Source: Butyricicoccus pullicaecorum DSM 23266 | Lineage (GTDB): Bacteria > Bacillota > Clostridia > Oscillospirales > Butyricicoccaceae | Assembly: GCF_900167005.1 (NCBI RefSeq) | Contig: NZ_FUXW01000001.1 | Span: 496,001-560,000 of the forward strand | Length of the DNA: 64,000 bases | Direction of reading: 5' to 3' | Part shown: piece by piece, positions 1 to 64,000 of the stretch | Layout of the letters: every line of letters begins with the position of its first letter | Position numbering within the stretch: position 1 is the stretch's first letter | Notes under the pieces: model-generated | Database searches by the model: none | What the model saw: only the letters and a program-made list of their open reading frames with translations | Told to the model about the DNA's origin: nothing | Made by a program: the position numbers and the translations under genes

Positions 1-591
1 TTCCTCCTGTTCTTTCCAGAATTCCGTGTACAGTACATTGGTGTCCACCTTACCGGTCACGCCCGGCACGGTGCCGCTATCGCTGTTCTGCCAGACATCA
101 AACCGGCCTGCATAGGTCGGCTTGCTCGCCCACTGTGCCAACCAGATCGCGTCGGCATCAACATTGATGTAATCATCAAACCAGCTTTTGGAAGCGTACA
201 CGCCGCACTGGTAGCCCGCTGCGCGGATCACATCGACAAACGCTTGGGTAATCGCCGAGATATTGGCACGTGTAAACTTAAAGTTGTGCTTTGCCTTGTA
301 GCCGTCTGCGTCCTCCATGTCAAACCAGAGAGGCATATCAAACTTGCGGCCGTTGATGACATCCAGCAGGTGCCGCGCCTCTACACGGGCATCCTCGACC
401 GTGAGCGCGTAGCTGTAATGATACACGCCCACGCGCAGCCCTGCTGCCTGTGCGCCCGCCAGATGGCGCTCAAACCACGGGTCAACGTAGGTCTTGCCAT
501 ATCCGGCGCGGATGATCGCGAAGTCGATTGCGGTGGCGGCACTTGTCCAGTTCACCGCGCCGTTGTGTTTACTGACGTCAATTCCTTTCAC
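1..591 (-). CDS. GH25-family phage lysozyme (endolysin), C-terminus cut by window edge
   Basis: Peptidoglycan hydrolase that lyses the host at the end of the phage cycle. The protein begins KGIDVSKHNG, the usual GH25 opening with the first catalytic-site Asp, and has the GH25 motif LWFDMED about 100 residues in, followed by GVYASKSWF and IWLAQWASKP, both typical of the (beta/alpha) barrel. The start is a GTG at 591: the upstream ATG (599) runs into TGA after three codons, while an AAAGGAG box lies about 10 bases before the GTG. It follows the holin in a holin-lysin cassette. The last part of the barrel and any wall-binding domain lie left of the window. Confidence 0.9.
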   Translation of the reverse strand, partial: MKGIDVSKHNGAVNWTSAATAIDFAIIRAGYGKTYVDPWFERHLAGAQAAGLRVGVYHYSYALTVEDARVEARHLLDVINGRKFDMPLWFDMEDADGYKAKHNFKFTRANISAITQAFVDVIRAAGYQCGVYASKSWFDDYINVDADAIWLAQWASKPTYAGRFDVWQNSDSGTVPGVTGKVDTNVLYTEFWKEQEE

Positions 592-610
592 CTATACATC
601 GCTCCTTTCT

Positions 611-629
611 CGTGTCCAAATTGGACACG
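611..629. repeat. Inverted repeat GTGTCCAAATTGGACAC, copy 1
   Basis: Inverted repeat with 8-base arms around one base, extended by C/G to 19 bases. It sits between the holin stop and the lysozyme ribosome site. A near-identical copy (middle base changed) lies at 19626-19642, just before the terminase ribosome site. There is no U-run on the transcribed strand, so a terminator is unlikely. It may be a protein-binding site or an RNA processing hairpin; the role is not known. Confidence 0.6.
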
Positions 630-631
630 TT

Positions 632-1066
632 TTATTTTTGCTCGTTTTTGCCCTGTAACTGCTCGATCGCGCTCATAATCACATCAGGCACCGGCAGCCC
701 CATGAGTCCAGCATTCTCGATGATTGAGATAGTCTCATTGACGATGTACGCAATCACGACCGCGTCGCGCACAAATGCTGTGCCCAGCACGATATCCAGA
801 CGCGCAGCCACCAAGACGATGATCAGCGTCATACCTTTTTTTAAGAGCCCTTGCCAACATGCAATGCTGCTCAGACTACCAGATGCACTCTTATCCGATG
901 CCTGGAACACTCCTGCGACAATCAGGCCGGACAGGTAATCTACTGCCATAAAAAGCAGCAGCGTGATGAGCGCAGCATCCCAGCCACCAAACGCCTGGCT
1001 AATCATACCACCGATCACACCTGCGCCAGTCATGATTGCGGCCTTGGTCTCCGTCAAATGAATCAT
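632..1066 (-). CDS. Phage holin (Phage_holin_4 family)
   Basis: Small membrane protein of 144 residues with hydrophobic segments at about residues 10-45, 75-95 and 100-120, and the family-like stretch AVDYLSGLIVAG. Holins of this family (TcdE/phi-LC3 type) open the inner membrane and release or activate the lysozyme encoded next in the operon. The gene directly precedes the GH25 lysozyme, which supports the call. Confidence 0.85.
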   Translation of the reverse strand: MIHLTETKAAIMTGAGVIGGMISQAFGGWDAALITLLLFMAVDYLSGLIVAGVFQASDKSASGSLSSIACWQGLLKKGMTLIIVLVAARLDIVLGTAFVRDAVVIAYIVNETISIIENAGLMGLPVPDVIMSAIEQLQGKNEQK

Positions 1067-1078
1067 ATATGTACCTCC

Positions 1079-1489
1079 CTAAATCGTATAGTGTGGGCGC
1101 TCTTCATGGAAGAACTTCCAGCGGATGACATCATCCAACACGATGGCAAGGGTGCTCAGTGCCACCCACAGAAGCGCAAACTGCGGGCAGATTTGCCCCA
1201 GCAGGTTGCCGGGCATATCTGAGTAATCCCAGATGCCCCACCCAAGCCAGATATTAACGATGCAGCCGGTAATCAGCTCGGCAGCAGTAGCGATCAGCGC
1301 ACCGGCGACCGCCTGCGGAAACAACCGCCAGCTTGTCCAAATTTCGTTGAGTCCACCAATAATGAGGAATAGGAGCGCCGCGAGTAGGAACATGGTCCAA
1401 TGGCTGCGCCCTCTCCAAAACACCTCGAAAGTGACATAGCAGCTGCCGCCGAACCAGGCAAGGTAGATGTACTTAGCTGCGCACTGCAT
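1079..1489 (-). CDS. Four-helix membrane protein, putative ABC transporter type IV (DUF1113-like)
   Basis: 136 residues with four predicted membrane spans (about 5-25, 35-52, 60-85, 100-120) and motifs such as GGLNEIW and GWGIWDYS that resemble the small 'putative ABC transporter permease' family seen singly in Clostridia genomes and prophages. No ATPase partner is nearby, so the transporter name should not be read as function. It overlaps the preceding gene by 17 bases and lies beside the holin, so a role in lysis or in changing the host membrane is possible. Confidence 0.6.
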   Translation of the reverse strand: MQCAAKYIYLAWFGGSCYVTFEVFWRGRSHWTMFLLAALLFLIIGGLNEIWTSWRLFPQAVAGALIATAAELITGCIVNIWLGWGIWDYSDMPGNLLGQICPQFALLWVALSTLAIVLDDVIRWKFFHEERPHYTI

Positions 1490-1976
1490 CGCTGTCTCCT
1501 AACTTGCTGAGCACCGCCTGCATCTGCTCTTGTGCCTCAGCCATGAGCGTGTTGTACTGCTCCAAATAGGTGCCGGTCAACGGCTGACCATAGGTGACAG
1601 CCTCGGCCGCCTCCGGGTCCAGCGTCAGCACATACTGCTTGAGCTGGTTATGGTAGGTCAGCTGGCTGGTCTTGTACATGGACAGCGTAGAGTAGATCGC
1701 TACGATGTCCGCGACCGGATAGGTCTTGCAGGGGCCGTTGTTGGCGTGGTAGATGTAGCCAGTCGCACCAGCCAGACAGGCGGTAAACATCTCCGAGACG
1801 TTCGCCTGGTCAGCCACGGTGTAGGTAAACGATTCCCGGCTGCCGCTGGGCAAATCAACCGACGTGCCCGCGTCGATCGCAGCACTGCAAGCGTCGGCAA
1901 GCTCCTCCAGCTTGGTCTTGTCCTTCTCGCCCGGTTTGGGTCGGGTCTGTTTTGTCTCATCATACCATAACGCCAT
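1473..1976 (-). CDS. DUF4376-like tail-fibre-associated protein
   Basis: 167-residue protein placed directly after the receptor-binding fibre gene, where phages keep fibre assembly or chaperone genes. It has a 40-residue N-terminal region, then a section (about 45-120) with F-T-Y...ADQANV and a hydrophobic middle that resembles DUF4376, a domain of tail fibre assembly proteins. The C-terminus is a probable helix. The stop of the fibre gene overlaps this start by one base (TAATG), implying translational coupling. The family match is by eye only. Confidence 0.55.
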   Translation of the reverse strand: MALWYDETKQTRPKPGEKDKTKLEELADACSAAIDAGTSVDLPSGSRESFTYTVADQANVSEMFTACLAGATGYIYHANNGPCKTYPVADIVAIYSTLSMYKTSQLTYHNQLKQYVLTLDPEAAEAVTYGQPLTGTYLEQYNTLMAEAQEQMQAVLSKLGDSDAVRS

Positions 1977-3832
1977 TACTGAAAACCTCCTTGGATAGAT
2001 ACGATGTTGCCGTCCTCTCCGCTCTCACCGCGCTCGACGGTGACGCGGAAGTTAAAAGCCCAGCCGTTGGTCTGGGTCTTGTTGGTAAACGGATGATTGC
2101 GGCCAGCCTTAACGTCGGCTGTCGCGTCCTCCCAGACTGGTTCGGCATCGTTGCCGTTGTTGGTCAGCTCGACGAGCTGGGTTGCATCTGCTGGGATTTT
2201 GCCAGTGATGGCCAGCACGGCGACCGTGATCTGTTCCTCGACTGCCAGCGGCTCGGAAAGCGTAATGACCGCCTTGTGCACCTTTTTCGTAAAGGTCAGC
2301 TCGAGCGTAGAGGACTTGCCCGCCGAATCCGTGGCCACAATCTGTACGGTCTGCTGCCCGTTCAAGATGCGCTGGAAGTATTCGCCCGTGACCTCGAAGG
2401 TGTTCTGCTGATCGAGCGTCGGTTTGTAGGTACGCTTGACCAGATCACCCACGCGCTCTACGACCGTTACCTCCTGTTTTTCAGCATCCTTAATTGTATA
2501 CTGGATACTGAACCCCTCGGATTTCTCGCCCAGATCACCCGACAAATCGCACGCAATGACCGGCGCGGTGTTGTTGTCGATGGTACGACTGGGGCTGGTC
2601 GTATAGCTCGAATACGCTGCAAAAGAGTCGTAGGCCCGGACACGATAGGCGACGCTGGTGTGCTCGCCCTTGGGAATGCTGTCCTGATAGGACAAGCCCG
2701 CGCCCTTGTAAATCTGGGTAAATGCGCCCGCGTCGTCCCACTGGCGCTCCAGCTCGTAGCCTTCAAGGTTTCCGTCGACATCAGTTGAAGCCGTCCAAGT
2801 GATAGTCAGTTTGTCTCCACCTGCCGGACTGAGCGGCACAGAGATCGACGGTGGTGCCGCCGGTGCGCGGTTGTTGACAACCGTCTTGTTGGCACTCGTC
2901 CGCCAGCCAGACTTCTCACCATAAGTATCGTAGGCGCAAACGCGGAACATGACCGTTTCGGTGCCGAACGGAATAGTGGTCGTCGTGCTGGTCGATCTTC
3001 CCTGATAGATCTGTGCCCAGGATGATCCGCCGTTGTACGAACGCTCAACGATGTAGCCGTCAAGATTTCCATCGGGATCAGTAGAGGCCGGCCAGCTGAT
3101 CTTTGCATCTGCACCGCCATGAATAGTTTCTGGAATAGTAATAGTAGCTGGCGAGTTAGGCGATGCATTTGTGGTGATAGTGCCATCATCTATGGCATAG
3201 AGCGTTGCGGGCAAGATTAACGCAGGACGTATACCAGTAGAATTACTCGAATCCATATTAGAATAGTTTCCGTTGTGGTAAACGCACCACACAGCGTAGC
3301 GATCACCTGCATACGGCGAGCGTAACCACCACTCGAGAGGCTCATCATTCAGGCTCGCGATACGTTTGTTATTAGCAGTTGTTCCAGTCCCTAAGTCAAA
3401 ATAATTCAGTTTCGCTCCGTCCTCTGGAAAATGGGGATGAGAACTGGAAAAACCGACTTCCTGACCAGACAGCAAGAATATCTTACAACTGAGACCATTG
3501 GCGCCATTTTGTCCTCCACCGTTTCCGCCATTTGCTATGTAGGGAATCTTTACTTGTTTAATTGCAGCCTGGATTCTTGTATCATATCTGCCCAAAATAT
3601 TACGACTAAGCCACAGATGGATGGCAGAGTCCTCGAGTATATTGTAGTTGTCATCACTCCAAACATGTTTTTCAACAATGTTTTGTCTTAAAAGCCATGT
3701 ACCGTCACAGCTATTATCATAAATACTTGATGGTTTTCCCTGATGCACGACAATATAGTTGATCGCTATACCATTTTCTTTCAACTTGACGATCTCACCG
3801 ACTGCCACATCACCCAATTTTCTTGTAGCCAT
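1976..3832 (-). CDS. Tail fibre / receptor-binding protein: DUF6273-like domain plus fibronectin type III repeats
   Basis: 618 residues in a mosaic. Residues 1-210 look like DUF6273, a C-type-lectin-like fold, with the hallmarks EWWLRSP (about 168) and GIRPALILP (about 200). Two fibronectin type III repeats follow (about 225-320 and 325-420), each with the pattern W-x-A-S-T-D-x-D-G-N-L-x-G-Y. Residues 420-545 look like a further Ig-like beta domain. The C-terminal 70 residues resemble a phage Ig or structural tail domain. The DNA of the lectin-like part (about 3180-3832) is visibly richer in A+T than the rest of the gene, suggesting an exchanged adhesin module. It most likely contacts the host surface. 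Confidence 0.75.
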   Translation of the reverse strand: MATRKLGDVAVGEIVKLKENGIAINYIVVHQGKPSSIYDNSCDGTWLLRQNIVEKHVWSDDNYNILEDSAIHLWLSRNILGRYDTRIQAAIKQVKIPYIANGGNGGGQNGANGLSCKIFLLSGQEVGFSSSHPHFPEDGAKLNYFDLGTGTTANNKRIASLNDEPLEWWLRSPYAGDRYAVWCVYHNGNYSNMDSSNSTGIRPALILPATLYAIDDGTITTNASPNSPATITIPETIHGGADAKISWPASTDPDGNLDGYIVERSYNGGSSWAQIYQGRSTSTTTTIPFGTETVMFRVCAYDTYGEKSGWRTSANKTVVNNRAPAAPPSISVPLSPAGGDKLTITWTASTDVDGNLEGYELERQWDDAGAFTQIYKGAGLSYQDSIPKGEHTSVAYRVRAYDSFAAYSSYTTSPSRTIDNNTAPVIACDLSGDLGEKSEGFSIQYTIKDAEKQEVTVVERVGDLVKRTYKPTLDQQNTFEVTGEYFQRILNGQQTVQIVATDSAGKSSTLELTFTKKVHKAVITLSEPLAVEEQITVAVLAITGKIPADATQLVELTNNGNDAEPVWEDATADVKAGRNHPFTNKTQTNGWAFNFRVTVERGESGEDGNIVSIQGGFQ

Positions 3833-3846
3833 ACCTGTTCACCCCC

Positions 3847-4569
3847 TTAAAACTCGATCCGCTTGGCATTCTGATTCCAGACACCCGCAACGTCCACGCT
3901 GTCCAGATTCTCGAACGTGACTCTAAACGGATTTCCGTTTACATCGGTGCTGTACTGCAATTCTATGAGAGACACGCGGCTGTCTAACTGATCGGCCACG
4001 CCCAACAGGTATGGATGCGCTGCCGGATCGGCGTTGTGCTCGGCAATGAGCCGTCGCGCCTCGTCCAAAAACTGTGGCAGAATGACAACAGTGCAATAAT
4101 CGGCCACGTCCTCAGCGGTCATAAAGGCATCTGCGTTGTATTCCAGGATGACGGTGGGCGCGTTGCTGACGCCAATGGCGACTGGGAAACTTCTGACCTC
4201 GACCGCGCCCTGGGTGTAGGGCTGCACCCACTGGGGATAGTCGCCCAGGTTTCCATAGTAGATCATGACCTCTGTACCGCTCTTATCGCGAGCAAAAACG
4301 CCGAACTCACGCAAATAAAAGCCGTTTTCCAAACCGCCGTGCAGGTCGTTGCGATATTGAATCGTAAAATCAACCTGTTTGCCGTGCACAAGCGGCTGGG
4401 TGCTTGTGGCCTGGGCAATCGGTGCGACCAGATCGGTCAAGGCTGTCGGCTGGGTTTCTGCCGGAACTTGACCGGTGCCGACCATGCACCGGGTAATGGT
4501 CAGCGTGTCCCCGGCGAGCAGGCCGGTCAAAAGTTCCATACCCTTGGCCGGAATGATAAATCCATACAT
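3847..4569 (-). CDS. Tail-collar fibre protein (DUF3751-like)
   Basis: 240 residues. The first 150 or so (GFIIPAKGMELLTGLLAGDTLTITRCMVGTG..., then FYLREFGVFARD) match the N-terminal domain of P2 gpH-like fibres that joins fibres to the baseplate. The gene lies between the baseplate gpI-like gene and the large fibre gene, as in P2 and PBSX-like phages. It is shorter than full fibres and has no receptor-binding tip, so it probably acts as the adaptor for the next protein. Confidence 0.8.
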   Translation of the reverse strand: MYGFIIPAKGMELLTGLLAGDTLTITRCMVGTGQVPAETQPTALTDLVAPIAQATSTQPLVHGKQVDFTIQYRNDLHGGLENGFYLREFGVFARDKSGTEVMIYYGNLGDYPQWVQPYTQGAVEVRSFPVAIGVSNAPTVILEYNADAFMTAEDVADYCTVVILPQFLDEARRLIAEHNADPAAHPYLLGVADQLDSRVSLIELQYSTDVNGNPFRVTFENLDSVDVAGVWNQNAKRIEF

Positions 4570-4570
4570 A

Positions 4571-5179
4571 TTAAGTGGTCACCTCCATCGGTGGTAGTCT
4601 GAGGGTTGTTACGCTGCACATCACGCCGCCCGGATAAGCCGGGACAACGCCATAGGCTGGCAGGTATTGCGGCAGCTGGGTGGTCACCGGCGACGGAATC
4701 AGTGCGCTGCCGAGGTACAGGGTTGTGTTGACCGGGATAGCCTGAAGAATAGGCAAATGCGCCGGCTTGGCTTCGTCGATCGCGTCTGCAATTATCCGCC
4801 ATTTAGATAGTCCGTCCTCACGGTTGATCGTCATCGTGATATAGCCATTGGCAAAACCGACCGCAACGCTGCCGAGGCTGTATGTGTCGCAGATCTCTTG
4901 CAGTAAGCTGCGGTCGGCCTTACGGGACATCAGCCACTTGCTGCGCACAGCCGCACGGCGCTCATCCAGCGTCTGACCACTGCGCGGAATCAGTCCCAGC
5001 GCACGCTCCCAGATGGGCAGCGCCCATGTCAGGCCGTCAAAGTACCTGTTTTCGTGCAGCGCCTGCAGGTCGGCCTCCAGCTGATCGAGCGAGCCGCCGG
5101 CGGCCTGATACAGTACGCCCAGCCACGGGTCACCGCGATAGTCGCGGTGCAGCATATTAAGCAGCTTATCCCGCCACAT
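4571..5179 (-). CDS. Baseplate wedge protein, DUF2313 / Mu gp48 / XkdU-like
   Basis: 202 residues with the family's N-terminal helix pair (LYQAAGGSLDQLEADLQALHENRYFDGLTWALPIWERALG). In Mu, P2 (gpI) and PBSX (XkdU) this protein sits with the gpJ-like wedge protein in the baseplate. It overlaps the upstream baseplate J gene by 14 bases. Confidence 0.85.
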   Translation of the reverse strand: MWRDKLLNMLHRDYRGDPWLGVLYQAAGGSLDQLEADLQALHENRYFDGLTWALPIWERALGLIPRSGQTLDERRAAVRSKWLMSRKADRSLLQEICDTYSLGSVAVGFANGYITMTINREDGLSKWRIIADAIDEAKPAHLPILQAIPVNTTLYLGSALIPSPVTTQLPQYLPAYGVVPAYPGGVMCSVTTLRLPPMEVTT

Positions 5180-6236
5180 CCAGCGTCACCTCCCCAAGTA
5201 CGGCAACTGCACGGTCGCCGATCTGGATATTGGCCGTGCCGCCGCCCAGCAGGAGGCCGGTGTAGTCGATCACGCCCGGAATGTCGAGAAGCAGTGCGCC
5301 AATCCGGGCATAGCTGACAACCGCCGTCTGTTTGTCCGCAAAGGGCAGAGCGTACAGATATGCAGTCAGCGCATCGGTCGCTGCGGCCTTGACCGCCTCC
5401 AGCGTGTCCGGGGCGGCCAGCGTGAGCGTTGCCGTGACTGTGATTGTCTGCGCGGTTGCCGATGACACATAGCAGTGCGCACCGATGGCGGTGCGCCCAT
5501 CGCCCAGACCGGTACTGCCCGGATCAATGTGCGCCTGCACGGCAGCAACCAACTCCTCGTCTGCCGGCTGGTGTTTGTCGTTGACGATCACGACATCGAC
5601 CGTCCAGTTGCCTTGGGCGAGGGGAAAGGTCTTGACCGCGCCGACACCGGCGATTTCCAGCGCCCACTTGCGATAGTCTGCCCGATTGGCGCTGGTGGAC
5701 GGCTGCTGGATATCCAGATAGTACCGCGCACGCAGCGTGTCGTCGTCTTCTTCGTCATAGCCGCCGGTCATGTCGTCCGGATTGGTCACGGACACGATAC
5801 CCTGTATGGTGACCGGGATCTGCGTCACCGTCCCCTGCGGCACGTTGCCGGCAGGGCCGGGGAGTACCGCCTGCACCGGCACACTGCCAGAGCCCACGAT
5901 TTTGACCGTATCGGTCGCAACAAACTGTACGCCTCCCTCGGTCGCAAATAGTACGCCAGTGGGTACCGTGCCGCTGCCGGTGACGGTCAGCACACCCTGC
6001 GCATAGGTCGCTGCGCGCCGGATGATATTGCGATACTGGCGGCAAAACCGGGTCAGCTCATCACCGACCAGGTTGTCAACATCCAGCTTGCGCGCCTCCT
6101 GCTGGATAGCGTCCTCAAGATCGGCAGCGCCAATCGCAAACGCGCGGGTCAGGTCATAGGTCGGGAAGCCAACAGTCTTTTGGTAGTTGTTTGGGATGTC
6201 GTCCAACATCTGTTTGTGTAGCGTGTCAACCGACAA
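5166..6236 (-). CDS. Baseplate J / gp47-family wedge protein (XkdT-like)
   Basis: 356 residues. The central part carries the family signature GGYDEEDDDTLRARYYLDIQQPSTSANRADYRKWALEI, rich in acidic residues followed by an N-R-x-D-Y-x-x-W-A stretch. It forms the wedges that trigger sheath contraction in contractile-tailed phages. It overlaps the DUF2634 gene by 11 bases and the DUF2313 gene by 14, a tightly coupled baseplate operon in PBSX order. Confidence 0.92.
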   Translation of the reverse strand: MSVDTLHKQMLDDIPNNYQKTVGFPTYDLTRAFAIGAADLEDAIQQEARKLDVDNLVGDELTRFCRQYRNIIRRAATYAQGVLTVTGSGTVPTGVLFATEGGVQFVATDTVKIVGSGSVPVQAVLPGPAGNVPQGTVTQIPVTIQGIVSVTNPDDMTGGYDEEDDDTLRARYYLDIQQPSTSANRADYRKWALEIAGVGAVKTFPLAQGNWTVDVVIVNDKHQPADEELVAAVQAHIDPGSTGLGDGRTAIGAHCYVSSATAQTITVTATLTLAAPDTLEAVKAAATDALTAYLYALPFADKQTAVVSYARIGALLLDIPGVIDYTGLLLGGGTANIQIGDRAVAVLGEVTLDVAG

Positions 6237-6681
6237 TCTCGCTCACCTCCAAGATTTCGCCGGTCGTCTTGAGCGTCACGGTAAACGTGATGTGCAGCAG
6301 GCGATCGCGGCGATCAAATGTAAAATTATCTGCCCGGTCGATGGCCGGACAGAGTGCGCATGCCTCGCGGATCTCGCGGGCGAGCTCGGAATGAATAAAA
6401 CCGGGCGGCACCTGCCGCATACCGATGAGCTGCTCGCCGGTGTGCCCAAAGGCCGTACCCTCGTAGACCGTAAACCGATCCAGATGGGTAATCAGCATCA
6501 GGTGAATCCATTGCCTGACCGCAGCGGCGCGGCTGCGCAGGACTGGGGTGCCGTCCACGATGACAAATTGTTTTTTGTCGGAATCAAATGCCAGAGTGTC
6601 GCCGATTTGGGCATCCTGGCTCGTATCATCTGCTGGGATGACCGCGATAAAACCGGTGTCATCCGGGAACATTTGTGGCAT
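6226..6681 (-). CDS. Baseplate protein DUF2634 (XkdS / gpW-like)
   Basis: 151 residues matching the XkdS pattern: an N-terminal strand-rich part, then LRSRAAAVRQWIHLMLITHLDRFTVYEGTAFG, and a C-terminal beta section. Related to T4 gp25/P2 gpW baseplate proteins at the inner ring. Position between the XkdR-like and XkdT-like genes agrees. Confidence 0.82.
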   Translation of the reverse strand: MPQMFPDDTGFIAVIPADDTSQDAQIGDTLAFDSDKKQFVIVDGTPVLRSRAAAVRQWIHLMLITHLDRFTVYEGTAFGHTGEQLIGMRQVPPGFIHSELAREIREACALCPAIDRADNFTFDRRDRLLHITFTVTLKTTGEILEVSEIVG

Positions 6682-6685
6682 ACTC

Positions 6686-7012
6686 TCAACCTCCTAATCG
6701 GTCGATCGCGCAAAAGGTGCGCTGTCCGACCACGATCATCTGATCGCCGACCTTGAGCGGCGACGGAAAACAGGGGTGATCGCAGTTTCCGCCGCAGTCG
6801 CAGCCATTAAAAACACAGGTGGGCAGGGGAGAGAGCAGCCGCTGCACGGTCTCAGACACGCGCAAAAACGGGCCGGTCGCCATAACCTCGCCGTCCATCA
6901 GCGCGATGGTCAGCGGCGACAGACTAACCACCGGGCCGATATAGTACCCGGCGGGCGGCTCTTTGCGCCCCATGCGTCGCAGCATGTCGGCAAAATCACT
7001 GTCGTAACTCAT
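6686..7012 (-). CDS. DUF2577-family baseplate protein (XkdR-like) with Cys-rich loop
   Basis: 108 residues, predicted mainly beta, with the IGPVVSLSPLTIALMDGEV core of the XkdR/DUF2577 family. An insertion CVFNGCDCGGNCDHPCF (about residues 67-83) holds five cysteines and could bind a metal ion, which is uncommon in the middle of this short protein. Overlaps the preceding gene by four bases. Confidence 0.75.
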   Translation of the reverse strand: MSYDSDFADMLRRMGRKEPPAGYYIGPVVSLSPLTIALMDGEVMATGPFLRVSETVQRLLSPLPTCVFNGCDCGGNCDHPCFPSPLKVGDQMIVVGQRTFCAIDRLGG

Positions 7013-7980
7013 GGTGCGATTACCTCCAGACTCATGGTGTGCTGCGGCGCATAGGTGTGGGTGACCTGTTTGATGATCCAGTCACCGGTCAGACCGAATG
7101 CGTCACTGGAAAAGCGCAGCATCGTGCCGGCGCGTACGTCCGCGCCCAGCAGATTATCAACCTTGCGGGTCCGTGTGAGCCGGTTGAGCTCTCGGAGCTT
7201 TTGCGACGCAAGCTGCTGCGCCTGCGCCGCTGTCGTGCCCTCGTCGGCTGATTCCATGTGCTGCAGCCAGCCGTATTTGCTGATGCTGCCGCTGTCAGTC
7301 GCGGTTGCCAGAATGCGGGCGGTGTCGCCCTCCTCGCGGTAGACCGATACCTGATTGCGCAGATCGTCCATGCTGTCCTCACCGCTGACTGCGCCCAGAC
7401 TCCATGTCGGATCAAACGGGCGCAGATTGCGCGCCAGCTGCACGCTGAGCGCGATCGGCGTGGTAGGGTAGGGGTAGATGCACAGCCCGCGATCGGGTTC
7501 GACACGGCTAAAATATTTGATGCCCCGCTCGGCGGTGACCTTGTCCAGGATGTCCGACAGGATCGTGCTGGGCTCCTGAGCAATGTATACCTCGGTGATA
7601 GTGGTCGGCATACTGGGCACGCTGCCCACGCTGACACCCGCTTTTTGGCACAGCTGCCGGATGGCGTCATCTGCCGCTACGCCGTTGCACTGGAAAATGA
7701 TCTTGCTCTTGTTGAGGTAAACACCAAAATCATTGGCGGTGATGCTGCCATCCAGCCCGGTTTTGGTGATGATGCCCCGGAAAATCATGGTACTGCCGTT
7801 AAACAGCTGCCATTTATCGCCTGACGTAAATGTAAACGCGGGCATCAGCTTGTCGTGCGGATTGCGCACGGCCTTGCAGCTGATCGACATGGACAGCTGC
7901 GCAATATCGTCCGTGCTGGTCAGGTCTCCGATGCGTGCGGTGACATCGTAGCCGTTGCAAATTACCTTGTAATCATCCAT
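7009..7980 (-). CDS. Tail hub protein, XkdQ / YqbQ family (late control D-like)
   Basis: 323 residues. It starts YKVICNGYDVTARIGDLT and ends with the beta-rich hub domain ending DWIIKQVTHTYAPQHTMSLEV, as in XkdQ and other gpD/gp27-like hub proteins that join tube to spike. The 150-residue middle (LSDILDKVTAERGIKYFSR...) is typical of the family. Confidence 0.85.
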   Translation of the reverse strand: MDDYKVICNGYDVTARIGDLTSTDDIAQLSMSISCKAVRNPHDKLMPAFTFTSGDKWQLFNGSTMIFRGIITKTGLDGSITANDFGVYLNKSKIIFQCNGVAADDAIRQLCQKAGVSVGSVPSMPTTITEVYIAQEPSTILSDILDKVTAERGIKYFSRVEPDRGLCIYPYPTTPIALSVQLARNLRPFDPTWSLGAVSGEDSMDDLRNQVSVYREEGDTARILATATDSGSISKYGWLQHMESADEGTTAAQAQQLASQKLRELNRLTRTRKVDNLLGADVRAGTMLRFSSDAFGLTGDWIIKQVTHTYAPQHTMSLEVIAP

Positions 7981-7986
7981 GCGGCG

Positions 7987-8403
7987 TCACCCCGTCACCA
8001 GATTGTACTCGCGGGCGGTCAGACTGTAACTGATGCGCCCCATGCGGCTGGCAGGCTGCCAGCTGAAGGAATCGATCGTACACGGCATATTGAGGATCTC
8101 GCTGCCGTCTGTGGCTGTCCAGACTACGCGCAGCGGGACTCTTGCCTCCCGCCAGCGCCGGAAAAACTGGATATAGGTCTGCGCGCCGATTGGCGCAGAC
8201 TGGTTGCCAAACCGCAGCCGACGGTCAGGAAACCAGGAATTGATGGTCAGCGTGCGCAGCCTCATCGGGCCGATGAGGTTAATGTCACGTGATAGCCCCG
8301 TAAACGTGTCGTTGTTTTGCGGCTCGTCTACACTGGTATCGACCGAGACAAAGGGCAGCACTAGGATTTCTGCCCGGTTGTCCGCCGAAAACGTCATGTC
8401 CAT
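7987..8403 (-). CDS. Baseplate/tail protein in the XkdP position, without LysM
   Basis: 138 residues, beta-rich (ILVLPFVSVDTSVDEPQNND..., FFRRWREARVPLRVVWTATDG). It lies between tape measure and hub genes, where PBSX-like phages carry XkdP, whose full-length form has a LysM domain. No LysM motif is seen here, so this is either the shortened core or another hub-associated protein. Function is inferred from position. Confidence 0.6.
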   Translation of the reverse strand: MDMTFSADNRAEILVLPFVSVDTSVDEPQNNDTFTGLSRDINLIGPMRLRTLTINSWFPDRRLRFGNQSAPIGAQTYIQFFRRWREARVPLRVVWTATDGSEILNMPCTIDSFSWQPASRMGRISYSLTAREYNLVTG

Positions 8404-8416
8404 ATTGCTGCCCTCC

Positions 8417-10777
8417 TTACATATTTCCGTGCGCGGCCAGGATCTTGCCGACGATGATCTCGCCCATTTCGTCCGCGTACTGTTCGTTGCCGATCATGTT
8501 GCCCATGACCGTTACATTGACCGTCACGCCGCCGCCCTGCACCATACGGGTGCTGACATCATGCGGGATGATCTGGGTGCCGCTGGGCAGGTTGATGATC
8601 TCGCCGCCGCGCTCGTTTACGCGGGTCAGACCACCGCGCCAGTAGCTCGTGCCCAGTGCATTGCCGGCGAGCTTTCCGGCAACCCAACTGATCGCGCCCT
8701 TACCGCCCTCATAGATATTACCGATGACAGGGATGCTGCTGATTTTATTGTCGAGCCATGAGAAAAATCCGGACACCTTTTCTTTGGCGGCGTCAAATGC
8801 ACCAACGATGCTGTCTTTGATACCGGTAAATACCTCGGTCGCCTTGGCCCATAGCTCGCTTGCCTTGGCTTTGACGGTATCCCAGTTTTGGTACAGAGCC
8901 ACACCGGCAGCGACCAGAGCACCCAAACCCAGTACGATCCAGCCGATCGGGGTGGCGACAAATGCAGCATTAAGCGCCCACTGGGCAGCCGTGGCAGCGG
9001 TTGTGGCTGCCGTCACCGCACCGGTTGCAATGGTAGAAGCCGCCATGCCGATTTTGTTGGCAGCCATCACAGCGGTGTTTTTGACCCAGGCGGCACTGGA
9101 TACTGCCAAGGCAGCAGTTTGTCCTGCAAGCCATGCCGCACCGGCAGCGGCCTTGTGCGCCAAGAGCGCCGTTTTATTGGCAGTTGCGACCGCAGTGTTT
9201 TTAATCCACGCAGCCGTAGATTTTGCCAGGGCAACCGTCTGACCTGCCAGCCATGTCGCACCGCCTACGGCCTTGTGTGCAATCAAGCTGGCACGGTTTG
9301 CACCTGCCGCTGCTGTGTTTTTGATCCATGCAGCGGTTGAGGTAGCGAGTGCTGCCGCCTTGGTGCGCAGCGGGCCAGCAACCGCGATCACAGTCTCCTT
9401 AAATAGTCTAAGGTCATTGACTGCACGTGCCACGTTGCCGGCGAACTCTAGCACTTTGATAGCACCAAATGTGATACCTAACGCAATAAGTCCGTTTTTT
9501 AGCGTATCACTATGAGTAAACATCCATTGCATTGCCGTGGATGCAGTATCAAGTGCTGCGGAAAAAACAGTTCCAAATTGGGATGCCAATGCATCGATCG
9601 TGCCGTCACTCTGCCACTGGCTGATTTTGTTGGATAGCGCAGTGACCGCGCCGGTCGCCTTGCCTGCAATGGCTTCATAAAACGTAATGCCGGCACCTTC
9701 AACAGCCGATTTGAGCAGCGTCAGCTGACCGCTGAGGTTGTTGTTCATGGTGTCTGCCATCTTCTGCGCGGTGCCATCCGAGTCGGCAATCGCCTGCGTC
9801 AGATTATTAAAATCTGCGTCGCTGGCATTAACGATTGCGAGCAGACCGCTCATGGCTTCCTTACCCGCAATACCGGCAGCATACTCGGCCTTTTGTGCAT
9901 CGGTCAACCCGGCAAACTTTTGTCGCAGATCGACCATCAGCGCAGACAGCGGCTTGACGTTGCCCCGTGTATCGGTTAGGGATACACCGAGCGCATCCAT
10001 GTATCCAGCAACGGTGTCACTGGGTTTTGCCAGGTTGGTCAGTGCGCCACGTAGCGCGGTACCGGCTTTCTCGCCCTTGATGCCAGCGTTGGCCATCAGA
10101 CCGATTGCAACCGCAGTATCTTCGATACTATACCCCAATGCGCCCGCGACCGGGGCCACATACTGAAACGTATTGCCCATGAGGGACACGTTGGTGTTGG
10201 AGCTTGAGGACGCCTTTGCCAGCACGTCGGCAAAATGTGCTGAGTCGCTCGCTTTGAGTCCGAATGCGGTCAGCGCGTCGGTAACAATGTCAGAGACTTC
10301 GGCCAGATCCTCGCCTGATGCCGCCGCTAGATTCATGATGCCGGGCAGACCGCTGACCATCTGGTCGGCTTTCCAGCCGGCCATCGCCATGTATTCGAGC
10401 GCTTGTGCGCTCTCGGTCGCGGAAAATTTAGTTTTCGCGCCCATCTCCTTGGCTTTGGCTGTGAGGGTCGCAATCTCGGTTGCGGTTGCACCGCTGATAG
10501 CTTGCACTTTGGACATTTGTGCTTCAAAATCCATACCGGACTTAATGGCAAACGCACCAAATGCACCGGCCGCAGCAACACTGAGCACACCTAGCTTTTT
10601 GACAGTATCCGTAACCGCTTTGGTAGCTTTATTCTTAAAGCTTGTGACATTTCTAGTAGCACGAATCATTTCAGTTGAAATATTCGCACCGCTTTTTTGC
10701 GCTTCTTTAGCAGCCTTCACAAGTCCCTTGGACATATTGTCGCGCAGGTTTAGGATTGTGTTGATAACTTTAGCCAT
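8417..10777 (-). CDS. Phage tail tape measure protein, TP901 family
   Basis: 786 residues. Residues about 65-330 match the TP901 tape-measure core (FEAQMSKVQAISGATATEIATLTAKAKEMGAKTKFSATESAQALEYMAMAGW... and GIKGEKAGTALRGALTNL). This is followed by hydrophobic helical stretches and an Ala-rich section of about 40-residue repeats (see the repeat entry). The C-terminus is Gly-rich with NERGGEIINLPSGTQIIPHD, common in tape measures. The protein sets tail length and is ejected ahead of the DNA. 786 residues would predict a tail of roughly 110-120 nm by the usual 0.15 nm per residue. Confidence 0.95.
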   Translation of the reverse strand: MAKVINTILNLRDNMSKGLVKAAKEAQKSGANISTEMIRATRNVTSFKNKATKAVTDTVKKLGVLSVAAAGAFGAFAIKSGMDFEAQMSKVQAISGATATEIATLTAKAKEMGAKTKFSATESAQALEYMAMAGWKADQMVSGLPGIMNLAAASGEDLAEVSDIVTDALTAFGLKASDSAHFADVLAKASSSSNTNVSLMGNTFQYVAPVAGALGYSIEDTAVAIGLMANAGIKGEKAGTALRGALTNLAKPSDTVAGYMDALGVSLTDTRGNVKPLSALMVDLRQKFAGLTDAQKAEYAAGIAGKEAMSGLLAIVNASDADFNNLTQAIADSDGTAQKMADTMNNNLSGQLTLLKSAVEGAGITFYEAIAGKATGAVTALSNKISQWQSDGTIDALASQFGTVFSAALDTASTAMQWMFTHSDTLKNGLIALGITFGAIKVLEFAGNVARAVNDLRLFKETVIAVAGPLRTKAAALATSTAAWIKNTAAAGANRASLIAHKAVGGATWLAGQTVALAKSTAAWIKNTAVATANKTALLAHKAAAGAAWLAGQTAALAVSSAAWVKNTAVMAANKIGMAASTIATGAVTAATTAATAAQWALNAAFVATPIGWIVLGLGALVAAGVALYQNWDTVKAKASELWAKATEVFTGIKDSIVGAFDAAKEKVSGFFSWLDNKISSIPVIGNIYEGGKGAISWVAGKLAGNALGTSYWRGGLTRVNERGGEIINLPSGTQIIPHDVSTRMVQGGGVTVNVTVMGNMIGNEQYADEMGEIIVGKILAAHGNM
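9075..9355 (-). repeat. 120-bp tandem repeats inside the tape measure gene
   Basis: Units start at 9075, 9195 and 9315 (plus-strand GTGTTTTT anchor), exactly 120 bases apart: two full copies and a partial third. Each encodes a 40-residue block with A-W-[IV]-K-N-T-A, H-K-A and W-L-A-G-Q-T at fixed places. The copies have diverged at many third positions, so the duplication is old or selected to diverge. In-frame units of this kind would change tail length in 40-residue steps. Confidence 0.85.
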
Positions 10778-10985
10778 AAAGTTTACCAGCCTCCTTTGCT
10801 GCGTCCGGAGACAGTGCCGCGATTACTGCATTGTGTGTGAGCGTGTACGTCTCCTTGTAATAGATCTCGCGTGCTGCCTGCAAAAACGCCTGCTCGGCAG
10901 GAGACGCGCCGAGCACATAGGCAGGGGCGAGGCCTCGCGGTGCGTAAAACGCCGCGAGGTTCATCACCCAGTCACGCGCGATCAG
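10770..10985 (-). CDS. Tail assembly chaperone, frameshift extension (gpGT-like T part)
   Basis: Reading frame -1 relative to the upstream chaperone gene, entered at the slippery site at 10985-10991. It continues LIARDWVMNLAAFYAPRG... for about 71 residues and ends eight bases inside the tape measure start. A separate start (GTG 10967) exists but has no good ribosome site, so expression by frameshift, giving a fusion of about 219 residues, is more likely. In many tailed phages the longer product binds the tape measure while the short form coats it. Confidence 0.75.
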   Translation of the reverse strand: MIARDWVMNLAAFYAPRGLAPAYVLGASPAEQAFLQAAREIYYKETYTLTHNAVIAALSPDAAKEAGKLYG

Positions 10986-11428
10986 TTTTTTGCCGGATTT
11001 TCGGGTGCTACGTCCTCGCCAGAGTCATCCTTTGCGTCCTCTCCAGCGTCACCCTCTGCGCTCTCCGAGGAGGGGATGAAACCGAGGAATCGGAACAGAT
11101 CGCCGCCCATCGTGTCGCGGGTGGGAATATCAAAAAGCGCCGGGACAGTGTCCAACGGATCCTTGACACCGATCGCCTCGCGCAGCTTGGGGTCCTGAAG
11201 CTGCTCACAGCAGTGATACAGACCATCGTCTACGACCTGCAGGATATCACCCGTGCCGCTGCGAGCGGCCTGAAATCGTCCATACAGATCCATCATCTTA
11301 CCCTCGGTCGGCTTGCGGCACAGCAGATAATCTTCTGTGCCGGGCACCGGAATTTTTCCAACCTTCAGGCGATCCGCTTCGCGCTGCGCGCGCTTTGCGA
11401 CCAGCGCGTCAAAACTGATTTGTGCCAT
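10982..11428 (-). CDS. Tail assembly chaperone, XkdN-like (gpG equivalent)
   Basis: 148 residues. The N-terminal 110 (FDALVAKRAQREADRLKVGKIPVPGTEDYLLCRKPTEGKMMDLYGRF...) match XkdN/Phage_TAC_5. The C-terminus is an acidic tail, SESAEGDAGEDAKDDSGEDVAPE, then stops right after a slippery run. It lies between tail tube and tape measure genes, the fixed position of this chaperone. Confidence 0.88.
   Translation of the reverse strand: MAQISFDALVAKRAQREADRLKVGKIPVPGTEDYLLCRKPTEGKMMDLYGRFQAARSGTGDILQVVDDGLYHCCEQLQDPKLREAIGVKDPLDTVPALFDIPTRDTMGGDLFRFLGFIPSSESAEGDAGEDAKDDSGEDVAPENPAKN
10985..10991 (-). promoter_or_regulatory. -1 ribosomal frameshift site A AAA AAC
   Basis: In the chaperone frame the last codons read GCA AAA AAC TGA. 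The heptamer A-AAA-AAC is a canonical X-XXY-YYZ slippery sequence and lies directly before the stop. A one-base backward slip reads straight into the downstream open frame, which has no ribosome site of its own. The stop codon next to the slip site probably adds to the pause. Confidence 0.8.
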
Positions 11429-11443
11429 AAGTGCTTGTCCTCC

Positions 11444-11893
11444 TTAGTATGTAATGACTTCCAGAAACTCAAAATCCGAGAATTTATAGGGGATACTCTC
11501 GGTAATGATAGATTTCTTCTCGAAATTGGCAATATTTGCCTCGGTAAAGGTAACCATGCCGATGCGGCAGCGTTCTCTTTTGCCGGTGGACGGGTTTTCC
11601 AGCAGCGTGATGATCTCGCACTCGGGGAAATCGCCAGACAGCATCGCCTGTACGATCTCGTGCGCGATCTCAGTATCAACCTTGAGGTATTCCAGCGTGC
11701 CCTCGCCCGACCAGCCGTTATACACGGCATAAGTCGCAGGGTCACCGCAGACGTTTACATCCTCAAAATCGCCGGTCATTTTGTTTTCGATTTTCTGTAC
11801 GGTGGCGAGCTCCTTGCCCCTCCACCAGACGTGACCGTGCGAGCCGCGCAGAATGCGGTTCAGCGCCTGCTGCGTCAGTTTGTTGTTTGCCAT
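11444..11893 (-). CDS. Tail tube protein (XkdM-like)
   Basis: 149 residues, single-domain beta protein (RILRGSHGHVWWRGKELATVQKIENKMTGDFEDVNVCGD, EGTLEYLKVD) matching XkdM/DUF2001 inner tube proteins. It follows the sheath gene, as in all PBSX-like contractile tails. Confidence 0.9.
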   Translation of the reverse strand: MANNKLTQQALNRILRGSHGHVWWRGKELATVQKIENKMTGDFEDVNVCGDPATYAVYNGWSGEGTLEYLKVDTEIAHEIVQAMLSGDFPECEIITLLENPSTGKRERCRIGMVTFTEANIANFEKKSIITESIPYKFSDFEFLEVITY

Positions 11894-11907
11894 AGGTAAT
11901 GTCCTCC

Positions 11908-13002
11908 TTATGCCATGTTGACCGTAAATTTGAGGTTTTCCATGCTGCCGAGGATCTTGATGTTGGCCGCAATAAAGACCGATCGCTTAAAGGCCATCTT
12001 TTTGACCTTGTCATCGTCCCACTCGGCAGCCTCGTCCTTACCGGTGCCGAGCCATGCCGAGCGCTGCGCCTCAACGTCAATGTCTGCCAGATTGTCATAC
12101 TCCCGGTCGAGCACATCGGTGCCCGGCTGAGCCAGTTCGCGGAAGTAAGCATTCACCGAGGCGATAAAGAGCATCTGGTTGTCCAGATTATTGCGGTAGT
12201 TGCCCAGATAGACATCGCGGAACACCGCACGGATATCGTCCGCGATCAGGTTCATGGCCTCGACCGTCTCGATGTACTGCATATCCTCGGTCGCGGTCGT
12301 GCCGTTGGTCGTGGTCAGGCTGTTGCAGCCCGACAGGATTCGCACCTCGTCAACGTCCGCATTGTACAGGACGAGCTTGCCAGCCTTTACTGCCGCCTCA
12401 CTGTCTTCAATTTCTTCAACGTGGACAAGGTTGGAGCACCGATAGTTGGTCGAGCCGCGCTTGATATTGCAGCTCGCCAGAATGCCGATCAGGCTGGCGA
12501 CATACCAGTCGCCGGCCTTTTCGCCGCGTGCGTCGGCAAACGTGACCTTGGGGCTTGCAAAGTTCACGATCTGCTTGTTGTCCGGTGCTGCGCCGTTGTA
12601 GACGACAGCACGATAGTAGATCTGCCGTTGCTCCTTGGCCTTGATCCAGCTCACCAGCGCCGCCGCGTCCTCGGACTTGGCGTTGGCTACGCCGATCCAG
12701 CCGGTCTTGACGTTGCGCTCAATGATGGCCAGCGCGTCTGCCAGCGTGCCCTCGGTGCCGATGCGCACGACATAGGTCATGTACGGGGCAAAAGTCAGCA
12801 CATCGCGGATCTGCTGGAGGTTGTCCGAGGTGTACAGGGCGCTGTCTGCATCGGCCTCGGGGATGCTGGTATATTTTTTGATGTCAAACTCCTCGTTGGT
12901 GTCATCCCGGATGATGAGCGTGGCAATGCCGCGCTCGCTGCGTGCAATCAGGCTGGTTGCACGCTGGATAAACTCCACAAGGATGCTGGGGATAGATGCC
13001 AT
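11908..13002 (-). CDS. Tail sheath protein (XkdK-like)
   Basis: 364 residues. It shows the sheath family's features: an N-terminal R-x-x-R-G-I-A-T segment, a central FASPKVTFADARGEKAGDWYVASLIGILASC block, and C-terminal VFRDVYLGNYRNNLDNQMLFIASVNAYF. Its presence makes this a contractile (myovirus-type) tail. Neighbouring tube and chaperone genes follow the PBSX order. Confidence 0.93.
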   Translation of the reverse strand: MASIPSILVEFIQRATSLIARSERGIATLIIRDDTNEEFDIKKYTSIPEADADSALYTSDNLQQIRDVLTFAPYMTYVVRIGTEGTLADALAIIERNVKTGWIGVANAKSEDAAALVSWIKAKEQRQIYYRAVVYNGAAPDNKQIVNFASPKVTFADARGEKAGDWYVASLIGILASCNIKRGSTNYRCSNLVHVEEIEDSEAAVKAGKLVLYNADVDEVRILSGCNSLTTTNGTTATEDMQYIETVEAMNLIADDIRAVFRDVYLGNYRNNLDNQMLFIASVNAYFRELAQPGTDVLDREYDNLADIDVEAQRSAWLGTGKDEAAEWDDDKVKKMAFKRSVFIAANIKILGSMENLKFTVNMA

Positions 13003-13017
13003 ATCATGTCCTCCTTG

Positions 13018-13464
13018 TCAGGTGTTGATTGTGACGGACAGCTCCTCAATGAGCTCGCCATCATCATGGCTGGGGCGCTCCTCCAGCCAATCGTATTGGA
13101 TTGTGCCGATCAGCACGCCGTCGGTCGTGTCAAAATCAATGCCGTCCTCGCTGATGATCTCAAAGGTGCCAACCATCAGACTGTCATGCAGCGCACTGCG
13201 CAGCGCGTCCTGCATGGCATAATTGGCATCGCGCCATTTGTGAGCGTCCGGGGCAAAATAATATATGCGCGCAGTCAGGGAACGCGCGTCCATGTGGGTC
13301 GTGTCCCGGCTCGCTTGATCGTTCGCCAGTTCGATTTTGATGGATGGCCGCACGATCGGCTCGGTCAGATCGCCGGCAATGACCGGCGCTGTGATGCCAG
13401 CGTCGGCGCACGCCTGCTCGATCGTCTCGCGCAGGGCGATGTAAATGTCAGTAATACCAATCAA
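13018..13464 (-). CDS. Tail terminator protein (DUF6838 / XkdJ-like)
   Basis: 148 residues, alpha/beta (IYIALRETIEQACADAGITAPVIAGDLTEPIVRPSIKIEL..., YYFAPDAHKWRDANYAMQDALRSAL). Start taken as TTG 13464, which overlaps the TGA of the previous gene and has GGGAGG about seven bases upstream. A longer frame exists upstream but lies inside the previous gene. Such proteins cap the sheath and tube and join them to the head. Confidence 0.75.
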   Translation of the reverse strand: MIGITDIYIALRETIEQACADAGITAPVIAGDLTEPIVRPSIKIELANDQASRDTTHMDARSLTARIYYFAPDAHKWRDANYAMQDALRSALHDSLMVGTFEIISEDGIDFDTTDGVLIGTIQYDWLEERPSHDDGELIEELSVTINT

Positions 13465-13922
13465 GACTCTACCTCCCGCGCGACCTCGTCCAGAAAGCCC
13501 TCGCACGCCCGCTCGAATTCAGGACGAAATTGATTTGCTGTATTCTCAAAAATGTGGTCACCGGGAACAAACTTGACTCGCTCTTTTCCCGGTTGGTGAG
13601 TTACCATGTTATGTCCTTTCTCCAGAAGGTGCGCATGAGGTGATGAAGAATAAACTCGAATCGCCTGAACATTCTCGGCGCGAAAATTATAGGGCTTTCC
13701 GCGTTTGATGGTATCAACATAATGATCGCTGCCTGCGTACTTCTTAGGCTTTTTATGTTTGCGGCCATAAACCTGCATAGCGCGAGACTTTGTCTTGCTG
13801 CGCAATTTATTGCCTTGCTTTTGCAGAAGCTTCTTAGCTCGTTTAGGGTTTCGTTTGGCTGCGGCTTCCAACTCATCGGCAAATGCATACAACTCCGAAA
13901 GGTCAAGTCCGTCAGATACCAT
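13461..13922 (-). CDS. HK97 gp10-family head-tail protein (XkdI-like)
   Basis: 153 residues, very basic N-terminal half (RNPKRAKKLLQKQGNKLRSKTKSRAMQVYGRKHKKPKKY), then the gp10 core with HAHLLEKGHNMV. This family acts at the head-tail junction. The sequence is visibly richer in A+T than the flanking genes, so it may have been exchanged between phages. Confidence 0.85.
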   Translation of the reverse strand: MVSDGLDLSELYAFADELEAAAKRNPKRAKKLLQKQGNKLRSKTKSRAMQVYGRKHKKPKKYAGSDHYVDTIKRGKPYNFRAENVQAIRVYSSSPHAHLLEKGHNMVTHQPGKERVKFVPGDHIFENTANQFRPEFERACEGFLDEVAREVES

Positions 13923-14271
13923 CGTTTGTCACCTCCACGGGTTTGGTCTCCATCATGCAGATTAGCTCCACACGATCGGGATGTTTGTAGTGCGGCTGCC
14001 AGTACTCGACGTTATACCGGTGGCCTTTGTATGTCAGGTACATATCCTCGGCGGGGTGGGGCAGGGCATTTGCGCGGATGGTGACCGTGTGCGAGAGTTG
14101 CGCCTGCTGCATATCGCCGGACAGATTGGCGACCTTGCCGCCCGTGGGCAAAATCTTTGCCCAGACCTGCCCTTGGGGGACATAGTCAAAATCTGTGTCC
14201 CCCAGCGCAGTGGTTACCTGCTGCCTTGCATACAGCGTCACGCGGCAGGTTAGGTCATTGGTCAGACTCAT
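13912..14271 (-). CDS. Head closure protein (SPP1 gp16 / XkdH-like)
   Basis: 119-residue beta-barrel-type protein (TCRVTLYARQQVTTALGDTDFDYVPQGQVWAKILP..., LTYKGHRYNVEYWQPHYKHPDRVELIC) matching the Phage_H_T_join family, which closes the portal channel after packaging. Overlaps both neighbours. Confidence 0.8.
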   Translation of the reverse strand: MSLTNDLTCRVTLYARQQVTTALGDTDFDYVPQGQVWAKILPTGGKVANLSGDMQQAQLSHTVTIRANALPHPAEDMYLTYKGHRYNVEYWQPHYKHPDRVELICMMETKPVEVTNDGI

Positions 14272-14560
14272 CCGTGCTCACCTCCGGGTATTGGCTGCAC
14301 AGTGCAATGTGATGGAGCAGCAGCGTCAGTGTATACGGGATCTCGCGGGTATCGCTGCCGGTCGGCGTGCGGTTGTCGTACCAGTGCGCGGCAAGCATCA
14401 TAACGGCAATGTCGTACAGCTTATCGTCGGTCGGCGGTCTGGCCTTGCCGGTTGCGCCGATAACGTACTGCTCACTGGAGGCGATCAGCGCCTCCAGCGT
14501 GGCAGCGTCATCCTGCACATCAATGCGTGCATAGGCACAAAAGTCGTCGAGCGTTACCAT
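14255..14560 (-). CDS. Head-tail connector protein (gp6-like)
   Basis: 101 residues, all helical (LDDFCAYARIDVQDDAATLEALIASSEQYVIGATG, YDIAVMMLAAHWYDNR), matching the gp6/Phage_connect_1 family that forms a ring below the portal. The ATG overlaps the capsid stop (TAATG), so translation is coupled to the capsid gene. Confidence 0.85.
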   Translation of the reverse strand: MVTLDDFCAYARIDVQDDAATLEALIASSEQYVIGATGKARPPTDDKLYDIAVMMLAAHWYDNRTPTGSDTREIPYTLTLLLHHIALCSQYPEVSTDESDQ

Positions 14561-15828
14561 TACGCATCCGCCTTTTCGAGTTTCACGATGGCATCCGCCT
14601 TTTCGAGTTTCACGATGGCATCCGACATGGACGGCTTGCAGTCAAACATCGCGCAGCCCAGGAACTTGTAAGAGTTGGTGTCGATGTCAAACGCACTGGT
14701 GACCGTGACATCCTCGGGCATATTGCCGATCACCGTGTACAGGTCGCCAAGGTATGCCTCATGCAGCTTGACACGCTCGTCGAGCTGTACCGGATAGCCA
14801 AATACATAGTAATTGGAGCCGGACATGGTGACGATGTCATTTTTGCTCTTGTCCTGCAGCGGCATAAAATCCATATAAAGCGTCTTTTTGCTCATCACGA
14901 ACTCTGCGCGTGCATCGTAGCCGCCGGGAAGCAGGGCAATCAAATTGAGAACGTCCTGCGTGGTCAGACTCGCAGAGTTGGCGACCTGTACCGAGTTGGT
15001 GCTCTGATCCCAAACTGCAGCCTTATCGATACCAGTACCCTCATCGCTGCCGGTACCCAACAGGATGGTCTCGCTGATCTTGTCCGCGATCTTACGCGCC
15101 AGCATATCGGTCAACCAAGTCTCGAACGCCGGGATGGACATCATAGCAACCGACTTGGAGATCTGCACCAGCTTGGTGATCTCGTACGCACTCAGGGTGA
15201 TCGACTTGAGCTTGTCCTCCTTGCCCGAGATCGTCGCATTCTGGGTATGCTTTTCGGCGGCGTTTACGGTGTCCTCAACGGCAAAGGTAACCATACCAGG
15301 CACACGCAGCAGGTTGATCTTGCTCAGCAAGGGAGCGTACTGGGTGACCTTTTCGAGGATGGTGTTGGCGGTCTGAGTCGGAATTACAGCGCCTGCCGAG
15401 CCGGTCACGGTCGTAAATGCACGCTGCTCGGCCTCGGTCATCTGATTAAGCTGATCCGAGATACCGACCGTACGGCGCAGATGCTTGATCCAAGCCGTGC
15501 GGTATTCGGGGGAGTCGATGGTATACGTCTCGCTGCGCTGCTCGGGATCGCTGGGCAGCTGCATACCCGGCAGCGGATTGCCGACAGCGCCGGTACCGAT
15601 CTTACGCAGCAGTGCGGCGCGGGTTTCCGCACCCTGCTTGAGCTGACCACGCTCGGCGATCAGGTTGTCCACCTCGTTGCTCAGCGCCTCGAGGTCTGCG
15701 CCCTCCTGATCCATCTCGGTACGGATCTGCGACAGACGCGCCTCGATCTGACTCAGGCGATCGCCTGCGGGCGGGGCTGCAAAAAACTGGAGACCGATAA
15801 AGTCTCTGGTGTTTGTACGCTTACGCAT
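14560..15828 (-). CDS. HK97-family major capsid protein
   Basis: 422 residues. Residues 20-95 form the coiled-coil delta scaffold domain (RLSQIEARLSQIRTEMDQEGADLEALSNEVDNLIAERGQL). The mature shell begins after about residue 110. The HK97 core is visible as AVIPTQTANTILEKVTQYAPLLSKINLLRVPG and IPAFETWLTDMLARKIADKISETILLGTG. The start at 15828 has AGGAGG nine bases upstream; an ATG at 15834 is also possible. The last 20 residues hold a tandem duplicated 9-residue unit (DAIVKLEKA). Confidence 0.93.
   Translation of the reverse strand: MRKRTNTRDFIGLQFFAAPPAGDRLSQIEARLSQIRTEMDQEGADLEALSNEVDNLIAERGQLKQGAETRAALLRKIGTGAVGNPLPGMQLPSDPEQRSETYTIDSPEYRTAWIKHLRRTVGISDQLNQMTEAEQRAFTTVTGSAGAVIPTQTANTILEKVTQYAPLLSKINLLRVPGMVTFAVEDTVNAAEKHTQNATISGKEDKLKSITLSAYEITKLVQISKSVAMMSIPAFETWLTDMLARKIADKISETILLGTGSDEGTGIDKAAVWDQSTNSVQVANSASLTTQDVLNLIALLPGGYDARAEFVMSKKTLYMDFMPLQDKSKNDIVTMSGSNYYVFGYPVQLDERVKLHEAYLGDLYTVIGNMPEDVTVTSAFDIDTNSYKFLGCAMFDCKPSMSDAIVKLEKADAIVKLEKADA
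14564..14617 (-). repeat. 27-bp exact tandem duplication at the capsid gene 3' end
   Basis: Two identical 27-base units (14564-14590 and 14591-14617), followed by seven bases of a third. It is in frame and adds a second copy of DAIVKLEKA to the capsid C-terminus. Exact identity points to recent replication slippage or to a site that easily expands. Confidence 0.9.
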
Positions 15829-16447
15829 TGGCATTGTCCTCCTTTTGGATGCCGCATAATTTGAGTTTGAGCTCGAGCTTGCGCCGCATGGCCTCCGCCT
15901 GTGCGTGCTCCCGCGCGGCCTCCGCCGCTGCCCAGGATCTGGCTGCAATCTCGGTACCGTCATAGGCGGGGAAGTCGACCGCGGCCACATCAAAGATGCG
16001 CTGGAATGCAGTGATTCGGCGCAGATGCTCCTGCCGATCGTACTCAGACCGTTTGACGGTAAACGCGAAACTCATCTTGTCAATGTAGCCGCCTTGGATC
16101 TCCTCGTAGAGCCTCCGCCCCTCCTCGGTGCCGCCCAAGTCGGCGCTGATCCGCAGACCGATCGTGTCAACGGACAGTGACAGCGTGTTGTTTCGCGTGC
16201 GGGCGACAGGTTTGCCGCCATGGTTAAAATTCATCACGACATCGGACATTTCCGCTCCCGAAAATGCCTGTCGGTCGATGACTTCCTTGTACTGGATGCC
16301 GTCATACTCGTAGAGGACGGTCTCCTCATCAAATTTTGCCGCGTAGCCCTCTACGCGGTAGGTTTTCGCGCCCTCACTGCCGGACTCTGCCGGCAGCGCC
16401 CGCACCTCGAATGTGCGATAGTTGCGCGTCTCAGGTGTAATTGCCAT
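15821..16447 (-). CDS. HK97-family prohead protease (Peptidase S78)
   Basis: 208 residues. The fold is marked by VEGYAAKFDEET, then VVMNFNHGGKPVARTRNNTLSL with the catalytic His, and YIDKMSFAFTV with the catalytic Ser. It cleaves the capsid delta domain during maturation. The C-terminal 40 residues are a charged helix. Start at 16447 (ATG GCA ATT ACA) has GGAGG upstream and lies just after the portal stop; a longer frame overlaps the portal and is rejected. Confidence 0.9.
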   Translation of the reverse strand: MAITPETRNYRTFEVRALPAESGSEGAKTYRVEGYAAKFDEETVLYEYDGIQYKEVIDRQAFSGAEMSDVVMNFNHGGKPVARTRNNTLSLSVDTIGLRISADLGGTEEGRRLYEEIQGGYIDKMSFAFTVKRSEYDRQEHLRRITAFQRIFDVAAVDFPAYDGTEIAARSWAAAEAAREHAQAEAMRRKLELKLKLCGIQKEDNANA

Positions 16448-16451
16448 GGTG

Positions 16452-17642
16452 TCAGTCCTCCTGACTATCATCCAGCGGGACAGGCTGCTGCTTGTCCGCA
16501 TCCAGTTTGTCAATCTCAGTATACTCGCGGCGGATAAAATATCTGTCGCCGCCCTCTACGGGCGGGAGATTGAAAATCTCAAGGCCCATATTGTGGGTGA
16601 GAAATCCCCGGTCAAACAGATCAGTCACGATCTGTAGCTTGGTTGAGTTGCTGGCATACTGCAGCCGGTTGGTGGTAGCGAGGATCATGTTGCCGGCAGC
16701 CAGATCGGACGGCGCAAAGGTCATGTGACTGAGCACCTGAGAGACTTGGATTGCAAACGGCTCGATCTTGCCCTCGTAGTACGCATCCCACTCGTCCTCG
16801 GTGTAGGTGTTGGTCAAAATCTTGCCATTGGTGCCGAAGTACTCATACACACTCTCGCGGATGTACTCCTGCTGCCGGGGATTGACAACCTGCGCCACGC
16901 TCTCGAGCTGTTTGACATCGGCAAATTTTGCATCAACCACAAAAATGCCGGTAGCGTTTTGGCGCAGATTGTGATCTGCGAGCTGATCTCTGGCCTCGTC
17001 GATGTCCTTTTGCTTAAACTGATTGGCCAGACGCGCCAAAAATCGGATGGTCGTGGCATTTTTGATGCCGTTGATGATGCCCTCATCCTGCGTGTGCGCG
17101 ACCTGCATGGTGGGAACAAGCGGGCGATTGGTCTCGCCGAAAAAATCGTGCTCATACTGGTGCTGTACCAGCAGGCCCGCCCGCTCGAACTCGACTGCCG
17201 CTGTCTGGCCGCCCATAAAGCGGTACCGAAGGTATGGCACGCCGCCATACTCACGTACCTCGGCCTGCTGCGGCAGGACGGGGTAATAACCGAGCAGCCG
17301 CCCGTTTGCGTCCTCCAACGGGACGACAAAGGCGTTGTTTTGGATCTCGTAGATGGTCGCCAGCCGCGCCAGAAATTTGCTCGCATCCTGCCAAGGGTTG
17401 GGCTGGTGGGCGAGGGTATAGGCCAGATCGGGGCGGCGATCTCCGACGATTTCCAAGTGCAGCTTGCTCGCGTGCCGGGCAAAGGTCGCGATCGCGGCGC
17501 GTGTCAGCGCCATTTCATACAGACCGCCCTCGTACGTTGTGTACACCGGCTGGTATGCGGTGAGCGTCTTAAAGTAACTCTGTACCTCCCGTTCGGTCGG
17601 CGTGCGTGCCTTGGGCGGAAAGAGCTTTTCAAACAGTCCCAT
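16452..17642 (-). CDS. Phage portal protein, HK97 family
   Basis: 396 residues, close to the usual length. Motifs include ALTRAAIATFARHASKLHLEI, the long LANQFKQKDIDEARDQLADH helix, and ILTNTYTEDEWDAYYEGKIEPFAIQVSQVLSHM. It forms the 12-mer DNA channel at one capsid vertex. Gene order terminase-portal-protease-capsid is standard for HK97-type packaging modules. Confidence 0.92.
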   Translation of the reverse strand: MGLFEKLFPPKARTPTEREVQSYFKTLTAYQPVYTTYEGGLYEMALTRAAIATFARHASKLHLEIVGDRRPDLAYTLAHQPNPWQDASKFLARLATIYEIQNNAFVVPLEDANGRLLGYYPVLPQQAEVREYGGVPYLRYRFMGGQTAAVEFERAGLLVQHQYEHDFFGETNRPLVPTMQVAHTQDEGIINGIKNATTIRFLARLANQFKQKDIDEARDQLADHNLRQNATGIFVVDAKFADVKQLESVAQVVNPRQQEYIRESVYEYFGTNGKILTNTYTEDEWDAYYEGKIEPFAIQVSQVLSHMTFAPSDLAAGNMILATTNRLQYASNSTKLQIVTDLFDRGFLTHNMGLEIFNLPPVEGGDRYFIRREYTEIDKLDADKQQPVPLDDSQED

Positions 17643-17644
17643 GA

Positions 17645-17848
17645 TTATCTCCTATACACATCTACTCCGGCGACGTTTGCACATACAACAACAACCGGAC
17701 AGCCAAACTCCTCGCTGAGCGTTGCGGCAAGCGCACGACGATCATCCGTGCGCATTATACTGTTCAGGCGCACAACGATGCGCTCTCCGGGAAGTGCCCA
17801 TGCACGCAGATGCGGAGGGGTGAACTCAGATTTTGGCATATCAATCAT
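17645..17848 (-). CDS. Small phage protein between terminase and portal genes
   Basis: 67 residues with a compact alpha/beta look (IVVRLNSIMRTDDRRALAATLSEEFGCPVVVV). An AAGGAGG box lies eight bases upstream. It overlaps the terminase stop by eight bases, and many Clostridia prophages have a similar small gene here. No function is recognised. Confidence 0.65.
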   Translation of the reverse strand: MIDMPKSEFTPPHLRAWALPGERIVVRLNSIMRTDDRRALAATLSEEFGCPVVVVCANVAGVDVYRR

Positions 17849-19607
17849 TTATAGGTGCCTCCTTGTTGAGTCTGATGTAGTCGTCCATTTTGTCCTGCAA
17901 CACCTTGTAGGCACAGATCAGAGCGACTGTACCGTCGATACGGCGGCGGGGATCGTTGGACTTGACTGGTTGGATATTGCCGTTGATGTCGCTCTTCACT
18001 TCGGTGTTGAGCAGACAGATCTTGTCGATCGGGTTGTTGTTGTCAACCACATGACCGGCACCCAGATCGGCCTTGAGGTCTTTCATGGGCTGCGACAGGG
18101 AGTAGGTACCTTGCCGTACGGGGATCATGCAGCGCTCGCCAAACTCGCCCTTAAATCTGGCGAGTAGACTGTCATCAACGTGCCAAGGGTCGTAGCCGAT
18201 GTACAGCGTATACAGTCCCTCGTCGCGCAGCTCACAAAACCAGTCCAGGATTACCTGCTTGTCGATCTTGTTGCCAGGCACCGCACGCATGAGACCACGC
18301 TTGACATATTGCGAGTATGCCAGGCTGTCGCGCTCGCGCCGGTTGCCGCTGGCGGCATCCAGGTCAAGCACGGCCTGTGGGATCCAGTACATAGACCGGC
18401 GGTAGATATGCGGATCACCTAGGCGCATACAGAGTGCGGTCGCCGCGGTTAGATCGATGCTTTCGGACGCATCAAAGCCGCCGATGCAGTAGTCAAACGC
18501 AATGTCAAAGGTTGCAGGATTGGAGCACTCTGCCCAGGTCAGCCATGCACTCTGTGCATTTTCTTTCAGGTTAAAATCCTTGACCAATACCGTTGGCAAA
18601 AATGATTGGTCATGTTTTGCCTTTTTGACCATCTGCCGCAAAAATTCGCGGCTTTTGATCGTGTCAATGCCAGGATTGGATTTGATCCAGTATTTTTCTT
18701 TGGGGTACTCTTCACGCTTGTCCAGCTCGTAGATCCACGGTAAAAATGTGTCGTCGTCAATGCTGCCATCGAGCACGCCGGCGGCGTATTCGTATTGGGC
18801 ATCAAAAATGCCCTCGCGCACAAAGCCATTGGTCGAGATCGAAAACAGTAACGGCTGCTGCCGCGCAGATTGCGACTGTTTCATGTCGTCGTAGATCTGG
18901 CGGTTTTTGATCGCCGCCAGCTCGTCAATTAGGATGCCGTGCGCGTTAAGACCATCCAGACTGTTGGTCGAGCTGGCCAGCACGCGGATAAATCCCATGT
19001 TGGGAGCAAAATACAGGTCGCTTTGCCGTTTGCGGATAGCACCGGCAAGCTCAGGGGACTGCTGCCGCATATTGCAGCACGCCTCAAACGCCTTGCCCGC
19101 CTGCTCGCGCTTGGTCGCAATGTTGTAGATCTCGGGCGCCCCCTCGCCGTCGTTAACCAGCAGATCGATCTCCATCGCGGCGATCTCGGTCGTTTTGCCG
19201 TTTTTACGACCCTCGACGATCATGCACTCCTTGTACTGCCGCAGGCCGGTCGCCTGATGGACAAAACCAAAGATCGCCTGCCAGCGCGCCTTTTGGAATA
19301 GCTCCAGCCGGATCGGCTCGCCGAGCCGTCCCTGCGGCTGCCGGCAGAAGGTCTCGACAAAGGTGATATGCCGGTTGGCCTCCTCCAGATCAAAGACGTA
19401 AGGGGTGTATTTTTCTGGGTGCCGGATCTTATCCAGCAGCATCGCGCACAGCAGCTTGATCTTTTGGCAGGCGATCAGCTTGCCGGTTAGCACCAGTACA
19501 CAGTATTGCTCAAGATAGTGCGGGCCCTCTGGCGCAGCCTGTTTTTTTGCCTCCCGCACCATGCGCCGCAGCAGCGCTTGCCGTTTTCGGCGCGGATCAG
19601 TTGCCAT
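17841..19607 (-). CDS. Terminase large subunit
   Basis: 588 residues, ATPase-nuclease motor that packages DNA. The Walker A variant is VEGRKNGKTTE (about residue 130) and Walker B is GILIDELAAI (about 230). The nuclease domain starts near FDYCIGGFDASESIDLTAA, whose Asp is a likely metal ligand, with a later DPWHVDD. Start at 19607 follows AAAGGAGG. A longer frame to 19748 lies inside the previous small gene and lacks a ribosome site. Confidence 0.93.
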   Translation of the reverse strand: MATDPRRKRQALLRRMVREAKKQAAPEGPHYLEQYCVLVLTGKLIACQKIKLLCAMLLDKIRHPEKYTPYVFDLEEANRHITFVETFCRQPQGRLGEPIRLELFQKARWQAIFGFVHQATGLRQYKECMIVEGRKNGKTTEIAAMEIDLLVNDGEGAPEIYNIATKREQAGKAFEACCNMRQQSPELAGAIRKRQSDLYFAPNMGFIRVLASSTNSLDGLNAHGILIDELAAIKNRQIYDDMKQSQSARQQPLLFSISTNGFVREGIFDAQYEYAAGVLDGSIDDDTFLPWIYELDKREEYPKEKYWIKSNPGIDTIKSREFLRQMVKKAKHDQSFLPTVLVKDFNLKENAQSAWLTWAECSNPATFDIAFDYCIGGFDASESIDLTAATALCMRLGDPHIYRRSMYWIPQAVLDLDAASGNRRERDSLAYSQYVKRGLMRAVPGNKIDKQVILDWFCELRDEGLYTLYIGYDPWHVDDSLLARFKGEFGERCMIPVRQGTYSLSQPMKDLKADLGAGHVVDNNNPIDKICLLNTEVKSDINGNIQPVKSNDPRRRIDGTVALICAYKVLQDKMDDYIRLNKEAPIND

Positions 19608-19782
19608 CTGTGCGCCTCCTTTCCGGTGTCCAATTTGGACACACTTCGGATTGTGATGCTTGCGGCTTGCGCACGACCCGATCGATTGCCTGATGAGGGC
19701 AGACGCGCGAGCGCTCAGGCGTGCGCATGGTGTCCCGGCAGTAGCCATACTGGTTGAGCATCGGGCACATCTTGGGACACAT
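19597..19782 (-). CDS. Small Cys-rich protein between terminase subunits
   Basis: 61 residues starting at ATG 19782, which overlaps the terminase small-subunit stop (TGATG). It overlaps the large-subunit start by 11 bases. CPKMCPMLNQYGYC near the N-terminus and a later R-V-C-P-H give a possible zinc-binding set. The second copy of the 17-base inverted repeat is inside its reading frame (reads CPNW). Tight coupling supports a real gene; function unknown. Confidence 0.5.
   Translation of the reverse strand: MCPKMCPMLNQYGYCRDTMRTPERSRVCPHQAIDRVVRKPQASQSEVCPNWTPERRRTDGN
19626..19642. repeat. Inverted repeat GTGTCCAATTTGGACAC, copy 2
   Basis: Same inverted repeat as at 611-629 except for the middle base. 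It ends about eight bases before the terminase ribosome-binding site. The two copies flank the whole late gene block, one before the packaging motor and one before lysis. Confidence 0.6.
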
Positions 19783-20150
19783 CAGCATTTTCGGCGGCCT
19801 CCAGTCGTGACAAATTCCAGCAACTTGCTGGCTGCCGGGTTGTCGGTCGGCAGCATTGCGCACAGGCTGTTGATAATTGCCGTGTAATTTTTAATCATCG
19901 CGAGGTAGACCTCGACTTCGGGACTCTTCTTGGTGCCAAACTGGTTCTCACCATTCTGGTATTCGCTCGTGACGCCGTTTTCCTGAATAACCGCCCGTAA
20001 GTCCTCCAGCTGGACGGCCATAAATGCGGCATTGTCCAGCAATTTGTCAACGGTTTTGCGCCGTTTTTCGTCCAGTCCCTTGAAAACGGCAGAAAGCTCC
20101 TCGCGTGCGTGTTTTAATCTTGTTTTCGGGTTGGTCATTGGCCGTCCCAT
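19782..20150 (-). CDS. Terminase small subunit (P27-like)
   Basis: 122 residues, mostly helical (KHAREELSAVFKGLDEKRRKTVDKLLDNAAFMAVQLEDLRAVIQENG, then PEVEVYLAMIKNYTAIINSLCAMLP). This pattern is that of P27-type small subunits, which recognise the pac or cos site. A strong GAGAGGAGG lies upstream. It directly precedes the large subunit. Confidence 0.8.
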   Translation of the reverse strand: MGRPMTNPKTRLKHAREELSAVFKGLDEKRRKTVDKLLDNAAFMAVQLEDLRAVIQENGVTSEYQNGENQFGTKKSPEVEVYLAMIKNYTAIINSLCAMLPTDNPAASKLLEFVTTGGRRKC

Positions 20151-20241
20151 CGTTCGGCCTCCTCTCTGTCAAACTACACCCCTCCTGTGGGAACCACTCA
20201 GTGTAAAATGGGTGGCTGATACGGTCAGGAAAGCCTCGGCC

Positions 20242-20550
20242 TCAGGGCTCGGATAGGGGCAGTGGATTACCCCAAGCATCCAGTCGATAACGCAGCGGTG
20301 AGTGATCGCCCAGGTGCTCATCGTTGTGGCAATCCTGGCAAACGTACTCCAGATTGCGGTGGTTGAGTGTGATCGTCGGGTCATTCACGTTGCGCCGGGT
20401 GAGGTAGATCTTGTGATGGACGATCTTGCCTGGTTTTCGATGGCAGTGCTCGCACAGACCGCCATCGATCTGGATGCGCGACGCGATATACGAGCGCCGG
20501 CAGGCAAGCCAGGCCTGTGAGTGGTAAAACTTACTTGCCCAGTCCTGCAT
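20242..20550 (-). CDS. HNH endonuclease
   Basis: 102 residues with two CxxC zinc pairs (CEHC and CQDC) around the HNH core IVHHKIYL...NHRNLEYVC...CHNDEH. HNH proteins next to terminase genes help the terminase cut DNA in cos-type phages. Ribosome site GAGGAGG lies before the ATG. The 91 bases from 20151 to 20241 downstream show no gene. Confidence 0.9.
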   Translation of the reverse strand: MQDWASKFYHSQAWLACRRSYIASRIQIDGGLCEHCHRKPGKIVHHKIYLTRRNVNDPTITLNHRNLEYVCQDCHNDEHLGDHSPLRYRLDAWGNPLPLSEP

Positions 20551-20752
20551 CCGGCAGACACCTCCTCATGCTGTTGATCCCGTAGGCCAGATCGGCGCGC
20601 ATGGTGAGTAATACCTGATGCTGCCGGTCCAGATCCAGCCGGCGGCGACGGTTCGGCTCAGCAGCTGCGCGTGCTCGGTTGATGGCGATTGCCTGGTCAA
20701 TCTTGCGCTGGCCGTCCTCGTACTGTGCAATCAAATCCAGCAGACTACTCAC
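20531..20752 (-). CDS. Small helical phage protein of unknown function
   Basis: 73 residues, rich in Arg and helical (LLDLIAQYEDGQRKIDQAIAINRARAAAEPNRRRRLDLDRQHQVLLTMRADLAYG). Start GTG 20752 with GGAGG eight bases upstream is preferred over GTG 20761. Overlaps the HNH gene by 20 bases. Confidence 0.55.
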   Translation of the reverse strand: MSSLLDLIAQYEDGQRKIDQAIAINRARAAAEPNRRRRLDLDRQHQVLLTMRADLAYGINSMRRCLPDAGLGK

Positions 20753-20779
20753 CTCAAACACCTCCGTGCAAATAAAAAA

Positions 20780-20817
20780 GCCCGTAAACGCAGTACCAAC
20801 GTACTACGTTCACGGGC
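20780..20817 (-). terminator. Hairpin terminator after the Com-like gene
   Basis: On the minus strand a 16-base stem with a few mismatches (GCCCGTGAACGTAGTA with its partner, loop of six) is followed by TTTTTT. It separates the early/middle block from the packaging genes, so late transcription must start below it or read through. Confidence 0.75.
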
Positions 20818-20827
20818 CAAAAGTCTC

Positions 20828-21016
20828 TCAGACCTCCCCGGCCAAATTCGGGGTCTTTAATTCGATCTTGCGCCTGCATCTTCGGCAGGTCACATATACG
20901 CCGTGGACTTTTGCAGAGGGAGAGCACCAAGCTATGTGCAGTCCGCACTCTGGACATAATATCCAGCGTCGTTCTTGGGGTTGATTATATTTTACCACAT
21001 TGACATCAGGCTTCAA
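20828..21016 (-). CDS. Small zinc-finger protein, Mu Com-like
   Basis: 62 residues from TTG 21016, which has AAGGAG nine bases upstream; no ATG is available in this frame. Two Cys pairs, CPECG and CRRC, are about 20 residues apart in the arrangement WILCPECGLHIAW...VYVTCRRCRRKIEL, as in the Com zinc-finger translational regulators of Mu-like phages. A regulatory RNA-binding role is possible. Confidence 0.6.
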   Translation of the reverse strand: MKPDVNVVKYNQPQERRWILCPECGLHIAWCSPSAKVHGVYVTCRRCRRKIELKTPNLAGEV

Positions 21017-21047
21017 TGCTTCCAGCTCCTTTTCTCTGGGTGTGTCA

Positions 21048-21827
21048 CTAAGATAAGCATGGTTTCGAGTCAAAATTGATATGGACTTTTTTGCGCGAGC
21101 GCCGACGGAACGGCGAAGACTGCGCGGGCAGTTCGGGCAGAAGGTACTTGATGTACACAAACTCGCCGAACTCTGTGCGCACGACAGGCGGTTGATCCAG
21201 CACTGTGGAATTGAGCGGCGGTGCCAGCGTGAGATCGTCCGATACAATCTCGGACTCGATGACCGGCTTGTTGAGATTACGCGAGGGTGACCAGCAGCGT
21301 TTGCCAACCTGAGCCTTGCCGTGCTCCAGCGGCTCTTTGGTCATGTAGCTGGCCAGAGCGGTGACCTGCTTGAGGTCAAATGCGCTGGCATCGGTGTTGC
21401 CATCCGTCCACAGGCTGCGGATGATCTCCTCGTCATCGTATCCATTGATGACAATGTGATGATGCAGCCGCTTATCGTGCAGGCCCTCAGTCGTATACAC
21501 ATACGCGACGTCCTGACCGCGCGCCTTTCGGTGACGGCGCAGCTGGCGGATGAAACGCTGGATGCGTTTGACGGCTGCGGCGCGATCTGCGGGCAGGTGG
21601 TCATTATCATAGGTCAAGGTCACATAGTAATCGTGATGGTCAAAATTTGCAGCGAGCAGCAGCTCCAGCTTCTGGCAGCTGTATTTGAGGTTGAGTTTTT
21701 GCTGTGCAAGGCTAGTGCAGCGGGATTTCTCGGCGCGCACATAATCAGGATCGCGCGGCAACGGCATAGATGCCAGAGTCACCAGACACAATCTGCCGGC
21801 GCGGATCGATCTCTTACGCTTCGCCAC
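21048..21827 (-). CDS. REP/HUH-type rolling-circle replication-associated protein (ORF2/G2P-like)
   Basis: 259 residues. An HUH-type nuclease core is suggested by YYVTLTYDNDHLPAD (about residue 65), HHHIVING (about 125) and a later Tyr-containing helix ALASYMTKEPLEHG (about 160). Such proteins nick DNA to start rolling-circle replication in filamentous phages and small replicons. It is also found in some Clostridia tailed prophages, where its role is unclear. Start GTG 21827 follows GGGAGG. It has its own promoter and a leader hairpin. Confidence 0.7.
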   Translation of the reverse strand: MAKRKRSIRAGRLCLVTLASMPLPRDPDYVRAEKSRCTSLAQQKLNLKYSCQKLELLLAANFDHHDYYVTLTYDNDHLPADRAAAVKRIQRFIRQLRRHRKARGQDVAYVYTTEGLHDKRLHHHIVINGYDDEEIIRSLWTDGNTDASAFDLKQVTALASYMTKEPLEHGKAQVGKRCWSPSRNLNKPVIESEIVSDDLTLAPPLNSTVLDQPPVVRTEFGEFVYIKYLLPELPAQSSPFRRRSRKKVHINFDSKPCLS

Positions 21828-21846
21828 AAACTCACCTCCCAGAAAC

Positions 21847-21881
21847 AAAAAAGAGTTGAGGCGTTGACTGCCTCAACTCTT
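21847..21881 (-). terminator. Leader terminator/attenuator before the REP gene
   Basis: Perfect 12-base stem (21851-21862 with 21870-21881) and seven-base loop. On the minus strand a T-run follows. It lies between the promoter at 21897-21925 and the REP start, so it would end most transcripts from that promoter unless an antiterminator acts. It may equally end transcripts arriving from the upstream early genes. Confidence 0.75.
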
Positions 21882-21896
21882 GACTTGATATCTATT

Positions 21897-21925
21897 ACTA
21901 TACAGCTGGAATGCAGCGCCGTCAA
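21897..21925 (-). promoter_or_regulatory. Promoter TTGACG-N17-TATAGT facing the REP gene
   Basis: -35 at 21920-21925 and -10 at 21897-21902 with exactly 17 bases between, reading leftward. Predicted start is near 21890, immediately before the terminator hairpin. Confidence 0.65.
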
Positions 21926-21969
21926 TAGTGAGAATGCAAACATTGACGATGGACTTGCTCGCGATCCGT

Positions 21970-22251
21970 TTAATCAAGATCCATTTTTGCACCGCAGTTG
22001 CAGTACGGTTCTTTGATGATTTCAACGCGACCACACAGACTGCAACGGTATTTCTTCCAATCAGCACCGTAGGGGTCGATGTAGACTTCTTCTATCCACC
22101 TGCTATGCACCACCGGCGCGGCATCAGTAATGGAAGCTATCCACCCGCGGTTGACTGCATGGATTAACATTTGTAAGCAATCTGAATACGAATAAATCGT
22201 CTGGAACGAAAATGCAGTTGCAGCATGATTCAAAGAGATATAATCATTCAT
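21970..22251 (-). CDS. Small zinc-ribbon phage protein
   Basis: 93 residues. The C-terminal pattern VVHSRWIEE...YRCSLCGRVEIIKEPYCNCGAKMD is a zinc ribbon very common in Clostridia prophages; one Cys of the usual PYCPNCG is retained as PYCNCG. The N-terminal 45 residues are helical. Start 22251 overlaps the upstream membrane protein stop. Confidence 0.7.
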   Translation of the reverse strand: MNDYISLNHAATAFSFQTIYSYSDCLQMLIHAVNRGWIASITDAAPVVHSRWIEEVYIDPYGADWKKYRCSLCGRVEIIKEPYCNCGAKMDLD

Positions 22252-22474
22252 CCCTATTCTCACTTTGTAAAGAGTTCCAGTACAGATACTTTGTCCGATT
22301 GGCGAGATACTCCCGGAACATTCTACCGAGTCGGACGTGTGCCGACAGTTCGTTGACCAGTTTGCGCAGCACAATCAGTGCGATTGCGATCAATGCGATC
22401 GCAATAATAAAACTGCCGAGCAGCAAGCTCACATACAGAAAGCAGGTACTCATCATACTAACCCATTCGATCAT
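22244..22474 (-). CDS. Small single-span membrane protein
   Basis: 76 residues with one long hydrophobic segment (about 8-36) and a basic, helical C-terminus (RMFREYLANRTKYLYW). AAAGGAG lies upstream of ATG 22474. No family recognised; it sits between ssb and the zinc-ribbon gene. Confidence 0.55.
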   Translation of the reverse strand: MIEWVSMMSTCFLYVSLLLGSFIIAIALIAIALIVLRKLVNELSAHVRLGRMFREYLANRTKYLYWNSLQSENRDE

Positions 22475-22490
22475 TATTTTAAGCTCCTTT

Positions 22491-22928
22491 CTACTTAAAC
22501 GGCACATCACTATCGTCCAACGGCGCAAAGTCATCCGCGCCAAGCGCATCCGGATCGACTGGCGGCAGCTCCGGTACCAGATCGTTGCCACGCGCACCGG
22601 CTCTGGCCTTCTTGGTCTCGCCGAACGTGACCTCATCGGTATTGACCTCGATGGATACACGCTTGTTGCCGTTTCTGTCCTCCCAGTTCCGCGACTGGAG
22701 ACGACCAACCACGATGGCCATCATGCCCTTGGTAAACCACTCCTTGACGAAATCGCCCTGTTTGCCCCACGATACACAGTCGATAAAATCGGTCTGCCGC
22801 TCGCCGTTTGGGCCCTTGCGACCACGATCAATCGCAAGGGTAAACGATGTAACAGGGACATTGGCCTGCGTGTAGCGTCGTTCGGGGTCGCGCACGAGGC
22901 GACCCATCAAAATTACCTTGTTAAGCAT
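22491..22928 (-). CDS. ssb: Single-stranded DNA-binding protein
   Basis: 145 residues with a complete OB-fold (MLNKVILMGRLVRDPERRYTQANVPVTSFTLAIDR..., DFIDCVSWGKQGDFVKEWFTKGMMAIVVGRLQSR) and the acidic C-terminal tip DDSDVPF-K used to bind partner proteins. Here one Lys follows the usual final Phe. Start 22928 is fixed by the family's first residues. Confidence 0.95.
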   Translation of the reverse strand: MLNKVILMGRLVRDPERRYTQANVPVTSFTLAIDRGRKGPNGERQTDFIDCVSWGKQGDFVKEWFTKGMMAIVVGRLQSRNWEDRNGNKRVSIEVNTDEVTFGETKKARAGARGNDLVPELPPVDPDALGADDFAPLDDSDVPFK

Positions 22929-23223
22929 TCGGTGTTCCCTCCTTAATTGGCTCAAGCAGCCAGCGGGTAATGCAGGCTGCAAACTTCTCGTTTGTACAGT
23001 CAACATCTGCGTCGGGATCGGTGGCACAATCGCGTTGACAGACAGAAAGGCCAAGATCATCCCCAGAGTTTGTCTGGAGCAGCAGCTTAGCCAGCGCCTC
23101 AGGATGGCGTGCGTAATATCCGATCCGGGTGTTTTCATCCGGTACCCGCTCGAAATCATTTGCACAGTCCCGGCAGAGAACTTTGCCGACCATCAAATTT
23201 TTGTTGCATTTGCTGCAATACAT
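22921..23223 (-). CDS. Small Cys-rich phage protein
   Basis: 100 residues beginning MYCSKCNKNLMVGKVLCRDCANDF, a four-Cys zinc finger (CxxC...CxxC). The rest is helical with four more cysteines. It overlaps the ssb start by eight bases. Unknown function in the early replication block. Confidence 0.6.
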   Translation of the reverse strand: MYCSKCNKNLMVGKVLCRDCANDFERVPDENTRIGYYARHPEALAKLLLQTNSGDDLGLSVCQRDCATDPDADVDCTNEKFAACITRWLLEPIKEGTPNA

Positions 23224-23234
23224 AATACTCCTCC

Positions 23235-23450
23235 TTAAATCCACCCGGTATCCGTTGGATACAGCAGGCACTCGCGTATTTTTGCCGATTCCTCGCGCCA
23301 GCGACCGGGCGGGCAATCATACTCGACAACAATAAACCGCCCGCGGGGATGCACCCAGATAATTGTGCCGGTTTTGGTGCCGACATCCATGTAGGCCGGC
23401 TTGAATGATATTTTGCGGCCGATCAACGGGTGCGTTTTTTTGCTGCGCAT
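23235..23450 (-). CDS. Small beta-rich phage protein
   Basis: 71 residues (ISFKPAYMDVGTKTGTIIWVHPRGRFIVVEYDC), predicted as a small beta barrel. It overlaps the end of the helicase gene by 28 bases. No family recognised. Confidence 0.55.
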   Translation of the reverse strand: MRSKKTHPLIGRKISFKPAYMDVGTKTGTIIWVHPRGRFIVVEYDCPPGRWREESAKIRECLLYPTDTGWI

Positions 23451-24787
23451 TGTTTAACATCCTCCAGAGACATTTGTTTTGCGTTGGGATCGGGCGTGTC
23501 CATTGGTTCCGGCTCGCCGTTGGCATAAAATTCCGGCCACTCGGCGGCAAAACGCTGAATTTCGCCGTTAAACCAGAATTTCAACTTTCCGGTTAGGCCC
23601 TCCTTGTTTTTTGCAATCTTGATTCGGCGCAGCGTCTCCTGATCGGACTTTTCTTCGGGTGTTTTGAGCTCACAGTCTGGCGGTATGTACATCAGCAGGA
23701 TGGCATCGGCATCCTGCTCCAGCTGCCCGCTGCCGCGCAGATCGGATAGATCTGGCTCGGTGTATGCGTCCGTGTTGCGGTTGAGCTGAGACAGGCCGAT
23801 CACGACAACACTTAGCTCCTTGGCCATCATTTGCAGCGCGCGGGAGGTCTCTGAGATGCGGTCATATTCGGACAGTCGCCGGTTGGTGCTGCACACCAAC
23901 TGGATATAATCCACAATCACGACATCCAACCGCCGCACGATCGTGTCGCGCCGGATGCGCTCGGGCGTGTAGCACGCAGCGTCAATGATTTCAAACGGTA
24001 GTCGGCTGAGCCTGCCAGATGCAGAGGCGAGGTCTGCGACCTGTTTACCGGACAGTTTACGGTGCTTGATCGCGCTCAAAGGGACGTAAGACTGTGCAGT
24101 TAGGATGCGTCCAAGCACGCTTTTGGGGTCGGTCTCCAGTGAGAAAAAACCCACGCGCTTGCCTTTTGTGGCGAAATGATGCCCGACTTGCAGGGCAAAC
24201 GCAGTTTTGCCCACGCTGGGGCGTGCGCCCAGGATGATGTACTCATTGCCGCTGCACAGCAAATGCCGGTTGAGTCGGTCGAATCCCCAGTCGAGGTATA
24301 CCGGCTGCTCATCGATGTGCGCCATAAAATCCGTACACAGATCGGTGAGCGTGTAAATGTTTTTGGCTTGTCCCGATCCGCCCAACGCACCGACCAGCTG
24401 CTCGGCCTGCTGCCGCATATCATCCAGAGCGGGTGTGCCGGACATGGCGTCCTGCATGGCATCGACCAGTGGGCGAGCATGCTCAATCGCAGCGACATCT
24501 CGGACGATCTTGGCATAGCTGAGCCAGACCGTTGAGCTGGGCGTGATCATCACCAGCTCGCGGCACATCTGGCAGATCTCCGGGCCCACCTTGGCACCGA
24601 TTGTGACTGGCGAGATCTCGACGCCGTCGTTGAAAAGCGCGGCAGCCGTCGAGAAGATCGCGCGGTGATCGTCGGCGAGAAAGTCGTCGGCCTGCATGGA
24701 GACGATGATCTCGGCAGCGGCCTGCCGGTCGATCAGCATGGAGCCGAGCACGCCCTGCGCAGCCTCGATGTAGTAATTACTCAACAT
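23423..24787 (-). CDS. dnaB: Replicative DNA helicase, DnaB-like
   Basis: 454 residues. The N-terminal domain (EAAQGVLGSMLIDRQAAAEII...) is followed by the RecA-type motor. Walker A is GARPSVGKTAFA (about 192), Walker B DVVIVDYIQL (about 292), and the arginine-finger region LSDLRGSGQLEQDADAILLM. The phage copy unwinds DNA at its own origin, loaded by the upstream initiator. Confidence 0.95.
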   Translation of the reverse strand: MLSNYYIEAAQGVLGSMLIDRQAAAEIIVSMQADDFLADDHRAIFSTAAALFNDGVEISPVTIGAKVGPEICQMCRELVMITPSSTVWLSYAKIVRDVAAIEHARPLVDAMQDAMSGTPALDDMRQQAEQLVGALGGSGQAKNIYTLTDLCTDFMAHIDEQPVYLDWGFDRLNRHLLCSGNEYIILGARPSVGKTAFALQVGHHFATKGKRVGFFSLETDPKSVLGRILTAQSYVPLSAIKHRKLSGKQVADLASASGRLSRLPFEIIDAACYTPERIRRDTIVRRLDVVIVDYIQLVCSTNRRLSEYDRISETSRALQMMAKELSVVVIGLSQLNRNTDAYTEPDLSDLRGSGQLEQDADAILLMYIPPDCELKTPEEKSDQETLRRIKIAKNKEGLTGKLKFWFNGEIQRFAAEWPEFYANGEPEPMDTPDPNAKQMSLEDVKQCAAKKRTR

Positions 24788-25163
24788 CGTAGTATCCCTC
24801 CCGTTGGTAGTCGTACTGGTGGTATCTGCCTGCGGAAATGTTTGCCAGAGTAGTCCAAAACGATTTTACCTGAATACCCAGTGTGGCAGCACACTGCTGA
24901 GCGGTGCCGGTAACAATCACATCATTGGTGCCGGCGCGAAAGATCGTGTAAATCATATGCCGACTGCGTCTCGCAACGGTTTTATGACATACCTTGCAGG
25001 TCACATGGTAAGCATCGATCCCGCCGATTTTCCGCCACCGACGGCGGTAAAATGTCGCCAGACAGATACCGAGATCCTTTGCGCATTGCTCTGCGGTACC
25101 TTGGGTAACCAGTGCGCCGTCTGATTTGCGGCGAATGACATACGAGTTGTACTTTACATTCAC
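24777..25163 (-). CDS. Phage protein with two tandem HTH-like repeats
   Basis: 128 residues made of two copies of one unit: residues 5-45 (VIRRKSDGALVTQGTAEQCAKDLGICLATFY) and 70-110 (YTIFRAGTNDVIVTGTAQQCAATLGIQVKSFW). Each has G-T-A-x-Q-C-A-x-x-L-G-I, a helix-turn-helix-like motif. The linker holds a Cys pair (CKVC). It lies between initiator and helicase genes, so it may bind DNA or load the helicase. Confidence 0.55.
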   Translation of the reverse strand: MNVKYNSYVIRRKSDGALVTQGTAEQCAKDLGICLATFYRRRWRKIGGIDAYHVTCKVCHKTVARRSRHMIYTIFRAGTNDVIVTGTAQQCAATLGIQVKSFWTTLANISAGRYHQYDYQREGYYDVE

Positions 25164-25873
25164 AACTCACGCGCCTCCCTTCGGCGAGGTGTAGCCGCTT
25201 CGGGGCGCTCCCGCTCGTCCGTCTTGAGGGGGTAAACGGTCTTCCAGCCCATGAGGATCGCCTGCTCCAGCATGGAAATCTTGATCAATCTGTCGTTGGT
25301 CAGCTTGTCCAACCGGCTGACTAGCCTCTGTGCAGCACGTACCGTCATCGGCTCGCGGCGATCTTTGCGGTCAGCAGCCAGATCGTTGAGCGCATTGCAT
25401 AATTCGGCATCCTCTCCGGCATACAGGGCAAACACGTCCTCAACAGTTTTCGGTTCGTCGGTTTTGGGGACTATAGGGGTATTATTCTTACTTGTAATAT
25501 TCTTCCTATTATAATGCTCCTTAAAATTAAGGTGAGGGTCACCTCGATTTTCAGGTGAGGTCACCTCATTTTTAAGGAGTGGTAAAGCTGGATTTCCTGC
25601 AATCCAAATACGGCGTCCGGTTACCTGTCCGCCATCGTCTCGCAGTACCTCAACGCTGATATAGCCGCCTTTGACGAGCTGGGTAATCCAGCCCTGCACC
25701 GTCTTGATACTGGCATCGTAAAGCTCGGCAAAATAGGCATTGCCAGCCGAGCAATACCCGGATTTGTTGCACAGGGCTGTGATCTCGGCATACAGCAGGC
25801 GCGCCGCTGGGCGCAGCTGTTTGTCGTACCGCACGCTTGCCGGTAAGACGGCATAATAATTCGGTCTTTCCAT
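25160..25873 (-). CDS. Replication initiator with N-terminal HTH domain
   Basis: 237 residues. Residues 1-100 (YYAVLPASVRYDKQLRPAARLLYAEITALCNKSGYC... AELYDASIKTVQGWITQLVKGGYISVEV) are the winged HTH typical of phage and plasmid initiators. An AT-rich linker holds the putative origin repeats. The C-terminal part is helical. Start 25873 has TAGGAG upstream. Adjacent genes for a helicase and SSB support a replication role, as with lambda O. Confidence 0.8.
   Translation of the reverse strand: MERPNYYAVLPASVRYDKQLRPAARLLYAEITALCNKSGYCSAGNAYFAELYDASIKTVQGWITQLVKGGYISVEVLRDDGGQVTGRRIWIAGNPALPLLKNEVTSPENRGDPHLNFKEHYNRKNITSKNNTPIVPKTDEPKTVEDVFALYAGEDAELCNALNDLAADRKDRREPMTVRAAQRLVSRLDKLTNDRLIKISMLEQAILMGWKTVYPLKTDERERPEAATPRRREAREL
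25486..25578. other. Putative prophage replication origin
   Basis: Two copies of GGTGAGG(G)TCACCTC (25532-25546 and 25555-25568), 22-23 bases apart, each nearly palindromic. They are flanked by the hairpin CCTTAA-AA-TTAAGG (25520-25533) and by a strongly AT-rich stretch at 25486-25530 in an otherwise GC-rich gene. Iterons plus an unwinding element inside the initiator gene is the layout of lambda and many phage origins. Confidence 0.6.
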
Positions 25874-25968
25874 AGCTGTAACTCCTAATTTTTGAGACAA
25901 TGGATTTACGCCGCACCTCCTCCGAGGTACGGCGTGATATGTGATTACAACTGTTATGATTCGGTGGA

Positions 25969-26196
25969 CTATCGCAGAGCCGTAGCGTGCTTCCAGACGT
26001 TTCCGTCCGGTGCACAACTCTTAGTCATTATTGATCGATATAACTCAGCCATATCAGGGTTATTGTCGTAAAAATACAGATAAATATTGGCGATTAGAGT
26101 TTGTACTTCGACTATAATATCATCACCGCGTCCGCCGATCTCCACTTGTTTACAAGGCTTTTTTTCGTTTGAGGCATCAATATAATACTTAATCAT
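25969..26196 (-). CDS. Small phage protein of unknown function
   Basis: 75 residues (MIKYYIDASNEKKPCKQVEIGGRGDDIIVEVQTLIANIYLYFYD...), with GGAGGG before ATG 26196. A mixed alpha/beta protein seen in early blocks of Clostridia prophages. The gap to the next gene (25874-25968) contains an 11-base imperfect hairpin at 25913-25938 without a T-run. Confidence 0.55.
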   Translation of the reverse strand: MIKYYIDASNEKKPCKQVEIGGRGDDIIVEVQTLIANIYLYFYDNNPDMAELYRSIMTKSCAPDGNVWKHATALR

Positions 26197-26356
26197 GGTG
26201 GTATCCCTCCTGTGCAATATCAAGGTCGCGGCAAAGATCTCCGATCAGCAGCACGATCAGCAGGGGTATCAAAACGATCACCCGAACGTGCAGCGGGATC
26301 TCCAGTAGCAGCCGGATGAGCAGCAGCACTCCGGCAATCTGTCCGATTCGTTTCAT
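26189..26356 (-). CDS. Small hydrophobic phage protein
   Basis: 55 residues, almost all hydrophobic (two segments at about 5-18 and 24-43). Overlaps both neighbours by four to eight bases in the early operon, so it is probably translated. Unknown role. Confidence 0.5.
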   Translation of the reverse strand: MKRIGQIAGVLLLIRLLLEIPLHVRVIVLIPLLIVLLIGDLCRDLDIAQEGYHHD

Positions 26357-26529
26357 TTTCCAGTCTCCTTTCTCTTGATTCTGGCGGTGTATACCGCCAG
26401 AATTTTCCGGCGCTCCATTTTGAGCTTTTGTTGGCGCGTCCACTCTTCGCGCTGCCAGTCACTGAGCATAGCGGCATGGGCAGCTTGATGCGCAAGCTGC
26501 TCATGCCTGACGTGATATGGCTTAAACAT
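26353..26529 (-). CDS. Small basic phage protein
   Basis: 58 residues, His- and Lys/Arg-rich single helix (HVRHEQLAHQAAHAAMLSDWQREEWTRQQKLKMERRKILAVY). It overlaps the genes on both sides. Unknown role. Confidence 0.5.
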   Translation of the reverse strand: MFKPYHVRHEQLAHQAAHAAMLSDWQREEWTRQQKLKMERRKILAVYTARIKRKETGK

Positions 26530-26698
26530 GGTCAAATGTCTCCTTCGGCGGGCATCCGTATCGGCGGATATGCCACTGGTGGTATGCAGCCTGCGTTTCC
26601 GGCTGCTGGAATACACGCGCGCCGAGGGTCAGAATGTAGTCCATAAATCCATCCAGCGTATTTTTGTCGATGGATTCCAGATCGATCTTGGTCTGCAT
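26522..26698 (-). CDS. Small early phage protein
   Basis: 58 residues starting MQTKIDLESIDKNTLDGFMDYILTL and ending RYGCPPKETFDHV. TAAGGAGG lies about eight bases before ATG 26698, and the stop overlaps the next start by eight bases. Both features support translation. No family recognised. Confidence 0.55.
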   Translation of the reverse strand: MQTKIDLESIDKNTLDGFMDYILTLGARVFQQPETQAAYHQWHIRRYGCPPKETFDHV

Positions 26699-26711
26699 AC
26701 CGGCGGCCTCC

Positions 26712-26885
26712 TTACTGTTTCGTGTCCTTACGGTCGTTTTCCTGCGCCTGCTGGGCGCTCAGACCGAGGATAAAGCCCACGGCGAGAGTCCGCTGATCTG
26801 TGGGGAGCGCCTGCAAACGCTGGAAAATAAGGTTGGTGTCCATCGCAGAGGTGATGGACGATGTGCTCTTGTTGTTTAACAACAT
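26712..26885 (-). CDS. First gene of the leftward early operon
   Basis: 57 residues (MLLNNKSTSSITSAMDTNLIFQRLQALPTDQRTLAVGFILGLSAQQ), with CAGGAGGTG upstream of ATG 26885. It lies directly downstream of the operator region and the leftward promoter, so it is the first gene expressed on induction. Unknown function. Confidence 0.6.
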   Translation of the reverse strand: MLLNNKSTSSITSAMDTNLIFQRLQALPTDQRTLAVGFILGLSAQQAQENDRKDTKQ

Positions 26886-26902
26886 TTGTATCACCTCCTG
26901 TT

Positions 26903-26979
26903 GTATTGCAAATACAGAATAGCACGCGCAAAACGTATTGTCAATACTTTTGTTTTGGAAATGTTCGTATTGACAATAC
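26903..26979. promoter_or_regulatory. Phage switch: three GTATTGNCAATAC operators with divergent promoters
   Basis: Operators at 26903-26915 (GTATTGCAAATAC), 26935-26947 (GTATTGTCAATAC) and 26967-26979 (GTATTGACAATAC). Centres are exactly 32 bases apart. The middle one covers the -35 of the leftward promoter, the right one covers the -35 of the rightward repressor promoter, and the left one lies between the leftward -10 and its first gene. The repressor at 27021 is the expected ligand. Confidence 0.85.
26916..26944 (-). promoter_or_regulatory. Leftward early (lytic) promoter
   Basis: TTGACA (26939-26944) and TATTCT (26916-26921) with 17 bases between, reading to the early genes. Its -35 is part of the middle operator. 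Confidence 0.8.
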
Positions 26980-26998
26980 AAAAGACTGTTGTTATACT
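26970..26998 (+). promoter_or_regulatory. Rightward promoter of the repressor gene
   Basis: TTGACA (26970-26975), 17-base spacer and TATACT (26993-26998), followed by GAGAGGAGGTG and the TTG start at 27021. The right-hand operator overlaps the -35, so the repressor should control its own level. Confidence 0.8.
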
Positions 26999-27020
26999 GT
27001 TTGTGAGAGGAGGTGATACC

Positions 27021-27380
27021 TTGCAGGAACGATTCCGCGAGTTGCGTAAGGCGCTGGGGCTCAGTCAGGATGATTTCGGGCGTAAGCTGGGAGTCACGCG
27101 GGGTGTTATCACAAACATAGAGCTTGGGAAAGTCCCGCCGAAGGATTTGTTTGTAAGTCTGGTCTGTGATACATTCGGAGTAAATCGTACATGGATCGAG
27201 ACCGGCGAAGGCGAGATGTTTAACGATCTCGGCCCCGATGCTGCATTCGAGCGGCTTTGTACCGAGATTGCAGCATCAGACGACGAGTTCCTCAAAAGGG
27301 CAATGCGTGCCTACTGGGAGTTATCCGATGATCGCAAGCAGGCCGTCCGGGACTTTATCGATCAGCTCGCCGGCAAATGA
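27021..27380 (+). CDS. CI-like HTH repressor
   Basis: 119 residues from TTG 27021. An XRE-type HTH (FRELRKALGLSQDDFGRKLGVTRGVITNIELGKVPPKDLFVSLVCDTFGVNRTWIETGEGEMF) fills residues 1-70; the rest is a helical C-terminus (ELSDDRKQAVRDFIDQL), probably for dimerisation. It has no LexA-type peptidase domain, so induction would not be by self-cleavage. The TTG start may keep levels low. Confidence 0.88.
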   Translation: MQERFRELRKALGLSQDDFGRKLGVTRGVITNIELGKVPPKDLFVSLVCDTFGVNRTWIETGEGEMFNDLGPDAAFERLCTEIAASDDEFLKRAMRAYWELSDDRKQAVRDFIDQLAGK

Positions 27381-27388
27381 GCGCAAAA

Positions 27389-27414
27389 AAGAGACCGCCG
27401 AAGCGGTCTCTTTT
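27389..27414. terminator. Bidirectional terminator after the repressor
   Basis: Ten-base perfect stem AAGAGACCGC with a CGAA loop, T-run on the plus strand and A-run before it, so it can end both the repressor transcript and the small leftward gene that follows. Confidence 0.85.
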
Positions 27415-27423
27415 GCTGTCTCG

Positions 27424-27555
27424 TCAGGCATTGAGCCTGAGCAGGGCAATAGATTTGTAATACATGGCGTTGATGTAGTAGGCACTGCCGGTCGCGATCA
27501 GTTGGATCAGGCAGCGTCGGCGGCGCTCAATGTCATTTAGTTTTTGAGATTGCAT
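27424..27555 (-). CDS. 43-residue leftward ORF facing the repressor
   Basis: MQSQKLNDIERRRRCLIQL... ending SIALLRLNA, with AGGAGG eight bases before ATG 27555 and a terminator just beyond its stop. Basic helical N-terminus and a weakly hydrophobic centre. It is convergent with the repressor gene. Too short for a family call. Confidence 0.45.
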   Translation of the reverse strand: MQSQKLNDIERRRRCLIQLIATGSAYYINAMYYKSIALLRLNA

Positions 27556-27815
27556 AAGGGCTCCTCCTGTGATATGTATTACCCTGCGCAGAGCATGCAT
27601 ATAGCATACTCTGTTTCAGAAAAAATGTCTATTGACAAGATCACTCAAAATATTTTAGGGATTTGGCAGAAAATACTTAGAGACAATTTATAAACACAGC
27701 ATAAAACATTTGTGCAAAACGCAGAAAGTCAGTTTCTGAAATCGACTTTTAAACAGGGTATGTTATAATAGCCATATTAAAATATTATGTTATGGAAGAA
27801 ATGTGAGGGGCCTGT
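27556..27815. promoter_or_regulatory. AT-rich intergenic region with lipoprotein promoter
   Basis: 260 bases without a gene, clearly richer in A+T than the flanks. An extended -10 TGTTATAAT (TATAAT 27764-27769) faces the lipoprotein. No good -35 is seen. Near 27606-27616 and 27727-27742 short TTTCTGAAA/TTTCAGAAA-like elements occur that could bind a regulator. Confidence 0.5.
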
Positions 27816-28364
27816 ATGAAAAAGAAACTTATAATATCCGTTTTAGTAGCAGTCACAATGGGTATGGCTACTGGATGTGGGGGAGAATCTGACACTATAG
27901 AGCCGATTGCCACTGAGCAACAGTCGGTTGAAACACAGGTGTCTGAATCAGATAAGGCCGAGACTGTATCGTTTGATGTCAATTGGGACCAGTGTCGTGA
28001 CGATCTGGTGTCGGAGCTAGTATCAGATGATTATCCATATATACAGGATGTCTATTTAGGCGTAGACGATGAAACCCGACGCATTACATTGACGGCTACA
28101 TTGGACGATGCAACTGCGCCTGATGTCGCGCTTGACTTGGCCGATACGATGATTCGCCGGACATGTGCATTAGCTAATATGCAAGACTCTGACGTTACAA
28201 TGCCCGGCGCGGACACATATGGCGGGCTTTTCGATGTATACGATTGTATGATTGGCATCGCGCCGATGAGCCAAGTTAATAACAGCGATCAATGGTTTGT
28301 CTACGATGCAATCGCGCGAGGCACTAACCAAAAACCAGAGCTAACAGCAGCATATAGATCCTAA
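27816..28364 (+). CDS. Prophage lipoprotein (probable lysogenic-conversion gene)
   Basis: 182 residues. Signal peptide with lipobox ATGC (Cys about residue 21), then a Ser/Thr/Glu-rich linker and a globular domain with four cysteines (WDQCRDD, RRTCALA, YDCMIG). It is expressed in the lysogeny orientation between repressor and integrase, where phages keep genes that alter or protect the lysogen, for example by superinfection exclusion. Base composition and position suggest independent acquisition. No family recognised. Confidence 0.7.
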   Translation: MKKKLIISVLVAVTMGMATGCGGESDTIEPIATEQQSVETQVSESDKAETVSFDVNWDQCRDDLVSELVSDDYPYIQDVYLGVDDETRRITLTATLDDATAPDVALDLADTMIRRTCALANMQDSDVTMPGADTYGGLFDVYDCMIGIAPMSQVNNSDQWFVYDAIARGTNQKPELTAAYRS

Positions 28365-28373
28365 TGTTTCATG

Positions 28374-28505
28374 AAAAAAACCGCCCAGTGGATGACAGCA
28401 CTGGGCGGTTCGAACAGGGTTACAGGGGATCGATGCAGACGAAAGAGATGTGATTGATGCTCGACGCTTACGTATCGGGCTGGAGAGCAATCATATCAAC
28501 CCTGT
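28374..28505 (-). ncRNA. Candidate small RNA between lipoprotein and integrase
   Basis: Leftward promoter at 28512-28541, about 130 bases without an open frame, then a perfect 12-base stem (28379-28390 with 28399-28410) ending in seven Us on the minus strand. The RNA can also pair CACAGGGTT near its 5' end with AACCCTG just before the terminator, closing a large structured domain. The plus strand lacks a T-run after the stem, so the terminator serves this RNA and not the lipoprotein gene. Confidence 0.6.
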
Positions 28506-28511
28506 GCCCTT

Positions 28512-28541
28512 ATTATAGCATAGCAAGATAGGGGAATACAA
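28512..28541 (-). promoter_or_regulatory. Promoter of the candidate small RNA
   Basis: TATAAT at 28512-28517 and TTGTAT at 28536-28541 with 18 bases between, reading leftward. The -35 abuts the integrase start codon, so RNA polymerase here could interfere with integrase expression. Confidence 0.6.
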
Positions 28542-28542
28542 T

Positions 28543-30210
28543 GTGAGATTGAATACATTGATGCCGGACGATTGTGCGGTCATCTATGCGCGCTACTCAT
28601 CACACGCGCAGCGTGATGTGTCGATCGAGGATCAAGTTGCCGACTGCCGGATCTATGCCGAGCGGTTGGGCCTGACCGTGCTGGAGGTCTACGCCGATCA
28701 CGCGACTACTGGACGCAGCGACGACCGTTGCCAGTTCCAGCGCATGATTCAGGATGCCAAAAAGGGACGATGGAAAACCGTTTTGACATGGAAGACTGAC
28801 CGCTTCGCGCGCAACCGTTATGACAGCGCGGTGTATAAAGCCCGCCTCAAACGGTACGGTGTGCACGTGCAGTATGCCAAAGAGTCCATTCCGGACGGCC
28901 CTGAGGGCATCCTAATGGAAGGAATGCTGGAGAGTTATGCGGAATATTTCTCGGCAAACCTCGCCCAAAATGTGCGCCGTGGCCTCAACAGCAACGCGCA
29001 AAAATGTAAGCTCAACGGCCCTGCGCCGCTCGGTTACCGGCGCGGATCAGACGGCGGCTACGAGATCGTAGAGTCTGAGGCAGCCGTTGTGCGCCGGATC
29101 TATCAATCCATCACTCAGGGCACCGGCTATGCTGAGCTGGTGCGCGAGCTCAACGCTGCCGGCATCAAAACCAAGCGCGGCAGCAGTTGGACAAAGAATA
29201 GTTTCCACAAGATCCTGCGCAATGAGGCGTATATTGGCGTGTACCAATACGGCGAGCATCGCACTGAGGACGCGATCCCGCCGATCATCACCAAGGAGGA
29301 GTTTGCAGCTGTGCAAAACAAACTGGAGACCTACAAAAAACATAACGCCCACACAGGCGAGATCCGCGAGTACCTGCTGACTGGCAAGCTGTTTTGCGGG
29401 AATTGCGGCGAGGGCATGGTCGGCATCTGCGGCACCAGCAAGTCGGGTGTCCGTCATTACTATTATATGTGCAAGGGACATCAGGCGCACCGTTGCGACC
29501 TCAAAAACGTCAAGGCTGCACAATTAGAGGATCAGGTTGTCAGCTACACCATGCAATATGTCCTGCAGGATGATGTGATCGCAGAGCTGGTGGACAAACT
29601 GCTGGAATATCAGGCACAGCAGCAGGACAGCGGTATGCTGGAGGCGCTGCGCGCAGAGCTGGCAGATGTGCAGGGGAGACTGGACAATCTGATGGAGGCG
29701 ATCGAGGCCGGTATCATCACCAAGACCACCAAGGCACGCCTGTCTGAGCTGGAGTCTGAGCAGGAGCGATTGACCCACTCGATCACGGTGGAGACCTGCC
29801 GCAATACCGGATTGTCGCGGGAGCAGCTGATCTTCCTGTTTGATATGTTCCGTGCAGGTGATATGCGAGATCTGGATTTTCGGCGTAGACTGATCGACAC
29901 CTTTGTCAACGCGGTATTTGTTTATGACGATGGTAGGCTCAAAATCGTGTATAATTTCCGCGAGGGCAATGAGACCGTCACTAAGGAATTTGTGGACAGC
30001 GTCGAGAGCGGCGCGGTCGATAGTGTTCGTATGGTGGTAAATTCAGTGTACCACGGACATCCGAAAGGATGTCCGTTTTCTTTTTCTCTGAAAGCGAGCA
30101 GCCCAATCTCGAACGGAAGATCGGGCTGTTTTAATATTAACATCGTATCAAAGCAGGAAGTTATCGGAGGTATCACTGCCGAGGCTCTTTTGCTCACCGC
30201 ACCAGACTAA
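28543..30210 (+). CDS. Large serine recombinase (prophage integrase)
   Basis: 555 residues from GTG 28543. The catalytic domain (CAVIYARYSSHAQRDVSIEDQ..., with the active Ser in YARYSS and Arg in FARNRY) fills residues 1-150. The recombinase domain is about 165-265, a zinc ribbon CGNCG...MC...C is at 285-325, and a coiled coil lies at about 350-430. The catalytic core ends near VESGAVDSVRMVVNS. The last 55 residues are encoded by a copy of the tRNA-Arg tail and terminator (30048 onward), so the present C-terminus probably arose by integration. Confidence 0.93.
   Translation: MRLNTLMPDDCAVIYARYSSHAQRDVSIEDQVADCRIYAERLGLTVLEVYADHATTGRSDDRCQFQRMIQDAKKGRWKTVLTWKTDRFARNRYDSAVYKARLKRYGVHVQYAKESIPDGPEGILMEGMLESYAEYFSANLAQNVRRGLNSNAQKCKLNGPAPLGYRRGSDGGYEIVESEAAVVRRIYQSITQGTGYAELVRELNAAGIKTKRGSSWTKNSFHKILRNEAYIGVYQYGEHRTEDAIPPIITKEEFAAVQNKLETYKKHNAHTGEIREYLLTGKLFCGNCGEGMVGICGTSKSGVRHYYYMCKGHQAHRCDLKNVKAAQLEDQVVSYTMQYVLQDDVIAELVDKLLEYQAQQQDSGMLEALRAELADVQGRLDNLMEAIEAGIITKTTKARLSELESEQERLTHSITVETCRNTGLSREQLIFLFDMFRAGDMRDLDFRRRLIDTFVNAVFVYDDGRLKIVYNFREGNETVTKEFVDSVESGAVDSVRMVVNSVYHGHPKGCPFSFSLKASSPISNGRSGCFNINIVSKQEVIGGITAEALLLTAPD
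30048..30086 (+). repeat. Probable attR core: copy of the tRNA-Arg 3' end and terminator
   Basis: 39 bases identical to 30397-30435, which is the last six bases of tRNA-Arg plus its terminator hairpin. Similarity of about 85-90 percent continues for another 45 bases through a second hairpin. It lies in frame inside the recombinase 3' end. It is the expected place for the right attachment site of a prophage that inserted beside a tRNA-Arg gene. Confidence 0.65.
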
Positions 30211-30264
30211 TCAAACGCCCCAAAAATCGCGCCGCAAAATTTTTTAAAAAACTAGAAAAATTTC

Positions 30265-30293
30265 TTGACTTCTTGGTCGTGGCATGATATTAT
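30265..30293 (+). promoter_or_regulatory. tRNA-Arg promoter
   Basis: TTGACT (30265-30270), 17 bases, TATTAT (30288-30293), 32 bases before the tRNA 5' end. Confidence 0.75.
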
Positions 30294-30325
30294 ATACAAG
30301 CAGTCGACAAACGGCACTGCGAAAT

Positions 30326-30402
30326 GCGCCGGTAGCTCAGCTGGATAGAGTGTTTGGCTACGAACCAAAAGGTCGGGGGTTCGAATCCCTTCCGGCGTAC
30401 CA
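30326..30402 (+). tRNA. tRNA-Arg (anticodon ACG)
   Basis: Full cloverleaf: acceptor GCGCCGG with CCGGCGT (one G-U), D arm AGCTC...GAGT, anticodon stem TTTGG/CCAAA around loop CTACGAA (anticodon ACG), T arm with TTCGAAT, discriminator A and encoded CCA (30400-30402). ACG is normally edited to ICG and reads CGT, CGC and CGA. Confidence 0.97.
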
Positions 30403-30477
30403 CGGACATCCGAAAGGATGTCCGTTTTCTTTTTCCCCAAAAGCAAACAGCCCAATCTCGAGCGGGAGATCGGGCTG
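30403..30477 (+). terminator. tRNA-Arg terminator with a second hairpin
   Basis: CGGACATCC-GAAA-GGATGTCCG (30403-30424) followed by TTTTCTTTTT. A second stem of CAGCCC with GGGCTG (30448-30477, one mismatch above) is followed by TTTTTT and can also end the histidine kinase transcript from the other side. Confidence 0.9.
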
Positions 30478-30482
30478 CTTTT

Positions 30483-31808
30483 TTAATCTGTAACATGCGG
30501 CAGCGGAATTGTGATTAACAATTCAAACATGCCATGCGTGCGCTGCAAGGTCATCGCACCGTGATATCGTGTACAAATCTCTTGCAAGCTGCGCAGACCC
30601 AGACCGTGATTGACACGGTCTTTTTTTGTGCTCTGCGGCAGCGTACCCGGCTGCAGCGGGGAACAATCTGCCGTGCGGTTGCGGATGCACAGGACAAATA
30701 GCCCCTTGTCGGTGCATGCGCGAACCGATAGCCGACGCGTATCAGGCGGCAGTGCAAGGCAGGCTTCGATCGCGTTGTCCAGACCGTTTGCAAACAGTGC
30801 GCACAGATCAATGTCCTGCAAAGGGAGATCGTTCGGCAGCGAGACCGAGAACGCGGACTGGATCTCAGACTGCTCGATACGTGCAGATTTGTTTTGCAGG
30901 ACGGCGTTGACGATCTGATTTTCACAGTAACGCCTGCGCGGCTGCATGGCCGGCGTGTCGACCAATGCGTCGATGTAGCGATGCAGGGCATCGCCGGATA
31001 ATTGCTGCATGGTTTGCAGGTGGTTGGCCAAATCGTGCCGTAAGCGTCGAACCTCTATTTGAGATTGTTCCAGCTGGTCATAATACACGCGATTGACTTC
31101 ATACAGCGCCTGTTCCTGTAATAAGCGTTCGTGTCGTGATAACAGCTGCACGACATAGAGATTGACCAGAACTGAGAGCAAGATAAACGGTGTCATCAGG
31201 AAGCTCTGCAAGATAAAGAAGGAGTTAAACGCGTTCTGTAAGGGGGATTCGCCCCAATAAGGCTGAAAGATGGGCATGGCGATGCATAACAGGAGCACCA
31301 GGAAGGGAAACACAGCCATGATAAATGCGACGCGCCACAACTTCGGGGACAGCGCGGGATATTCGTCAGGCCAGAGGTGCAGGCGACGGAAACCGACAGT
31401 CAAAAGAACGATCAAAGCAAGAAGCACCGCATAGGCGAGCAGGATACCCGAAGGGCGAGCATGCTCAATCGCGGTCACGATTGCACCCAGTTCAATGGTT
31501 AGACAGAAAAAGTTCAGGATGAAGGTCAGGCGTGGAAGCGGTGCGCCTTGCAGTGCGTACAGGAGCGCGCCGGAGAATACGGGGAAAAAATAGAGCACGT
31601 TGGGGTCTCCAATATAGATGGGGAGGCCAAACGAGACAAAAAAGACGGTGACACCGACGATGGCTGCCGTTCGGGTTTTGCGCTGCGGGATGAACGCGCC
31701 CAAGAGTCGCCAGAGCAGGATGGCGCTGGGCAGACCAAAGGCGACTACGATGATGAGTTTATACCAGAATTGCGGTGCGATATATACAGAACCAGAGAGT
31801 ACGCTCAT
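30483..31808 (-). CDS. GHKL-family sensor histidine kinase (AgrC/NatK-like)
   Basis: 441 residues. Six or seven membrane spans fill residues 1-225. The dimerisation region with the phospho-acceptor His is VRRLRHDLANHLQTM (about 275), and the ATPase has N-box FANGLDNAIEACL and G-box GLGLRSLQEIC. This class senses peptides or membrane state and pairs with LytTR regulators. It starts two bases after the regulator stop, so the two form an operon. Confidence 0.9.
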   Translation of the reverse strand: MSVLSGSVYIAPQFWYKLIIVVAFGLPSAILLWRLLGAFIPQRKTRTAAIVGVTVFFVSFGLPIYIGDPNVLYFFPVFSGALLYALQGAPLPRLTFILNFFCLTIELGAIVTAIEHARPSGILLAYAVLLALIVLLTVGFRRLHLWPDEYPALSPKLWRVAFIMAVFPFLVLLLCIAMPIFQPYWGESPLQNAFNSFFILQSFLMTPFILLSVLVNLYVVQLLSRHERLLQEQALYEVNRVYYDQLEQSQIEVRRLRHDLANHLQTMQQLSGDALHRYIDALVDTPAMQPRRRYCENQIVNAVLQNKSARIEQSEIQSAFSVSLPNDLPLQDIDLCALFANGLDNAIEACLALPPDTRRLSVRACTDKGLFVLCIRNRTADCSPLQPGTLPQSTKKDRVNHGLGLRSLQEICTRYHGAMTLQRTHGMFELLITIPLPHVTD

Positions 31809-31810
31809 AT

Positions 31811-32512
31811 TCAGAAGTCCTCCAGCATACCGCGGGCGCAGGCGGCCATGACTGCGGTGCGATTGGCGCGGCTGATGGGCAAGCGCAGATTGCCCAGAAA
31901 AACAGCGCTGTCCTCAATCCGATCGATGGCCGAAATGCGAACCAGATAGCGCTGATGGATGCGCACAAATCCCGCACCGAGCGCCGCTTCCACTTGATCG
32001 AGCTTGTCATAAAATGTATATTCGGCTGTCCGTGCGATCAGATGCACCTGACGGCGATCACTGTAACAGTAGAGAATATCGCGCTTGGGCACGCGGAACA
32101 GGCCATCGGTGTTGTGCACCGAAAAGGTTTCAGGTGCGTCGTTTTCCAGCTCGTGCGCGGCGCGTTCCAGCACAATGGAAAGCTTGTCCATCGACAGCGG
32201 CTTGAGCAGGTAATCGAGTGCACGAACGGCATAGCCGTCAAAGACGTAATCGGCATAACCGGTCAGAAAGACAATGTGCAGGCGCTGATCTTGAGCACGG
32301 ATGGCGCGTGCCACGTCCATGCCGGACATTTGCCCCATCTCGATATCCAAAAACAGCAGGTCGATGGTGTTGGGGTGTTTTGCCAGCCAGGACAGCAGAC
32401 CCTCGCCCGAAGAAAATTCATAACAGACGCAGCCCGGAGACAGACGTTCCAGTGCGCTGTGCAGTGCCAGACGGGCAGCAGCCGCGTCGTCACAGATACC
32501 GATTCGCAGCAT
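31811..32512 (-). CDS. LytTR-family response regulator
   Basis: 233 residues. Receiver domain 1-120 (GICDDAAAARLAL, phospho-Asp in LLFLDIEMG, Lys in LLKPLS); LytTR DNA-binding domain 130-230 (RDILYCYSDRRQVHLI..., VRIHQRYLVRISAI). Start 32512 begins MLRIGICDD. Divergent from the ABC transporter at 32739, which is its likely target. Confidence 0.92.
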   Translation of the reverse strand: MLRIGICDDAAAARLALHSALERLSPGCVCYEFSSGEGLLSWLAKHPNTIDLLFLDIEMGQMSGMDVARAIRAQDQRLHIVFLTGYADYVFDGYAVRALDYLLKPLSMDKLSIVLERAAHELENDAPETFSVHNTDGLFRVPKRDILYCYSDRRQVHLIARTAEYTFYDKLDQVEAALGAGFVRIHQRYLVRISAIDRIEDSAVFLGNLRLPISRANRTAVMAACARGMLEDF

Positions 32513-32587
32513 AGCGTTAAAAAATCCTTTCCTTGATAAGCTGGTTTCATTATAGCATATCCTTGTCTTTTGTACATGGCACGCCGA

Positions 32588-32617
32588 ACCAGACTTGACA
32601 ACAGAACGACCAAACTT
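32588..32617. promoter_or_regulatory. Candidate LytTR binding repeats
   Basis: Direct repeats ACCAGACTT (32588-32596) and ACCAAACTT (32609-32617), starts 21 bases apart, the spacing used by LytTR dimers. Reverse complement gives AAGTYTGGT, resembling the GTT-containing LytTR half-site. They lie between the regulator gene and the divergent transporter operon. Confidence 0.5.
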
Positions 32618-32738
32618 TACATCGTGGTCAAACCGACTGCAAAAATTTACGGCAGAGGTGCCGAAACTGACGAGGCGGTTTGCGGCATAGTACAGATGGG
32701 CGTATGCTGAGGACAGAAAGTAAGAGAGGTGAGCGTAT

Positions 32739-33479
32739 ATGCTGCAAGTCAAAAATCTGCATAAATCCTACACGGTAGGAAAACAGCACTACGAGGTGCT
32801 CAAAGGGGTGTCCTTATCGGTTGAGAAAGGGGAGTTTGTCGCGGTCATGGGGCCGTCCGGTTCGGGAAAAACCACGCTGCTCAACTGTATCTCGTGCTAT
32901 ATCCCGTTCCAGTCGGGTGAGATTCTGCTGGGCGGCACGGCGCTGGCTGCATTGGACGAGAATGCGCTCGCGCGTGTGCGGAACACCAAGCTCGGTTTTG
33001 TGTTTCAGGACTTTATGCTCATTGATGGACTGACCGTCCGCGATAACATCATGCTGCCCCGCATCATCAGTGGAAATACCGGCGGTGACATGGAGCAGAT
33101 CGCCGACCGACTGTGCGAGCTGTTCGGCATCGACCACATCAAACACAAGTACCCGGCCGAGATTTCTGGCGGTGAGAAGCAGCGCACCGCGGTTGCGCGT
33201 GCACTCATCAATCACCCGCTCGTCATTCTGGCCGACGAGCCGACCGGCAACCTGGATTCCAAGTCGTCTCGTGCGGTCATTCAGTCGTTCGAACAGGCGC
33301 GGCGGGAGCTGGGCGCAACGATTTTCATGGTCACCCATGATTCGTTCTCGGCCTCGTACTGTGACCGCGTCATTTTGATGAAAGACGGTGTGGTGTACCG
33401 TGAGCTGCGCAACGTGGGCGATCGTTCGGCGTTTCAGGATCATTTGCTGGCTGCAATTAAGGAAATGAGCAGGGAGTGA
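32739..33479 (+). CDS. ABC transporter ATPase, BceA-like
   Basis: 246 residues with Walker A GPSGSGKTT, Q-loop FVFQDFMLID, signature SGGEKQRTAVARAL and Walker [14 protein letters not shown]. It pairs with the FtsX-type permease seven bases downstream. BceAB-type pumps free cell-wall precursors from peptide antibiotics such as bacitracin and nisin. Confidence 0.92.
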   Translation: MLQVKNLHKSYTVGKQHYEVLKGVSLSVEKGEFVAVMGPSGSGKTTLLNCISCYIPFQSGEILLGGTALAALDENALARVRNTKLGFVFQDFMLIDGLTVRDNIMLPRIISGNTGGDMEQIADRLCELFGIDHIKHKYPAEISGGEKQRTAVARALINHPLVILADEPTGNLDSKSSRAVIQSFEQARRELGATIFMVTHDSFSASYCDRVILMKDGVVYRELRNVGDRSAFQDHLLAAIKEMSRE

Positions 33480-33486
33480 GTCAGAT

Positions 33487-35616
33487 ATGAGGACATTTTC
33501 CGAAGTATACGCTGCGCTCAGACGGAAAAACCGGGGACATTATCGCATGCTGACCGGATGCAGCTTTTTCTCCGTGCTGCTCATCACGGCTTACGTCACC
33601 ATGATGCGCTCGCCGACTGTGCTGACCGTCTTGCCGGAGGGCGGTGATTCCCGCAAACAGGTGATGATGGTTTTTGTATTGGCCTGCGTGGGCTGCGCGA
33701 TGTTTACCCTCTACGCAAGTTCGATTTTCTTCCGCCAGAAATCGCGGGAGACCGGTGTGTTTCTGCTGCTGGGAGCATCCAGAAAGCAGATTCGCGCCCT
33801 GCTTTTTGCCGATCTTGCCCGTATCTCGTTCGGCTCGTGCATTGCAGGTGCGGCACTGGGTGCGCCGCTCGCATGGCTGATCTGGCGGGTGTTCCGTCTG
33901 GTCGTCGTGGACAGCGAAGAGATGGTGCTGACTTTTGACCCGACGGCTGGTCTGTTTGCACTGTGCTTTTCGGTGTTTGTCATCGTTATGCTGTTTGTCA
34001 TGGGTGCACGGTTTTTGAGGCGTACCAATATCATCGACGTCGTCAACGAGTCGCACAAGACCGAGCCCATCCGCGAAGTGAAAGCGTGGTATGGAACGGT
34101 TGGCATCGTGCTGATGATCGTGGGCGGTCTGCTGGGATATCTTGCACCGAGTTTTTGTGTCCGGGTGCTGCAATGGTATCCGCCGTCTATCGTGAGCGGC
34201 ATCTGTTATATTCCGCTGTTTATCGGGCTGTATCTGCTTCTGCTGCACACAGTGGTCAATGGATGGCGACGAGGAAAGAGCCGATATAAACACATCATCA
34301 CGACGTCGATTATGAAGTTTCAAGGCCGTCAGACCGTGCGCAACATGCTGGTCATCACCGTGCTGATTGCGGGTGCGTATTTTGCGTCGTTCTACACACC
34401 TATGCTGGGTGTCGGTGCCATGATGGGCTATGCCGAGCGGCCGATCGACTACGCCTATCACTATCGTGCAGATCAGAATATGGTGACCGAATCCGAGGTG
34501 CGTGAGATGGCCAAAGAGGAAGGCGTGACCATTACGAACTGGGTGGAGGGCGAAGGCGCCGAGCTGGGCATGGATGGCACGACGCAGATCGAGACCGAAA
34601 CCCCGGTCGGCACGACGTACACGACTGAGTATGTGGAAATGTTGTCGTCTGAGATCGTGCTGTCCGAGCGCACGTACAATGCGCTGACCGGTCAGCAAAT
34701 CGATGTGCAGCCCGGACACATCCGCGCGGTTTGTGATGACAACGGGGATAATCAAAACATGTTTGACCCGGATGTTACCCGTCTGACCAATCTGGTGACT
34801 GGCGAGGTCATGCACGTCATCCCCGACAGCGATGCGCCGCTGTGCTATACCATGTTGTTTGGCCGTTATGTGCTGGACGATGGAGACTACGAGACCATCA
34901 CCCGCAGATTAGAGGGACGCAAATGGTTTGACCATATTGTGTTCTTTAACGTCAGCGACTGTGATGCAAGCTATGCGTTTGCCAAACGGCTATTTCATGC
35001 CATCGTCGACCGTTCCAGCCCGGAAGTGGAGGTCATAGACGCTTATAACATCGGTGCCGAGCAATACTATCAGTCGATTGGGAAAGAATACGCCATGGCA
35101 CCCGAAAATCTGGCCAAATATCAGCTCAGTCCCATCGACTACGACCAGCGAGATTCCTCGGACTTCCGGCTGTACTGGAAGTACATGCCCCAGTTCCGTG
35201 TGCTCGATCAGAATGACTTTGTGCGCACGATGGCGGTTTATTTGATGCTGTTCATCTTTATTGCAATCATCTGCTTTGCGGCGGTCATTATCATCGCGTA
35301 CACACGGTGTTTGACCATTGCACTGGCCAACAAGCAGCTCTATGAGGATTTACGCCATCTGGGCGCCAGCCCGGACTATCTGTTCCGCACCGCCCGTGGA
35401 CAGGTCAGCCGCGTGTTTATCACGCCCTGCATCGTGGGTACGACCGGTATTTTTGCCCTGTATGCCATGATTATGTATTTGAACGACAACCAGTTCACCT
35501 TCCAGGAGCTTGTCGGCATGGGTGCTTGTCTAATTATCGTTTTGGCATGTACGCTTGTGATTTACGGCGTGTATCGCAGCGCGAGAAAGCAAGTTTGCCG
35601 TTTGCTGGGTATCTGA
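33487..35616 (+). CDS. ABC transporter permease, BceB-like (FtsX family)
   Basis: 709 residues. About ten membrane segments are visible: near 20, 60, 105, 150, 200, 230 and 285, then a large extracellular domain at about 300-580, and spans at 585, 635 and 670. The large domain between spans 7 and 8 is the BceB hallmark that binds the antibiotic or sensor. A terminator follows. Usually such pumps are run by a BceRS system; here a GHKL-LytTR pair is adjacent. Confidence 0.88.
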   Translation: MRTFSEVYAALRRKNRGHYRMLTGCSFFSVLLITAYVTMMRSPTVLTVLPEGGDSRKQVMMVFVLACVGCAMFTLYASSIFFRQKSRETGVFLLLGASRKQIRALLFADLARISFGSCIAGAALGAPLAWLIWRVFRLVVVDSEEMVLTFDPTAGLFALCFSVFVIVMLFVMGARFLRRTNIIDVVNESHKTEPIREVKAWYGTVGIVLMIVGGLLGYLAPSFCVRVLQWYPPSIVSGICYIPLFIGLYLLLLHTVVNGWRRGKSRYKHIITTSIMKFQGRQTVRNMLVITVLIAGAYFASFYTPMLGVGAMMGYAERPIDYAYHYRADQNMVTESEVREMAKEEGVTITNWVEGEGAELGMDGTTQIETETPVGTTYTTEYVEMLSSEIVLSERTYNALTGQQIDVQPGHIRAVCDDNGDNQNMFDPDVTRLTNLVTGEVMHVIPDSDAPLCYTMLFGRYVLDDGDYETITRRLEGRKWFDHIVFFNVSDCDASYAFAKRLFHAIVDRSSPEVEVIDAYNIGAEQYYQSIGKEYAMAPENLAKYQLSPIDYDQRDSSDFRLYWKYMPQFRVLDQNDFVRTMAVYLMLFIFIAIICFAAVIIIAYTRCLTIALANKQLYEDLRHLGASPDYLFRTARGQVSRVFITPCIVGTTGIFALYAMIMYLNDNQFTFQELVGMGACLIIVLACTLVIYGVYRSARKQVCRLLGI

Positions 35617-35622
35617 GATAAA

Positions 35623-35647
35623 AAACGCTCCCGTTCTGGGAGCGTTT
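35623..35647 (+). terminator. Terminator of the BceAB-like operon
   Basis: AAACGCTCCC-GTTCT-GGGAGCGTTT followed by T-run, just after the permease stop. Confidence 0.92.
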
Positions 35648-35672
35648 TTTTGTGTGGATATTGGGAAAGCTC

Positions 35673-35732
35673 TTTACATACCTAGAAGTCCGAGGTATAA
35701 TGAAGACACAGAATACATAGAACTTCTAGGTA
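35673..35732 (+). promoter_or_regulatory. PadR promoter with inverted-repeat operator
   Basis: TTTACA (35673-35678), 17 bases, TATAAT (35696-35701). Perfect inverted repeat TACCTAGAAGT (35679-35689) and ACTTCTAGGTA (35722-35732): one arm fills the spacer, the other lies about 20 bases past the -10. This fits autorepression by the PadR protein encoded next. Confidence 0.8.
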
Positions 35733-35750
35733 TAGGAGAGGAGGATTCTT

Positions 35751-36086
35751 ATGGAACTGGATAAGAACCTGATTGGAGGAAGCACGCGCTTGCTGCTCCT
35801 GGCGCTGCTCAGTGAGAGCGATCGTTACGGCTACGACATCATCCGCACGCTGGCCGAGCGTTCCCAGAATGTATTTGCGTTCAAAGAGGGGACGCTGTAC
35901 CCGGTTCTGCACAAATTAGAGGCCGAGGGCTGTATCCGCTCCTATGAAAAGGTGGTGGATGGCCGCCGTCGGCGGTATTACAGCATTACCGAACAGGGCA
36001 AAAAGCAGCTGATAGAGGAACGGCAGCAGTGGACGACCTTTTCGACTGCCGTGGCGCATATTCTGAACGGCCCGGCCTTTGCGTAA
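35751..36086 (+). CDS. PadR-family transcriptional regulator
   Basis: 111 residues with the PadR winged helix (LLLLALLSESDRYGYDIIRTLAERSQNVFAFKEGTLYPVLHKLEAEGCIRSYEKVVDGRRRRYYSITEQGKKQL). It begins an operon with a membrane protein that has a HAAS-like N-terminal domain, the classic PadR partner. The palindrome in its promoter suggests it represses the operon until it is released by a ligand. Confidence 0.92.
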   Translation: MELDKNLIGGSTRLLLLALLSESDRYGYDIIRTLAERSQNVFAFKEGTLYPVLHKLEAEGCIRSYEKVVDGRRRRYYSITEQGKKQLIEERQQWTTFSTAVAHILNGPAFA

Positions 36087-36108
36087 GACAGACAGGAGGA
36101 ATGAGCCG

Positions 36109-36831
36109 ATGACGGCACAAGAGTTTATTACAGCCGTGACCCGGCAAGTACATTTCTTCCCCGATCGCGAGCAAATCGGGCGCGAGCTGATGGATCATCT
36201 GGACGACAGCGCAGCCGATTTGCAGGAATTTGAGGGACTGAACGAGCGGGATGCTTATGCACAGGCGGTGGAAAACATGGGCGATCCGGGAGAGATCGGC
36301 CGTGCACTCGACCGGGCACATAACACGGTTGGAAATTGGACGTGGTTTGTCAGTAAGGTGCTGTGCATCTTGGTTTGTGTGCTGCTTGGTGCGCCGATGG
36401 TGATTGGAACCGTCGTCTCAGCTGGTATGTCGGTCTATTCCATGGTCGATTACAGCAAAGACAACGTGGAATTTGAAGCGCCGGTTGACACTTGGGTTGA
36501 CGTGGGCGAGACGCTCGAATTGGGCCCCAAGCGTGTGACGATCGACTGGGTGGCGCGACTGGAAAATGGAGATGTGTGCATCAGATATCATTCATACAGT
36601 ATTGGACGTGCAGCTTGGGGTGTCAGTTCACCGGAAATTCTGGTAGACGATGACATGCATTACAATGGAAGCGGTGCGTGCTACAGCGGAATCATCACAG
36701 TCGGCTGGGTTGTTCGGGAAGGCGTAGATGGGAATGCGCACACGCTGACGATTGGCTGGCCGGAATGGAAGGATGCCGAGAAATCGACCGTACAGATTGA
36801 GCTGCCCGCGCGAGAGGAGGGAGCCGCATGA
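36109..36831 (+). CDS. HAAS/DUF1700-type membrane protein, PadR partner
   Basis: 240 residues. Residues 1-75 (AQEFITAVTRQVHFFPDREQIGRELMDHLDDSAADLQEFEGLNERDAYAQAVENMGDPGEIGRAL) match the permease prefrontal/HAAS signalling domain that links PadR regulators to membrane proteins. One or two spans follow at about 83-115, then an extracellular beta-rich domain of about 120 residues. Start 36109 has AGGAGG eight bases before. Confidence 0.75.
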   Translation: MTAQEFITAVTRQVHFFPDREQIGRELMDHLDDSAADLQEFEGLNERDAYAQAVENMGDPGEIGRALDRAHNTVGNWTWFVSKVLCILVCVLLGAPMVIGTVVSAGMSVYSMVDYSKDNVEFEAPVDTWVDVGETLELGPKRVTIDWVARLENGDVCIRYHSYSIGRAAWGVSSPEILVDDDMHYNGSGACYSGIITVGWVVREGVDGNAHTLTIGWPEWKDAEKSTVQIELPAREEGAA

Positions 36832-37361
36832 CACGCAGAGCAAAGACCGTTCGCAATTTTGCTATTGTGTTGGTGATTCTGGCTGCTGTATTCTGGCGAG
36901 CGGCACTGTATTTGACGTCGGATGCCTGTGTCCTGGCTTCTGTGGAGGAGCTGGGTTATGGTACTTGTGAAATCATTCGCCGGGATGCGTATGAGGATGG
37001 GTATGTTTACGTACTGCAGGCCGTGGATGGCGAGTATGTGTTCCATAAAACCAAGCGCGTCGGACCGTTCTGGCATGCGGGCGGCGGTGGAAGTATGAAC
37101 TTTGTACCGCAGGATGGCGCACCGATTGATACAACGATGTGGGGGAATAATGAAATTTCCTATGTGATTTGTAAGCGCGATGACCCAGACATTGCCCGGA
37201 TTGAGTGGGTCTGCAAGGATGGCACGGTAATTGCAGCCGATGACTGGACGCAGGATATTATTTTGACCGTCATATCGAGTGGTTTGGAGAATGCGCAAGG
37301 AAATGTTCGAGCGTATGACACTGCGGGCAATTTGGTATATGAAAAAGAAGTGATTGGATAA
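36828..37361 (+). CDS. Membrane-anchored protein of unknown function
   Basis: 177 residues. One N-terminal span (about 8-28), then an outside domain with strands (YGTCEIIRRDAYEDGYVYVLQAVDGEYVFHKTKRVGPFWHAGGG). It overlaps the preceding gene by four bases (ATGA), so it is made with the PadR operon. No family recognised. Confidence 0.65.
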   Translation: MTRRAKTVRNFAIVLVILAAVFWRAALYLTSDACVLASVEELGYGTCEIIRRDAYEDGYVYVLQAVDGEYVFHKTKRVGPFWHAGGGGSMNFVPQDGAPIDTTMWGNNEISYVICKRDDPDIARIEWVCKDGTVIAADDWTQDIILTVISSGLENAQGNVRAYDTAGNLVYEKEVIG

Positions 37362-37364
37362 AGA

Positions 37365-37391
37365 AAGACCGCTCCGGGAGGAGCGGTCTTT
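37365..37391 (+). terminator. Terminator of the PadR operon
   Basis: Stem AAGACCGCTCC with AGGAGCGGTCTT, followed by TTTT. Confidence 0.88.
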
Positions 37392-37409
37392 TGGTTGGAA
37401 TATTTGATT

Positions 37410-37530
37410 GATTCCCGGGGCGGACACCGGGAATCAAGGGGGAATTCCGCCGTCTGCGGACGGCGGCTCAGGGCTCTGCCCTGAGAACCCGCAGCCTTTC
37501 GAGAAAGGCTGGCGAAAGCTCCAATTCGGG
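37410..37530. repeat. Highly structured non-coding element with four hairpins
   Basis: Four adjacent inverted repeats: GATTCCCGG...CCGGGAATC (37410-37435), CCGCCGTC-TGCG-GACGGCGG (37447-37466), CTCAGGGC...GCCCTGAG (37467-37485) and GCCTTTC...GAAAGGC (37494-37509). It has no open frame. This looks like an intergenic repeat family of Oscillospirales genomes, but copies elsewhere cannot be checked from one window. Confidence 0.55.
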
Positions 37531-37539
37531 GTGCGGTGG

Positions 37540-40197
37540 TTAATCGTTTTCGCGGATGCGATCGACGATACTTTGTTTATTTGTCGCGTGATAGGTGACG
37601 AGCGGGATGAGCACGCCGAGCAGCAAAAAGATGGGGAACATGATAAGAATTGGCGTGACGGTGAAGTGATAGGAGAAGAACCAAAAGACCTGACTCATAC
37701 CGCGTTCAAGCAGGGGACTGAAGATAAGGTTCAGAGCGAAAGTCACGAGGATTGCGGACAGGGTATACAGGGAACCTTCGATCATGAGCATGGTTTTGAG
37801 TTGATGACCGGTCATACCGATGGATTGCAGCACGGCAAACTCTCGTTTGCGGGTGATGATACCGGTCAAGACGGCATTAAAGAAGTTGAGCACGCCGACA
37901 AGTCCCACAATGAAGCTCAGCACACCGCCCAGCATCAGGAACATATTGCGGAAGTCCTCAAACTCGGCGGCATAGGTGGCCTTGCTCTCAAAGTCGTAGC
38001 TTGACAGCTCATTTTGCGTGGCATCTGCAAGGAAAGTTTCCATGTTCTGTACCGCTGCCTCGTCCTGCATGTCAAAGGCGTACAGCATAATGCTGGATGT
38101 ACCCGAATCCTGGATAAAGGTCTGGTCGTTGAGGATGAATTCATCCGAACCATAGTAGCGGTAGGAAAGCGGGTAGGGCACGTCAACCAGTGCGGTGACC
38201 GTGTAATCAATATCGCGATATTTGATTGCGCGGGTGCGGTAGGGCTGATCGTCCGGGATATTCTCGGGGTCTAAGACCTCGCCGGTAGATGGGTCGTAGA
38301 ATTCGAACTCTTCGACATAGCGCAGGGTGACGGTATCTCCGATTTTTGCCCAATGCGAGTCCATGACCGGATTGTCATAGTCGTCCGTGGAGTAGACCGC
38401 TGCAATATTGCGCGTTCCGGGCTGATCGAGGGTAGACAGGTCACCTTCCAGAACGTTCAGGTGATCGCGGGTGTAATCATCCATGCCGTAAATCTGGGCA
38501 TCGTCTAAGATTGTGCCGCCTTCACTCCTTTCACGTACGGAAAGCATGGCATTCAGTTCTTCCTGATCGGCATAATGGGACTTTGAAGTGCGGAACCAGT
38601 CCTCGGATACAAATTCCTGTACCGATGTCGTGCGGCCATAGACTACACCGCCGTCGGCGATGCCGCCTTGTGCGTTTACGGTGTCGACCACCGACTGCGG
38701 CAGCGCAGTATCTGCCGAGAATCCGCCGCCGGTCTGAAAGTAACTGGCTTCTGCTACGACAAAATCACTGATCATATTGCGCGAGATGTATTTGTCCATG
38801 TCAAAGCCACTGGTAAAGATCACGGTTAGAGTGAGCAGGACAACAGCCAGCGCGAGCGAGGTGACCGTGAGCACGGTCTTTTTGCGGTTGCGTCCCAGGT
38901 TTGCCCATGCCATTTGTGCGATTTTCGCACCGCGTGTCCGGCGTTCCCGGGTTCGCTTACTGCTGCCCTCGGTGTAGCGCACGGCCTCAATGGGAGAGAC
39001 ACGACCGGCGATGCGTCCGGGCTTACGGCAGGACAGGAGTACGGTCAGCAGAGCGAAGAGGGCAGACAGTATGAAAATCACCGGGCTGGGAGAGGTTGCA
39101 ATGTGCGGGATACCATCCAGTCGGCTGATGACGACCGGGGTGAGCAGCGCCCCCACGCCATAGCCCACAATCAAACCGAGCGGAATGCCAAAGATTGAGA
39201 GTAGGAGAGCCTGCTGGCGCACGATACGCCGAATCTGTCGGCTGGTGGTGCCGATGGTCTTGAGCAGACCGTAGAATCGGATATCATTCGTGACCGAGAT
39301 TTGGAATACATTATATATAATGAGGTATCCGGTAAAGAGAATCAGGAGCAGGACGGCGAGAATCGAGAGGATGGTTCCTGTATCCATATCGGAAAAGAGC
39401 GAGGTCGCAGTGTAGCCCCAGTTGACGCCGGTCGAGATATATCCCTCCTCGATGCGTGACCGATCCTGATAACCGTGATTTGCAAGCACAGTGTCCATCT
39501 TTTCCGAGATGTTCACGGCGTTGTCAAACATCACATCGAGATTGTAGCTGCCGGTCATGCCGTCCTTACCGGGCGGTGTGATATGCAGTTCATCCAGAAC
39601 GGCATCCACGCGGCTTTCGGGAATCAGAATGTGATTTGCGACGATGGCCTCGTCGTATTCCCACCAGCCGCACAGGGTAAACGTCTGGGTAGTCTGTTTG
39701 CCGTCTACATCAAAGGTGACCGTGAAGGGGGTGCCCAGCTTGGGTTCTACTCCGAGCAGCGCAAGTGTACGGGTGTCGGTCGCGGCCTCGTCGGTTCCCT
39801 CGGCAGGCAGCTGACCCTCGACCGGGTTACAGTACATCCAGTGCGCTTGGTTGGCATCGGAATAGCCGATTTCTACATGACTTTTGTTGAAGGGCGCATC
39901 AAAGGGCATGCCCAGAAAGCGGCGCAGACCATATTCTTTGATAAGTGGGTCTTCTTTGAGCTCGTTGTATTGTTCTTCGGTCAGATACTTAAAGCCGCCG
40001 TGGCTGAATCCGCCGATCTGACGGAAGTTGGACTGTTCAAACGAGTTGTTGATGGACATTGCAATGGTGAACAGCGAGGTAAAGAGCACGGTGGTGAGTA
40101 AGATTGCCAGAATGGCAATCAGATTGCGCGTACCGTTGGCACGAAACGCGCGGAAGGACAAGCGCCGAATACAAGCGCGGTTTGCAACATGACGCAT
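37540..40197 (-). CDS. FtsX-family ABC permease, large duplicated type
   Basis: 885 residues. An N-terminal span (about 25-45), an outer domain (50-270), spans at about 285-400, a second repeat beginning near 445 (WANLGRNRKKTVLTVTSLALAVVLLTL) with another outer domain (490-730), and three C-terminal spans. This double FtsX layout is that of the MacB/SalY-type permeases in Clostridia. Start 40197 has GGAGG eight bases before; GTG 40206 is less likely. Works with the ATPase encoded just upstream. Confidence 0.88.
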   Translation of the reverse strand: MRHVANRACIRRLSFRAFRANGTRNLIAILAILLTTVLFTSLFTIAMSINNSFEQSNFRQIGGFSHGGFKYLTEEQYNELKEDPLIKEYGLRRFLGMPFDAPFNKSHVEIGYSDANQAHWMYCNPVEGQLPAEGTDEAATDTRTLALLGVEPKLGTPFTVTFDVDGKQTTQTFTLCGWWEYDEAIVANHILIPESRVDAVLDELHITPPGKDGMTGSYNLDVMFDNAVNISEKMDTVLANHGYQDRSRIEEGYISTGVNWGYTATSLFSDMDTGTILSILAVLLLILFTGYLIIYNVFQISVTNDIRFYGLLKTIGTTSRQIRRIVRQQALLLSIFGIPLGLIVGYGVGALLTPVVISRLDGIPHIATSPSPVIFILSALFALLTVLLSCRKPGRIAGRVSPIEAVRYTEGSSKRTRERRTRGAKIAQMAWANLGRNRKKTVLTVTSLALAVVLLTLTVIFTSGFDMDKYISRNMISDFVVAEASYFQTGGGFSADTALPQSVVDTVNAQGGIADGGVVYGRTTSVQEFVSEDWFRTSKSHYADQEELNAMLSVRERSEGGTILDDAQIYGMDDYTRDHLNVLEGDLSTLDQPGTRNIAAVYSTDDYDNPVMDSHWAKIGDTVTLRYVEEFEFYDPSTGEVLDPENIPDDQPYRTRAIKYRDIDYTVTALVDVPYPLSYRYYGSDEFILNDQTFIQDSGTSSIMLYAFDMQDEAAVQNMETFLADATQNELSSYDFESKATYAAEFEDFRNMFLMLGGVLSFIVGLVGVLNFFNAVLTGIITRKREFAVLQSIGMTGHQLKTMLMIEGSLYTLSAILVTFALNLIFSPLLERGMSQVFWFFSYHFTVTPILIMFPIFLLLGVLIPLVTYHATNKQSIVDRIREND

Positions 40198-40202
40198 GGT
40201 GC

Positions 40203-40868
40203 TCACCTCCGAATCTTGCCGTCTTCAATGCGGATGATGCGGTCGGACAGCTGCGCAATCTCCTCGTTGTGGGTAATCATCACGATGGTCTGACCGAATT
40301 TTGCACCGGTTACCTTCATCAGCGACAGCACATCCTGCGAGGTGCGCGAGTCCAGATTGCCGGTCGGCTCGTCTGCCAGAATGATGGCGGGTTTAGTGGC
40401 CAGCGCGCGGGCAATCGCGACGCGCTGCTGCTGACCGCCGGACAACTGATTGGGCAGGCGGTGCTGCATGGTGTCCAGACCAAGTACTGACAGGATTTCC
40501 TCGACATAGGGTTTGTCGATCGGGTTGCCGTCGAGCTCGATGGGAAGGACGATGTTTTCGTACACGTTTAGGACGGGAACCAGATTGTAGCTCTGGAAGA
40601 CAAATCCGATCTTGCGGCGGCGGAAGATGGTGAGCGCGTCATCCTTGAGCGAGAAAATGTCCTGACCGTCCACAAAGACCTTGCCGGAGGTCGGACGATC
40701 CAGACCGCCGAGCATGTGCAGCAGGGTGGACTTGCCCGAACCTGATGTACCGACGATGGACACAAATTCACCGTTCTCCACCGAGAAATCCACGCCGTCC
40801 AGCGCACGGACTTGGGTGTCACCTGTGCCGTAATATTTTTTCAGATGTTCGGTCTGTAAGATTGTCAT
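40203..40868 (-). CDS. ABC transporter ATPase, MacB/LolD-like
   Basis: 221 residues, with Walker [11 protein letters not shown]-loop [10 protein letters not shown], signature [15 protein letters not shown] and Walker [14 protein letters not shown]. Five bases before the permease start. Upstream 40869-41025 carries its likely promoter region but no clear -35. Confidence 0.92.
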
Positions 40869-41025
40869 GGAAAAAGCCTCCTTGAAGCGTTGTGCTGTTT
40901 TGTTCTGGCTCTATCATATCAAAACAATCTTACCAGAGCCTTACAAATCGATAGAAAAATCTAACACTTTTGTCACAATTGCGCAGACGCAAAGAAAGCT
41001 CCGCATCCGGGAGAGGACTTGGAGC

Positions 41026-41925
41026 TCAGTTTTTTGGCAAAAAGGCTGAGAAGACCGCACCTTTTCCGGGCGCAGAGCTGACTTTGATATAGCCGTTCTG
41101 GGCGCGTAAAATCTGACGGGTCAAGTACAGACCGATGCCCACACCGGGAATCTGCGCGGCAGAAGGCGCGCGGTAGAACCGGGCGAAAATTTTAGCATGC
41201 TCGGTTTCCGCGATACCCGGGCCGCTGTCCGCTACACATACGGCACAGTACATGGGCGCGTCCTGCACGGTAATCTGAACCGTACCGCCTTCGGGTGTGT
41301 ACTTAATGGCGTTGTCGATCAGGTTGCCCACAGATTCGGTCGTCCATTTGGGGTCAAAGTGTGCCGAAACGGTGGTCGGTGCGACGGTCAGCTCGATGTT
41401 TTTGTCTTGTGCGGCCGGCAGATAGGTCTGATAGAGCGATTCCAGCATGGGTGCGAGCGGGCTTGTGACCGGATGCACCTGCACCAGACCGGTTTCCAAA
41501 TGCGAGGTCTTGACCAGAGAATCGATCAGAAACCGCAGTTTTTCAGCCTGCTGACAGGCTTGTTTGACGAGTGCGTGCTGCTCCTCGGTCAAAGGCTCCT
41601 CGTCCAGCAGCGAGGTATAGAGCAAAATATTTGCAATCGGCGTGCGCGTCTGGTGGGAAATATCGCCGATGAGCGATTGAATGCGCGCACGATCTTCGTC
41701 CAGTGACGTGCGCGACAGCACACTTGCGGACAAATATTGCGCAAGTTTTTGCTCGGTGCGTGAGATTTGACTCTCGTCGTATCGCGTGGGCTGAAATTCA
41801 CCGCGAATGGCACAGTCGATCATGTTGTCCAGCCGGTCGTGGGTGTTTCGGGCGCGAAAAAACAGTACGACAGAAACGCACAGCAGCACGGCGGCAGCGA
41901 GCAATAATAGAATTTGTGCCATCAT
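41026..41925 (-). CDS. Sensor histidine kinase paired with the FtsX transporter
   Basis: 299 residues. One N-terminal span (about 5-23) and no outer sensor domain. H-box GDISHQTRTP (about 90), N-box SVGNLIDNAIKYTPEGG, and G boxes DSGPGIAE and GVGIGLYLTRQIL. Kinases without a sensor loop often use the partner transporter as sensor. Overlaps the regulator by four bases. Confidence 0.9.
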   Translation of the reverse strand: MMAQILLLLAAAVLLCVSVVLFFRARNTHDRLDNMIDCAIRGEFQPTRYDESQISRTEQKLAQYLSASVLSRTSLDEDRARIQSLIGDISHQTRTPIANILLYTSLLDEEPLTEEQHALVKQACQQAEKLRFLIDSLVKTSHLETGLVQVHPVTSPLAPMLESLYQTYLPAAQDKNIELTVAPTTVSAHFDPKWTTESVGNLIDNAIKYTPEGGTVQITVQDAPMYCAVCVADSGPGIAETEHAKIFARFYRAPSAAQIPGVGIGLYLTRQILRAQNGYIKVSSAPGKGAVFSAFLPKN

Positions 41926-42590
41926 GCCTCTCCCCAGACGTAACCAATGCCGTAAACCGTGCGCAGATAGACCGGCTTTTTGGGATCGGTTTCGATTTTC
42001 TGCCGCAAACGGCGAATGGTGACCGATAGCGTGTTTTCATCCACAAATTCCCCGCCATCCCACACCTGTTCGAGCAGAATTTCGCGGGAGAGCGTCCGAC
42101 CGGCGTTCTGGGTCAGTAGCCGCAGTAGCCGCTGTTCGGTGCGGCTGAGCGTCAGCGGCTCATTACCGCGCTGAAAGAGCTGACGGGAAAAGTCCAGCGT
42201 TAGATCACCGGTCTGGATGACCTCGGTGGGCTGAGCGGAACGCCGCAGGGCGGCGCCGACACGTGCGCGCAGCACGGCCAGACTGAAGGGCTTGACGATG
42301 TAATCGTCTGCACCGGCTTCCAGACCGGCGACCTCGTCGTACTCGGCATCGCGTGCGGTCAAAAAGAGGATGGGCACCGATGAGGTGCGGCGCACTTCGC
42401 GGCATAAGTCCAGACCTGAGCCGTCGGGCAGATTGACGTCGAGCAGCAGAAGATCGAAGTGCTGGGCAGACAGCGCCTGCCGCGCTGCGGCCAGATCGAC
42501 ACAGGGAACGACTCGACCAGCCGCTTTGAGCGCCAGTGCAATGCCGCTCGACAGGGCAGCGTCATCTTCGAGCAGTAAAATCTGAGGCAT
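41922..42590 (-). CDS. OmpR-family response regulator
   Basis: 222 residues: receiver (LEDDAALSSG, phospho-Asp in LLLLDVNLP, Lys in IVKPFS) and winged helix (ENTLSVTIRRLRQKIETDPKKPVYLRTVYGIGYVW). Forms one operon with the kinase and probably controls the ABC genes 37540-40868, which lie downstream on the same strand. Confidence 0.92.
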   Translation of the reverse strand: MPQILLLEDDAALSSGIALALKAAGRVVPCVDLAAARQALSAQHFDLLLLDVNLPDGSGLDLCREVRRTSSVPILFLTARDAEYDEVAGLEAGADDYIVKPFSLAVLRARVGAALRRSAQPTEVIQTGDLTLDFSRQLFQRGNEPLTLSRTEQRLLRLLTQNAGRTLSREILLEQVWDGGEFVDENTLSVTIRRLRQKIETDPKKPVYLRTVYGIGYVWGEA

Positions 42591-42596
42591 AGCCGG

Positions 42597-42863
42597 TCAC
42601 CCAATCGTTTTCCAGCGCTCAAGCTTGGGGAGCAGCTCGTGCAGCAGATCAAACGCCTCTTGAATGGTCATATCGGGATTGGAATTTGCAAATACGGGTG
42701 CACGCCGTGTGATCATATCTTCCATGGTCAGCTCTTCGGTGAATGCACCGTTCTGATAACAATACATGCAGTAGCTCTCGCTTTTAGAACCGTCGGCTTC
42801 GGTGCCTTGCACCTGCGGCACGAGCGGAAGGCGGCAGCTTTGACAGAATTTCATGGGCTGCAT
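42597..42863 (-). CDS. Zinc-ribbon domain protein (zf-ribbon_2 type)
   Basis: 88 residues from ATG 42863 (ATG 42872 also possible). FCQSCRLPL and YCMYCYQNGAF give the two CxxC knuckles of the 'putative zinc ribbon' family. The C-terminal helix (MTIQEAFDLLHELLPKLERWK) is typical. Role unknown. Confidence 0.75.
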   Translation of the reverse strand: MQPMKFCQSCRLPLVPQVQGTEADGSKSESYCMYCYQNGAFTEELTMEDMITRRAPVFANSNPDMTIQEAFDLLHELLPKLERWKTIG

Positions 42864-42923
42864 TGGGATCATCTCACAATCTTTGTATTTTCCTTTCCAT
42901 CATACCGCCCGCACCTGTATTCG

Positions 42924-43610
42924 TCAAGCCGGGCCTTCCTGCGCTTCCATCGCCGTGCGCAGCTTTTGCAGCGCTTTTTTCTCAATGCGCGATACATAGG
43001 AGCGTGAGATACCCAGCGCGGCAGCGACTTCGCGCTGGGGCAGTGGGTCGTGACCATTCAGACCATAGCGCAAGGTCAAGATATGCTTTTCCCGGGGAGA
43101 CAGATTGCGGGACAGACAATCATACATGGTTTGGTAACGGTCACTCATCTCGACCAAATGTAAACGCTCGTCTTCCACGCTGATCGTTCCGAGCAGAGCA
43201 AGCGAATTGCTGTCTCCATCACTGTCGGGTGATTCATCCAGCGAGACATCGTTTTGACTCTTGCGTCCTGCACGGAAATGCATGAGAATTTCATTTTCAA
43301 TGCAGCGCGCCGCGTAGGTCGCCAGCCGTACCCCTTTGTCCGGCTGATAGGTGCTGACCGCTTTGATCAGTCCAATCGTGCCAATCGAGATCAGATCATC
43401 CTGCTCAGACGGGTCTGCGTAATATTTTTTGACGATGTGCGCGACCAGTCGAAGGTTATGCTCGATCAGTTGATCGCGTGCCGCGGTGTCACCCTGTGCC
43501 ATGCGGGTCAGACAGTCCTGTTCCTCATTGGTGCGCAGCGGCGGCGGAAACGAACCGCCTGCACCCTGAACACGGAGCATGAAAAACAGTGCGTGCATCC
43601 AAAACAGCAT
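42924..43610 (-). CDS. sigK: RNA polymerase sporulation sigma factor SigK
   Basis: 228 residues. A short pro-sequence MLFWMHALFFMLRVQGAGGSFPPPL, then region 2 (NLRLVAHIVKKYYADPSEQDDLISIGTIGLIKAVSTYQPDKGVRLATYAARCIENEILMHFR) and region 4 (LTLRYGLNGHDPLPQREVAAALGISRSYVSRIEKKALQKL). It drives late mother-cell genes of sporulation. It is one uninterrupted frame, without the skin-type element that splits sigK in some Bacilli and Clostridia. Start 43610 has AAAGGAG upstream. Confidence 0.93.
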   Translation of the reverse strand: MLFWMHALFFMLRVQGAGGSFPPPLRTNEEQDCLTRMAQGDTAARDQLIEHNLRLVAHIVKKYYADPSEQDDLISIGTIGLIKAVSTYQPDKGVRLATYAARCIENEILMHFRAGRKSQNDVSLDESPDSDGDSNSLALLGTISVEDERLHLVEMSDRYQTMYDCLSRNLSPREKHILTLRYGLNGHDPLPQREVAAALGISRSYVSRIEKKALQKLRTAMEAQEGPA

Positions 43611-43638
43611 AAAAAACGCTCCTTTCTGTGATAGAGCT

Positions 43639-43669
43639 ACTGTATGAATGCGTGAGGTCGTCCCATGAC
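43639..43669 (-). promoter_or_regulatory. Candidate SigE-type promoter of sigK
   Basis: On the minus strand CATACAGT (43639-43646) matches the SigE -10 consensus CATACAnT. GTCATGG lies 16 bases further up as a weak -35. SigE is known to transcribe sigK in Bacillus. Confidence 0.45.
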
Positions 43670-43696
43670 CGAAACAAGCGAGAAGTACGGTCAAAA

Positions 43697-43726
43697 AAGA
43701 CCTGATATTCGAAGATATCAGGTCTT
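43697..43726 (-). terminator. Terminator of the flavin reductase gene
   Basis: Perfect 12-base stem AAGACCTGATAT with its complement, six-base loop, then TTTTTT on the minus strand. Confidence 0.9.
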
Positions 43727-43738
43727 AAAACAGGCGAT

Positions 43739-44299
43739 TTATTTGAGCTGCTTGCCGTCTTGGAAAGCGTTTCCAACCTTGGCACCCAGTTTGCGATAGG
43801 TGTTGTGGATGGGATCAAAGGTGATAGGCTCCAGCAGGTCGGGATCGATGCTGCCGTCTGCGTCCAAAATGCGCTCGTCCGCGCTGACGTTTACGATCTC
43901 ACCTACCAGCCGACAGGTTTCGGGATCGTAGCTGATGAGACGGCATTCCAGCGTCATGGGCAGTTCCTCGATGATCGGAGCATCGACGAAGGTGGAGCGA
44001 GTGGTGTGGAATCCGGCTTTTTCCAGCTTATCCGGCGTGTCGTTCGCCGAAACAATACCGACATAGTCGCACGCGACCACGTGCGCGGCATCCGCCATGC
44101 TAACCGTAAACGCCTTGCGGGTCAGAATGTTTTTGGTGGTCTTGTGGCCTTCGCTGATGCAGATTGAAAGTTCGTTGGCCTCACTGATGCCGCCCCAAGC
44201 TGCATTCATGGCATCCGGGGTACCGTCCTCTGCATAGGATGCGAGAATCAGGACGGGCTGGGGATAAGTCCAGGGCTTTGCACCAAAATTTTTGCGCAT
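43739..44299 (-). CDS. Flavin reductase-like FMN-binding protein (flavoredoxin type)
   Basis: 186 residues. PQPVLILASYAEDGTPDAMNAAWGG and the SICISEGHKTTKNILTRKAFTVSMAD segment match the flavin reductase/flavoredoxin split-barrel family that binds FMN and moves electrons. Stands alone with its own terminator. The physiological partner is not known. Confidence 0.88.
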   Translation of the reverse strand: MRKNFGAKPWTYPQPVLILASYAEDGTPDAMNAAWGGISEANELSICISEGHKTTKNILTRKAFTVSMADAAHVVACDYVGIVSANDTPDKLEKAGFHTTRSTFVDAPIIEELPMTLECRLISYDPETCRLVGEIVNVSADERILDADGSIDPDLLEPITFDPIHNTYRKLGAKVGNAFQDGKQLK

Positions 44300-44432
44300 G
44301 ATATTGATTCCTCCTGTCTGAAACGAGAATAGTCAATCAAAAACCAACGGACATCGCAGAAAACGATGAGGGAAGTTTAATTTTATGATACGCGCTTGTC
44401 AGGCAGAAATCAATAGTGACAGCCTAGATTGA

Positions 44433-45503
44433 TCATAGGCTGGCTTTGAGTCGATTGAGTGCCTTTTGAAGCGCGGGAATGTCGGTTAGTGCGCGGTATT
44501 CGTCTGACTCGGTTAGTCCCTGATAGAGCATCTGGCGCAGTTCACGGGTGGTGGCGTGCTGTTCGGGGTGAACTTCAAAGGACAGACCGGGGCAAAAGAG
44601 ATCAGCGTCGGGATAAATTGCCGGACCGATGACTGTATCGACCAGACGAACGAGACAGTCTGTGGCCTGTTCCAATTTGCCCTGCTGCTGGTAGATGCTC
44701 GAGAGTGGACCGTCGCTCAGATCCAGCAGACCGAACTGCGCGGCAATCGTTTTGTATGCTGTGATGGCTTTAATACCCTTTTCCGGTGACAGCATAAGCT
44801 GCGGAGAGGCAAGCATTAAAAGATACTGCTGAACCTGACAGATGGATTTGTAGAGTTGATTTTGCAGCACGTTCAGCGCTTGTTCGCGCTGTTCCTGTTT
44901 CAAGTGAAGATGAACGCGAACGAGTGTAGGGTCTCCGGTGTGTGCGGGCAGCTGAGAGAGCAGGTGCTCGGCCTCTTCGAGTGCACCAGAGACGATGGAA
45001 AGGCTGGCCAGCTGCAAGGTTGCAAGTGACCAATAGGTCGCGTCCCCAGAGGCACGCACCTGTTCGAGCAGATGACGCTTGCGTTCCCGCCAGTGCGCCT
45101 GCTCGCCCGCGGCCGGGAAGAACATGGCGAACGCATCGTAGGCCGTGGCAGCGTGAAACTGAAGTGCGGTGCAGTTGGGATAGCGGTGCAGCAGAGCTTG
45201 CAAGCGCTCCTCGGCGGCTTGGACACCCTGCGCCAGTGCGCACTGTACGATCTCGTTGATACGTGCGGTCGCGTCGTCGTCGGACAGGGTGGACTCAAAT
45301 TGCAGCAGCGTGTCTACATTGGTGCCAAGCGCCCGGGCAAGCGGACAGAGCAGCGTGATGTCTGGGTACGAGGAATCGGTCTCCCATTTGCTAACTGCCG
45401 GTGCGGATATGCCGAGCTGGTCGGCCAGCTGTTCTTGTGTCATACCGCGTGCTTTGCGCAAAGCGGCGATTTTTGCGCCCAATTTTAAGGATTCCAGTTG
45501 CAT
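44433..45503 (-). CDS. XRE-family regulator with TPR-like C-terminal domain
   Basis: 356 residues. HTH in residues 8-62 (LGAKIAALRKARGMTQEQLADQLGISAPAVSKWETDSSYPDITLLCPLARALGTNVDTLL), then about 280 residues of helical repeats (EEAEHLLSQLPAHTGDPTLV..., QQGKLEQATDCLVRLVD). This layout is common in Clostridia as a peptide- or protein-sensing regulator. Monocistronic. Confidence 0.85.
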   Translation of the reverse strand: MQLESLKLGAKIAALRKARGMTQEQLADQLGISAPAVSKWETDSSYPDITLLCPLARALGTNVDTLLQFESTLSDDDATARINEIVQCALAQGVQAAEERLQALLHRYPNCTALQFHAATAYDAFAMFFPAAGEQAHWRERKRHLLEQVRASGDATYWSLATLQLASLSIVSGALEEAEHLLSQLPAHTGDPTLVRVHLHLKQEQREQALNVLQNQLYKSICQVQQYLLMLASPQLMLSPEKGIKAITAYKTIAAQFGLLDLSDGPLSSIYQQQGKLEQATDCLVRLVDTVIGPAIYPDADLFCPGLSFEVHPEQHATTRELRQMLYQGLTESDEYRALTDIPALQKALNRLKASL

Positions 45504-45641
45504 GGCATGGTGCCTCGCTTTCTGTCTTGATTTCGCATTGCGCTTTGCGTATCTTTATTGTACGGCAAGCGACCGGACAAGGCAAGCGAGGCAAGGTTAA
45601 GTGCGAAGCGAGTTTTCTCAACCAGTGTTCAAGATAGAAAG

Positions 45642-45669
45642 AAAGACCGGCAGAAATCTGCCGGTCTTT
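45642..45669. terminator. Terminator after the CobW-UroD operon
   Basis: AAAGACCGGCAGA with its exact complement around a two-base loop, with A-run and T-run on either side, so it works in both directions. Confidence 0.9.
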
Positions 45670-45672
45670 TGT

Positions 45673-46596
45673 TTATTCCAAGATATAACGCTGATACCAC
45701 TGACAAGCCTGCTTAACAGCTTTGTGGACGGGCATTCCGGCACCAGACAGGATGGTCAGCCAGCCGATTTTGTCTTCTGGCACATCAGACGGAGCCGGGG
45801 ACAGGCTGACAACGTTGCCCACGCAGTCGGCAAGCAGCAGACCGGCATCGGCCGTCTGGAGAAATCCCTTGACGCGGAAAGTATCCTCGATAAACATCTC
45901 GATGAACTTTTGTAGGTCATAGCGAGAAATTTCCGGGGAAATTTTAACATGCAGTTTGCGCACGGTCAAATCGGCGGTCAAGGGCATAGATTCACCGGGA
46001 GCAGGCGTGTGCTGTGCGGACAGGAGATCAAGCAGAGAACCATCAACCTGACCGAAAGATGTCTCAATGATGGGAATTTCAGGCCGTTGGCCGCGAACGA
46101 GAGCGCGGGTCTGGTCAAGCTGTTCGTCGGAAGCCTTGTCGATCTTGTTGATGACCACAACATCACTCGAGGCCAGCTGCTTGACACAGGTGCGCGCGGT
46201 GGCATACAGCTTGGGAAAACGCACCGCGTCGACCAGGCAGACCGCACCCTGATAATCGATGTGCGGGAAACGGTCGGTCTGAGAGAACAGACGGCGCACG
46301 CCGGTGGGATCGGACAGACCGGAGGCTTCGACCAGAATCACATCGGGATGCAGATCGACAGAACCACGCAGAACCGACTCGAACTGATCCAGACGGCAGG
46401 AGCAGAAGACCGAACCACCTGAGATTTCCTGCAAGTATGCGCCAAGGCTGGAAAGGAGGGTGCCGTCGACACCCTCCTGACCGAACTCGTTGATAATCAG
46501 CTGAATCTTCTGACCGGCGAACAGGTCAAGGAATCGTTTGAGAAAGGTGGTTTTTCCCGCACCCAAAAACCCGGTAATCAGATACAGTTTGCTCAT
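45673..46596 (-). CDS. CobW/COG0523-family GTPase (metal chaperone)
   Basis: 307 residues. Walker A TGFLGAGKTTFLKRF at the N-terminus, then GGSVFCSCRLDQFE in the place of the family's CxCC metal motif, ILVEASGLSDPTGV and VINKIDKA. The second domain (LHVKISPEISRYDLQKFIEMF...) is present. COG0523 proteins hand metal ions to partner enzymes using GTP. Start 46596 is fixed by MSKLYLITGFLGAGKTT. It is four bases after the UroD-like gene, so its client is probably that zinc-dependent methyltransferase. Confidence 0.9.
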   Translation of the reverse strand: MSKLYLITGFLGAGKTTFLKRFLDLFAGQKIQLIINEFGQEGVDGTLLSSLGAYLQEISGGSVFCSCRLDQFESVLRGSVDLHPDVILVEASGLSDPTGVRRLFSQTDRFPHIDYQGAVCLVDAVRFPKLYATARTCVKQLASSDVVVINKIDKASDEQLDQTRALVRGQRPEIPIIETSFGQVDGSLLDLLSAQHTPAPGESMPLTADLTVRKLHVKISPEISRYDLQKFIEMFIEDTFRVKGFLQTADAGLLLADCVGNVVSLSPAPSDVPEDKIGWLTILSGAGMPVHKAVKQACQWYQRYILE

Positions 46597-46600
46597 AGGC

Positions 46601-47995
46601 TTACTTTCTGCTGTCGCAGACAGCGATCGCCTCATTGATGGCAGCTTCCAGCTCTGCCTTGGTGGGGATGATCGAGCGGTATTTGAGCTCACCGTTGATG
46701 TACATGGACGGCAGGTTGGGTACACCCATCTTGACGCAGCGAGCGACATTTTCCTTGTAAATAAACTTATATTCGACCATATCGATCTTGTCGCCGAAGG
46801 TTTCCTTTGCCTGGTTTGCAGCACCCATCATGTAGCCGCAAGCTGCGCACTGTGCCGAATCGAGGGTGAAGACCTCGACGAGCGGCTTGGTGAGAGAAGC
46901 ATAGTCGGGAATGACAACGTTCGAGGTGTCGATTTCCTCTGCCTGATAGTTCTTGACCATCTCGCGTACTACGTCGGTCTCGATGGCAGCCTGTGCAACG
47001 CCGATGCAGTTTTCAACCGGTACGTTGTAGGGCATGTCGCAGCCGGGAGCCAGGATGAAGTTGCGCTTGTCCGGGATGGAGTCGAGCAGATCGACGGCAA
47101 ACTTCATGTTGTCCTGCTGGTTGCCGAGCAGCATGATGGAGGTCAGCGGGATGTTGCCGCCAATGGCAACGTTATAGCGGTCGGTGATCTCCTTGGCAGC
47201 CAGAAGGTTCACGTTTTCGTCGACGGAAATAGAGTCCGGATTGGTCTGGCACATAACCTCGATGTTTCGGGTTGCATCGCCGCAGACGAAGAACGAGGAC
47301 AGTGCGCCCTGTGCACGGATGTGCTCGAACAGCTCGGTGTAGGGCTCGGTCATGTACTGCTCAAAGTGTGCGGTGGAAATCTGGGAGATCAGCGGGTCTA
47401 CCAGTGCGATGACATCCATGCCAGCCTCGATGTAGTAGTCGGCCATCTTCATGCACACGCGATTGCAGAATGCGAACAGGCTCTCGACTTCTTCTTCAAA
47501 GTCGAACATATCGGTGAACAGGTTGTTGCCGCGCAGGTGGGAAGCCAGGGTGAAGGGACCGCAGATCAGGCCATACAGTGCGGTGGTGTCGCCGACTGCT
47601 TCCTTCATGCGATGCATAACATCGAGTACATAGGGGATGCGTCCGCTCTCCTTGGTCGGGATCTTGCAGTCGCAGGGCGTTACGGGCGGCTCTTCGTCGC
47701 TGCCGTCGAGCGGATGGGAGCTGACAGACGGCGGGCAGTCATCGGCCCAGGTCAGGCCGCAGCCCAGGCACTCAGCCTCGATCTGTAAGTCAAAGATGAC
47801 CGGCTGGCCATCGGGCTTATACAGACGGTTAACTTCCATCAGGGACTCGAACGCCTTGTCAGCGTCGGTCAGCATTTCGGTTGCGGTGTAGCCCTTCAGG
47901 TGACCGGCGTGAACGCCTGCGAAGGGAACCCAGGGGGCACGTTCGGTGGACTCGTGGCGCAGGGTGCGGAGCAGCAGATCTTTCATGTGGAACAT
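46601..47995 (-). CDS. UroD-type methyltransferase fused to a thioredoxin-like domain
   Basis: 464 residues. Residues 1-345 are a URO-D/MtaA-like barrel: ADYYIEAGMDVIALVDPLISQIS, PYTELFEHIRAQG, and FILAPGCDMPYNVPVENC with the zinc-ligand Cys seen in corrinoid-linked methyltransferases. Residues about 375-460 form a thioredoxin-like fold with CAACGYMM (redox CxxC) and PSMYINGE (cis-Pro). It lacks the usual features of haem UroD. No corrinoid protein is encoded nearby. The fusion suggests methyl transfer coupled to thiol chemistry; the substrate is unknown. Confidence 0.85.
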   Translation of the reverse strand: MFHMKDLLLRTLRHESTERAPWVPFAGVHAGHLKGYTATEMLTDADKAFESLMEVNRLYKPDGQPVIFDLQIEAECLGCGLTWADDCPPSVSSHPLDGSDEEPPVTPCDCKIPTKESGRIPYVLDVMHRMKEAVGDTTALYGLICGPFTLASHLRGNNLFTDMFDFEEEVESLFAFCNRVCMKMADYYIEAGMDVIALVDPLISQISTAHFEQYMTEPYTELFEHIRAQGALSSFFVCGDATRNIEVMCQTNPDSISVDENVNLLAAKEITDRYNVAIGGNIPLTSIMLLGNQQDNMKFAVDLLDSIPDKRNFILAPGCDMPYNVPVENCIGVAQAAIETDVVREMVKNYQAEEIDTSNVVIPDYASLTKPLVEVFTLDSAQCAACGYMMGAANQAKETFGDKIDMVEYKFIYKENVARCVKMGVPNLPSMYINGELKYRSIIPTKAELEAAINEAIAVCDSRK

Positions 47996-48025
47996 CCTCC
48001 TAAGAATGTAAAATTACGTGTTTTT

Positions 48026-48463
48026 TCAAAGAGATTGGTCGGAATCCGGTGTTTGCTGTGCACAGCAGCAGGCAGACGGTGCGGGCGTGTGATTGGGACA
48101 GGCTGACGTCAGCAAACCGATGACCTCATCGATTCCCTGACGGTAGTCGGTCAGCGTGTCGATCCAACTGTCCATGCAGGCGCGGCCAGCGTCGGTGATG
48201 GCAAACACACGCTTGCCCATCGCGCCGCGGGCGGCACTGTCGAGCGTGGACGAGATCAGTCCCCGCGCTTCCATCTCGCGCAGAACACGGTAAACGCCGG
48301 TTGCATCCGGTTTTGCATCGCGCCACAGTGCAGTCTGGCCGAGCTTGCGCAGCAGATCATAGCCGTGGTCGGGCGACTGTGCGAGCGCGGACAGGATGAT
48401 GGGCTGGACGAAGCGCATGAGCGTTCCGCCCTGACAGGCACATTTGGCATTTTTGATGCTCAT
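48026..48463 (-). CDS. PadR-family regulator with Cys clusters at both ends
   Basis: 145 residues. Central PadR winged helix (MRFVQPIILSALAQSPDHGYDLLRKLGQTALWRDAKPDATGVYRVLREMEARGLISSTLD). N-terminal CACQGG and C-terminal CPNHTPAPSACCC carry six cysteines, unusual for PadR and suited to binding a metal, a metalloid or a reactive ligand. It is read with the UroD-CobW genes (30 bases before) and faces the radical SAM/ABC operon. Confidence 0.8.
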   Translation of the reverse strand: MSIKNAKCACQGGTLMRFVQPIILSALAQSPDHGYDLLRKLGQTALWRDAKPDATGVYRVLREMEARGLISSTLDSAARGAMGKRVFAITDAGRACMDSWIDTLTDYRQGIDEVIGLLTSACPNHTPAPSACCCAQQTPDSDQSL

Positions 48464-48820
48464 ACCGGGTGACCCTCCTTTGTGTTGGCTCTAGTATAAC
48501 AAATCGAATGGGCGCGGGATTGTAGGATATTGCTCTGGTTGGTACAATCTTCTTTTTCTGAAGGATTATGCACAAATTTGTGAATGACAGACAAATAAAT
48601 AATTAGAATTTGTGCAGATGATACGAAAATCATCGAAAAGAAGGACGCGCAATGCGATTTTCTTGCCTGTCCATTGCACAAGACGGCAAGATATTTCTAA
48701 AAAAAATAAGATACTGCAAGTCAGGAAAAATCAAATCTGCTATGCTGATGAAACTAGAGTAAGTCCAATATTAGACTGACACGAGATAGCGATTTGCAGA
48801 CAAAGCAGGAGGGACTGGAT
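48464..48820. promoter_or_regulatory. Divergent control region of the UroD and radical SAM operons
   Basis: 357 bases without a gene. It holds TATACT (48494-48499, minus strand) facing PadR, the palindrome CACAAATTTGTG (48571-48582), a strongly AT-rich middle, TATGCT near 48740 facing right, and AGTCCAATATTAGACT (about 48760-48775), a near-perfect palindrome just before the radical SAM gene. Both palindromes are candidate PadR sites. Confidence 0.5.
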
Positions 48821-49813
48821 ATGACAAACTTGGAGCTGATTGCATACGCAGAGCAGAACGCCCAGAGCGGAACACTGCTGACACATGACCAGATTGTACA
48901 GCTGTTATCGATTGCGCCGGAGAGCGCAGAATGGAGTGCACTGGGCGCAGCGGCACGCCGGGTTGCACACACATTGACCGGAGATCGGGCTTACCTGTGG
49001 GGTGCCATCGGGGTGGATTTCGCGCCCTGCTCAATGAACTGTGATTTTTGCTCACTGGGTGAAAAGTGGGGCATCGTGCGCGAGACGCGAAGCTATGACG
49101 CGCGGGAAACCGTGGCGCAGGTGCGCGAGTATGCCGAGGCTGGGGTGCGTTGGATTGTGCTGCGCACGACCGAGTTTTATTCGCAGGATGCGCTGGGTGA
49201 CATGATCCGAACCATCCGTACAGAAGTACCGGGAGACTATGAAATCGGCCTCAACATCGGAGAATTTGACCTTGCAAAGGCCAACTGGCTGGCCGCATGT
49301 GGTGTGGATTTTATCTATCACTCGCTGCGCCTCGGTGAGGGCAAGGACACCCGATTTGATCCCAAGGTGCGTCTGTCCACCTTGCAGGCGGTCAAGGATT
49401 CGCCGCTCAAGCTGGTCTTTCTGGTCGAGCCGGTCGGTATTGAGCATACAAACGAAGAGATTGCCGACCTGATTCTGCTGACCGCGCAGTATGGCGCTAT
49501 CGTTTCGGGCAGTATGGCGCGCATTCCGGTGGCAGGTACGCCGCTCGGCGTGCATCCGCAGGTGAGTGACGCGCGCATGGCGCAGATCATCGCAGTCACC
49601 CGTCTGGCCTGCGGCAGCTGTGTCCCGGATATCTGCATTCATCCGGGTACCCGCCTGGCGATGGAGTTCGGCGCAAATGTGACGGTCATCGAGACCGGTT
49701 CGGTGCCGCGTGATACCTGCTGCTGTTCGGGTGGTAAGTGGAACCAGTTTGATGCAGCGCGTGCCAAGGAGCTGTTTGCGCAGGCGGGCTACACCGTCCA
49801 TCAGACTGCATGA
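48821..49813 (+). CDS. Radical SAM enzyme, BioB/HydE-like
   Basis: 330 residues. The radical SAM cluster motif is CSMNCDFC (Cys 70, 74, 77), in a BioB-like full barrel (AGVRWIVLRTTEFYSQ..., GLNIGEFDLAKANWLAACGVDFIYHSLRLGEGKDTRF, SGSMARIPVAGTPL). Near the C-terminus CGSC...C and DTCCCSGG could hold a second cluster. Start 48821 has AGGAGG. It heads an ABC transporter operon, so it probably acts on an imported compound, or makes the one transported. Confidence 0.85.
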   Translation: MTNLELIAYAEQNAQSGTLLTHDQIVQLLSIAPESAEWSALGAAARRVAHTLTGDRAYLWGAIGVDFAPCSMNCDFCSLGEKWGIVRETRSYDARETVAQVREYAEAGVRWIVLRTTEFYSQDALGDMIRTIRTEVPGDYEIGLNIGEFDLAKANWLAACGVDFIYHSLRLGEGKDTRFDPKVRLSTLQAVKDSPLKLVFLVEPVGIEHTNEEIADLILLTAQYGAIVSGSMARIPVAGTPLGVHPQVSDARMAQIIAVTRLACGSCVPDICIHPGTRLAMEFGANVTVIETGSVPRDTCCCSGGKWNQFDAARAKELFAQAGYTVHQTA

Positions 49814-49823
49814 GGGAATCAAT

Positions 49824-50780
49824 ATGAGATCGTTTTACAAGTGGGTCGCACGACTGTCCTGCGTCCTTTTGCTGGCTACAGCGTTGACCGGTTGTGCATC
49901 GCAAGAAGGCAAACAGGAGACCATGCACGCGACGGTCGGAACCTGGAAGACTGCCCAGACGCTGACGCCATACTTTTATCAGGATTATGCGGATATGGCC
50001 ATTGAGGTCAAACCGTTCACCAATCCGGGAGATCAAAAGACCGCACTGCTGGCTGGCAGTCTGGATATGACCGGCACGACCATTCCGACCGCCATTCAGG
50101 CGGCAGCAGCCGGGGAACCGATCAAGATTGTGGCCAGTCTGTGCAATAAATGTTCGGCGCTTGTCGTGGCGGCCGATTCGGACATTCAGACCGCAGCTGA
50201 TCTCAAGGGAAAGACCATCGCCTATGTGCCGGGTACGATGCATCACGTTCTGCTGCTCAATGTACTCGAGCGTGCCGGTCTTGACCCGGATACCGATGTT
50301 AAACTCGTTCGAGTTGACTTTTTCGATATGGGTCAGGCGCTGGCCGGGGGACAGATCGACGCATTCCTGAGCGGAGAACCCTATCCGACACAGGCGGTGC
50401 AGGACGGGTACGGCAGAATTTTGGAATATCCGTATTTTGACGACAGCATCGGTACGATCAACGCGGCCATGATCGTCACCGAGGACACCATCGAGCAGCG
50501 TCCCGAGTTGGTGCAGAAGCTGGTCGATGCTCATGTGCAGGCGACCCAAAACATGATCGATCACCCAGATGACTGGTTGGATTTGGCCGCATCGATGGGA
50601 ACCGACCGGGAGTTGCTGACCGCCTCGGCGGACAATATTGAGCTGTGCTGGCAGATTGATGAGGCTTACATCGAACACACCGAGCGATTGGCCGAGCAGA
50701 TGCAGGCGCTCGGTCTGATCGACACCGTGCCCGACATTCAGGACATGTTCGATTTGTCTTTCCTGGAGCATGCCGCATGA
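49824..50780 (+). CDS. ABC transporter substrate-binding lipoprotein, NMT1/SsuA-like
   Basis: 318 residues. Signal peptide with lipobox LTGC (Cys about residue 23), then the NMT1/THI5/SsuA fold (KTALLAGSLDMTGTTIPTAIQAAAAGEPIKIVASLCNKCSALVV..., GKTIAYVPGTMHHVLLLNVLERAGLDPDTDVKLVRV). The family binds sulphonates, nitrate, pyrimidines and similar small anions or rings. A CNKC pair beside the ligand pocket position is unusual. Confidence 0.87.
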   Translation: MRSFYKWVARLSCVLLLATALTGCASQEGKQETMHATVGTWKTAQTLTPYFYQDYADMAIEVKPFTNPGDQKTALLAGSLDMTGTTIPTAIQAAAAGEPIKIVASLCNKCSALVVAADSDIQTAADLKGKTIAYVPGTMHHVLLLNVLERAGLDPDTDVKLVRVDFFDMGQALAGGQIDAFLSGEPYPTQAVQDGYGRILEYPYFDDSIGTINAAMIVTEDTIEQRPELVQKLVDAHVQATQNMIDHPDDWLDLAASMGTDRELLTASADNIELCWQIDEAYIEHTERLAEQMQALGLIDTVPDIQDMFDLSFLEHAA

Positions 50781-51571
50781 AGACCAGAAAATTCGACCCG
50801 GTGGGCTGGATTGTGCCGATTTTGGTGATTGCGGTCTGGTGGGCTGTGACCCGGTTCGGCATCGTCGCACCCTATCAGCTGCCCAGTCCGCAGACGCTTG
50901 CGCGGGTGCTGGTGGACTTTGCAACCGGTTGGTACGGACTGACCCCGTATGCCGGGACGATGTTTTTGCACCTGTGGCACAGCCTGTACCGTGTCCTGAC
51001 CGGGTTTGCACTGGCGGTCGTGCTTGGACTGCCGCTCGGCTTTGCCACCGGACGGGTTCGGCTGCTGCGCCGGTTGTTTGACCCTTTTCTTGGACTCATT
51101 CGCAGTGTTCCCGGCATCGGATGGCTGCCCATTGCGATCGTCTGGTTCGGTGTCGGTGAGGGAAATACCCGGTTTCTCATCACGCTGGCGGCCTTCTTTC
51201 CCATTTATCTCAATACCATGCAGGGCGCGGCTGGTGTACCCGATTTGACCGTGCGTGCAGGCCGTATGCTGGGTGCTCGCGGTTTGACCCTCTTTGCCAC
51301 CGTGATTTTCCCGGCTGCATTTTCCCAAATTGCTGTCGGTCTGCGGCTTGGCTTGGGTGTCGCGTGGGCGTATCTGGTGCTCGGTGAGGTCACCGGTGTG
51401 ACCGAGGGGCTGGGCGCGGTCATGACCGACGGGCGTATGCTCGGGCAGGTCGATATCGTGCTGGCCGCGATGATCGTAATTGCGATTGCGGGCAAACTGA
51501 CCGACTGGCTGCTGTGTGCGCTGTGCCGCTGCATCAGTCCGACCGTGCGCAAAGGAGGAAGAAACGCATGA
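50777..51571 (+). CDS. ABC transporter permease, SsuC/TauC-like
   Basis: 264 residues, six spans, with the EAA-type loop GAAGVPDLTVRAGRMLGARG preceding the C-terminal spans. Overlaps the binding-protein stop by four bases. Confidence 0.92.
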   Translation: MKTRKFDPVGWIVPILVIAVWWAVTRFGIVAPYQLPSPQTLARVLVDFATGWYGLTPYAGTMFLHLWHSLYRVLTGFALAVVLGLPLGFATGRVRLLRRLFDPFLGLIRSVPGIGWLPIAIVWFGVGEGNTRFLITLAAFFPIYLNTMQGAAGVPDLTVRAGRMLGARGLTLFATVIFPAAFSQIAVGLRLGLGVAWAYLVLGEVTGVTEGLGAVMTDGRMLGQVDIVLAAMIVIAIAGKLTDWLLCALCRCISPTVRKGGRNA

Positions 51572-52332
51572 ATCAGGGACTTGTGATTGACAATCTGTGT
51601 CATCGGTTTCATACTGAAAACGGGCAGACCGTAGATGCACTGAATCACCTGTCGCTGGAAGTTCCGGCGGGGCAGATCGTGTCGGTGATTGGTGCGTCGG
51701 GCTGCGGAAAGAGTACCTTGCTCAGCCTGATTGCCGGATTTGATCGTCCGACACAGGGAGAGATCACGCTGGATGGCGTGTCGGTCGTGGGAAAGCCCAG
51801 TCCCGACCGCTGTCTGGTCTTTCAGTCGCCTGCACTGTTTGAATGGCTGACCGTGCTGCAAAACGTGGCGTACGGACTCAAACGACAGGGTATCCCGCGT
51901 CAGGACAGACGTGCACAGGCGATGGATATGCTGGCACGAGTGGGACTTTCCGGCTTTGAAAAGCAGTATCCGCATGAGCTGTCGGGCGGTATGCAGCAGC
52001 GCGTCGCGCTGGCACGTGCACTCGTGATGCGTCCGCGCGTGCTGTTTATGGACGAACCCTTTGCCGCGCTCGATGCCCAGCTGCGCCAGCAGATGCAGCA
52101 GCTTGTCCGCAGTTTGTGGCGTGAACTTGGACAGACCATCCTGTTTGTGACCCACGATATCCGTGAGGCGGTCGCGGTCGCGCATCGTGTGGTCGTTCTG
52201 ACACCACGGCCGGGAACGGTCAAGGCGGTCTTTCCGGTGCCGGGTTCGATGGAGAACCGGGAAGCATTTCTGCACACCGATGCATACGAAACGCTGTGCG
52301 CACAGATTGGGGACACCCTGTTCGATCGATAA
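51568..52332 (+). CDS. ABC transporter ATPase, SsuB/TauB-like
   Basis: 254 residues. Walker A GASGCGKST, Q-loop LVFQSPALFEWLTV, signature LSGGMQQRVALARAL, Walker B VLFMDEPFAALD and H-loop FVTHD. Start 51568 overlaps the permease by four bases. Completes the transporter. Confidence 0.93.
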   Translation: MNQGLVIDNLCHRFHTENGQTVDALNHLSLEVPAGQIVSVIGASGCGKSTLLSLIAGFDRPTQGEITLDGVSVVGKPSPDRCLVFQSPALFEWLTVLQNVAYGLKRQGIPRQDRRAQAMDMLARVGLSGFEKQYPHELSGGMQQRVALARALVMRPRVLFMDEPFAALDAQLRQQMQQLVRSLWRELGQTILFVTHDIREAVAVAHRVVVLTPRPGTVKAVFPVPGSMENREAFLHTDAYETLCAQIGDTLFDR

Positions 52333-52347
52333 GCAAGGAGAAAAACC

Positions 52348-52677
52348 ATGGAATTTGCATATTGTAAACTGGAAATCTTTATTCCTGAGAGCCATTTGGG
52401 AGTATTGCAGCAGGCACTCGCGGAAGTGGATGCCGGACACATCGGCGCGTATGATTGCTGCCTGTCCTATCACCCGGTAACCGGCTGTTGGCGGCCGCTG
52501 AACGGGACAAACCCTTATCTCGGAACGGTAGGGGAGATTTGCACCGCACCCGAGCTCAAGGTCGAGGTGACTTGCAAGACCGAGCGCGTCGCGCAGACCA
52601 TTGCCGCCATCAAAGCCGTGCATCCCTATGAAGAACCGGTCATCAATGCGATTCCCTTATACCAGGTCGGCTTATAA
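52348..52677 (+). CDS. Small NIF3/YqfO-insert-like (CutA-fold) protein
   Basis: 109 residues (YCKLEIFIPESHLGVLQQALAEVDAGHIGAYDCCLSYHPVTGCWRPLNGTNPYLG..., AIKAVHPYEEPVINAIPL). This matches the central domain of YqfO-type NIF3 proteins, a CutA-like trimer, here as a separate protein. The P-Y-E-E-P motif is characteristic. It is last in the radical SAM-ABC operon and is followed by a terminator. Metal or ligand sensing is possible. Confidence 0.8.
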   Translation: MEFAYCKLEIFIPESHLGVLQQALAEVDAGHIGAYDCCLSYHPVTGCWRPLNGTNPYLGTVGEICTAPELKVEVTCKTERVAQTIAAIKAVHPYEEPVINAIPLYQVGL

Positions 52678-52686
52678 GCAAGAAAA

Positions 52687-52714
52687 AAGGACGTTTCCGT
52701 GTGGAAACGTCCTT
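52687..52714. terminator. Terminator between the ABC operon and the SLH protein
   Basis: AAGGACGTTTCC-GTGT-GGAAACGTCCTT with A-run before and TTTT after, serving both convergent operons. Confidence 0.92.
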
Positions 52715-52724
52715 TTCTATGTGG

Positions 52725-54884
52725 TTAACTTGCCATGAACTGATAGAGCATACCGATGGCTTCTTCGCGGGTTGCGGTCTGGTTTGCCGCGAACCGTCCG
52801 GCTTCGTCACCGGATACCATGTGCAGTCCCTGCGCAATGGCCGCGTAGCCGTAGTACGCGTCGGGAATCTCATTTGCATCGGTGAACGTGCAGCGGAAAA
52901 TACCCGGAATCTGTGCGGCGTTGCCGTAGCCGCCGTGATCGAGGATGGTCTTGACCAGCTCGGCGCGGGTGATCAGCTTGTCATCATCCCGGTCACCGCG
53001 TGCCAGCAGACCGCTGCCAATGGCGTAATCATAAATTTGATTGGCTGCGTCCTCCTCGGACAGATCGATGAGGAAACCGTCTACGCTGGCCAGGAGCGCC
53101 ATCAAGTCGAGCTGCGTCAGCGATTTTGTGGGCTGGAGAGTACCGCCCAGCCAGCCGATGCGGTAGGATGCGAGCGCCTGCGCAGCCTGTGCGGCCCAGG
53201 TGGTCGAGAGATCGCTGTACGTCAGTGTATCGTCATTGCTGGTGAGTGCCAGCGGCTGTCCGGTCTTGGCATCGATGCCGTACATCATGGTGGGCTGTTC
53301 GAGGTAGAATCCAAGGGTCAGACGTTCGACGTAAGGGTATCCCATCTCGGCAAGCTTTGCGCCGTCTGCACTCTGTCCGGCCTCTTCGGGAACGGATAGA
53401 TAGCCGAGTTTGGTCTCAAAGGTGTCCATCCAGAACGTGTGCGCAGCCTCGGACGAAATCAAGCCGTCCGCGCTGTCAAAGGTGGGCAGTTCGTCAAAAT
53501 TGCGGGACAGATAGGTGATCGAGCCGTCGCGTGCATCGATCGATACCGCAATGCTGTTTGCTGGGAAGAAGTATCTGTTGACCTTCTGACAGAATACAAA
53601 GTCGTGCTCGGTAGAGTCGCCCTCGGTGCTTGCCGCGGTGGACTTATAGAGTGCACAGGTCTTATACTGGTCAGGCCACAGGCGGCTGAGGAAGGATTCG
53701 GCTGTTTTCTGCGCCGTGGACAGCGAGACCGTTCCTTTGAATGCCTCATCCGTCCAGTACGAACTAAATACGTCCTCGATTTCTCCGGTCTTAGCGTTTA
53801 CCGTGATATAGCGATGGTTCAGATTGTTTTCTGCCTTCTGCGTGTAGCGCAGATGGCCATATACCGTGCCGTCCTCGGTGTCAATGGAATAGCTGCACGA
53901 AGACAGGGTATAGCTTGTCAGTCCGAGTTCTTTCCAGGTGCGTACCTTGCTGTCCAACGCTTCTTTGGACAGAACGCCTTCCATCTGGGCGATGCCAGCC
54001 TGTTCGGCCTCGGACAGACTGCCGTTGGTGGATTCGACTGCCGTATCTGCGCTGCCCGCGGCGCCCATCTTATCATAGAGTTCGCGGGCCTGCTCGGTCA
54101 GGTTGACGAGCTTACCGGTCTGCGCATCAACATAGAAGTTGTCAGTCGTGTCGGGAACATAGCGCAGAGAAGCAGTTTTGCGGTCATCATTCAGTACGTA
54201 TTCAAGGCGCAGTGTTTGCTGCTCTCCGAGCAATGCCGTGGCCTTGTCGTAGGCCTGTTTGTTGACAGAGGGGTCAGCACTCAGACCGAGAGATGCCGGA
54301 TCGACCGGGGTACCGACATAGCTGGTGTAGCGGTCGGCGCGCGAGAAGCGGAGCAGCTCACCGGTATCCGAATCTACGGTCGCAGATACACTGATAGGCG
54401 TGGGCAGACCGTACAGATCAAGTTTGGTCGAAAACGTGTGATCGGACGACGTGAGCGAGGGGGTCCGGTCGGATTCGCTCAGTTCGGCGCTCTCGTGTTC
54501 TCCGAGCACCTGATCGATAAAGGTCTGTGCGGTTTTCTGCGCATCCTCGCGGGAGATCGTCGGAAAACTGGGCAGCTGGCCGCTGGAGGACGAGGTCTCA
54601 TCGCTCGGATTGTACTGATAGCGGTAGATGGTGCCGTCCTCACCGGCGGCCACGGTGAGCGTGGACTGGTCGGCAGCTGTCCAGTCAAGCTCCCATATTG
54701 CGCGCAGAGGATCTTCCTGCAACTCGCCGTGGAAGGATGTGTAAGAGTTGTCCAGTTTGAGGATGTCTTTCACCGTCTGGGTGACTTGGGATAAGCGCTG
54801 GTCGGCAGTGCTGCTCTCGGAAGCGGCTGCGACCGGTGTGGTCAGCAGCGCGGCGCTGAGCAGCAGGCATAATGTCCGTTTCAT
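52725..54884 (-). CDS. Secreted YcdB/PepSY-type protein with C-terminal SLH domains
   Basis: 719 residues. Signal peptide (1-20, AAA cut). Residues about 25-560 contain two YcdB/PepSY-like halves (REDAQKTAQTFIDQVLGEH..., VDSDTGELLRFSR, VNAKTGEIEDVFSSYW, IDARDGSITYLSRN). From about 570 there are two or three S-layer homology motifs (SLTQLDLMALLASVDG, ITRAELVKTILDHGG, DAYYGYAAIAQGLHMVSGDEAGRFAANQTATREEAIGMLYQFM). Probably held to the cell wall. PepSY domains are thought to limit proteases or bind metals. Confidence 0.87.
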   Translation of the reverse strand: MKRTLCLLLSAALLTTPVAAASESSTADQRLSQVTQTVKDILKLDNSYTSFHGELQEDPLRAIWELDWTAADQSTLTVAAGEDGTIYRYQYNPSDETSSSSGQLPSFPTISREDAQKTAQTFIDQVLGEHESAELSESDRTPSLTSSDHTFSTKLDLYGLPTPISVSATVDSDTGELLRFSRADRYTSYVGTPVDPASLGLSADPSVNKQAYDKATALLGEQQTLRLEYVLNDDRKTASLRYVPDTTDNFYVDAQTGKLVNLTEQARELYDKMGAAGSADTAVESTNGSLSEAEQAGIAQMEGVLSKEALDSKVRTWKELGLTSYTLSSCSYSIDTEDGTVYGHLRYTQKAENNLNHRYITVNAKTGEIEDVFSSYWTDEAFKGTVSLSTAQKTAESFLSRLWPDQYKTCALYKSTAASTEGDSTEHDFVFCQKVNRYFFPANSIAVSIDARDGSITYLSRNFDELPTFDSADGLISSEAAHTFWMDTFETKLGYLSVPEEAGQSADGAKLAEMGYPYVERLTLGFYLEQPTMMYGIDAKTGQPLALTSNDDTLTYSDLSTTWAAQAAQALASYRIGWLGGTLQPTKSLTQLDLMALLASVDGFLIDLSEEDAANQIYDYAIGSGLLARGDRDDDKLITRAELVKTILDHGGYGNAAQIPGIFRCTFTDANEIPDAYYGYAAIAQGLHMVSGDEAGRFAANQTATREEAIGMLYQFMAS

Positions 54885-54998
54885 ACAAAACGCCTCCTTT
54901 TTCTCATTCCTTCAAGGTGCATAGGTTCTCTATTTCGTTAGACTTATTTTATACCAAAAAGTTCCGGGTGCAAAGGGGATTGTAGACAAAAGATTTTT

Positions 54999-55826
54999 TT
55001 AGTTTGCCGTACCTGTGCGCTCGGCGCGGACAAAATAGAACAGGTACTGCTGAATCACACCGTTAAACGGTGCATAGCGGTCGAAGGGGAAACCGTTCGG
55101 ATAGTGGGTGTCCATGACGCGGTTCATCCACACGTCGAGCGGGAAGGAGTCCATGCGGTGAAAGCCGAACAGCATGACGCATTGGGCGATTTTGGGGCCG
55201 ACACCGTGCAGGGAGAGCAGTTTTTCGCGCAGCGCGGCATCGTCCAGCGCGGCCAGCTCGTCAAAAAGACCAGGATTGTGTGCGGCGGTCTGTGCAGCCT
55301 GTCGAAGGTAGGGCAGACGGTAGCCCAGACCGCAGGCGGCAAGGGTATCGTCATCGAGTGCGGCCAGCTGTGCGGGTGTGGGGAAGGCGTAGAGCGTCTG
55401 ACCATCAGCCTCGCCGATCGGCGTACCCGCCGCACGGGACAGTGCCTCGACCGATTTCTGAATGGCCGGGATGGACTTGCGCTGCGAGAGCAGGAAGGTG
55501 ATGAGCATTTCGAACGGGTCCTGCCGCAGAATGCGGATACCCTGTCCGCACGCTGCCGATTGGCTGAGATAGTGGTCGTTCGGGTCGATCGACGCACGAA
55601 TTGCGGTGTAGTCGGTGGAAAAATCAAAGTAATCGTGCCAGAATGACTGAAATTCCTCAGGGGTGCAGTCGAGTTCCAGCGTATCGGGTGCGGTCTGTTT
55701 GAGCACGACCGTACGGTCGCGGGCGAAAATACGGCAGCGGCCGTCAGAGAGCGGATACCAGCGAAAACACTGGCCGCTTGCGGCGATCTTGACTGCGTCG
55801 AAGTCATCGGTCAGGGTAAAATGCAT
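54999..55826 (-). CDS. DNA glycosylase, OGG/AlkA-like (8-oxoguanine type)
   Basis: 275 residues. N-terminal OGG domain (ASGQCFRWYPLSDGRCRIFARDRTV) and HhH-GPD domain with LLSLHGVGPKIAQCVMLFGFHRMDSFPLDVWMNRV. The Lys of GVGPK-type hairpin and the Asp of PLDVW are at the expected catalytic places. Removes oxidised purines. Start 55826 has AGGAGG upstream. Confidence 0.88.
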   Translation of the reverse strand: MHFTLTDDFDAVKIAASGQCFRWYPLSDGRCRIFARDRTVVLKQTAPDTLELDCTPEEFQSFWHDYFDFSTDYTAIRASIDPNDHYLSQSAACGQGIRILRQDPFEMLITFLLSQRKSIPAIQKSVEALSRAAGTPIGEADGQTLYAFPTPAQLAALDDDTLAACGLGYRLPYLRQAAQTAAHNPGLFDELAALDDAALREKLLSLHGVGPKIAQCVMLFGFHRMDSFPLDVWMNRVMDTHYPNGFPFDRYAPFNGVIQQYLFYFVRAERTGTAN

Positions 55827-55912
55827 GAGGTGTCCTCCTGAAAGTCGAAAGATTGGATTTTTGGTCGACTTCAGTATAGCAAACCCGGCTGCCGCGTGCA
55901 ACCGGGTATCTA

Positions 55913-55941
55913 TTGCCTGACCTGTGGGAACGTGTTATGAT
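55913..55941 (+). promoter_or_regulatory. Promoter of the two-component operon
   Basis: TTGCCT (55913-55918), 17 bases, TATGAT (55936-55941), 35 bases before the response regulator start, with AAGGAG between. Confidence 0.6.
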
Positions 55942-55976
55942 GAGACCGGAAACAAGTATTAAAGGAGTGGACAAAG

Positions 55977-56651
55977 ATGCGTATTTTGATTGCCGAAGAT
56001 GAACAGGATCTGTGCCGATTGATCGTGCAGACGCTGACCCGTGCGGGATACAGCGTGGATGCCTGTCTGGATGGAGAACAGGCCATGGACTGCCTGCGCT
56101 GTGCGACCTACGACTGTGTGCTGCTCGATGTGATGATGCCGCGCCGGGATGGTCATGCGGTCTTGCGCGAGATGCGGGCGTCGGGTGACCGCACGCCGGT
56201 CATTTTCCTGACCGCACGCGACAGCATTCAGGATCGCATCAGCGGTCTGGACATGGGCGCCGACGACTATCTGGTCAAACCCTTTGACTTTGACGAGCTG
56301 CTTGCCCGCATCCGCGCGGCGACGCGCAAGTACGGTGGGGAAAAGAGCAGCGTGCTGACGCTCGCCGACCTGACGCTGGATACGGCTGCGCACACGGTGA
56401 CCCGCGGCGGCAAGGTAATCAAGCTGTCGGCCAAGGAGTACGCGATTTTAGAGTACCTTATGCACCACAAGGAGACCGTAGTTTCCCGCGAACAGTTGGA
56501 AAATCATATTTGGAACTACGATTATGCGGGTGGCTCCAATGTGGTAGACGTGTATATGACCTATCTGCGCCGCAAGATCGACCATGATTTTGACAAAAAA
56601 TTGCTGCACACCATACGCGGTGCGGGATGGGTGCTGCGGGAGGAAGCATGA
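55977..56651 (+). CDS. OmpR-family response regulator
   Basis: 224 residues: receiver (AEDEQDLCRL, phospho-Asp in CVLLDVMMP, Lys in LVKPFD) and winged helix (EYAILEYLMHHKETVVSREQLENHIWNYDYAGGSNVVDVYMTYLRRKI). CarR/ArlR-like. ATGA overlap with its kinase. Confidence 0.93.
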   Translation: MRILIAEDEQDLCRLIVQTLTRAGYSVDACLDGEQAMDCLRCATYDCVLLDVMMPRRDGHAVLREMRASGDRTPVIFLTARDSIQDRISGLDMGADDYLVKPFDFDELLARIRAATRKYGGEKSSVLTLADLTLDTAAHTVTRGGKVIKLSAKEYAILEYLMHHKETVVSREQLENHIWNYDYAGGSNVVDVYMTYLRRKIDHDFDKKLLHTIRGAGWVLREEA

Positions 56652-58006
56652 AACGGTTATCGGTACGAAAAAAACTGACGCTGTGGATTACGGCGCTGAT
56701 GATGACGCTGGTGTGTATCGTGATGGCCTTTCTGTTCGGTGTGAGCAGCCGGGTGGCGGTGCAGAGTGCACAGGAACAGCTGGAAAGCTTTGTGCGCGGC
56801 AATCTGACCGGCATCACGATGGAAAACGGTACGCTGCAATTTGCCGACAGTGTCCAGTTTACGCGCAGCGGTATGTATTTGCTGGTCTATAACGAGTCGG
56901 GCGCGCTGCTCGCCGGTCAGACCCCGCTGTCCTACCCGGCGACGGTCTCCTTTGAAAACGGTCTGATTCGTCCGGTGTCCGACGAGGAGGCCGACGACGT
57001 GTATCTGACGCTGGATTTCTGGCTGCCGTTTGGCTGGGACGACGGCGTTTGGGTGCGCGGCGTGGTGCAGCAGCCCGAACTTGACGATGCCATGCACCGT
57101 CTGCTCGACCTGTCACTCCTGCTTTTGCCGCTCGTTGTGCTGGTCAGCGGCGTGGGTGCGTACTGCATCGTACGCCGTGCCTTCCGACCGATCGACCGTA
57201 TTGTCGCAGCGGCTGGGGAGATCAGTGAGGGACGCGACCTGTCCCGACGAATCGGTCTGCCGCCCGGAAAGGACGAGATCAGCCAGCTTGCCGCGGCCTT
57301 TGACCAGATGTTTGAGCGACTGGAACGAGCCTTTGAGGCTGAGAGTCAGTTTACGTCCGATGCCTCGCACGAATTGCGCACGCCAACGGCGGTTATTCTG
57401 GCACAGTGCCGGGAGGCTGAGCAGCACGCTCAAACGACCGAGGAGTACGCCGAGGCGGTGACGGTTATTCACCGGCAGGCCGACCGTATTTCCGGTCTGA
57501 TCGGACAGCTGTTGCAGATGACCCGCATGGAGCAGGGCACGGCAAAGCTCAGCGCCGAACAGGCAGATCTGAGCGAGCTGGCTGAGGTGGTATGCGAGGA
57601 ACAGTGCACGGTCTATCCCGACCGTGACATCCGCACGCGTTTGCAGCCGCATGTGATGGCGTGGTTTGACGTGACGCTGATGACCCGCGTGCTGCAAAAC
57701 TTGCTGGAAAACGCCTGTCGGTATGGCGGGGAACAGATCACGGTCGAGGTGCGGCAAGAACAGGACGAGGCCGTTCTGTCCGTCCTTGATAACGGCGAAG
57801 GCATCCCGGAAGACCAGCAGGAAAAGATCTGGAAACGGTTCTACCGCTGCGAGAGTTCGCGCTCGGGCGGTCAGGGTACCGGTTTGGGACTGCCGATGGT
57901 GGCGCAGATCACCGCTATGCACGGGGGAACGGTCACGGTGAGCAGCACACAGGGCTTGGGAACCCGCTTTACCGTGCGCTTTCCGGTGGCCCCGAAAAAT
58001 ATTTAA
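56648..58006 (+). CDS. Sensor histidine kinase
   Basis: 452 residues. Two spans (about 12-35 and 155-178) around an outer sensor domain of 120 residues, HAMP (180-235), H-box SDASHELRTPTAVI (about 245), N-box LLENACRYGG, and G boxes DNGEGIPED and GTGLGLPMV. Works with the OmpR-type regulator. The PepSY genes downstream are likely targets. Confidence 0.93.
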   Translation: MKRLSVRKKLTLWITALMMTLVCIVMAFLFGVSSRVAVQSAQEQLESFVRGNLTGITMENGTLQFADSVQFTRSGMYLLVYNESGALLAGQTPLSYPATVSFENGLIRPVSDEEADDVYLTLDFWLPFGWDDGVWVRGVVQQPELDDAMHRLLDLSLLLLPLVVLVSGVGAYCIVRRAFRPIDRIVAAAGEISEGRDLSRRIGLPPGKDEISQLAAAFDQMFERLERAFEAESQFTSDASHELRTPTAVILAQCREAEQHAQTTEEYAEAVTVIHRQADRISGLIGQLLQMTRMEQGTAKLSAEQADLSELAEVVCEEQCTVYPDRDIRTRLQPHVMAWFDVTLMTRVLQNLLENACRYGGEQITVEVRQEQDEAVLSVLDNGEGIPEDQQEKIWKRFYRCESSRSGGQGTGLGLPMVAQITAMHGGTVTVSSTQGLGTRFTVRFPVAPKNI

Positions 58007-58019
58007 AAATTCTTTGGAT

Positions 58020-58053
58020 TTTTAATGTTCTTTTAATACGCATTCGGTATACT
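58020..58053 (+). promoter_or_regulatory. Activator-type promoter before the PepSY lipoprotein
   Basis: Direct repeats TTTTAAT at 58020-58026 and 58031-58037, exactly 11 bases apart, then TATACT (58048-58053) ten bases on. There is no -35, so the repeats are in its place, as in PhoB/OmpR-activated promoters. The regulator at 55977 is the obvious candidate. Confidence 0.6.
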
Positions 58054-58100
58054 AAGGTCAAACAACAGAGACCAAGACCTCACAGAGAGGAGTGCGTATG

Positions 58101-58886
58101 ATGCGAAAGAAGATTTTAGCGGCGGCATTGCTGCTGACGTTGGGACTGGCTGGATGCAGCGCAAAGGGCCAGAGTGTACAGACCGATTTGATTGGTGAGG
58201 ATGAAGCCAAGACAGCAGCGCTCACCGCGAGCGGTGTGGCACAGGACAATGCGACATTCACCAAGACCCAGCTGGAAAAAGACGATGGTAAGACCTACTA
58301 TGAAATCGAATTTACCGATGCGGACGGCGTGCGGTATGAGTACGATATCGATGCTGTGACCGGAACGGTCATCGCATACGAGAGTGAAAAGAAGGGCACG
58401 GCCAAGACGCAGAGCGGTCAGACCACGACCGATGCGAGCGGCGAGATCGACGAGGCGACAGCCAAGCAGACCGCACTGGACGATGCCGGGCTAACAGCCG
58501 ATCAGGTGACCTTTGTCAAGGTCGAGCGCGAGCAGGATGACGGCGTGACCAAGTACGAGGTAGAGTTCTACGCCAAGGACACCTATACCGAGTACGATTA
58601 CGAGATCAACGCCCAGACCGGTGCTATCCTTGCGATGGATGCCGATGCCGAGAACTATGCACCGCAGACCAGTGGTACGGTCGTCAGCGAGGACACGGTC
58701 AAGCAGACCGTACTCGCCAAGGTGCCGGGTGCATCTGAGAGTGACCTCAAGATGCGCCTCGAGACCGACGACGGACGGCAGCAATATGAAGGTACGATCA
58801 TCTATGATGAGATGAAGTACGAGTTCGAAGTCGACGCATACAGCGGTGCGATCCGTGAATGGGACGCTGAATCTGTATATGACTGA
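58101..58886 (+). CDS. Lipoprotein with three PepSY-like domains
   Basis: 261 residues. Lipobox LAGC (Cys about 19), then three PepSY units (about 30-95, 115-185, 200-260), each with A-K/T-Q-T-A-L and Y-E-[IV]-E-F and ending in D-A-x-T/S-G-x-I. PepSY domains sit outside the membrane near two-component systems and are thought to modulate sensors or proteases. ATG 58101 is preferred by ribosome-site spacing; 58098 is possible. Confidence 0.85.
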   Translation: MRKKILAAALLLTLGLAGCSAKGQSVQTDLIGEDEAKTAALTASGVAQDNATFTKTQLEKDDGKTYYEIEFTDADGVRYEYDIDAVTGTVIAYESEKKGTAKTQSGQTTTDASGEIDEATAKQTALDDAGLTADQVTFVKVEREQDDGVTKYEVEFYAKDTYTEYDYEINAQTGAILAMDADAENYAPQTSGTVVSEDTVKQTVLAKVPGASESDLKMRLETDDGRQQYEGTIIYDEMKYEFEVDAYSGAIREWDAESVYD

Positions 58887-58925
58887 ACATAAACCACGGT
58901 AAGAACGAATAGGAGGATTCAAACC

Positions 58926-60038
58926 ATGAAAAAGCAGATTTTTGCAGCAGCACTTTCGGCGGTGATCCTGTGCAGTGCAGCAGCCGCAGGTTGGACGGCT
59001 TCGGCTGAGATCCGGCCGGATATCGATGTAGTCATCGATGGCACTGAGCGCACCTTCTACAATGCCAGCGGTGCAGAAGTACATCCGATCAGCTATCAGG
59101 ACACCACCTATCTGCCCGTCCGTGCGATTGGCGAGCTGATGGGCAAGAACGTCAACTGGGATGCATCCACCCAGACGGTCAGCATCGGCGGTACGCGTGT
59201 TACCGGTACGACCGACGGCAAGGTTGATAAGAATGCACGCGCAGATGACATCACCCTGACCGTTCGACCGGAGTATACGGTTGTGATTGACGGCGTGACC
59301 CGCACGTTTTACGATGCCAAGGGACGGGAAGTAGACCCGGTTGAGTACCAGGGTTCGATCTACCTGCCGGTACGTGCGATTGGTGAGCTTATGGGCAAGA
59401 CGGTGAGCTGGAACGAGAACACCCAGACGGTCACCCTGACCGGCGGCTCGACCGTGACCGATTTTGACACCTCCGGCCCGACCGGACAGACCAACCCGAG
59501 CACGGGTACGGTGAGCCTGGACAAGGCAAAGCAGATTGCACTCGACCATGCAGGTCTGTCGGCATCCAAGGTACAGTTTATCAAGAGTGAGACCGACCGG
59601 GACGACGGAAGAACCATCTATGAGATCGAGTTTGTTGTCAAGAGCGGCAACACTTGGAAGGAGTACGATTACGAGATCGACGCTGCAACTGGTAAGATCG
59701 TGGACTATGACTACGACGCAGAGACCAGCTACTCGGGCAGCCAGAGCAGCAATGCATCGATTGGTATGAATCAGGCAAAGCAGATCGCGCTCGACCATGC
59801 AGGTCTGTCGTTCTCCGACGTACAGTTTGTCAAGACGCGTGCCGATCGAGACGATGGCAGACTGGTCTATGAGATCGAGTTTGTCGTCAAGAACGGCAGC
59901 ACGGTCAAGGAGTACGATTACGAGATCGACGCATCGACCGGTAAAATCGTAGATTACGATTACGACGTTGAGAGCACCTATGACTGGGATGACGATCACG
60001 ACGACTGGGACGATGATGACGACGATTGGGACGACTGA
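58926..60038 (+). CDS. Secreted protein: two copper-amine-oxidase-N-like and two PepSY domains, acidic tail
   Basis: 370 residues. Signal peptide to about residue 27. Two copies of a CuAO N-terminal-like (stalk) domain (about 33-90 and 117-175), each with D-G-x-x-R-T-F-Y and YLPVRAIGELMGK. Two PepSY domains (about 195-265 and 275-345) with ALDHAGLS and YEIEFVVK. The end is 25 residues of almost only Asp and Trp. The two halves are internal duplications. The Asp tail suggests cation binding at the cell wall. Confidence 0.85.
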   Translation: MKKQIFAAALSAVILCSAAAAGWTASAEIRPDIDVVIDGTERTFYNASGAEVHPISYQDTTYLPVRAIGELMGKNVNWDASTQTVSIGGTRVTGTTDGKVDKNARADDITLTVRPEYTVVIDGVTRTFYDAKGREVDPVEYQGSIYLPVRAIGELMGKTVSWNENTQTVTLTGGSTVTDFDTSGPTGQTNPSTGTVSLDKAKQIALDHAGLSASKVQFIKSETDRDDGRTIYEIEFVVKSGNTWKEYDYEIDAATGKIVDYDYDAETSYSGSQSSNASIGMNQAKQIALDHAGLSFSDVQFVKTRADRDDGRLVYEIEFVVKNGSTVKEYDYEIDASTGKIVDYDYDVESTYDWDDDHDDWDDDDDDWDD

Positions 60039-60052
60039 TGCCCTGTTTTTTG

Positions 60053-60081
60053 AACCCCCCGCAGATTTTTCTGCGGGGGTT
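60053..60081 (+). terminator. Terminator of the PepSY gene
   Basis: CCCCCGCAGA stem with TCTGCGGGGG around a short T loop; no long T-run follows. Confidence 0.7.
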
Positions 60082-60123
60082 ATGTGTTTTGTGTAAAGTG
60101 CATGAGAAATTTTATGTGAATGC

Positions 60124-60152
60124 TTGCAAACCGTAAAAAGGTGTCGTATAAT
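60124..60152 (+). promoter_or_regulatory. Promoter of the glp operon
   Basis: TTGCAA (60124-60129), 17 bases, TATAAT (60147-60152). Predicted start near 60159, leaving a leader of about 150 bases. Confidence 0.8.
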
Positions 60153-60180
60153 AAACACAACAGAATGTGTAGAGATTGAG

Positions 60181-60240
60181 AGACACATGAAGAATGAAAG
60201 CGGCGTGATGAACCGCTTGTTCTTCGTGTGTCTTTTTTTC
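60181..60240 (+). terminator. Leader terminator of the glp operon (GlpP target region)
   Basis: A long imperfect stem pairs 60181-60203 (starting AGACACATGAAGAA) with 60213-60233 (ending CGTGTGTCT), directly followed by a T7 run. It lies between the promoter and the first gene. GlpP, encoded at the end of this operon, is known in Bacillus to prevent termination at glp leaders when glycerol-3-phosphate is present. Confidence 0.75.
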
Positions 60241-60306
60241 GTACTTTTTTCGAATTTGGGAACAAGACACAACCGTATGGAAGAGAGAGAAAGGAGACGA
60301 GGGTGA

Positions 60307-61737
60307 ATGCAGTATGATGTGATCGTCATTGGCTCCGGTGTAACCGGCGCGATGACCGCTTATCAGCTGTCTCAATATCAGCTGCGCGTCTGCGTCGTGG
60401 ACAAACGCTTAGAGCCTGCGGCAGAGACCAGCAGCGCAAACAGCGGCATCGTCCACGCAGGTTATGATGCCAAGCCGGGCAGCAACAAGGCACGTCTGAA
60501 TGTGCGCGGCAACGCGTATATGGAGGATGTATGCCGCAAGCTGGATGTACCCTTCAAGCGTATTGGTTCTCTGGTACTGGCTTTCAGTGATGAGGAAGCT
60601 AAGACAGTAGAACAGCTTTATCAGTCGGGCGTAAAGAACGGTGTACCCGGTCTGCGCGTCATCGACGCAAACGAACTTTACGAATTGGAACCGAACGTAC
60701 AGCCGAATGCGGTCTGCGCCCTGTACGCACCGTCTGCGGGCATCGTTTGCCCGTATGAACTGACGACGGCAGCGCTTGAGGTCGCCTGCGCTGCGGGCGC
60801 AGAGTACCTGCGCGAAGCCGAGGTCACCGACATTCAGAAGACCGAGGACGGATTCACCGTCACTGCAGGCGGTCAGACGCTGACGGCGTCTGTGGTTGTC
60901 AACGCAGCTGGTCTGTATGCCGATCACATCGCACGCATGGTGGGTGACGATCGCTTCACCATCACCCCGCGCAAGGGTGAGTACATCCTGTTTGAAAAGA
61001 GCATGGGCAAGACGGTCGGCCATGTGGTCTTCCAGACCCCGGCAGGCGGCAGTAAGGGCGTTCTGGTATCGCCCACTGTGGACGGTAACCTGTACATCGG
61101 CCCCAATGCCAACGTCGTCGAGCACAAGGACGATACCTCTACGACCTGGCAGGGTCTGGAGGAGATCAAGACCTGTGCGGCGAAGTCGGTTGCAAAGCTG
61201 GATATGCGTCTGGCGATCACAAACTTTGCCGGTCTGCGTGCAACGCCCTCGACCGGTGACTTCATCATTGACAGCCCGGTTCCCGGCTTTATCAACGCTG
61301 CCGGTATCGAGTCTCCCGGCCTGTCGGCAGCTCCGGCGATTGCCGAGGAGGTTGTCGGACTTGTTCGCGCAAGCGGCCGGGTCACCATGACCGAGCGGGA
61401 GGATTGGACGGGCACGCGTGAGCCGGTCAAGCGTTTCCGTGAGATGACCGACGCAGAGCGCGCCGAACTGGTTCAGGAAAACCCGGCCTATGGCCGTATT
61501 ATCTGCCGCTGTGAGACGGTCACCGAACAGGAGATCCGTGACGCCATCCGTCGTCCGGCGGGTGCGCGCTCGGTAGACGGCGTCAAGCGCCGTACCAGAA
61601 GCGGTATGGGTAAGTGTCAGGGTGGATTCTGCGGCCCGCGTGTTGTGGACATTCTGGCCGAGGAGCTGGGCTGCGAGCCGACCGAGATCACCAAGTTCGG
61701 CGGTGCATCCTACATGCTCACCGGTAAAACCAGATAA
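60307..61737 (+). CDS. FAD-dependent glycerol-3-phosphate dehydrogenase-like oxidoreductase with BFD-type [2Fe-2S] domain
   Basis: 476 residues. FAD-binding DVIVIGSGVTGAMTAYQLS at the N-terminus, GlpA/DAO fold (TSSANSGIVHAGYDAKPGS, ITPRKGEYILFEK). A C-terminal BFD-like domain has ICRCETVTEQEI and GKCQGGFC, four cysteines for an iron-sulphur cluster. Converts glycerol-3-phosphate to dihydroxyacetone phosphate, passing electrons to the next flavoprotein. AAGGAG before ATG. Confidence 0.88.
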   Translation: MQYDVIVIGSGVTGAMTAYQLSQYQLRVCVVDKRLEPAAETSSANSGIVHAGYDAKPGSNKARLNVRGNAYMEDVCRKLDVPFKRIGSLVLAFSDEEAKTVEQLYQSGVKNGVPGLRVIDANELYELEPNVQPNAVCALYAPSAGIVCPYELTTAALEVACAAGAEYLREAEVTDIQKTEDGFTVTAGGQTLTASVVVNAAGLYADHIARMVGDDRFTITPRKGEYILFEKSMGKTVGHVVFQTPAGGSKGVLVSPTVDGNLYIGPNANVVEHKDDTSTTWQGLEEIKTCAAKSVAKLDMRLAITNFAGLRATPSTGDFIIDSPVPGFINAAGIESPGLSAAPAIAEEVVGLVRASGRVTMTEREDWTGTREPVKRFREMTDAERAELVQENPAYGRIICRCETVTEQEIRDAIRRPAGARSVDGVKRRTRSGMGKCQGGFCGPRVVDILAEELGCEPTEITKFGGASYMLTGKTR

Positions 61738-61751
61738 AGGAGGGGACGGCA

Positions 61752-63014
61752 ATGGAAAAACGCAGTGTAGTCATTATCGGCGGTGGGCCGGCGGGTCTTG
61801 CTGCCGCAGTCGCAGCCAAGGAAAACGGCTGTGACGACGTCCTCATCCTGGAACGCGACAGCGATGTCGGCGGTATCTTGCAGCAGTGCATCCACGCAGG
61901 CTTCGGTCTGCACATCTTCGGCGAGGAGCTGACCGGTCCGGAGTATGCCGCACGCTTCCATGCACAGGTTGACGAGCTGGGTATCGAGTACAAGTGCGAT
62001 ACCATGGTGCTGAGCATCTCGCAGGATCGTGTTGTCACCGCGGTCAACAGCAAGGACGGCATTCTGACCATTCAGGCAGGTGCGATCGTGCTGGCAATGG
62101 GCTGCCGTGAGCGCAGCCGCGGTGCAGTCGGCATCGGCGGCACTCGTCCGGCGGGCGTCTACACCGCCGGCACGGCGCAGCGCTTTGTCAATATCGAGGG
62201 TTATATGCCGGGCAAGAAGGTCGTCATTTTGGGTTCGGGCGATATCGGCCTGATCATGGCGCGCCGCATGACGCTGGAAGGCGCAGAAGTCAAGATGGTG
62301 CTCGAGGTCATGCCGTATTCGGGCGGCCTCAAGCGCAATATCGTGCAGTGCCTGAACGATTTTGGCATTCCGCTGCGCCTGTCGCACACGGTTGTCGAGG
62401 TGCGCGGACGCGAGCGCGTCGAAGGTGTCGTGATTGCACAGGTGGACGAAAAAAGACGGCCCATCCCGGAAACCTTCGAGTATGTACCCTGTGATACCCT
62501 GCTTCTGTCGGTCGGTCTCATTCCCGAGAATGAGCTGAGCGCAGCAGCAGATATTCCGATTAACCCCATTACAAACGGACCCTTCGTCGATCAGTCCATG
62601 ATGACCCGCTGCGAGGGCATTTTTGCCTGCGGCAACGTCGTACATGTACACGATCTGGTTGACTTTGTCACCATCGAGAGCCGTCTGGCAGGCCGCGGCG
62701 CGGCAAAATACGCCCTCGGTCAACGCACGGACGGTGCCCATACGCTTGACGTAAAGCCCGGTTTTGGTGTACGCTATGTAGTGCCCTCCACCATCGATCC
62801 GGCGGCGCTGAGCTATGACGAAAAGTTCTTGTTCCGCGTCAGCGATGTCTTCACCGACATGGAACTCGAGGTCAAGGTAGACGGAAACGTCGTCTATCAT
62901 AAGCGCGTGCCGCAGGCGGCACCCGGTGAGATGGAATCGGTGCAGATCACCCGTCAGCTCGCGGAAAAACTCGTGGGTCAGACGGTCGAGATTGGTCTGC
63001 GTCCGGCCAAGTGA
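61752..63014 (+). CDS. FAD/NAD-dependent oxidoreductase, partner of the GlpA-like enzyme
   Basis: 420 residues. FAD motif VVIIGGGPAGLAAAVAA and NAD motif VVILGSGDIGLIMARRM (about 160), with TNGPFVDQSMMTRCEGIFACGNVVHVHDLVDFV. In Clostridia this gene always goes with the GlpA-like enzyme and DUF1667 and probably moves electrons to NAD or a carrier. Confidence 0.88.
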   Translation: MEKRSVVIIGGGPAGLAAAVAAKENGCDDVLILERDSDVGGILQQCIHAGFGLHIFGEELTGPEYAARFHAQVDELGIEYKCDTMVLSISQDRVVTAVNSKDGILTIQAGAIVLAMGCRERSRGAVGIGGTRPAGVYTAGTAQRFVNIEGYMPGKKVVILGSGDIGLIMARRMTLEGAEVKMVLEVMPYSGGLKRNIVQCLNDFGIPLRLSHTVVEVRGRERVEGVVIAQVDEKRRPIPETFEYVPCDTLLLSVGLIPENELSAAADIPINPITNGPFVDQSMMTRCEGIFACGNVVHVHDLVDFVTIESRLAGRGAAKYALGQRTDGAHTLDVKPGFGVRYVVPSTIDPAALSYDEKFLFRVSDVFTDMELEVKVDGNVVYHKRVPQAAPGEMESVQITRQLAEKLVGQTVEIGLRPAK

Positions 63015-63031
63015 GTCCTGGGAGGGTGTCT

Positions 63032-63388
63032 ATGGAAACGAAAAATTTAACTTGTGTCGTCTGTCCGCGTGGCTGTGCGCTGACGGTAACGGTTGAGGAT
63101 GGAAAGATCCTGTCGGTTACGGGCAACACCTGTAAGCGCGGTGCGGCATACGCCGAGGCCGAGCTGCTGCGCCCTGAGCGCATGCTGACTTCGACCGTCA
63201 CGGTGGAAGATCGCCGCCGGATGCTGGCTGTGCGCACGCGCAGCGCCATCCCGAAAGATAAGATTTTTGACGCAATGCGTGTGCTGTACGGCACGCGCGT
63301 GAGCGCTCCGGTGCAGATCGGCGATGTGATCGTAGCCGATGTGTGCGGTACCAGCGTGGATGTCATCGCGTCGGAATCGCTGGCGTAA
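63032..63388 (+). CDS. DUF1667 protein
   Basis: 118 residues with CVVCPRGC and TGNTCKRG, a four-Cys metal site, followed by a small alpha/beta domain. Third member of the clostridial glp dehydrogenase set; probably an iron-sulphur or zinc electron-transfer subunit. Start 63032 has GGGAGG upstream. Confidence 0.88.
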   Translation: METKNLTCVVCPRGCALTVTVEDGKILSVTGNTCKRGAAYAEAELLRPERMLTSTVTVEDRRRMLAVRTRSAIPKDKIFDAMRVLYGTRVSAPVQIGDVIVADVCGTSVDVIASESLA

Positions 63389-63450
63389 AGGAACCGATTG
63401 ACCCGCTGCGGCCGGATGACAGAACGAACGGAAAAGCGGGAGGGAAAACG

Positions 63451-64000
63451 ATGTCCAGTCGAAATTTAAGAGAAGCCCTTGCAAAACATCCGATTATTGC
63501 GGCTGTGCATTCCTTTGAGGACGCGGCAGTCGCGGCAGAATCGCCGTGCGCGGTTGTGTTTCTGCTGGGCGGCAAGCTGTTTGACGTCAAGGAAATGGTC
63601 AGCCGCTTGCAGCAGAAAGGAAAGATCGTATTTGTACACCTGGATCTGGCCGAAGGAATCGCACGCGATGCCAACGGTGTCCAGATTCTGGCCGAGATCG
63701 TGCGCCCGGACGGTGTCATTACGACCAAGAACAACCTGGTGCGTACCATCCGTGAATATGGTATGCTCGCAGCGCTGCGCTGCTTCATCATGGATGGACA
63801 GTCCTACCAGAAGGCCATTCAGGTCAGCGGAAACGTGTCGCCCGACTTTGTCGAGCTCATGCCAGGCATTCTGCCGCCCAGCCTGATCGAGTCGTTTTGC
63901 CGGGAGACCGGCGCGGCTGTGGTCGCGGGTGGACTGGTGCGCAGTGCGGTGGACGCAAATCAGGCGTTTTCTGCGGGCGCACGGGGTATTTCGACCTCAG
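63451..64000 (+). CDS. glpP: Glycerol-3-phosphate-responsive antiterminator GlpP (3' end outside window)
   Basis: 183 residues visible: a TIM-barrel-like RNA-binding protein (REALAKHPIIAAVHSFEDAAVAAESPCAVVFLLGGKLFDVKEMV..., VFVHLDLAEGIARDANGVQILAEIVRPDGVITTKNNLVRTIRE, VSPDFVELMPGILPPSLI). The motifs HLDL-EG and ELMPG are family hallmarks. It acts on glp leader terminators such as that at 60181-60240. GGGAGG precedes ATG 63451. Confidence 0.92.
   Translation, partial: MSSRNLREALAKHPIIAAVHSFEDAAVAAESPCAVVFLLGGKLFDVKEMVSRLQQKGKIVFVHLDLAEGIARDANGVQILAEIVRPDGVITTKNNLVRTIREYGMLAALRCFIMDGQSYQKAIQVSGNVSPDFVELMPGILPPSLIESFCRETGAAVVAGGLVRSAVDANQAFSAGARGISTS

Follow-up and report, generated by a model that had tools for sequence, protein, structure and literature searches.

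The window, that is, the whole stretch of 64,000 nucleotides of the Butyricicoccus pullicaecorum DSM 23266 genome that was analysed, carries two gene sets on opposite strands (Table 1). Module A comprises the genes for a COG0523/CobW-type GTPase and for a UroD-type protein with a C-terminal thioredoxin-like domain (UroD-Trx). Module B comprises the genes for a radical SAM enzyme and for an SsuA-like binding protein, a permease and an ATPase. A PadR-type regulator and a small CutA1/YqfO-like protein are encoded beside them. All open reading frames named in a preliminary description of this DNA were present at their positions, and the Pfam families agreed. Homologues suggest that UroD-Trx starts at 47986 (MKDLL).

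Table 1. Genes and other features of the locus, with positions in the window.
Feature	Position	Strand	Family match
COG0523/CobW-type GTPase, 307 aa	45673..46596	-	Pfam cobW 4e-34
UroD-Trx, MtaA/MtbA-like methyltransferase domain with C-terminal thioredoxin-like domain (CAAC)	46601..47995	-	Pfam URO-D 2e-50
PadR-type regulator, CxC N-terminal, CCC C-terminal	48026..48463	-	Pfam PadR 6e-11
AAGTCCAATATTAGACT (AGTC-8N-GACT), possible PadR operator 5' of radical SAM gene	48761..48777	not assigned	
BioB/HydE/PylB-fold radical SAM enzyme, CxxxCxxC	48821..49813	+	Pfam Radical_SAM 4e-07
SsuA-like lipoprotein binding protein	49824..50780	+	Pfam NMT1 1.5e-29; NCBIfam SsuA_fam
ABC permease (TauC/SsuC/SaoP-like)	50777..51571	+	Pfam BPD_transp_1 9e-18
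ABC ATPase (TauB/SaoA-like)	51568..52332	+	Pfam ABC_tran 2e-34
Small CutA1/YqfO-like protein, no conserved system part	52348..52677	+	Pfam CutA1 25.6 bits

The UroD protein had been described as a methyltransferase relative fused to a thioredoxin, and this was confirmed. Besides the URO-D match, profile comparison with PDB entries gave MtaA (4ay7) with an E-value of 8.8e-30 and also matched the thioredoxins 1nho and 1fo5. The match to 1nho covers residues 373-456 (9.6e-06), while the NCBIfam thioredoxin match at residues 373-455 was weak (24.3 bits, cut-off 92.75). UroD-Trx shares with the soluble coenzyme M methyltransferases MtaA/MtbA the UroD fold family, both cysteines of the zinc motif, corrinoid-system neighbours and a COG0523 partner. 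It differs by its fused thioredoxin and by scores below the NCBIfam cut-offs (MtaA_Meth 126.8 vs 400, mtaA_cmuA 118.2 vs 235.4, MtbA 115.7 vs 600). In addition, alignment to 4ay7 revealed that the histidine of the MtaA His-x-Cys motif is replaced by Phe in 41/41 UroD-Trx sequences, with both zinc-motif cysteines retained. F236-V-C238-G, C79 and C319 were likewise kept in all 41 sequences. Cys79 was considered as a new zinc ligand and dropped; it is uninformative because MtaA also carries a cysteine at the aligned position.

UroD-Trx was present in 40 of 391 Clostridia genomes (the class sample). Of the 40 loci with UroD-Trx, 32 have a CobW gene immediately after it and 38 have one no more than 8 kb away. 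COG0523 genes beside mtaA and corrinoid methyltransferases are reported in passages of Haas 2009 (PMC2770081). According to these passages, such co-localisation is known for COG0523 subfamily 13, which the CobW protein resembles in its neighbourhood. The CobW-type GTPase is a predicted metal chaperone for UroD-Trx.

A corrinoid protein is encoded within 8 kb of UroD-Trx in 16 of the 40 loci, and individual UroD-Trx loci hold MttB, BCCT, RACo, MtbB and PylSBCD. No gene labelled as a corrinoid-protein, RACo-, PocR- or MttB-type gene was found within 8 kb in 21/40 loci, some of which end at contig edges. A B12-binding_2 search of the own genome gave no match on the contig of the window; on other contigs it found MetH and a stand-alone corrinoid protein, the latter together with RACo-type and DUF1638 genes. 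With these neighbours and one corrinoid protein encoded in the own genome, the earlier view that the locus functions without such a protein was not supported. MetH was the sole pterin-binding match in the own genome, and therefore no stand-alone AcsE/MtgA-type folate methyltransferase was found there.

The radical SAM protein is BioB/PylB-like and scores far under both NCBIfam cut-offs (PylB 42.5 bits vs 348.2). Over its full length it has the fold of BioB, HydE and PylB (Z 31.6, 29.5 and 28.0, respectively) and shares CxxxCxxC with them; the HydE match has an rmsd of 2.8 Å over 313 aligned residues, a common fold that proves no function. It differs by invariant residues of its own, EPxGxEH and GANV among others. 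Alignment to BioB (8vdw) placed non-Cys residues at CCSLG and VCSGG, motifs which we take to hold the cysteine ligands of the auxiliary cluster. Biotin synthesis was rejected, as the enzyme is without these cysteines. A C-terminal CCC occurs in 7/13 radical SAM sequences. No relative of this protein was found in the viral contigs searched. Among 275 Dehalococcoidia genomes, two carry the gene (G069 and a divergent copy in G488); these were dropped as an independent hint, the neighbours of the G488 gene being uninformative.

The preliminary description had proposed an SsuA-like importer, and assignment to the SsuA/TauA type holds. The binding protein scores just over the cut-off of NCBIfam SsuA_fam (TIGR01728; 168.7 vs 163.5 bits), and its predicted structure best matches SsuA (3e4r; Z 28.5, 2.8 Å, 278 residues), with a zinc-bound Staphylococcus binding protein (3un6) tying at Z 28.1. 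Uptake of a thiamine precursor was discarded, since no TPP riboswitch was found at the searched loci and the structural model is closer to SsuA than to the ThiY-type protein 3ix1 (Z 28.5 vs 25.1). The permease falls under the cut-off of every NCBIfam model listed. Binding protein, permease and ATPase share fold and sequence with the sulphonate importers SsuABC/TauABC. Ssu and Tau systems have an oxygenase partner, whereas module B has a radical SAM partner: strong matches to the binding protein in the 391 Clostridia genomes number seven, and all seven adjoin a radical SAM gene. Module B is rare but tight. A CxxC motif in the binding protein also differs from SsuABC/TauABC; it is frequent and not universal (ANRC in L169, CNKS in G178). 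A metal site formed by this motif or by the CCC end of the radical SAM enzyme was rejected, neither being universal.

In the PadR regulator C8, C10 and C96 are invariant (9/9), and the CCC tail occurs in four of the nine sequences. Four families of the class sample have the CxC PadR gene next to the radical SAM gene, and other copies lie beside RACo- and CobW-type genes. A search for shared palindromes between the PadR and radical SAM genes had been suggested, and no long palindrome in common was found there. A motif, AAGTCTAATA, matches with at least 8/10 positions in 10/16 core loci, ∼30-65 bases 5' of the radical SAM start (the match in L169 is doubtful). Its match sum was 129, compared to a maximum of 119 among 300 shuffles, for a motif picked by eye after inspection. 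This post hoc choice gives weak evidence that AAGTCCAATATTAGACT may be a PadR operator.

The last gene of the run encodes what we take to be a stand-alone YqfO/NIF3 insert protein. Its similarity to CutA1 extends over 45 residues (25.6 bits against a Pfam cut-off of 22.4; NCBIfam CutA 20.2 vs 120), and an excerpt of PMC8469502 links CutA1 and YqfO-like domains. The gene is present in L014 (76%) and was not found in L015-L024, and it was removed from the proposed system.

The link between the two modules was examined across genomes. Of 12 radical SAM genomes, 10 contain UroD-Trx; the two are linked in six. In the class sample minus the own genome, UroD-Trx occurs in 8/12 radical SAM genomes and in 31/378 others (Fisher p 1.8e-6), and for the close radical SAM type alone in 4/8 (p 0.0045); both values are too small because the genomes are kin. 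UroD-Trx is absent from 4/13 radical SAM genomes of the class sample (G072, G235, G256 and G365) and likewise from the radical SAM genomes G064 and G069. It is far commoner than module B and so can do without it. The proposed neighbourhood of the two operons stood in part: the gene sets adjoin in the own genome, in three named Butyricicoccus/Agathobaculum genomes and in L169, and elsewhere lie apart within one genome. L169 belongs to another family and represents an independent linkage. Both modules lie on one strand in Butyricicoccus Marseille-Q5471; seven genes share one strand in L015.

The data show gene content, protein families, linkage, co-occurrence, the Cys/Phe pattern and the corrinoid-system neighbourhood; the functional link that the preliminary description had proposed is probable. 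Gut and other anaerobic bacteria often have the two gene sets together, and these probably belong to a single undescribed pathway for a small methylated, perhaps sulphur-containing, compound; no description of the gene set was found in the literature searched. For the substrate, the order of steps, the direction of methyl transfer, the role of the thioredoxin and the signal and targets of PadR we propose the following, to which we give an even chance: one regulated methyl-metabolism locus of two modules that combines SsuA-type import, radical processing and corrinoid-thiol methyl transfer. The ABC importer would take up one small, probably anionic organic compound (organosulphur or sulphonate), which the radical SAM enzyme would cleave or rearrange in the cytosol, yielding a thiol or methyl compound for module A. 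UroD-Trx would move a methyl group between a thiol and the corrinoid protein whose gene lies at another place in the genome, with metal provided by the COG0523 protein, and the fused thioredoxin may act as reductant or else provide the thiol that accepts the methyl group. The CxC PadR would control at least module B, responding to a thiol-reactive ligand or a soft metal. An unlikely, more specific version gives UroD-Trx its methyl acceptor in cis: a cysteine in the thioredoxin domain would receive the corrinoid methyl group and so serve in place of coenzyme M, in bacteria of which many have MetH as sole pterin-binding methyltransferase; module B would then supply the methylated compound by a new radical SAM reaction on the ligand imported by the SsuA-type system.

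The locus could instead handle soft metal(loids) or organometals, with importer and radical SAM enzyme acting on organo-arsenic, organo-mercury or similar compounds, UroD-Trx passing their methyl group to a thiol and the Cys-rich PadR as sensor of the metal(loid). The CxC PadR with its CCC tail would fit, as would several neighbourhoods. Distant PadR relatives adjoin permease pairs, and the one pair tested (L232) matched Pfam ArsP_1 (52.0 bits for one member and 22.0 bits, a score under the cut-off, for the other); a contig-cut ACR3 gene lies near a PadR relative in L233, and in L023 the radical SAM gene has ArsR and an ArsP_1 permease at a distance of ∼0.9 kb. However, the PadRs linked to ArsP are distant relatives (E 1e-26 to 1e-18 vs below 1e-30), and Pfam assigned no arsenic or mercury family to any of the eight proteins of the locus. 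The importer is of one broad group with, and weakly similar to, SaoX/SaoP/SaoA, which take their names from the organometallic SAO system mentioned in an excerpt of PMC13188914, but its scores lie far under the curated NCBIfam cut-offs (SaoX 78.4 vs 300, SaoP 146.5 vs 295, SaoA 220.1 vs 360), and Ssu/Tau models come top. We regard this explanation as having a small chance of being right.

That two unrelated operons are neighbours by chance in one bacterial family is quite unlikely. Each module does occur alone in some genomes, and of the 14 genomes with UroD-Trx plus a radical SAM gene of the close type only six have the two linked. The statistical co-occurrence, the one-strand run in L015, the adjacency in L169 and the places of the CxC PadR gene, next to that of the radical SAM enzyme in four class-sample families and beside RACo-/CobW-type genes, argue against chance.

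Recycling of methyl-selenium, with UroD-Trx methylating or demethylating a selenol as in type 1 mlp clusters, seems decidedly unlikely. According to Kountz and Balskus (PMC10418091), these clusters, like the present locus, have SCMT homologues in anaerobes, are corrinoid-linked and often lack a folate methyltransferase, and a UroD-family SCMT homologue from them acts on selenide. The own genome has a selD match above the cut-off, as do 11/18 radical SAM genomes overall, but no such match was found in the other 7/18, including G178 (96% complete) and G396 (99% complete), and selenium was rejected as a requirement. The same paper describes two or three Mlps per cluster, nearly all with a His-Cys-Cys pattern, which UroD-Trx lacks. 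Type 1 clusters combine Mlp2, Mlp3, a corrinoid protein and a Ram protein; the window locus has one UroD gene, and its contig has no B12-binding_2 match. The main text of that paper contains no CobW, radical SAM, PadR or ABC transporter; thioredoxin appears solely in a reference.

Cobamide salvage, in which module B would import and modify a corrinoid lower-ligand base or precursor and hence co-occur with a corrinoid-using enzyme, is very unlikely: the operon of G178 (L210) is indeed flanked on one side by cbiG, cobJ and an ABC system judged BtuFCD-like by eye and on the other by cbiK, but such a neighbourhood was seen at one locus only, the majority of class-sample genomes with UroD-Trx lack module B, and no cobalamin riboswitch exceeded the Rfam gathering score at any of 13 radical SAM, 20 UroD-Trx and 7 longer loci or in the window.

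The proposed methyl-metabolism locus points to a branch of corrinoid methyl metabolism that is widespread among gut and other anaerobes and, as far as the literature searched shows, undescribed; in it a thioredoxin would occupy the place that coenzyme M has in methanogens. The radical SAM enzyme should act on the compound that the binding protein recognises, and this one protein is easy to screen. How corrinoid methyl groups are disposed of in bacteria without a dedicated folate methyltransferase would become a directly testable question.

The gene list of the preliminary description for 45673-52677 (the window being 496001-560000 of contig C20 of the 3.27-Mb genome) was borne out, with Pfam values of the family assignments well above chance. 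The CutA1 match of the last, small gene spans 45 residues only. No riboswitch reached the Rfam gathering score in the window or in the relatives' loci scanned, and no description of the gene set as a whole was found in the open-licence papers searched.

Genes of the studied locus and of a corrinoid-associated locus of the same genome
Genes	Location	Strand
padR, uroD-trx, cobW	within 45673-52677	minus
radical SAM, SBP, permease, ATPase, small CutA1/YqfO-like gene	within 45673-52677	plus
corrinoid protein, RACo-type, hydantoinase-like, DUF1638, PocR-type genes	L112 (own genome), 5325-12063	

Relatives of the radical SAM gene were collected in one scan of contigs of named genomes with three query sequences, giving 11 loci (L014-L024; L014 and L012 of G002, both of length 21968, are apparently one contig). 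The full set of radical SAM, binding protein (SBP), permease and ATPase genes was present in nine and missing from L022 (Intestinibacillus) and L024 (RUG13615). Three loci, L014, L015 and L016, also contain padR, uroD-trx and cobW, and L015 (Butyricicoccus sp. Marseille-Q5471) has the seven genes together on a single strand (7129-13480). The small CutA1-like gene was found among the 11 loci in L014 only. At another locus (L209, 8665-11505) a radical SAM relative is flanked on one side by a C_GCAxxG_C_C protein and on the other by an uncharacterised protein of 464 aa. A C_GCAxxG_C_C protein also occurs at the radical SAM/ABC operon L210 (G178), which lies amid the cobalamin biosynthesis genes cbiG, cobJ and cbiK.

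UroD-Trx was present in 10 of 12 radical SAM genomes, own genome included (45-96% identity in the nine others), and was not found in the remaining two, G064 and G069. An evenly drawn sample of 391 Clostridia contained UroD-Trx in 40 genomes (cut-off 1e-60), the radical SAM gene in 13 (1e-20) and the SBP in 8 (1e-30). With the own genome excluded, UroD-Trx occurred in 8/12 radical SAM genomes versus 31/378 others (p 1.8e-6), in 4/8 with the close radical SAM type (p 0.0045) and in 4/6 with radical SAM gene and SBP (p 0.0011), p values that are too small because the genomes are related. Each of the seven strong SBP matches adjoins a radical SAM gene, unlike the eighth (G400, 2.3e-51), an orphan. 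UroD-Trx and a close-type radical SAM gene were both found in 14 genomes and linked within about 12 kb in six (own, G060, G061, G062, G070, G396).

With E values of 1e-98 or lower, nine of the 13 radical SAM matches score as the close type; four, at 1e-62 to 1e-69, are divergent (G299, G339, G400, G453). Identity was 31-36% for the divergent type versus 36-38% in G235 and G256, and the types are not separable by pairwise identity alone. The divergent gene directly follows cobW in three of its four cases. At L154 (10862-11839), L159 and L162, in three genomes, uroD-trx and cobW are directly followed by a second, divergent radical SAM gene (34-36% to that of the window), apparently in one operon.

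CxC PadR relatives are rare (7/391 Clostridia genomes below 1e-30). Judged by coordinates, they are neighbours of the radical SAM gene in the own genome, G159, G178 and G072; elsewhere they adjoin a RACo-type gene (G451), a CobW gene (G329) or Lipoyl/DUF5714-type genes (G275). A PadR gene also follows the radical SAM/ABC module in L017 and lies near UroD-Trx in L048. In 10 of 16 core loci, one a doubtful case, a AAGTCTAATA-like motif precedes the radical SAM start by roughly 30-65 bases; the other loci have a weaker motif or none. Distant CxC-like PadR relatives adjoin paired ArsP_1-type permease genes in L232-L235 and L239 (Pfam for L232 alone), and L233 also has an ACR3 gene, cut by the contig end; these regulators may be metalloid-responsive.

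UroD-Trx neighbourhoods were taken at 40 of the 43 matched places in the class sample, leaving out the own locus, one truncated at a contig end and one interrupted by stops. In 32 of the 40, the gene directly after UroD-Trx is CobW, and 38 have CobW no more than 8 kb away. COG0523 proteins have been reported next to mtaA and corrinoid methyltransferases (PMC2770081). Within 8 kb we also found corrinoid protein (16 loci), BCCT (7) and MttB-type (5) genes. At least one corrinoid protein, RACo-type, PocR-type or MttB-type gene was present at 19/40 loci, by tblastn labels (1e-5) of which the AraC-type PocR ones may be loose. By Pfam/NCBIfam, the Emergencia locus L048 runs through UroD-Trx, corrinoid protein, RACo, PylB, PylC, PylS, PylD and a Dimeth_Pyl protein, and L024 has MttB, corrinoid protein and BCCT genes ~11 kb from UroD-Trx on one contig. 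In L048 (5171-8119) the MttB-type gene contains one in-frame TAG and the MtbB-type gene one in-frame stop; both adjoin pylB, pylC, pylS and pylD in the cluster that holds UroD-Trx, and this Emergencia sp. likely uses pyrrolysine. In L050 (Lachnospiraceae, 666-5943), UroD-Trx (45%) is accompanied by DUF5714, a lipoyl-domain protein, CobW, a disulphide oxidoreductase and lipoate ligase; a lipoyl dithiol is a possible partner there.

Contig C22 of the own genome encodes a stand-alone corrinoid protein near RACo-type, hydantoinase-like, DUF1638 and AraC/PocR-type genes; MetH is found on C18, and C19 encodes a single MTTB protein. MetH is the genome's sole Pterin_bind match, and 11 of 20 genomes examined had a single, MetH-sized match. 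The usual partner is thus not a dedicated folate methyltransferase, which matches what has been reported for some type 1 mlp clusters (PMC10418091).

Across 41 UroD-Trx sequences, F236-V-C238-G, C79, C319 and C386 are invariant and C383 is present in 40. UroD-type S-methyltransferases hold zinc by His-Cys-Cys (PMC10418091), and HICG of MtaA (4ay7) aligns at FVCG of UroD-Trx; the missing zinc-motif His suggests altered metal binding. Long forms of 542-558 aa occur in L188, L189, L191, L192 and L193; the three read (L188, L189, L192) have an extra tail, by eye a second thioredoxin-like stretch without CxxC.

The radical SAM model (mean pLDDT 85.8) resembles BioB (8vdw; Z 31.6, 2.7 A, 310 residues), HydE (5ff2; Z 29.5) and PylB (3t7v; Z 28.0). 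An identity as BioB was ruled out, as the alignment has no auxiliary cysteines. For the SBP model (mean pLDDT 80.5), SsuA (3e4r; Z 28.5, 2.8 A, 278 residues) was tied with 3un6 (28.1), followed by TauA (6ssy; Z 25.8) and ThiY-type 3ix1 (Z 25.1). The combination of an SsuA-type ligand with a thiol methyltransferase and a thioredoxin points to an organosulphur compound as substrate, an assignment in which we place little confidence; readings based on soft metals, cobamides or selenium have lower odds. With moderate confidence, we propose that the two conserved modules act in one methyl-transfer pathway.
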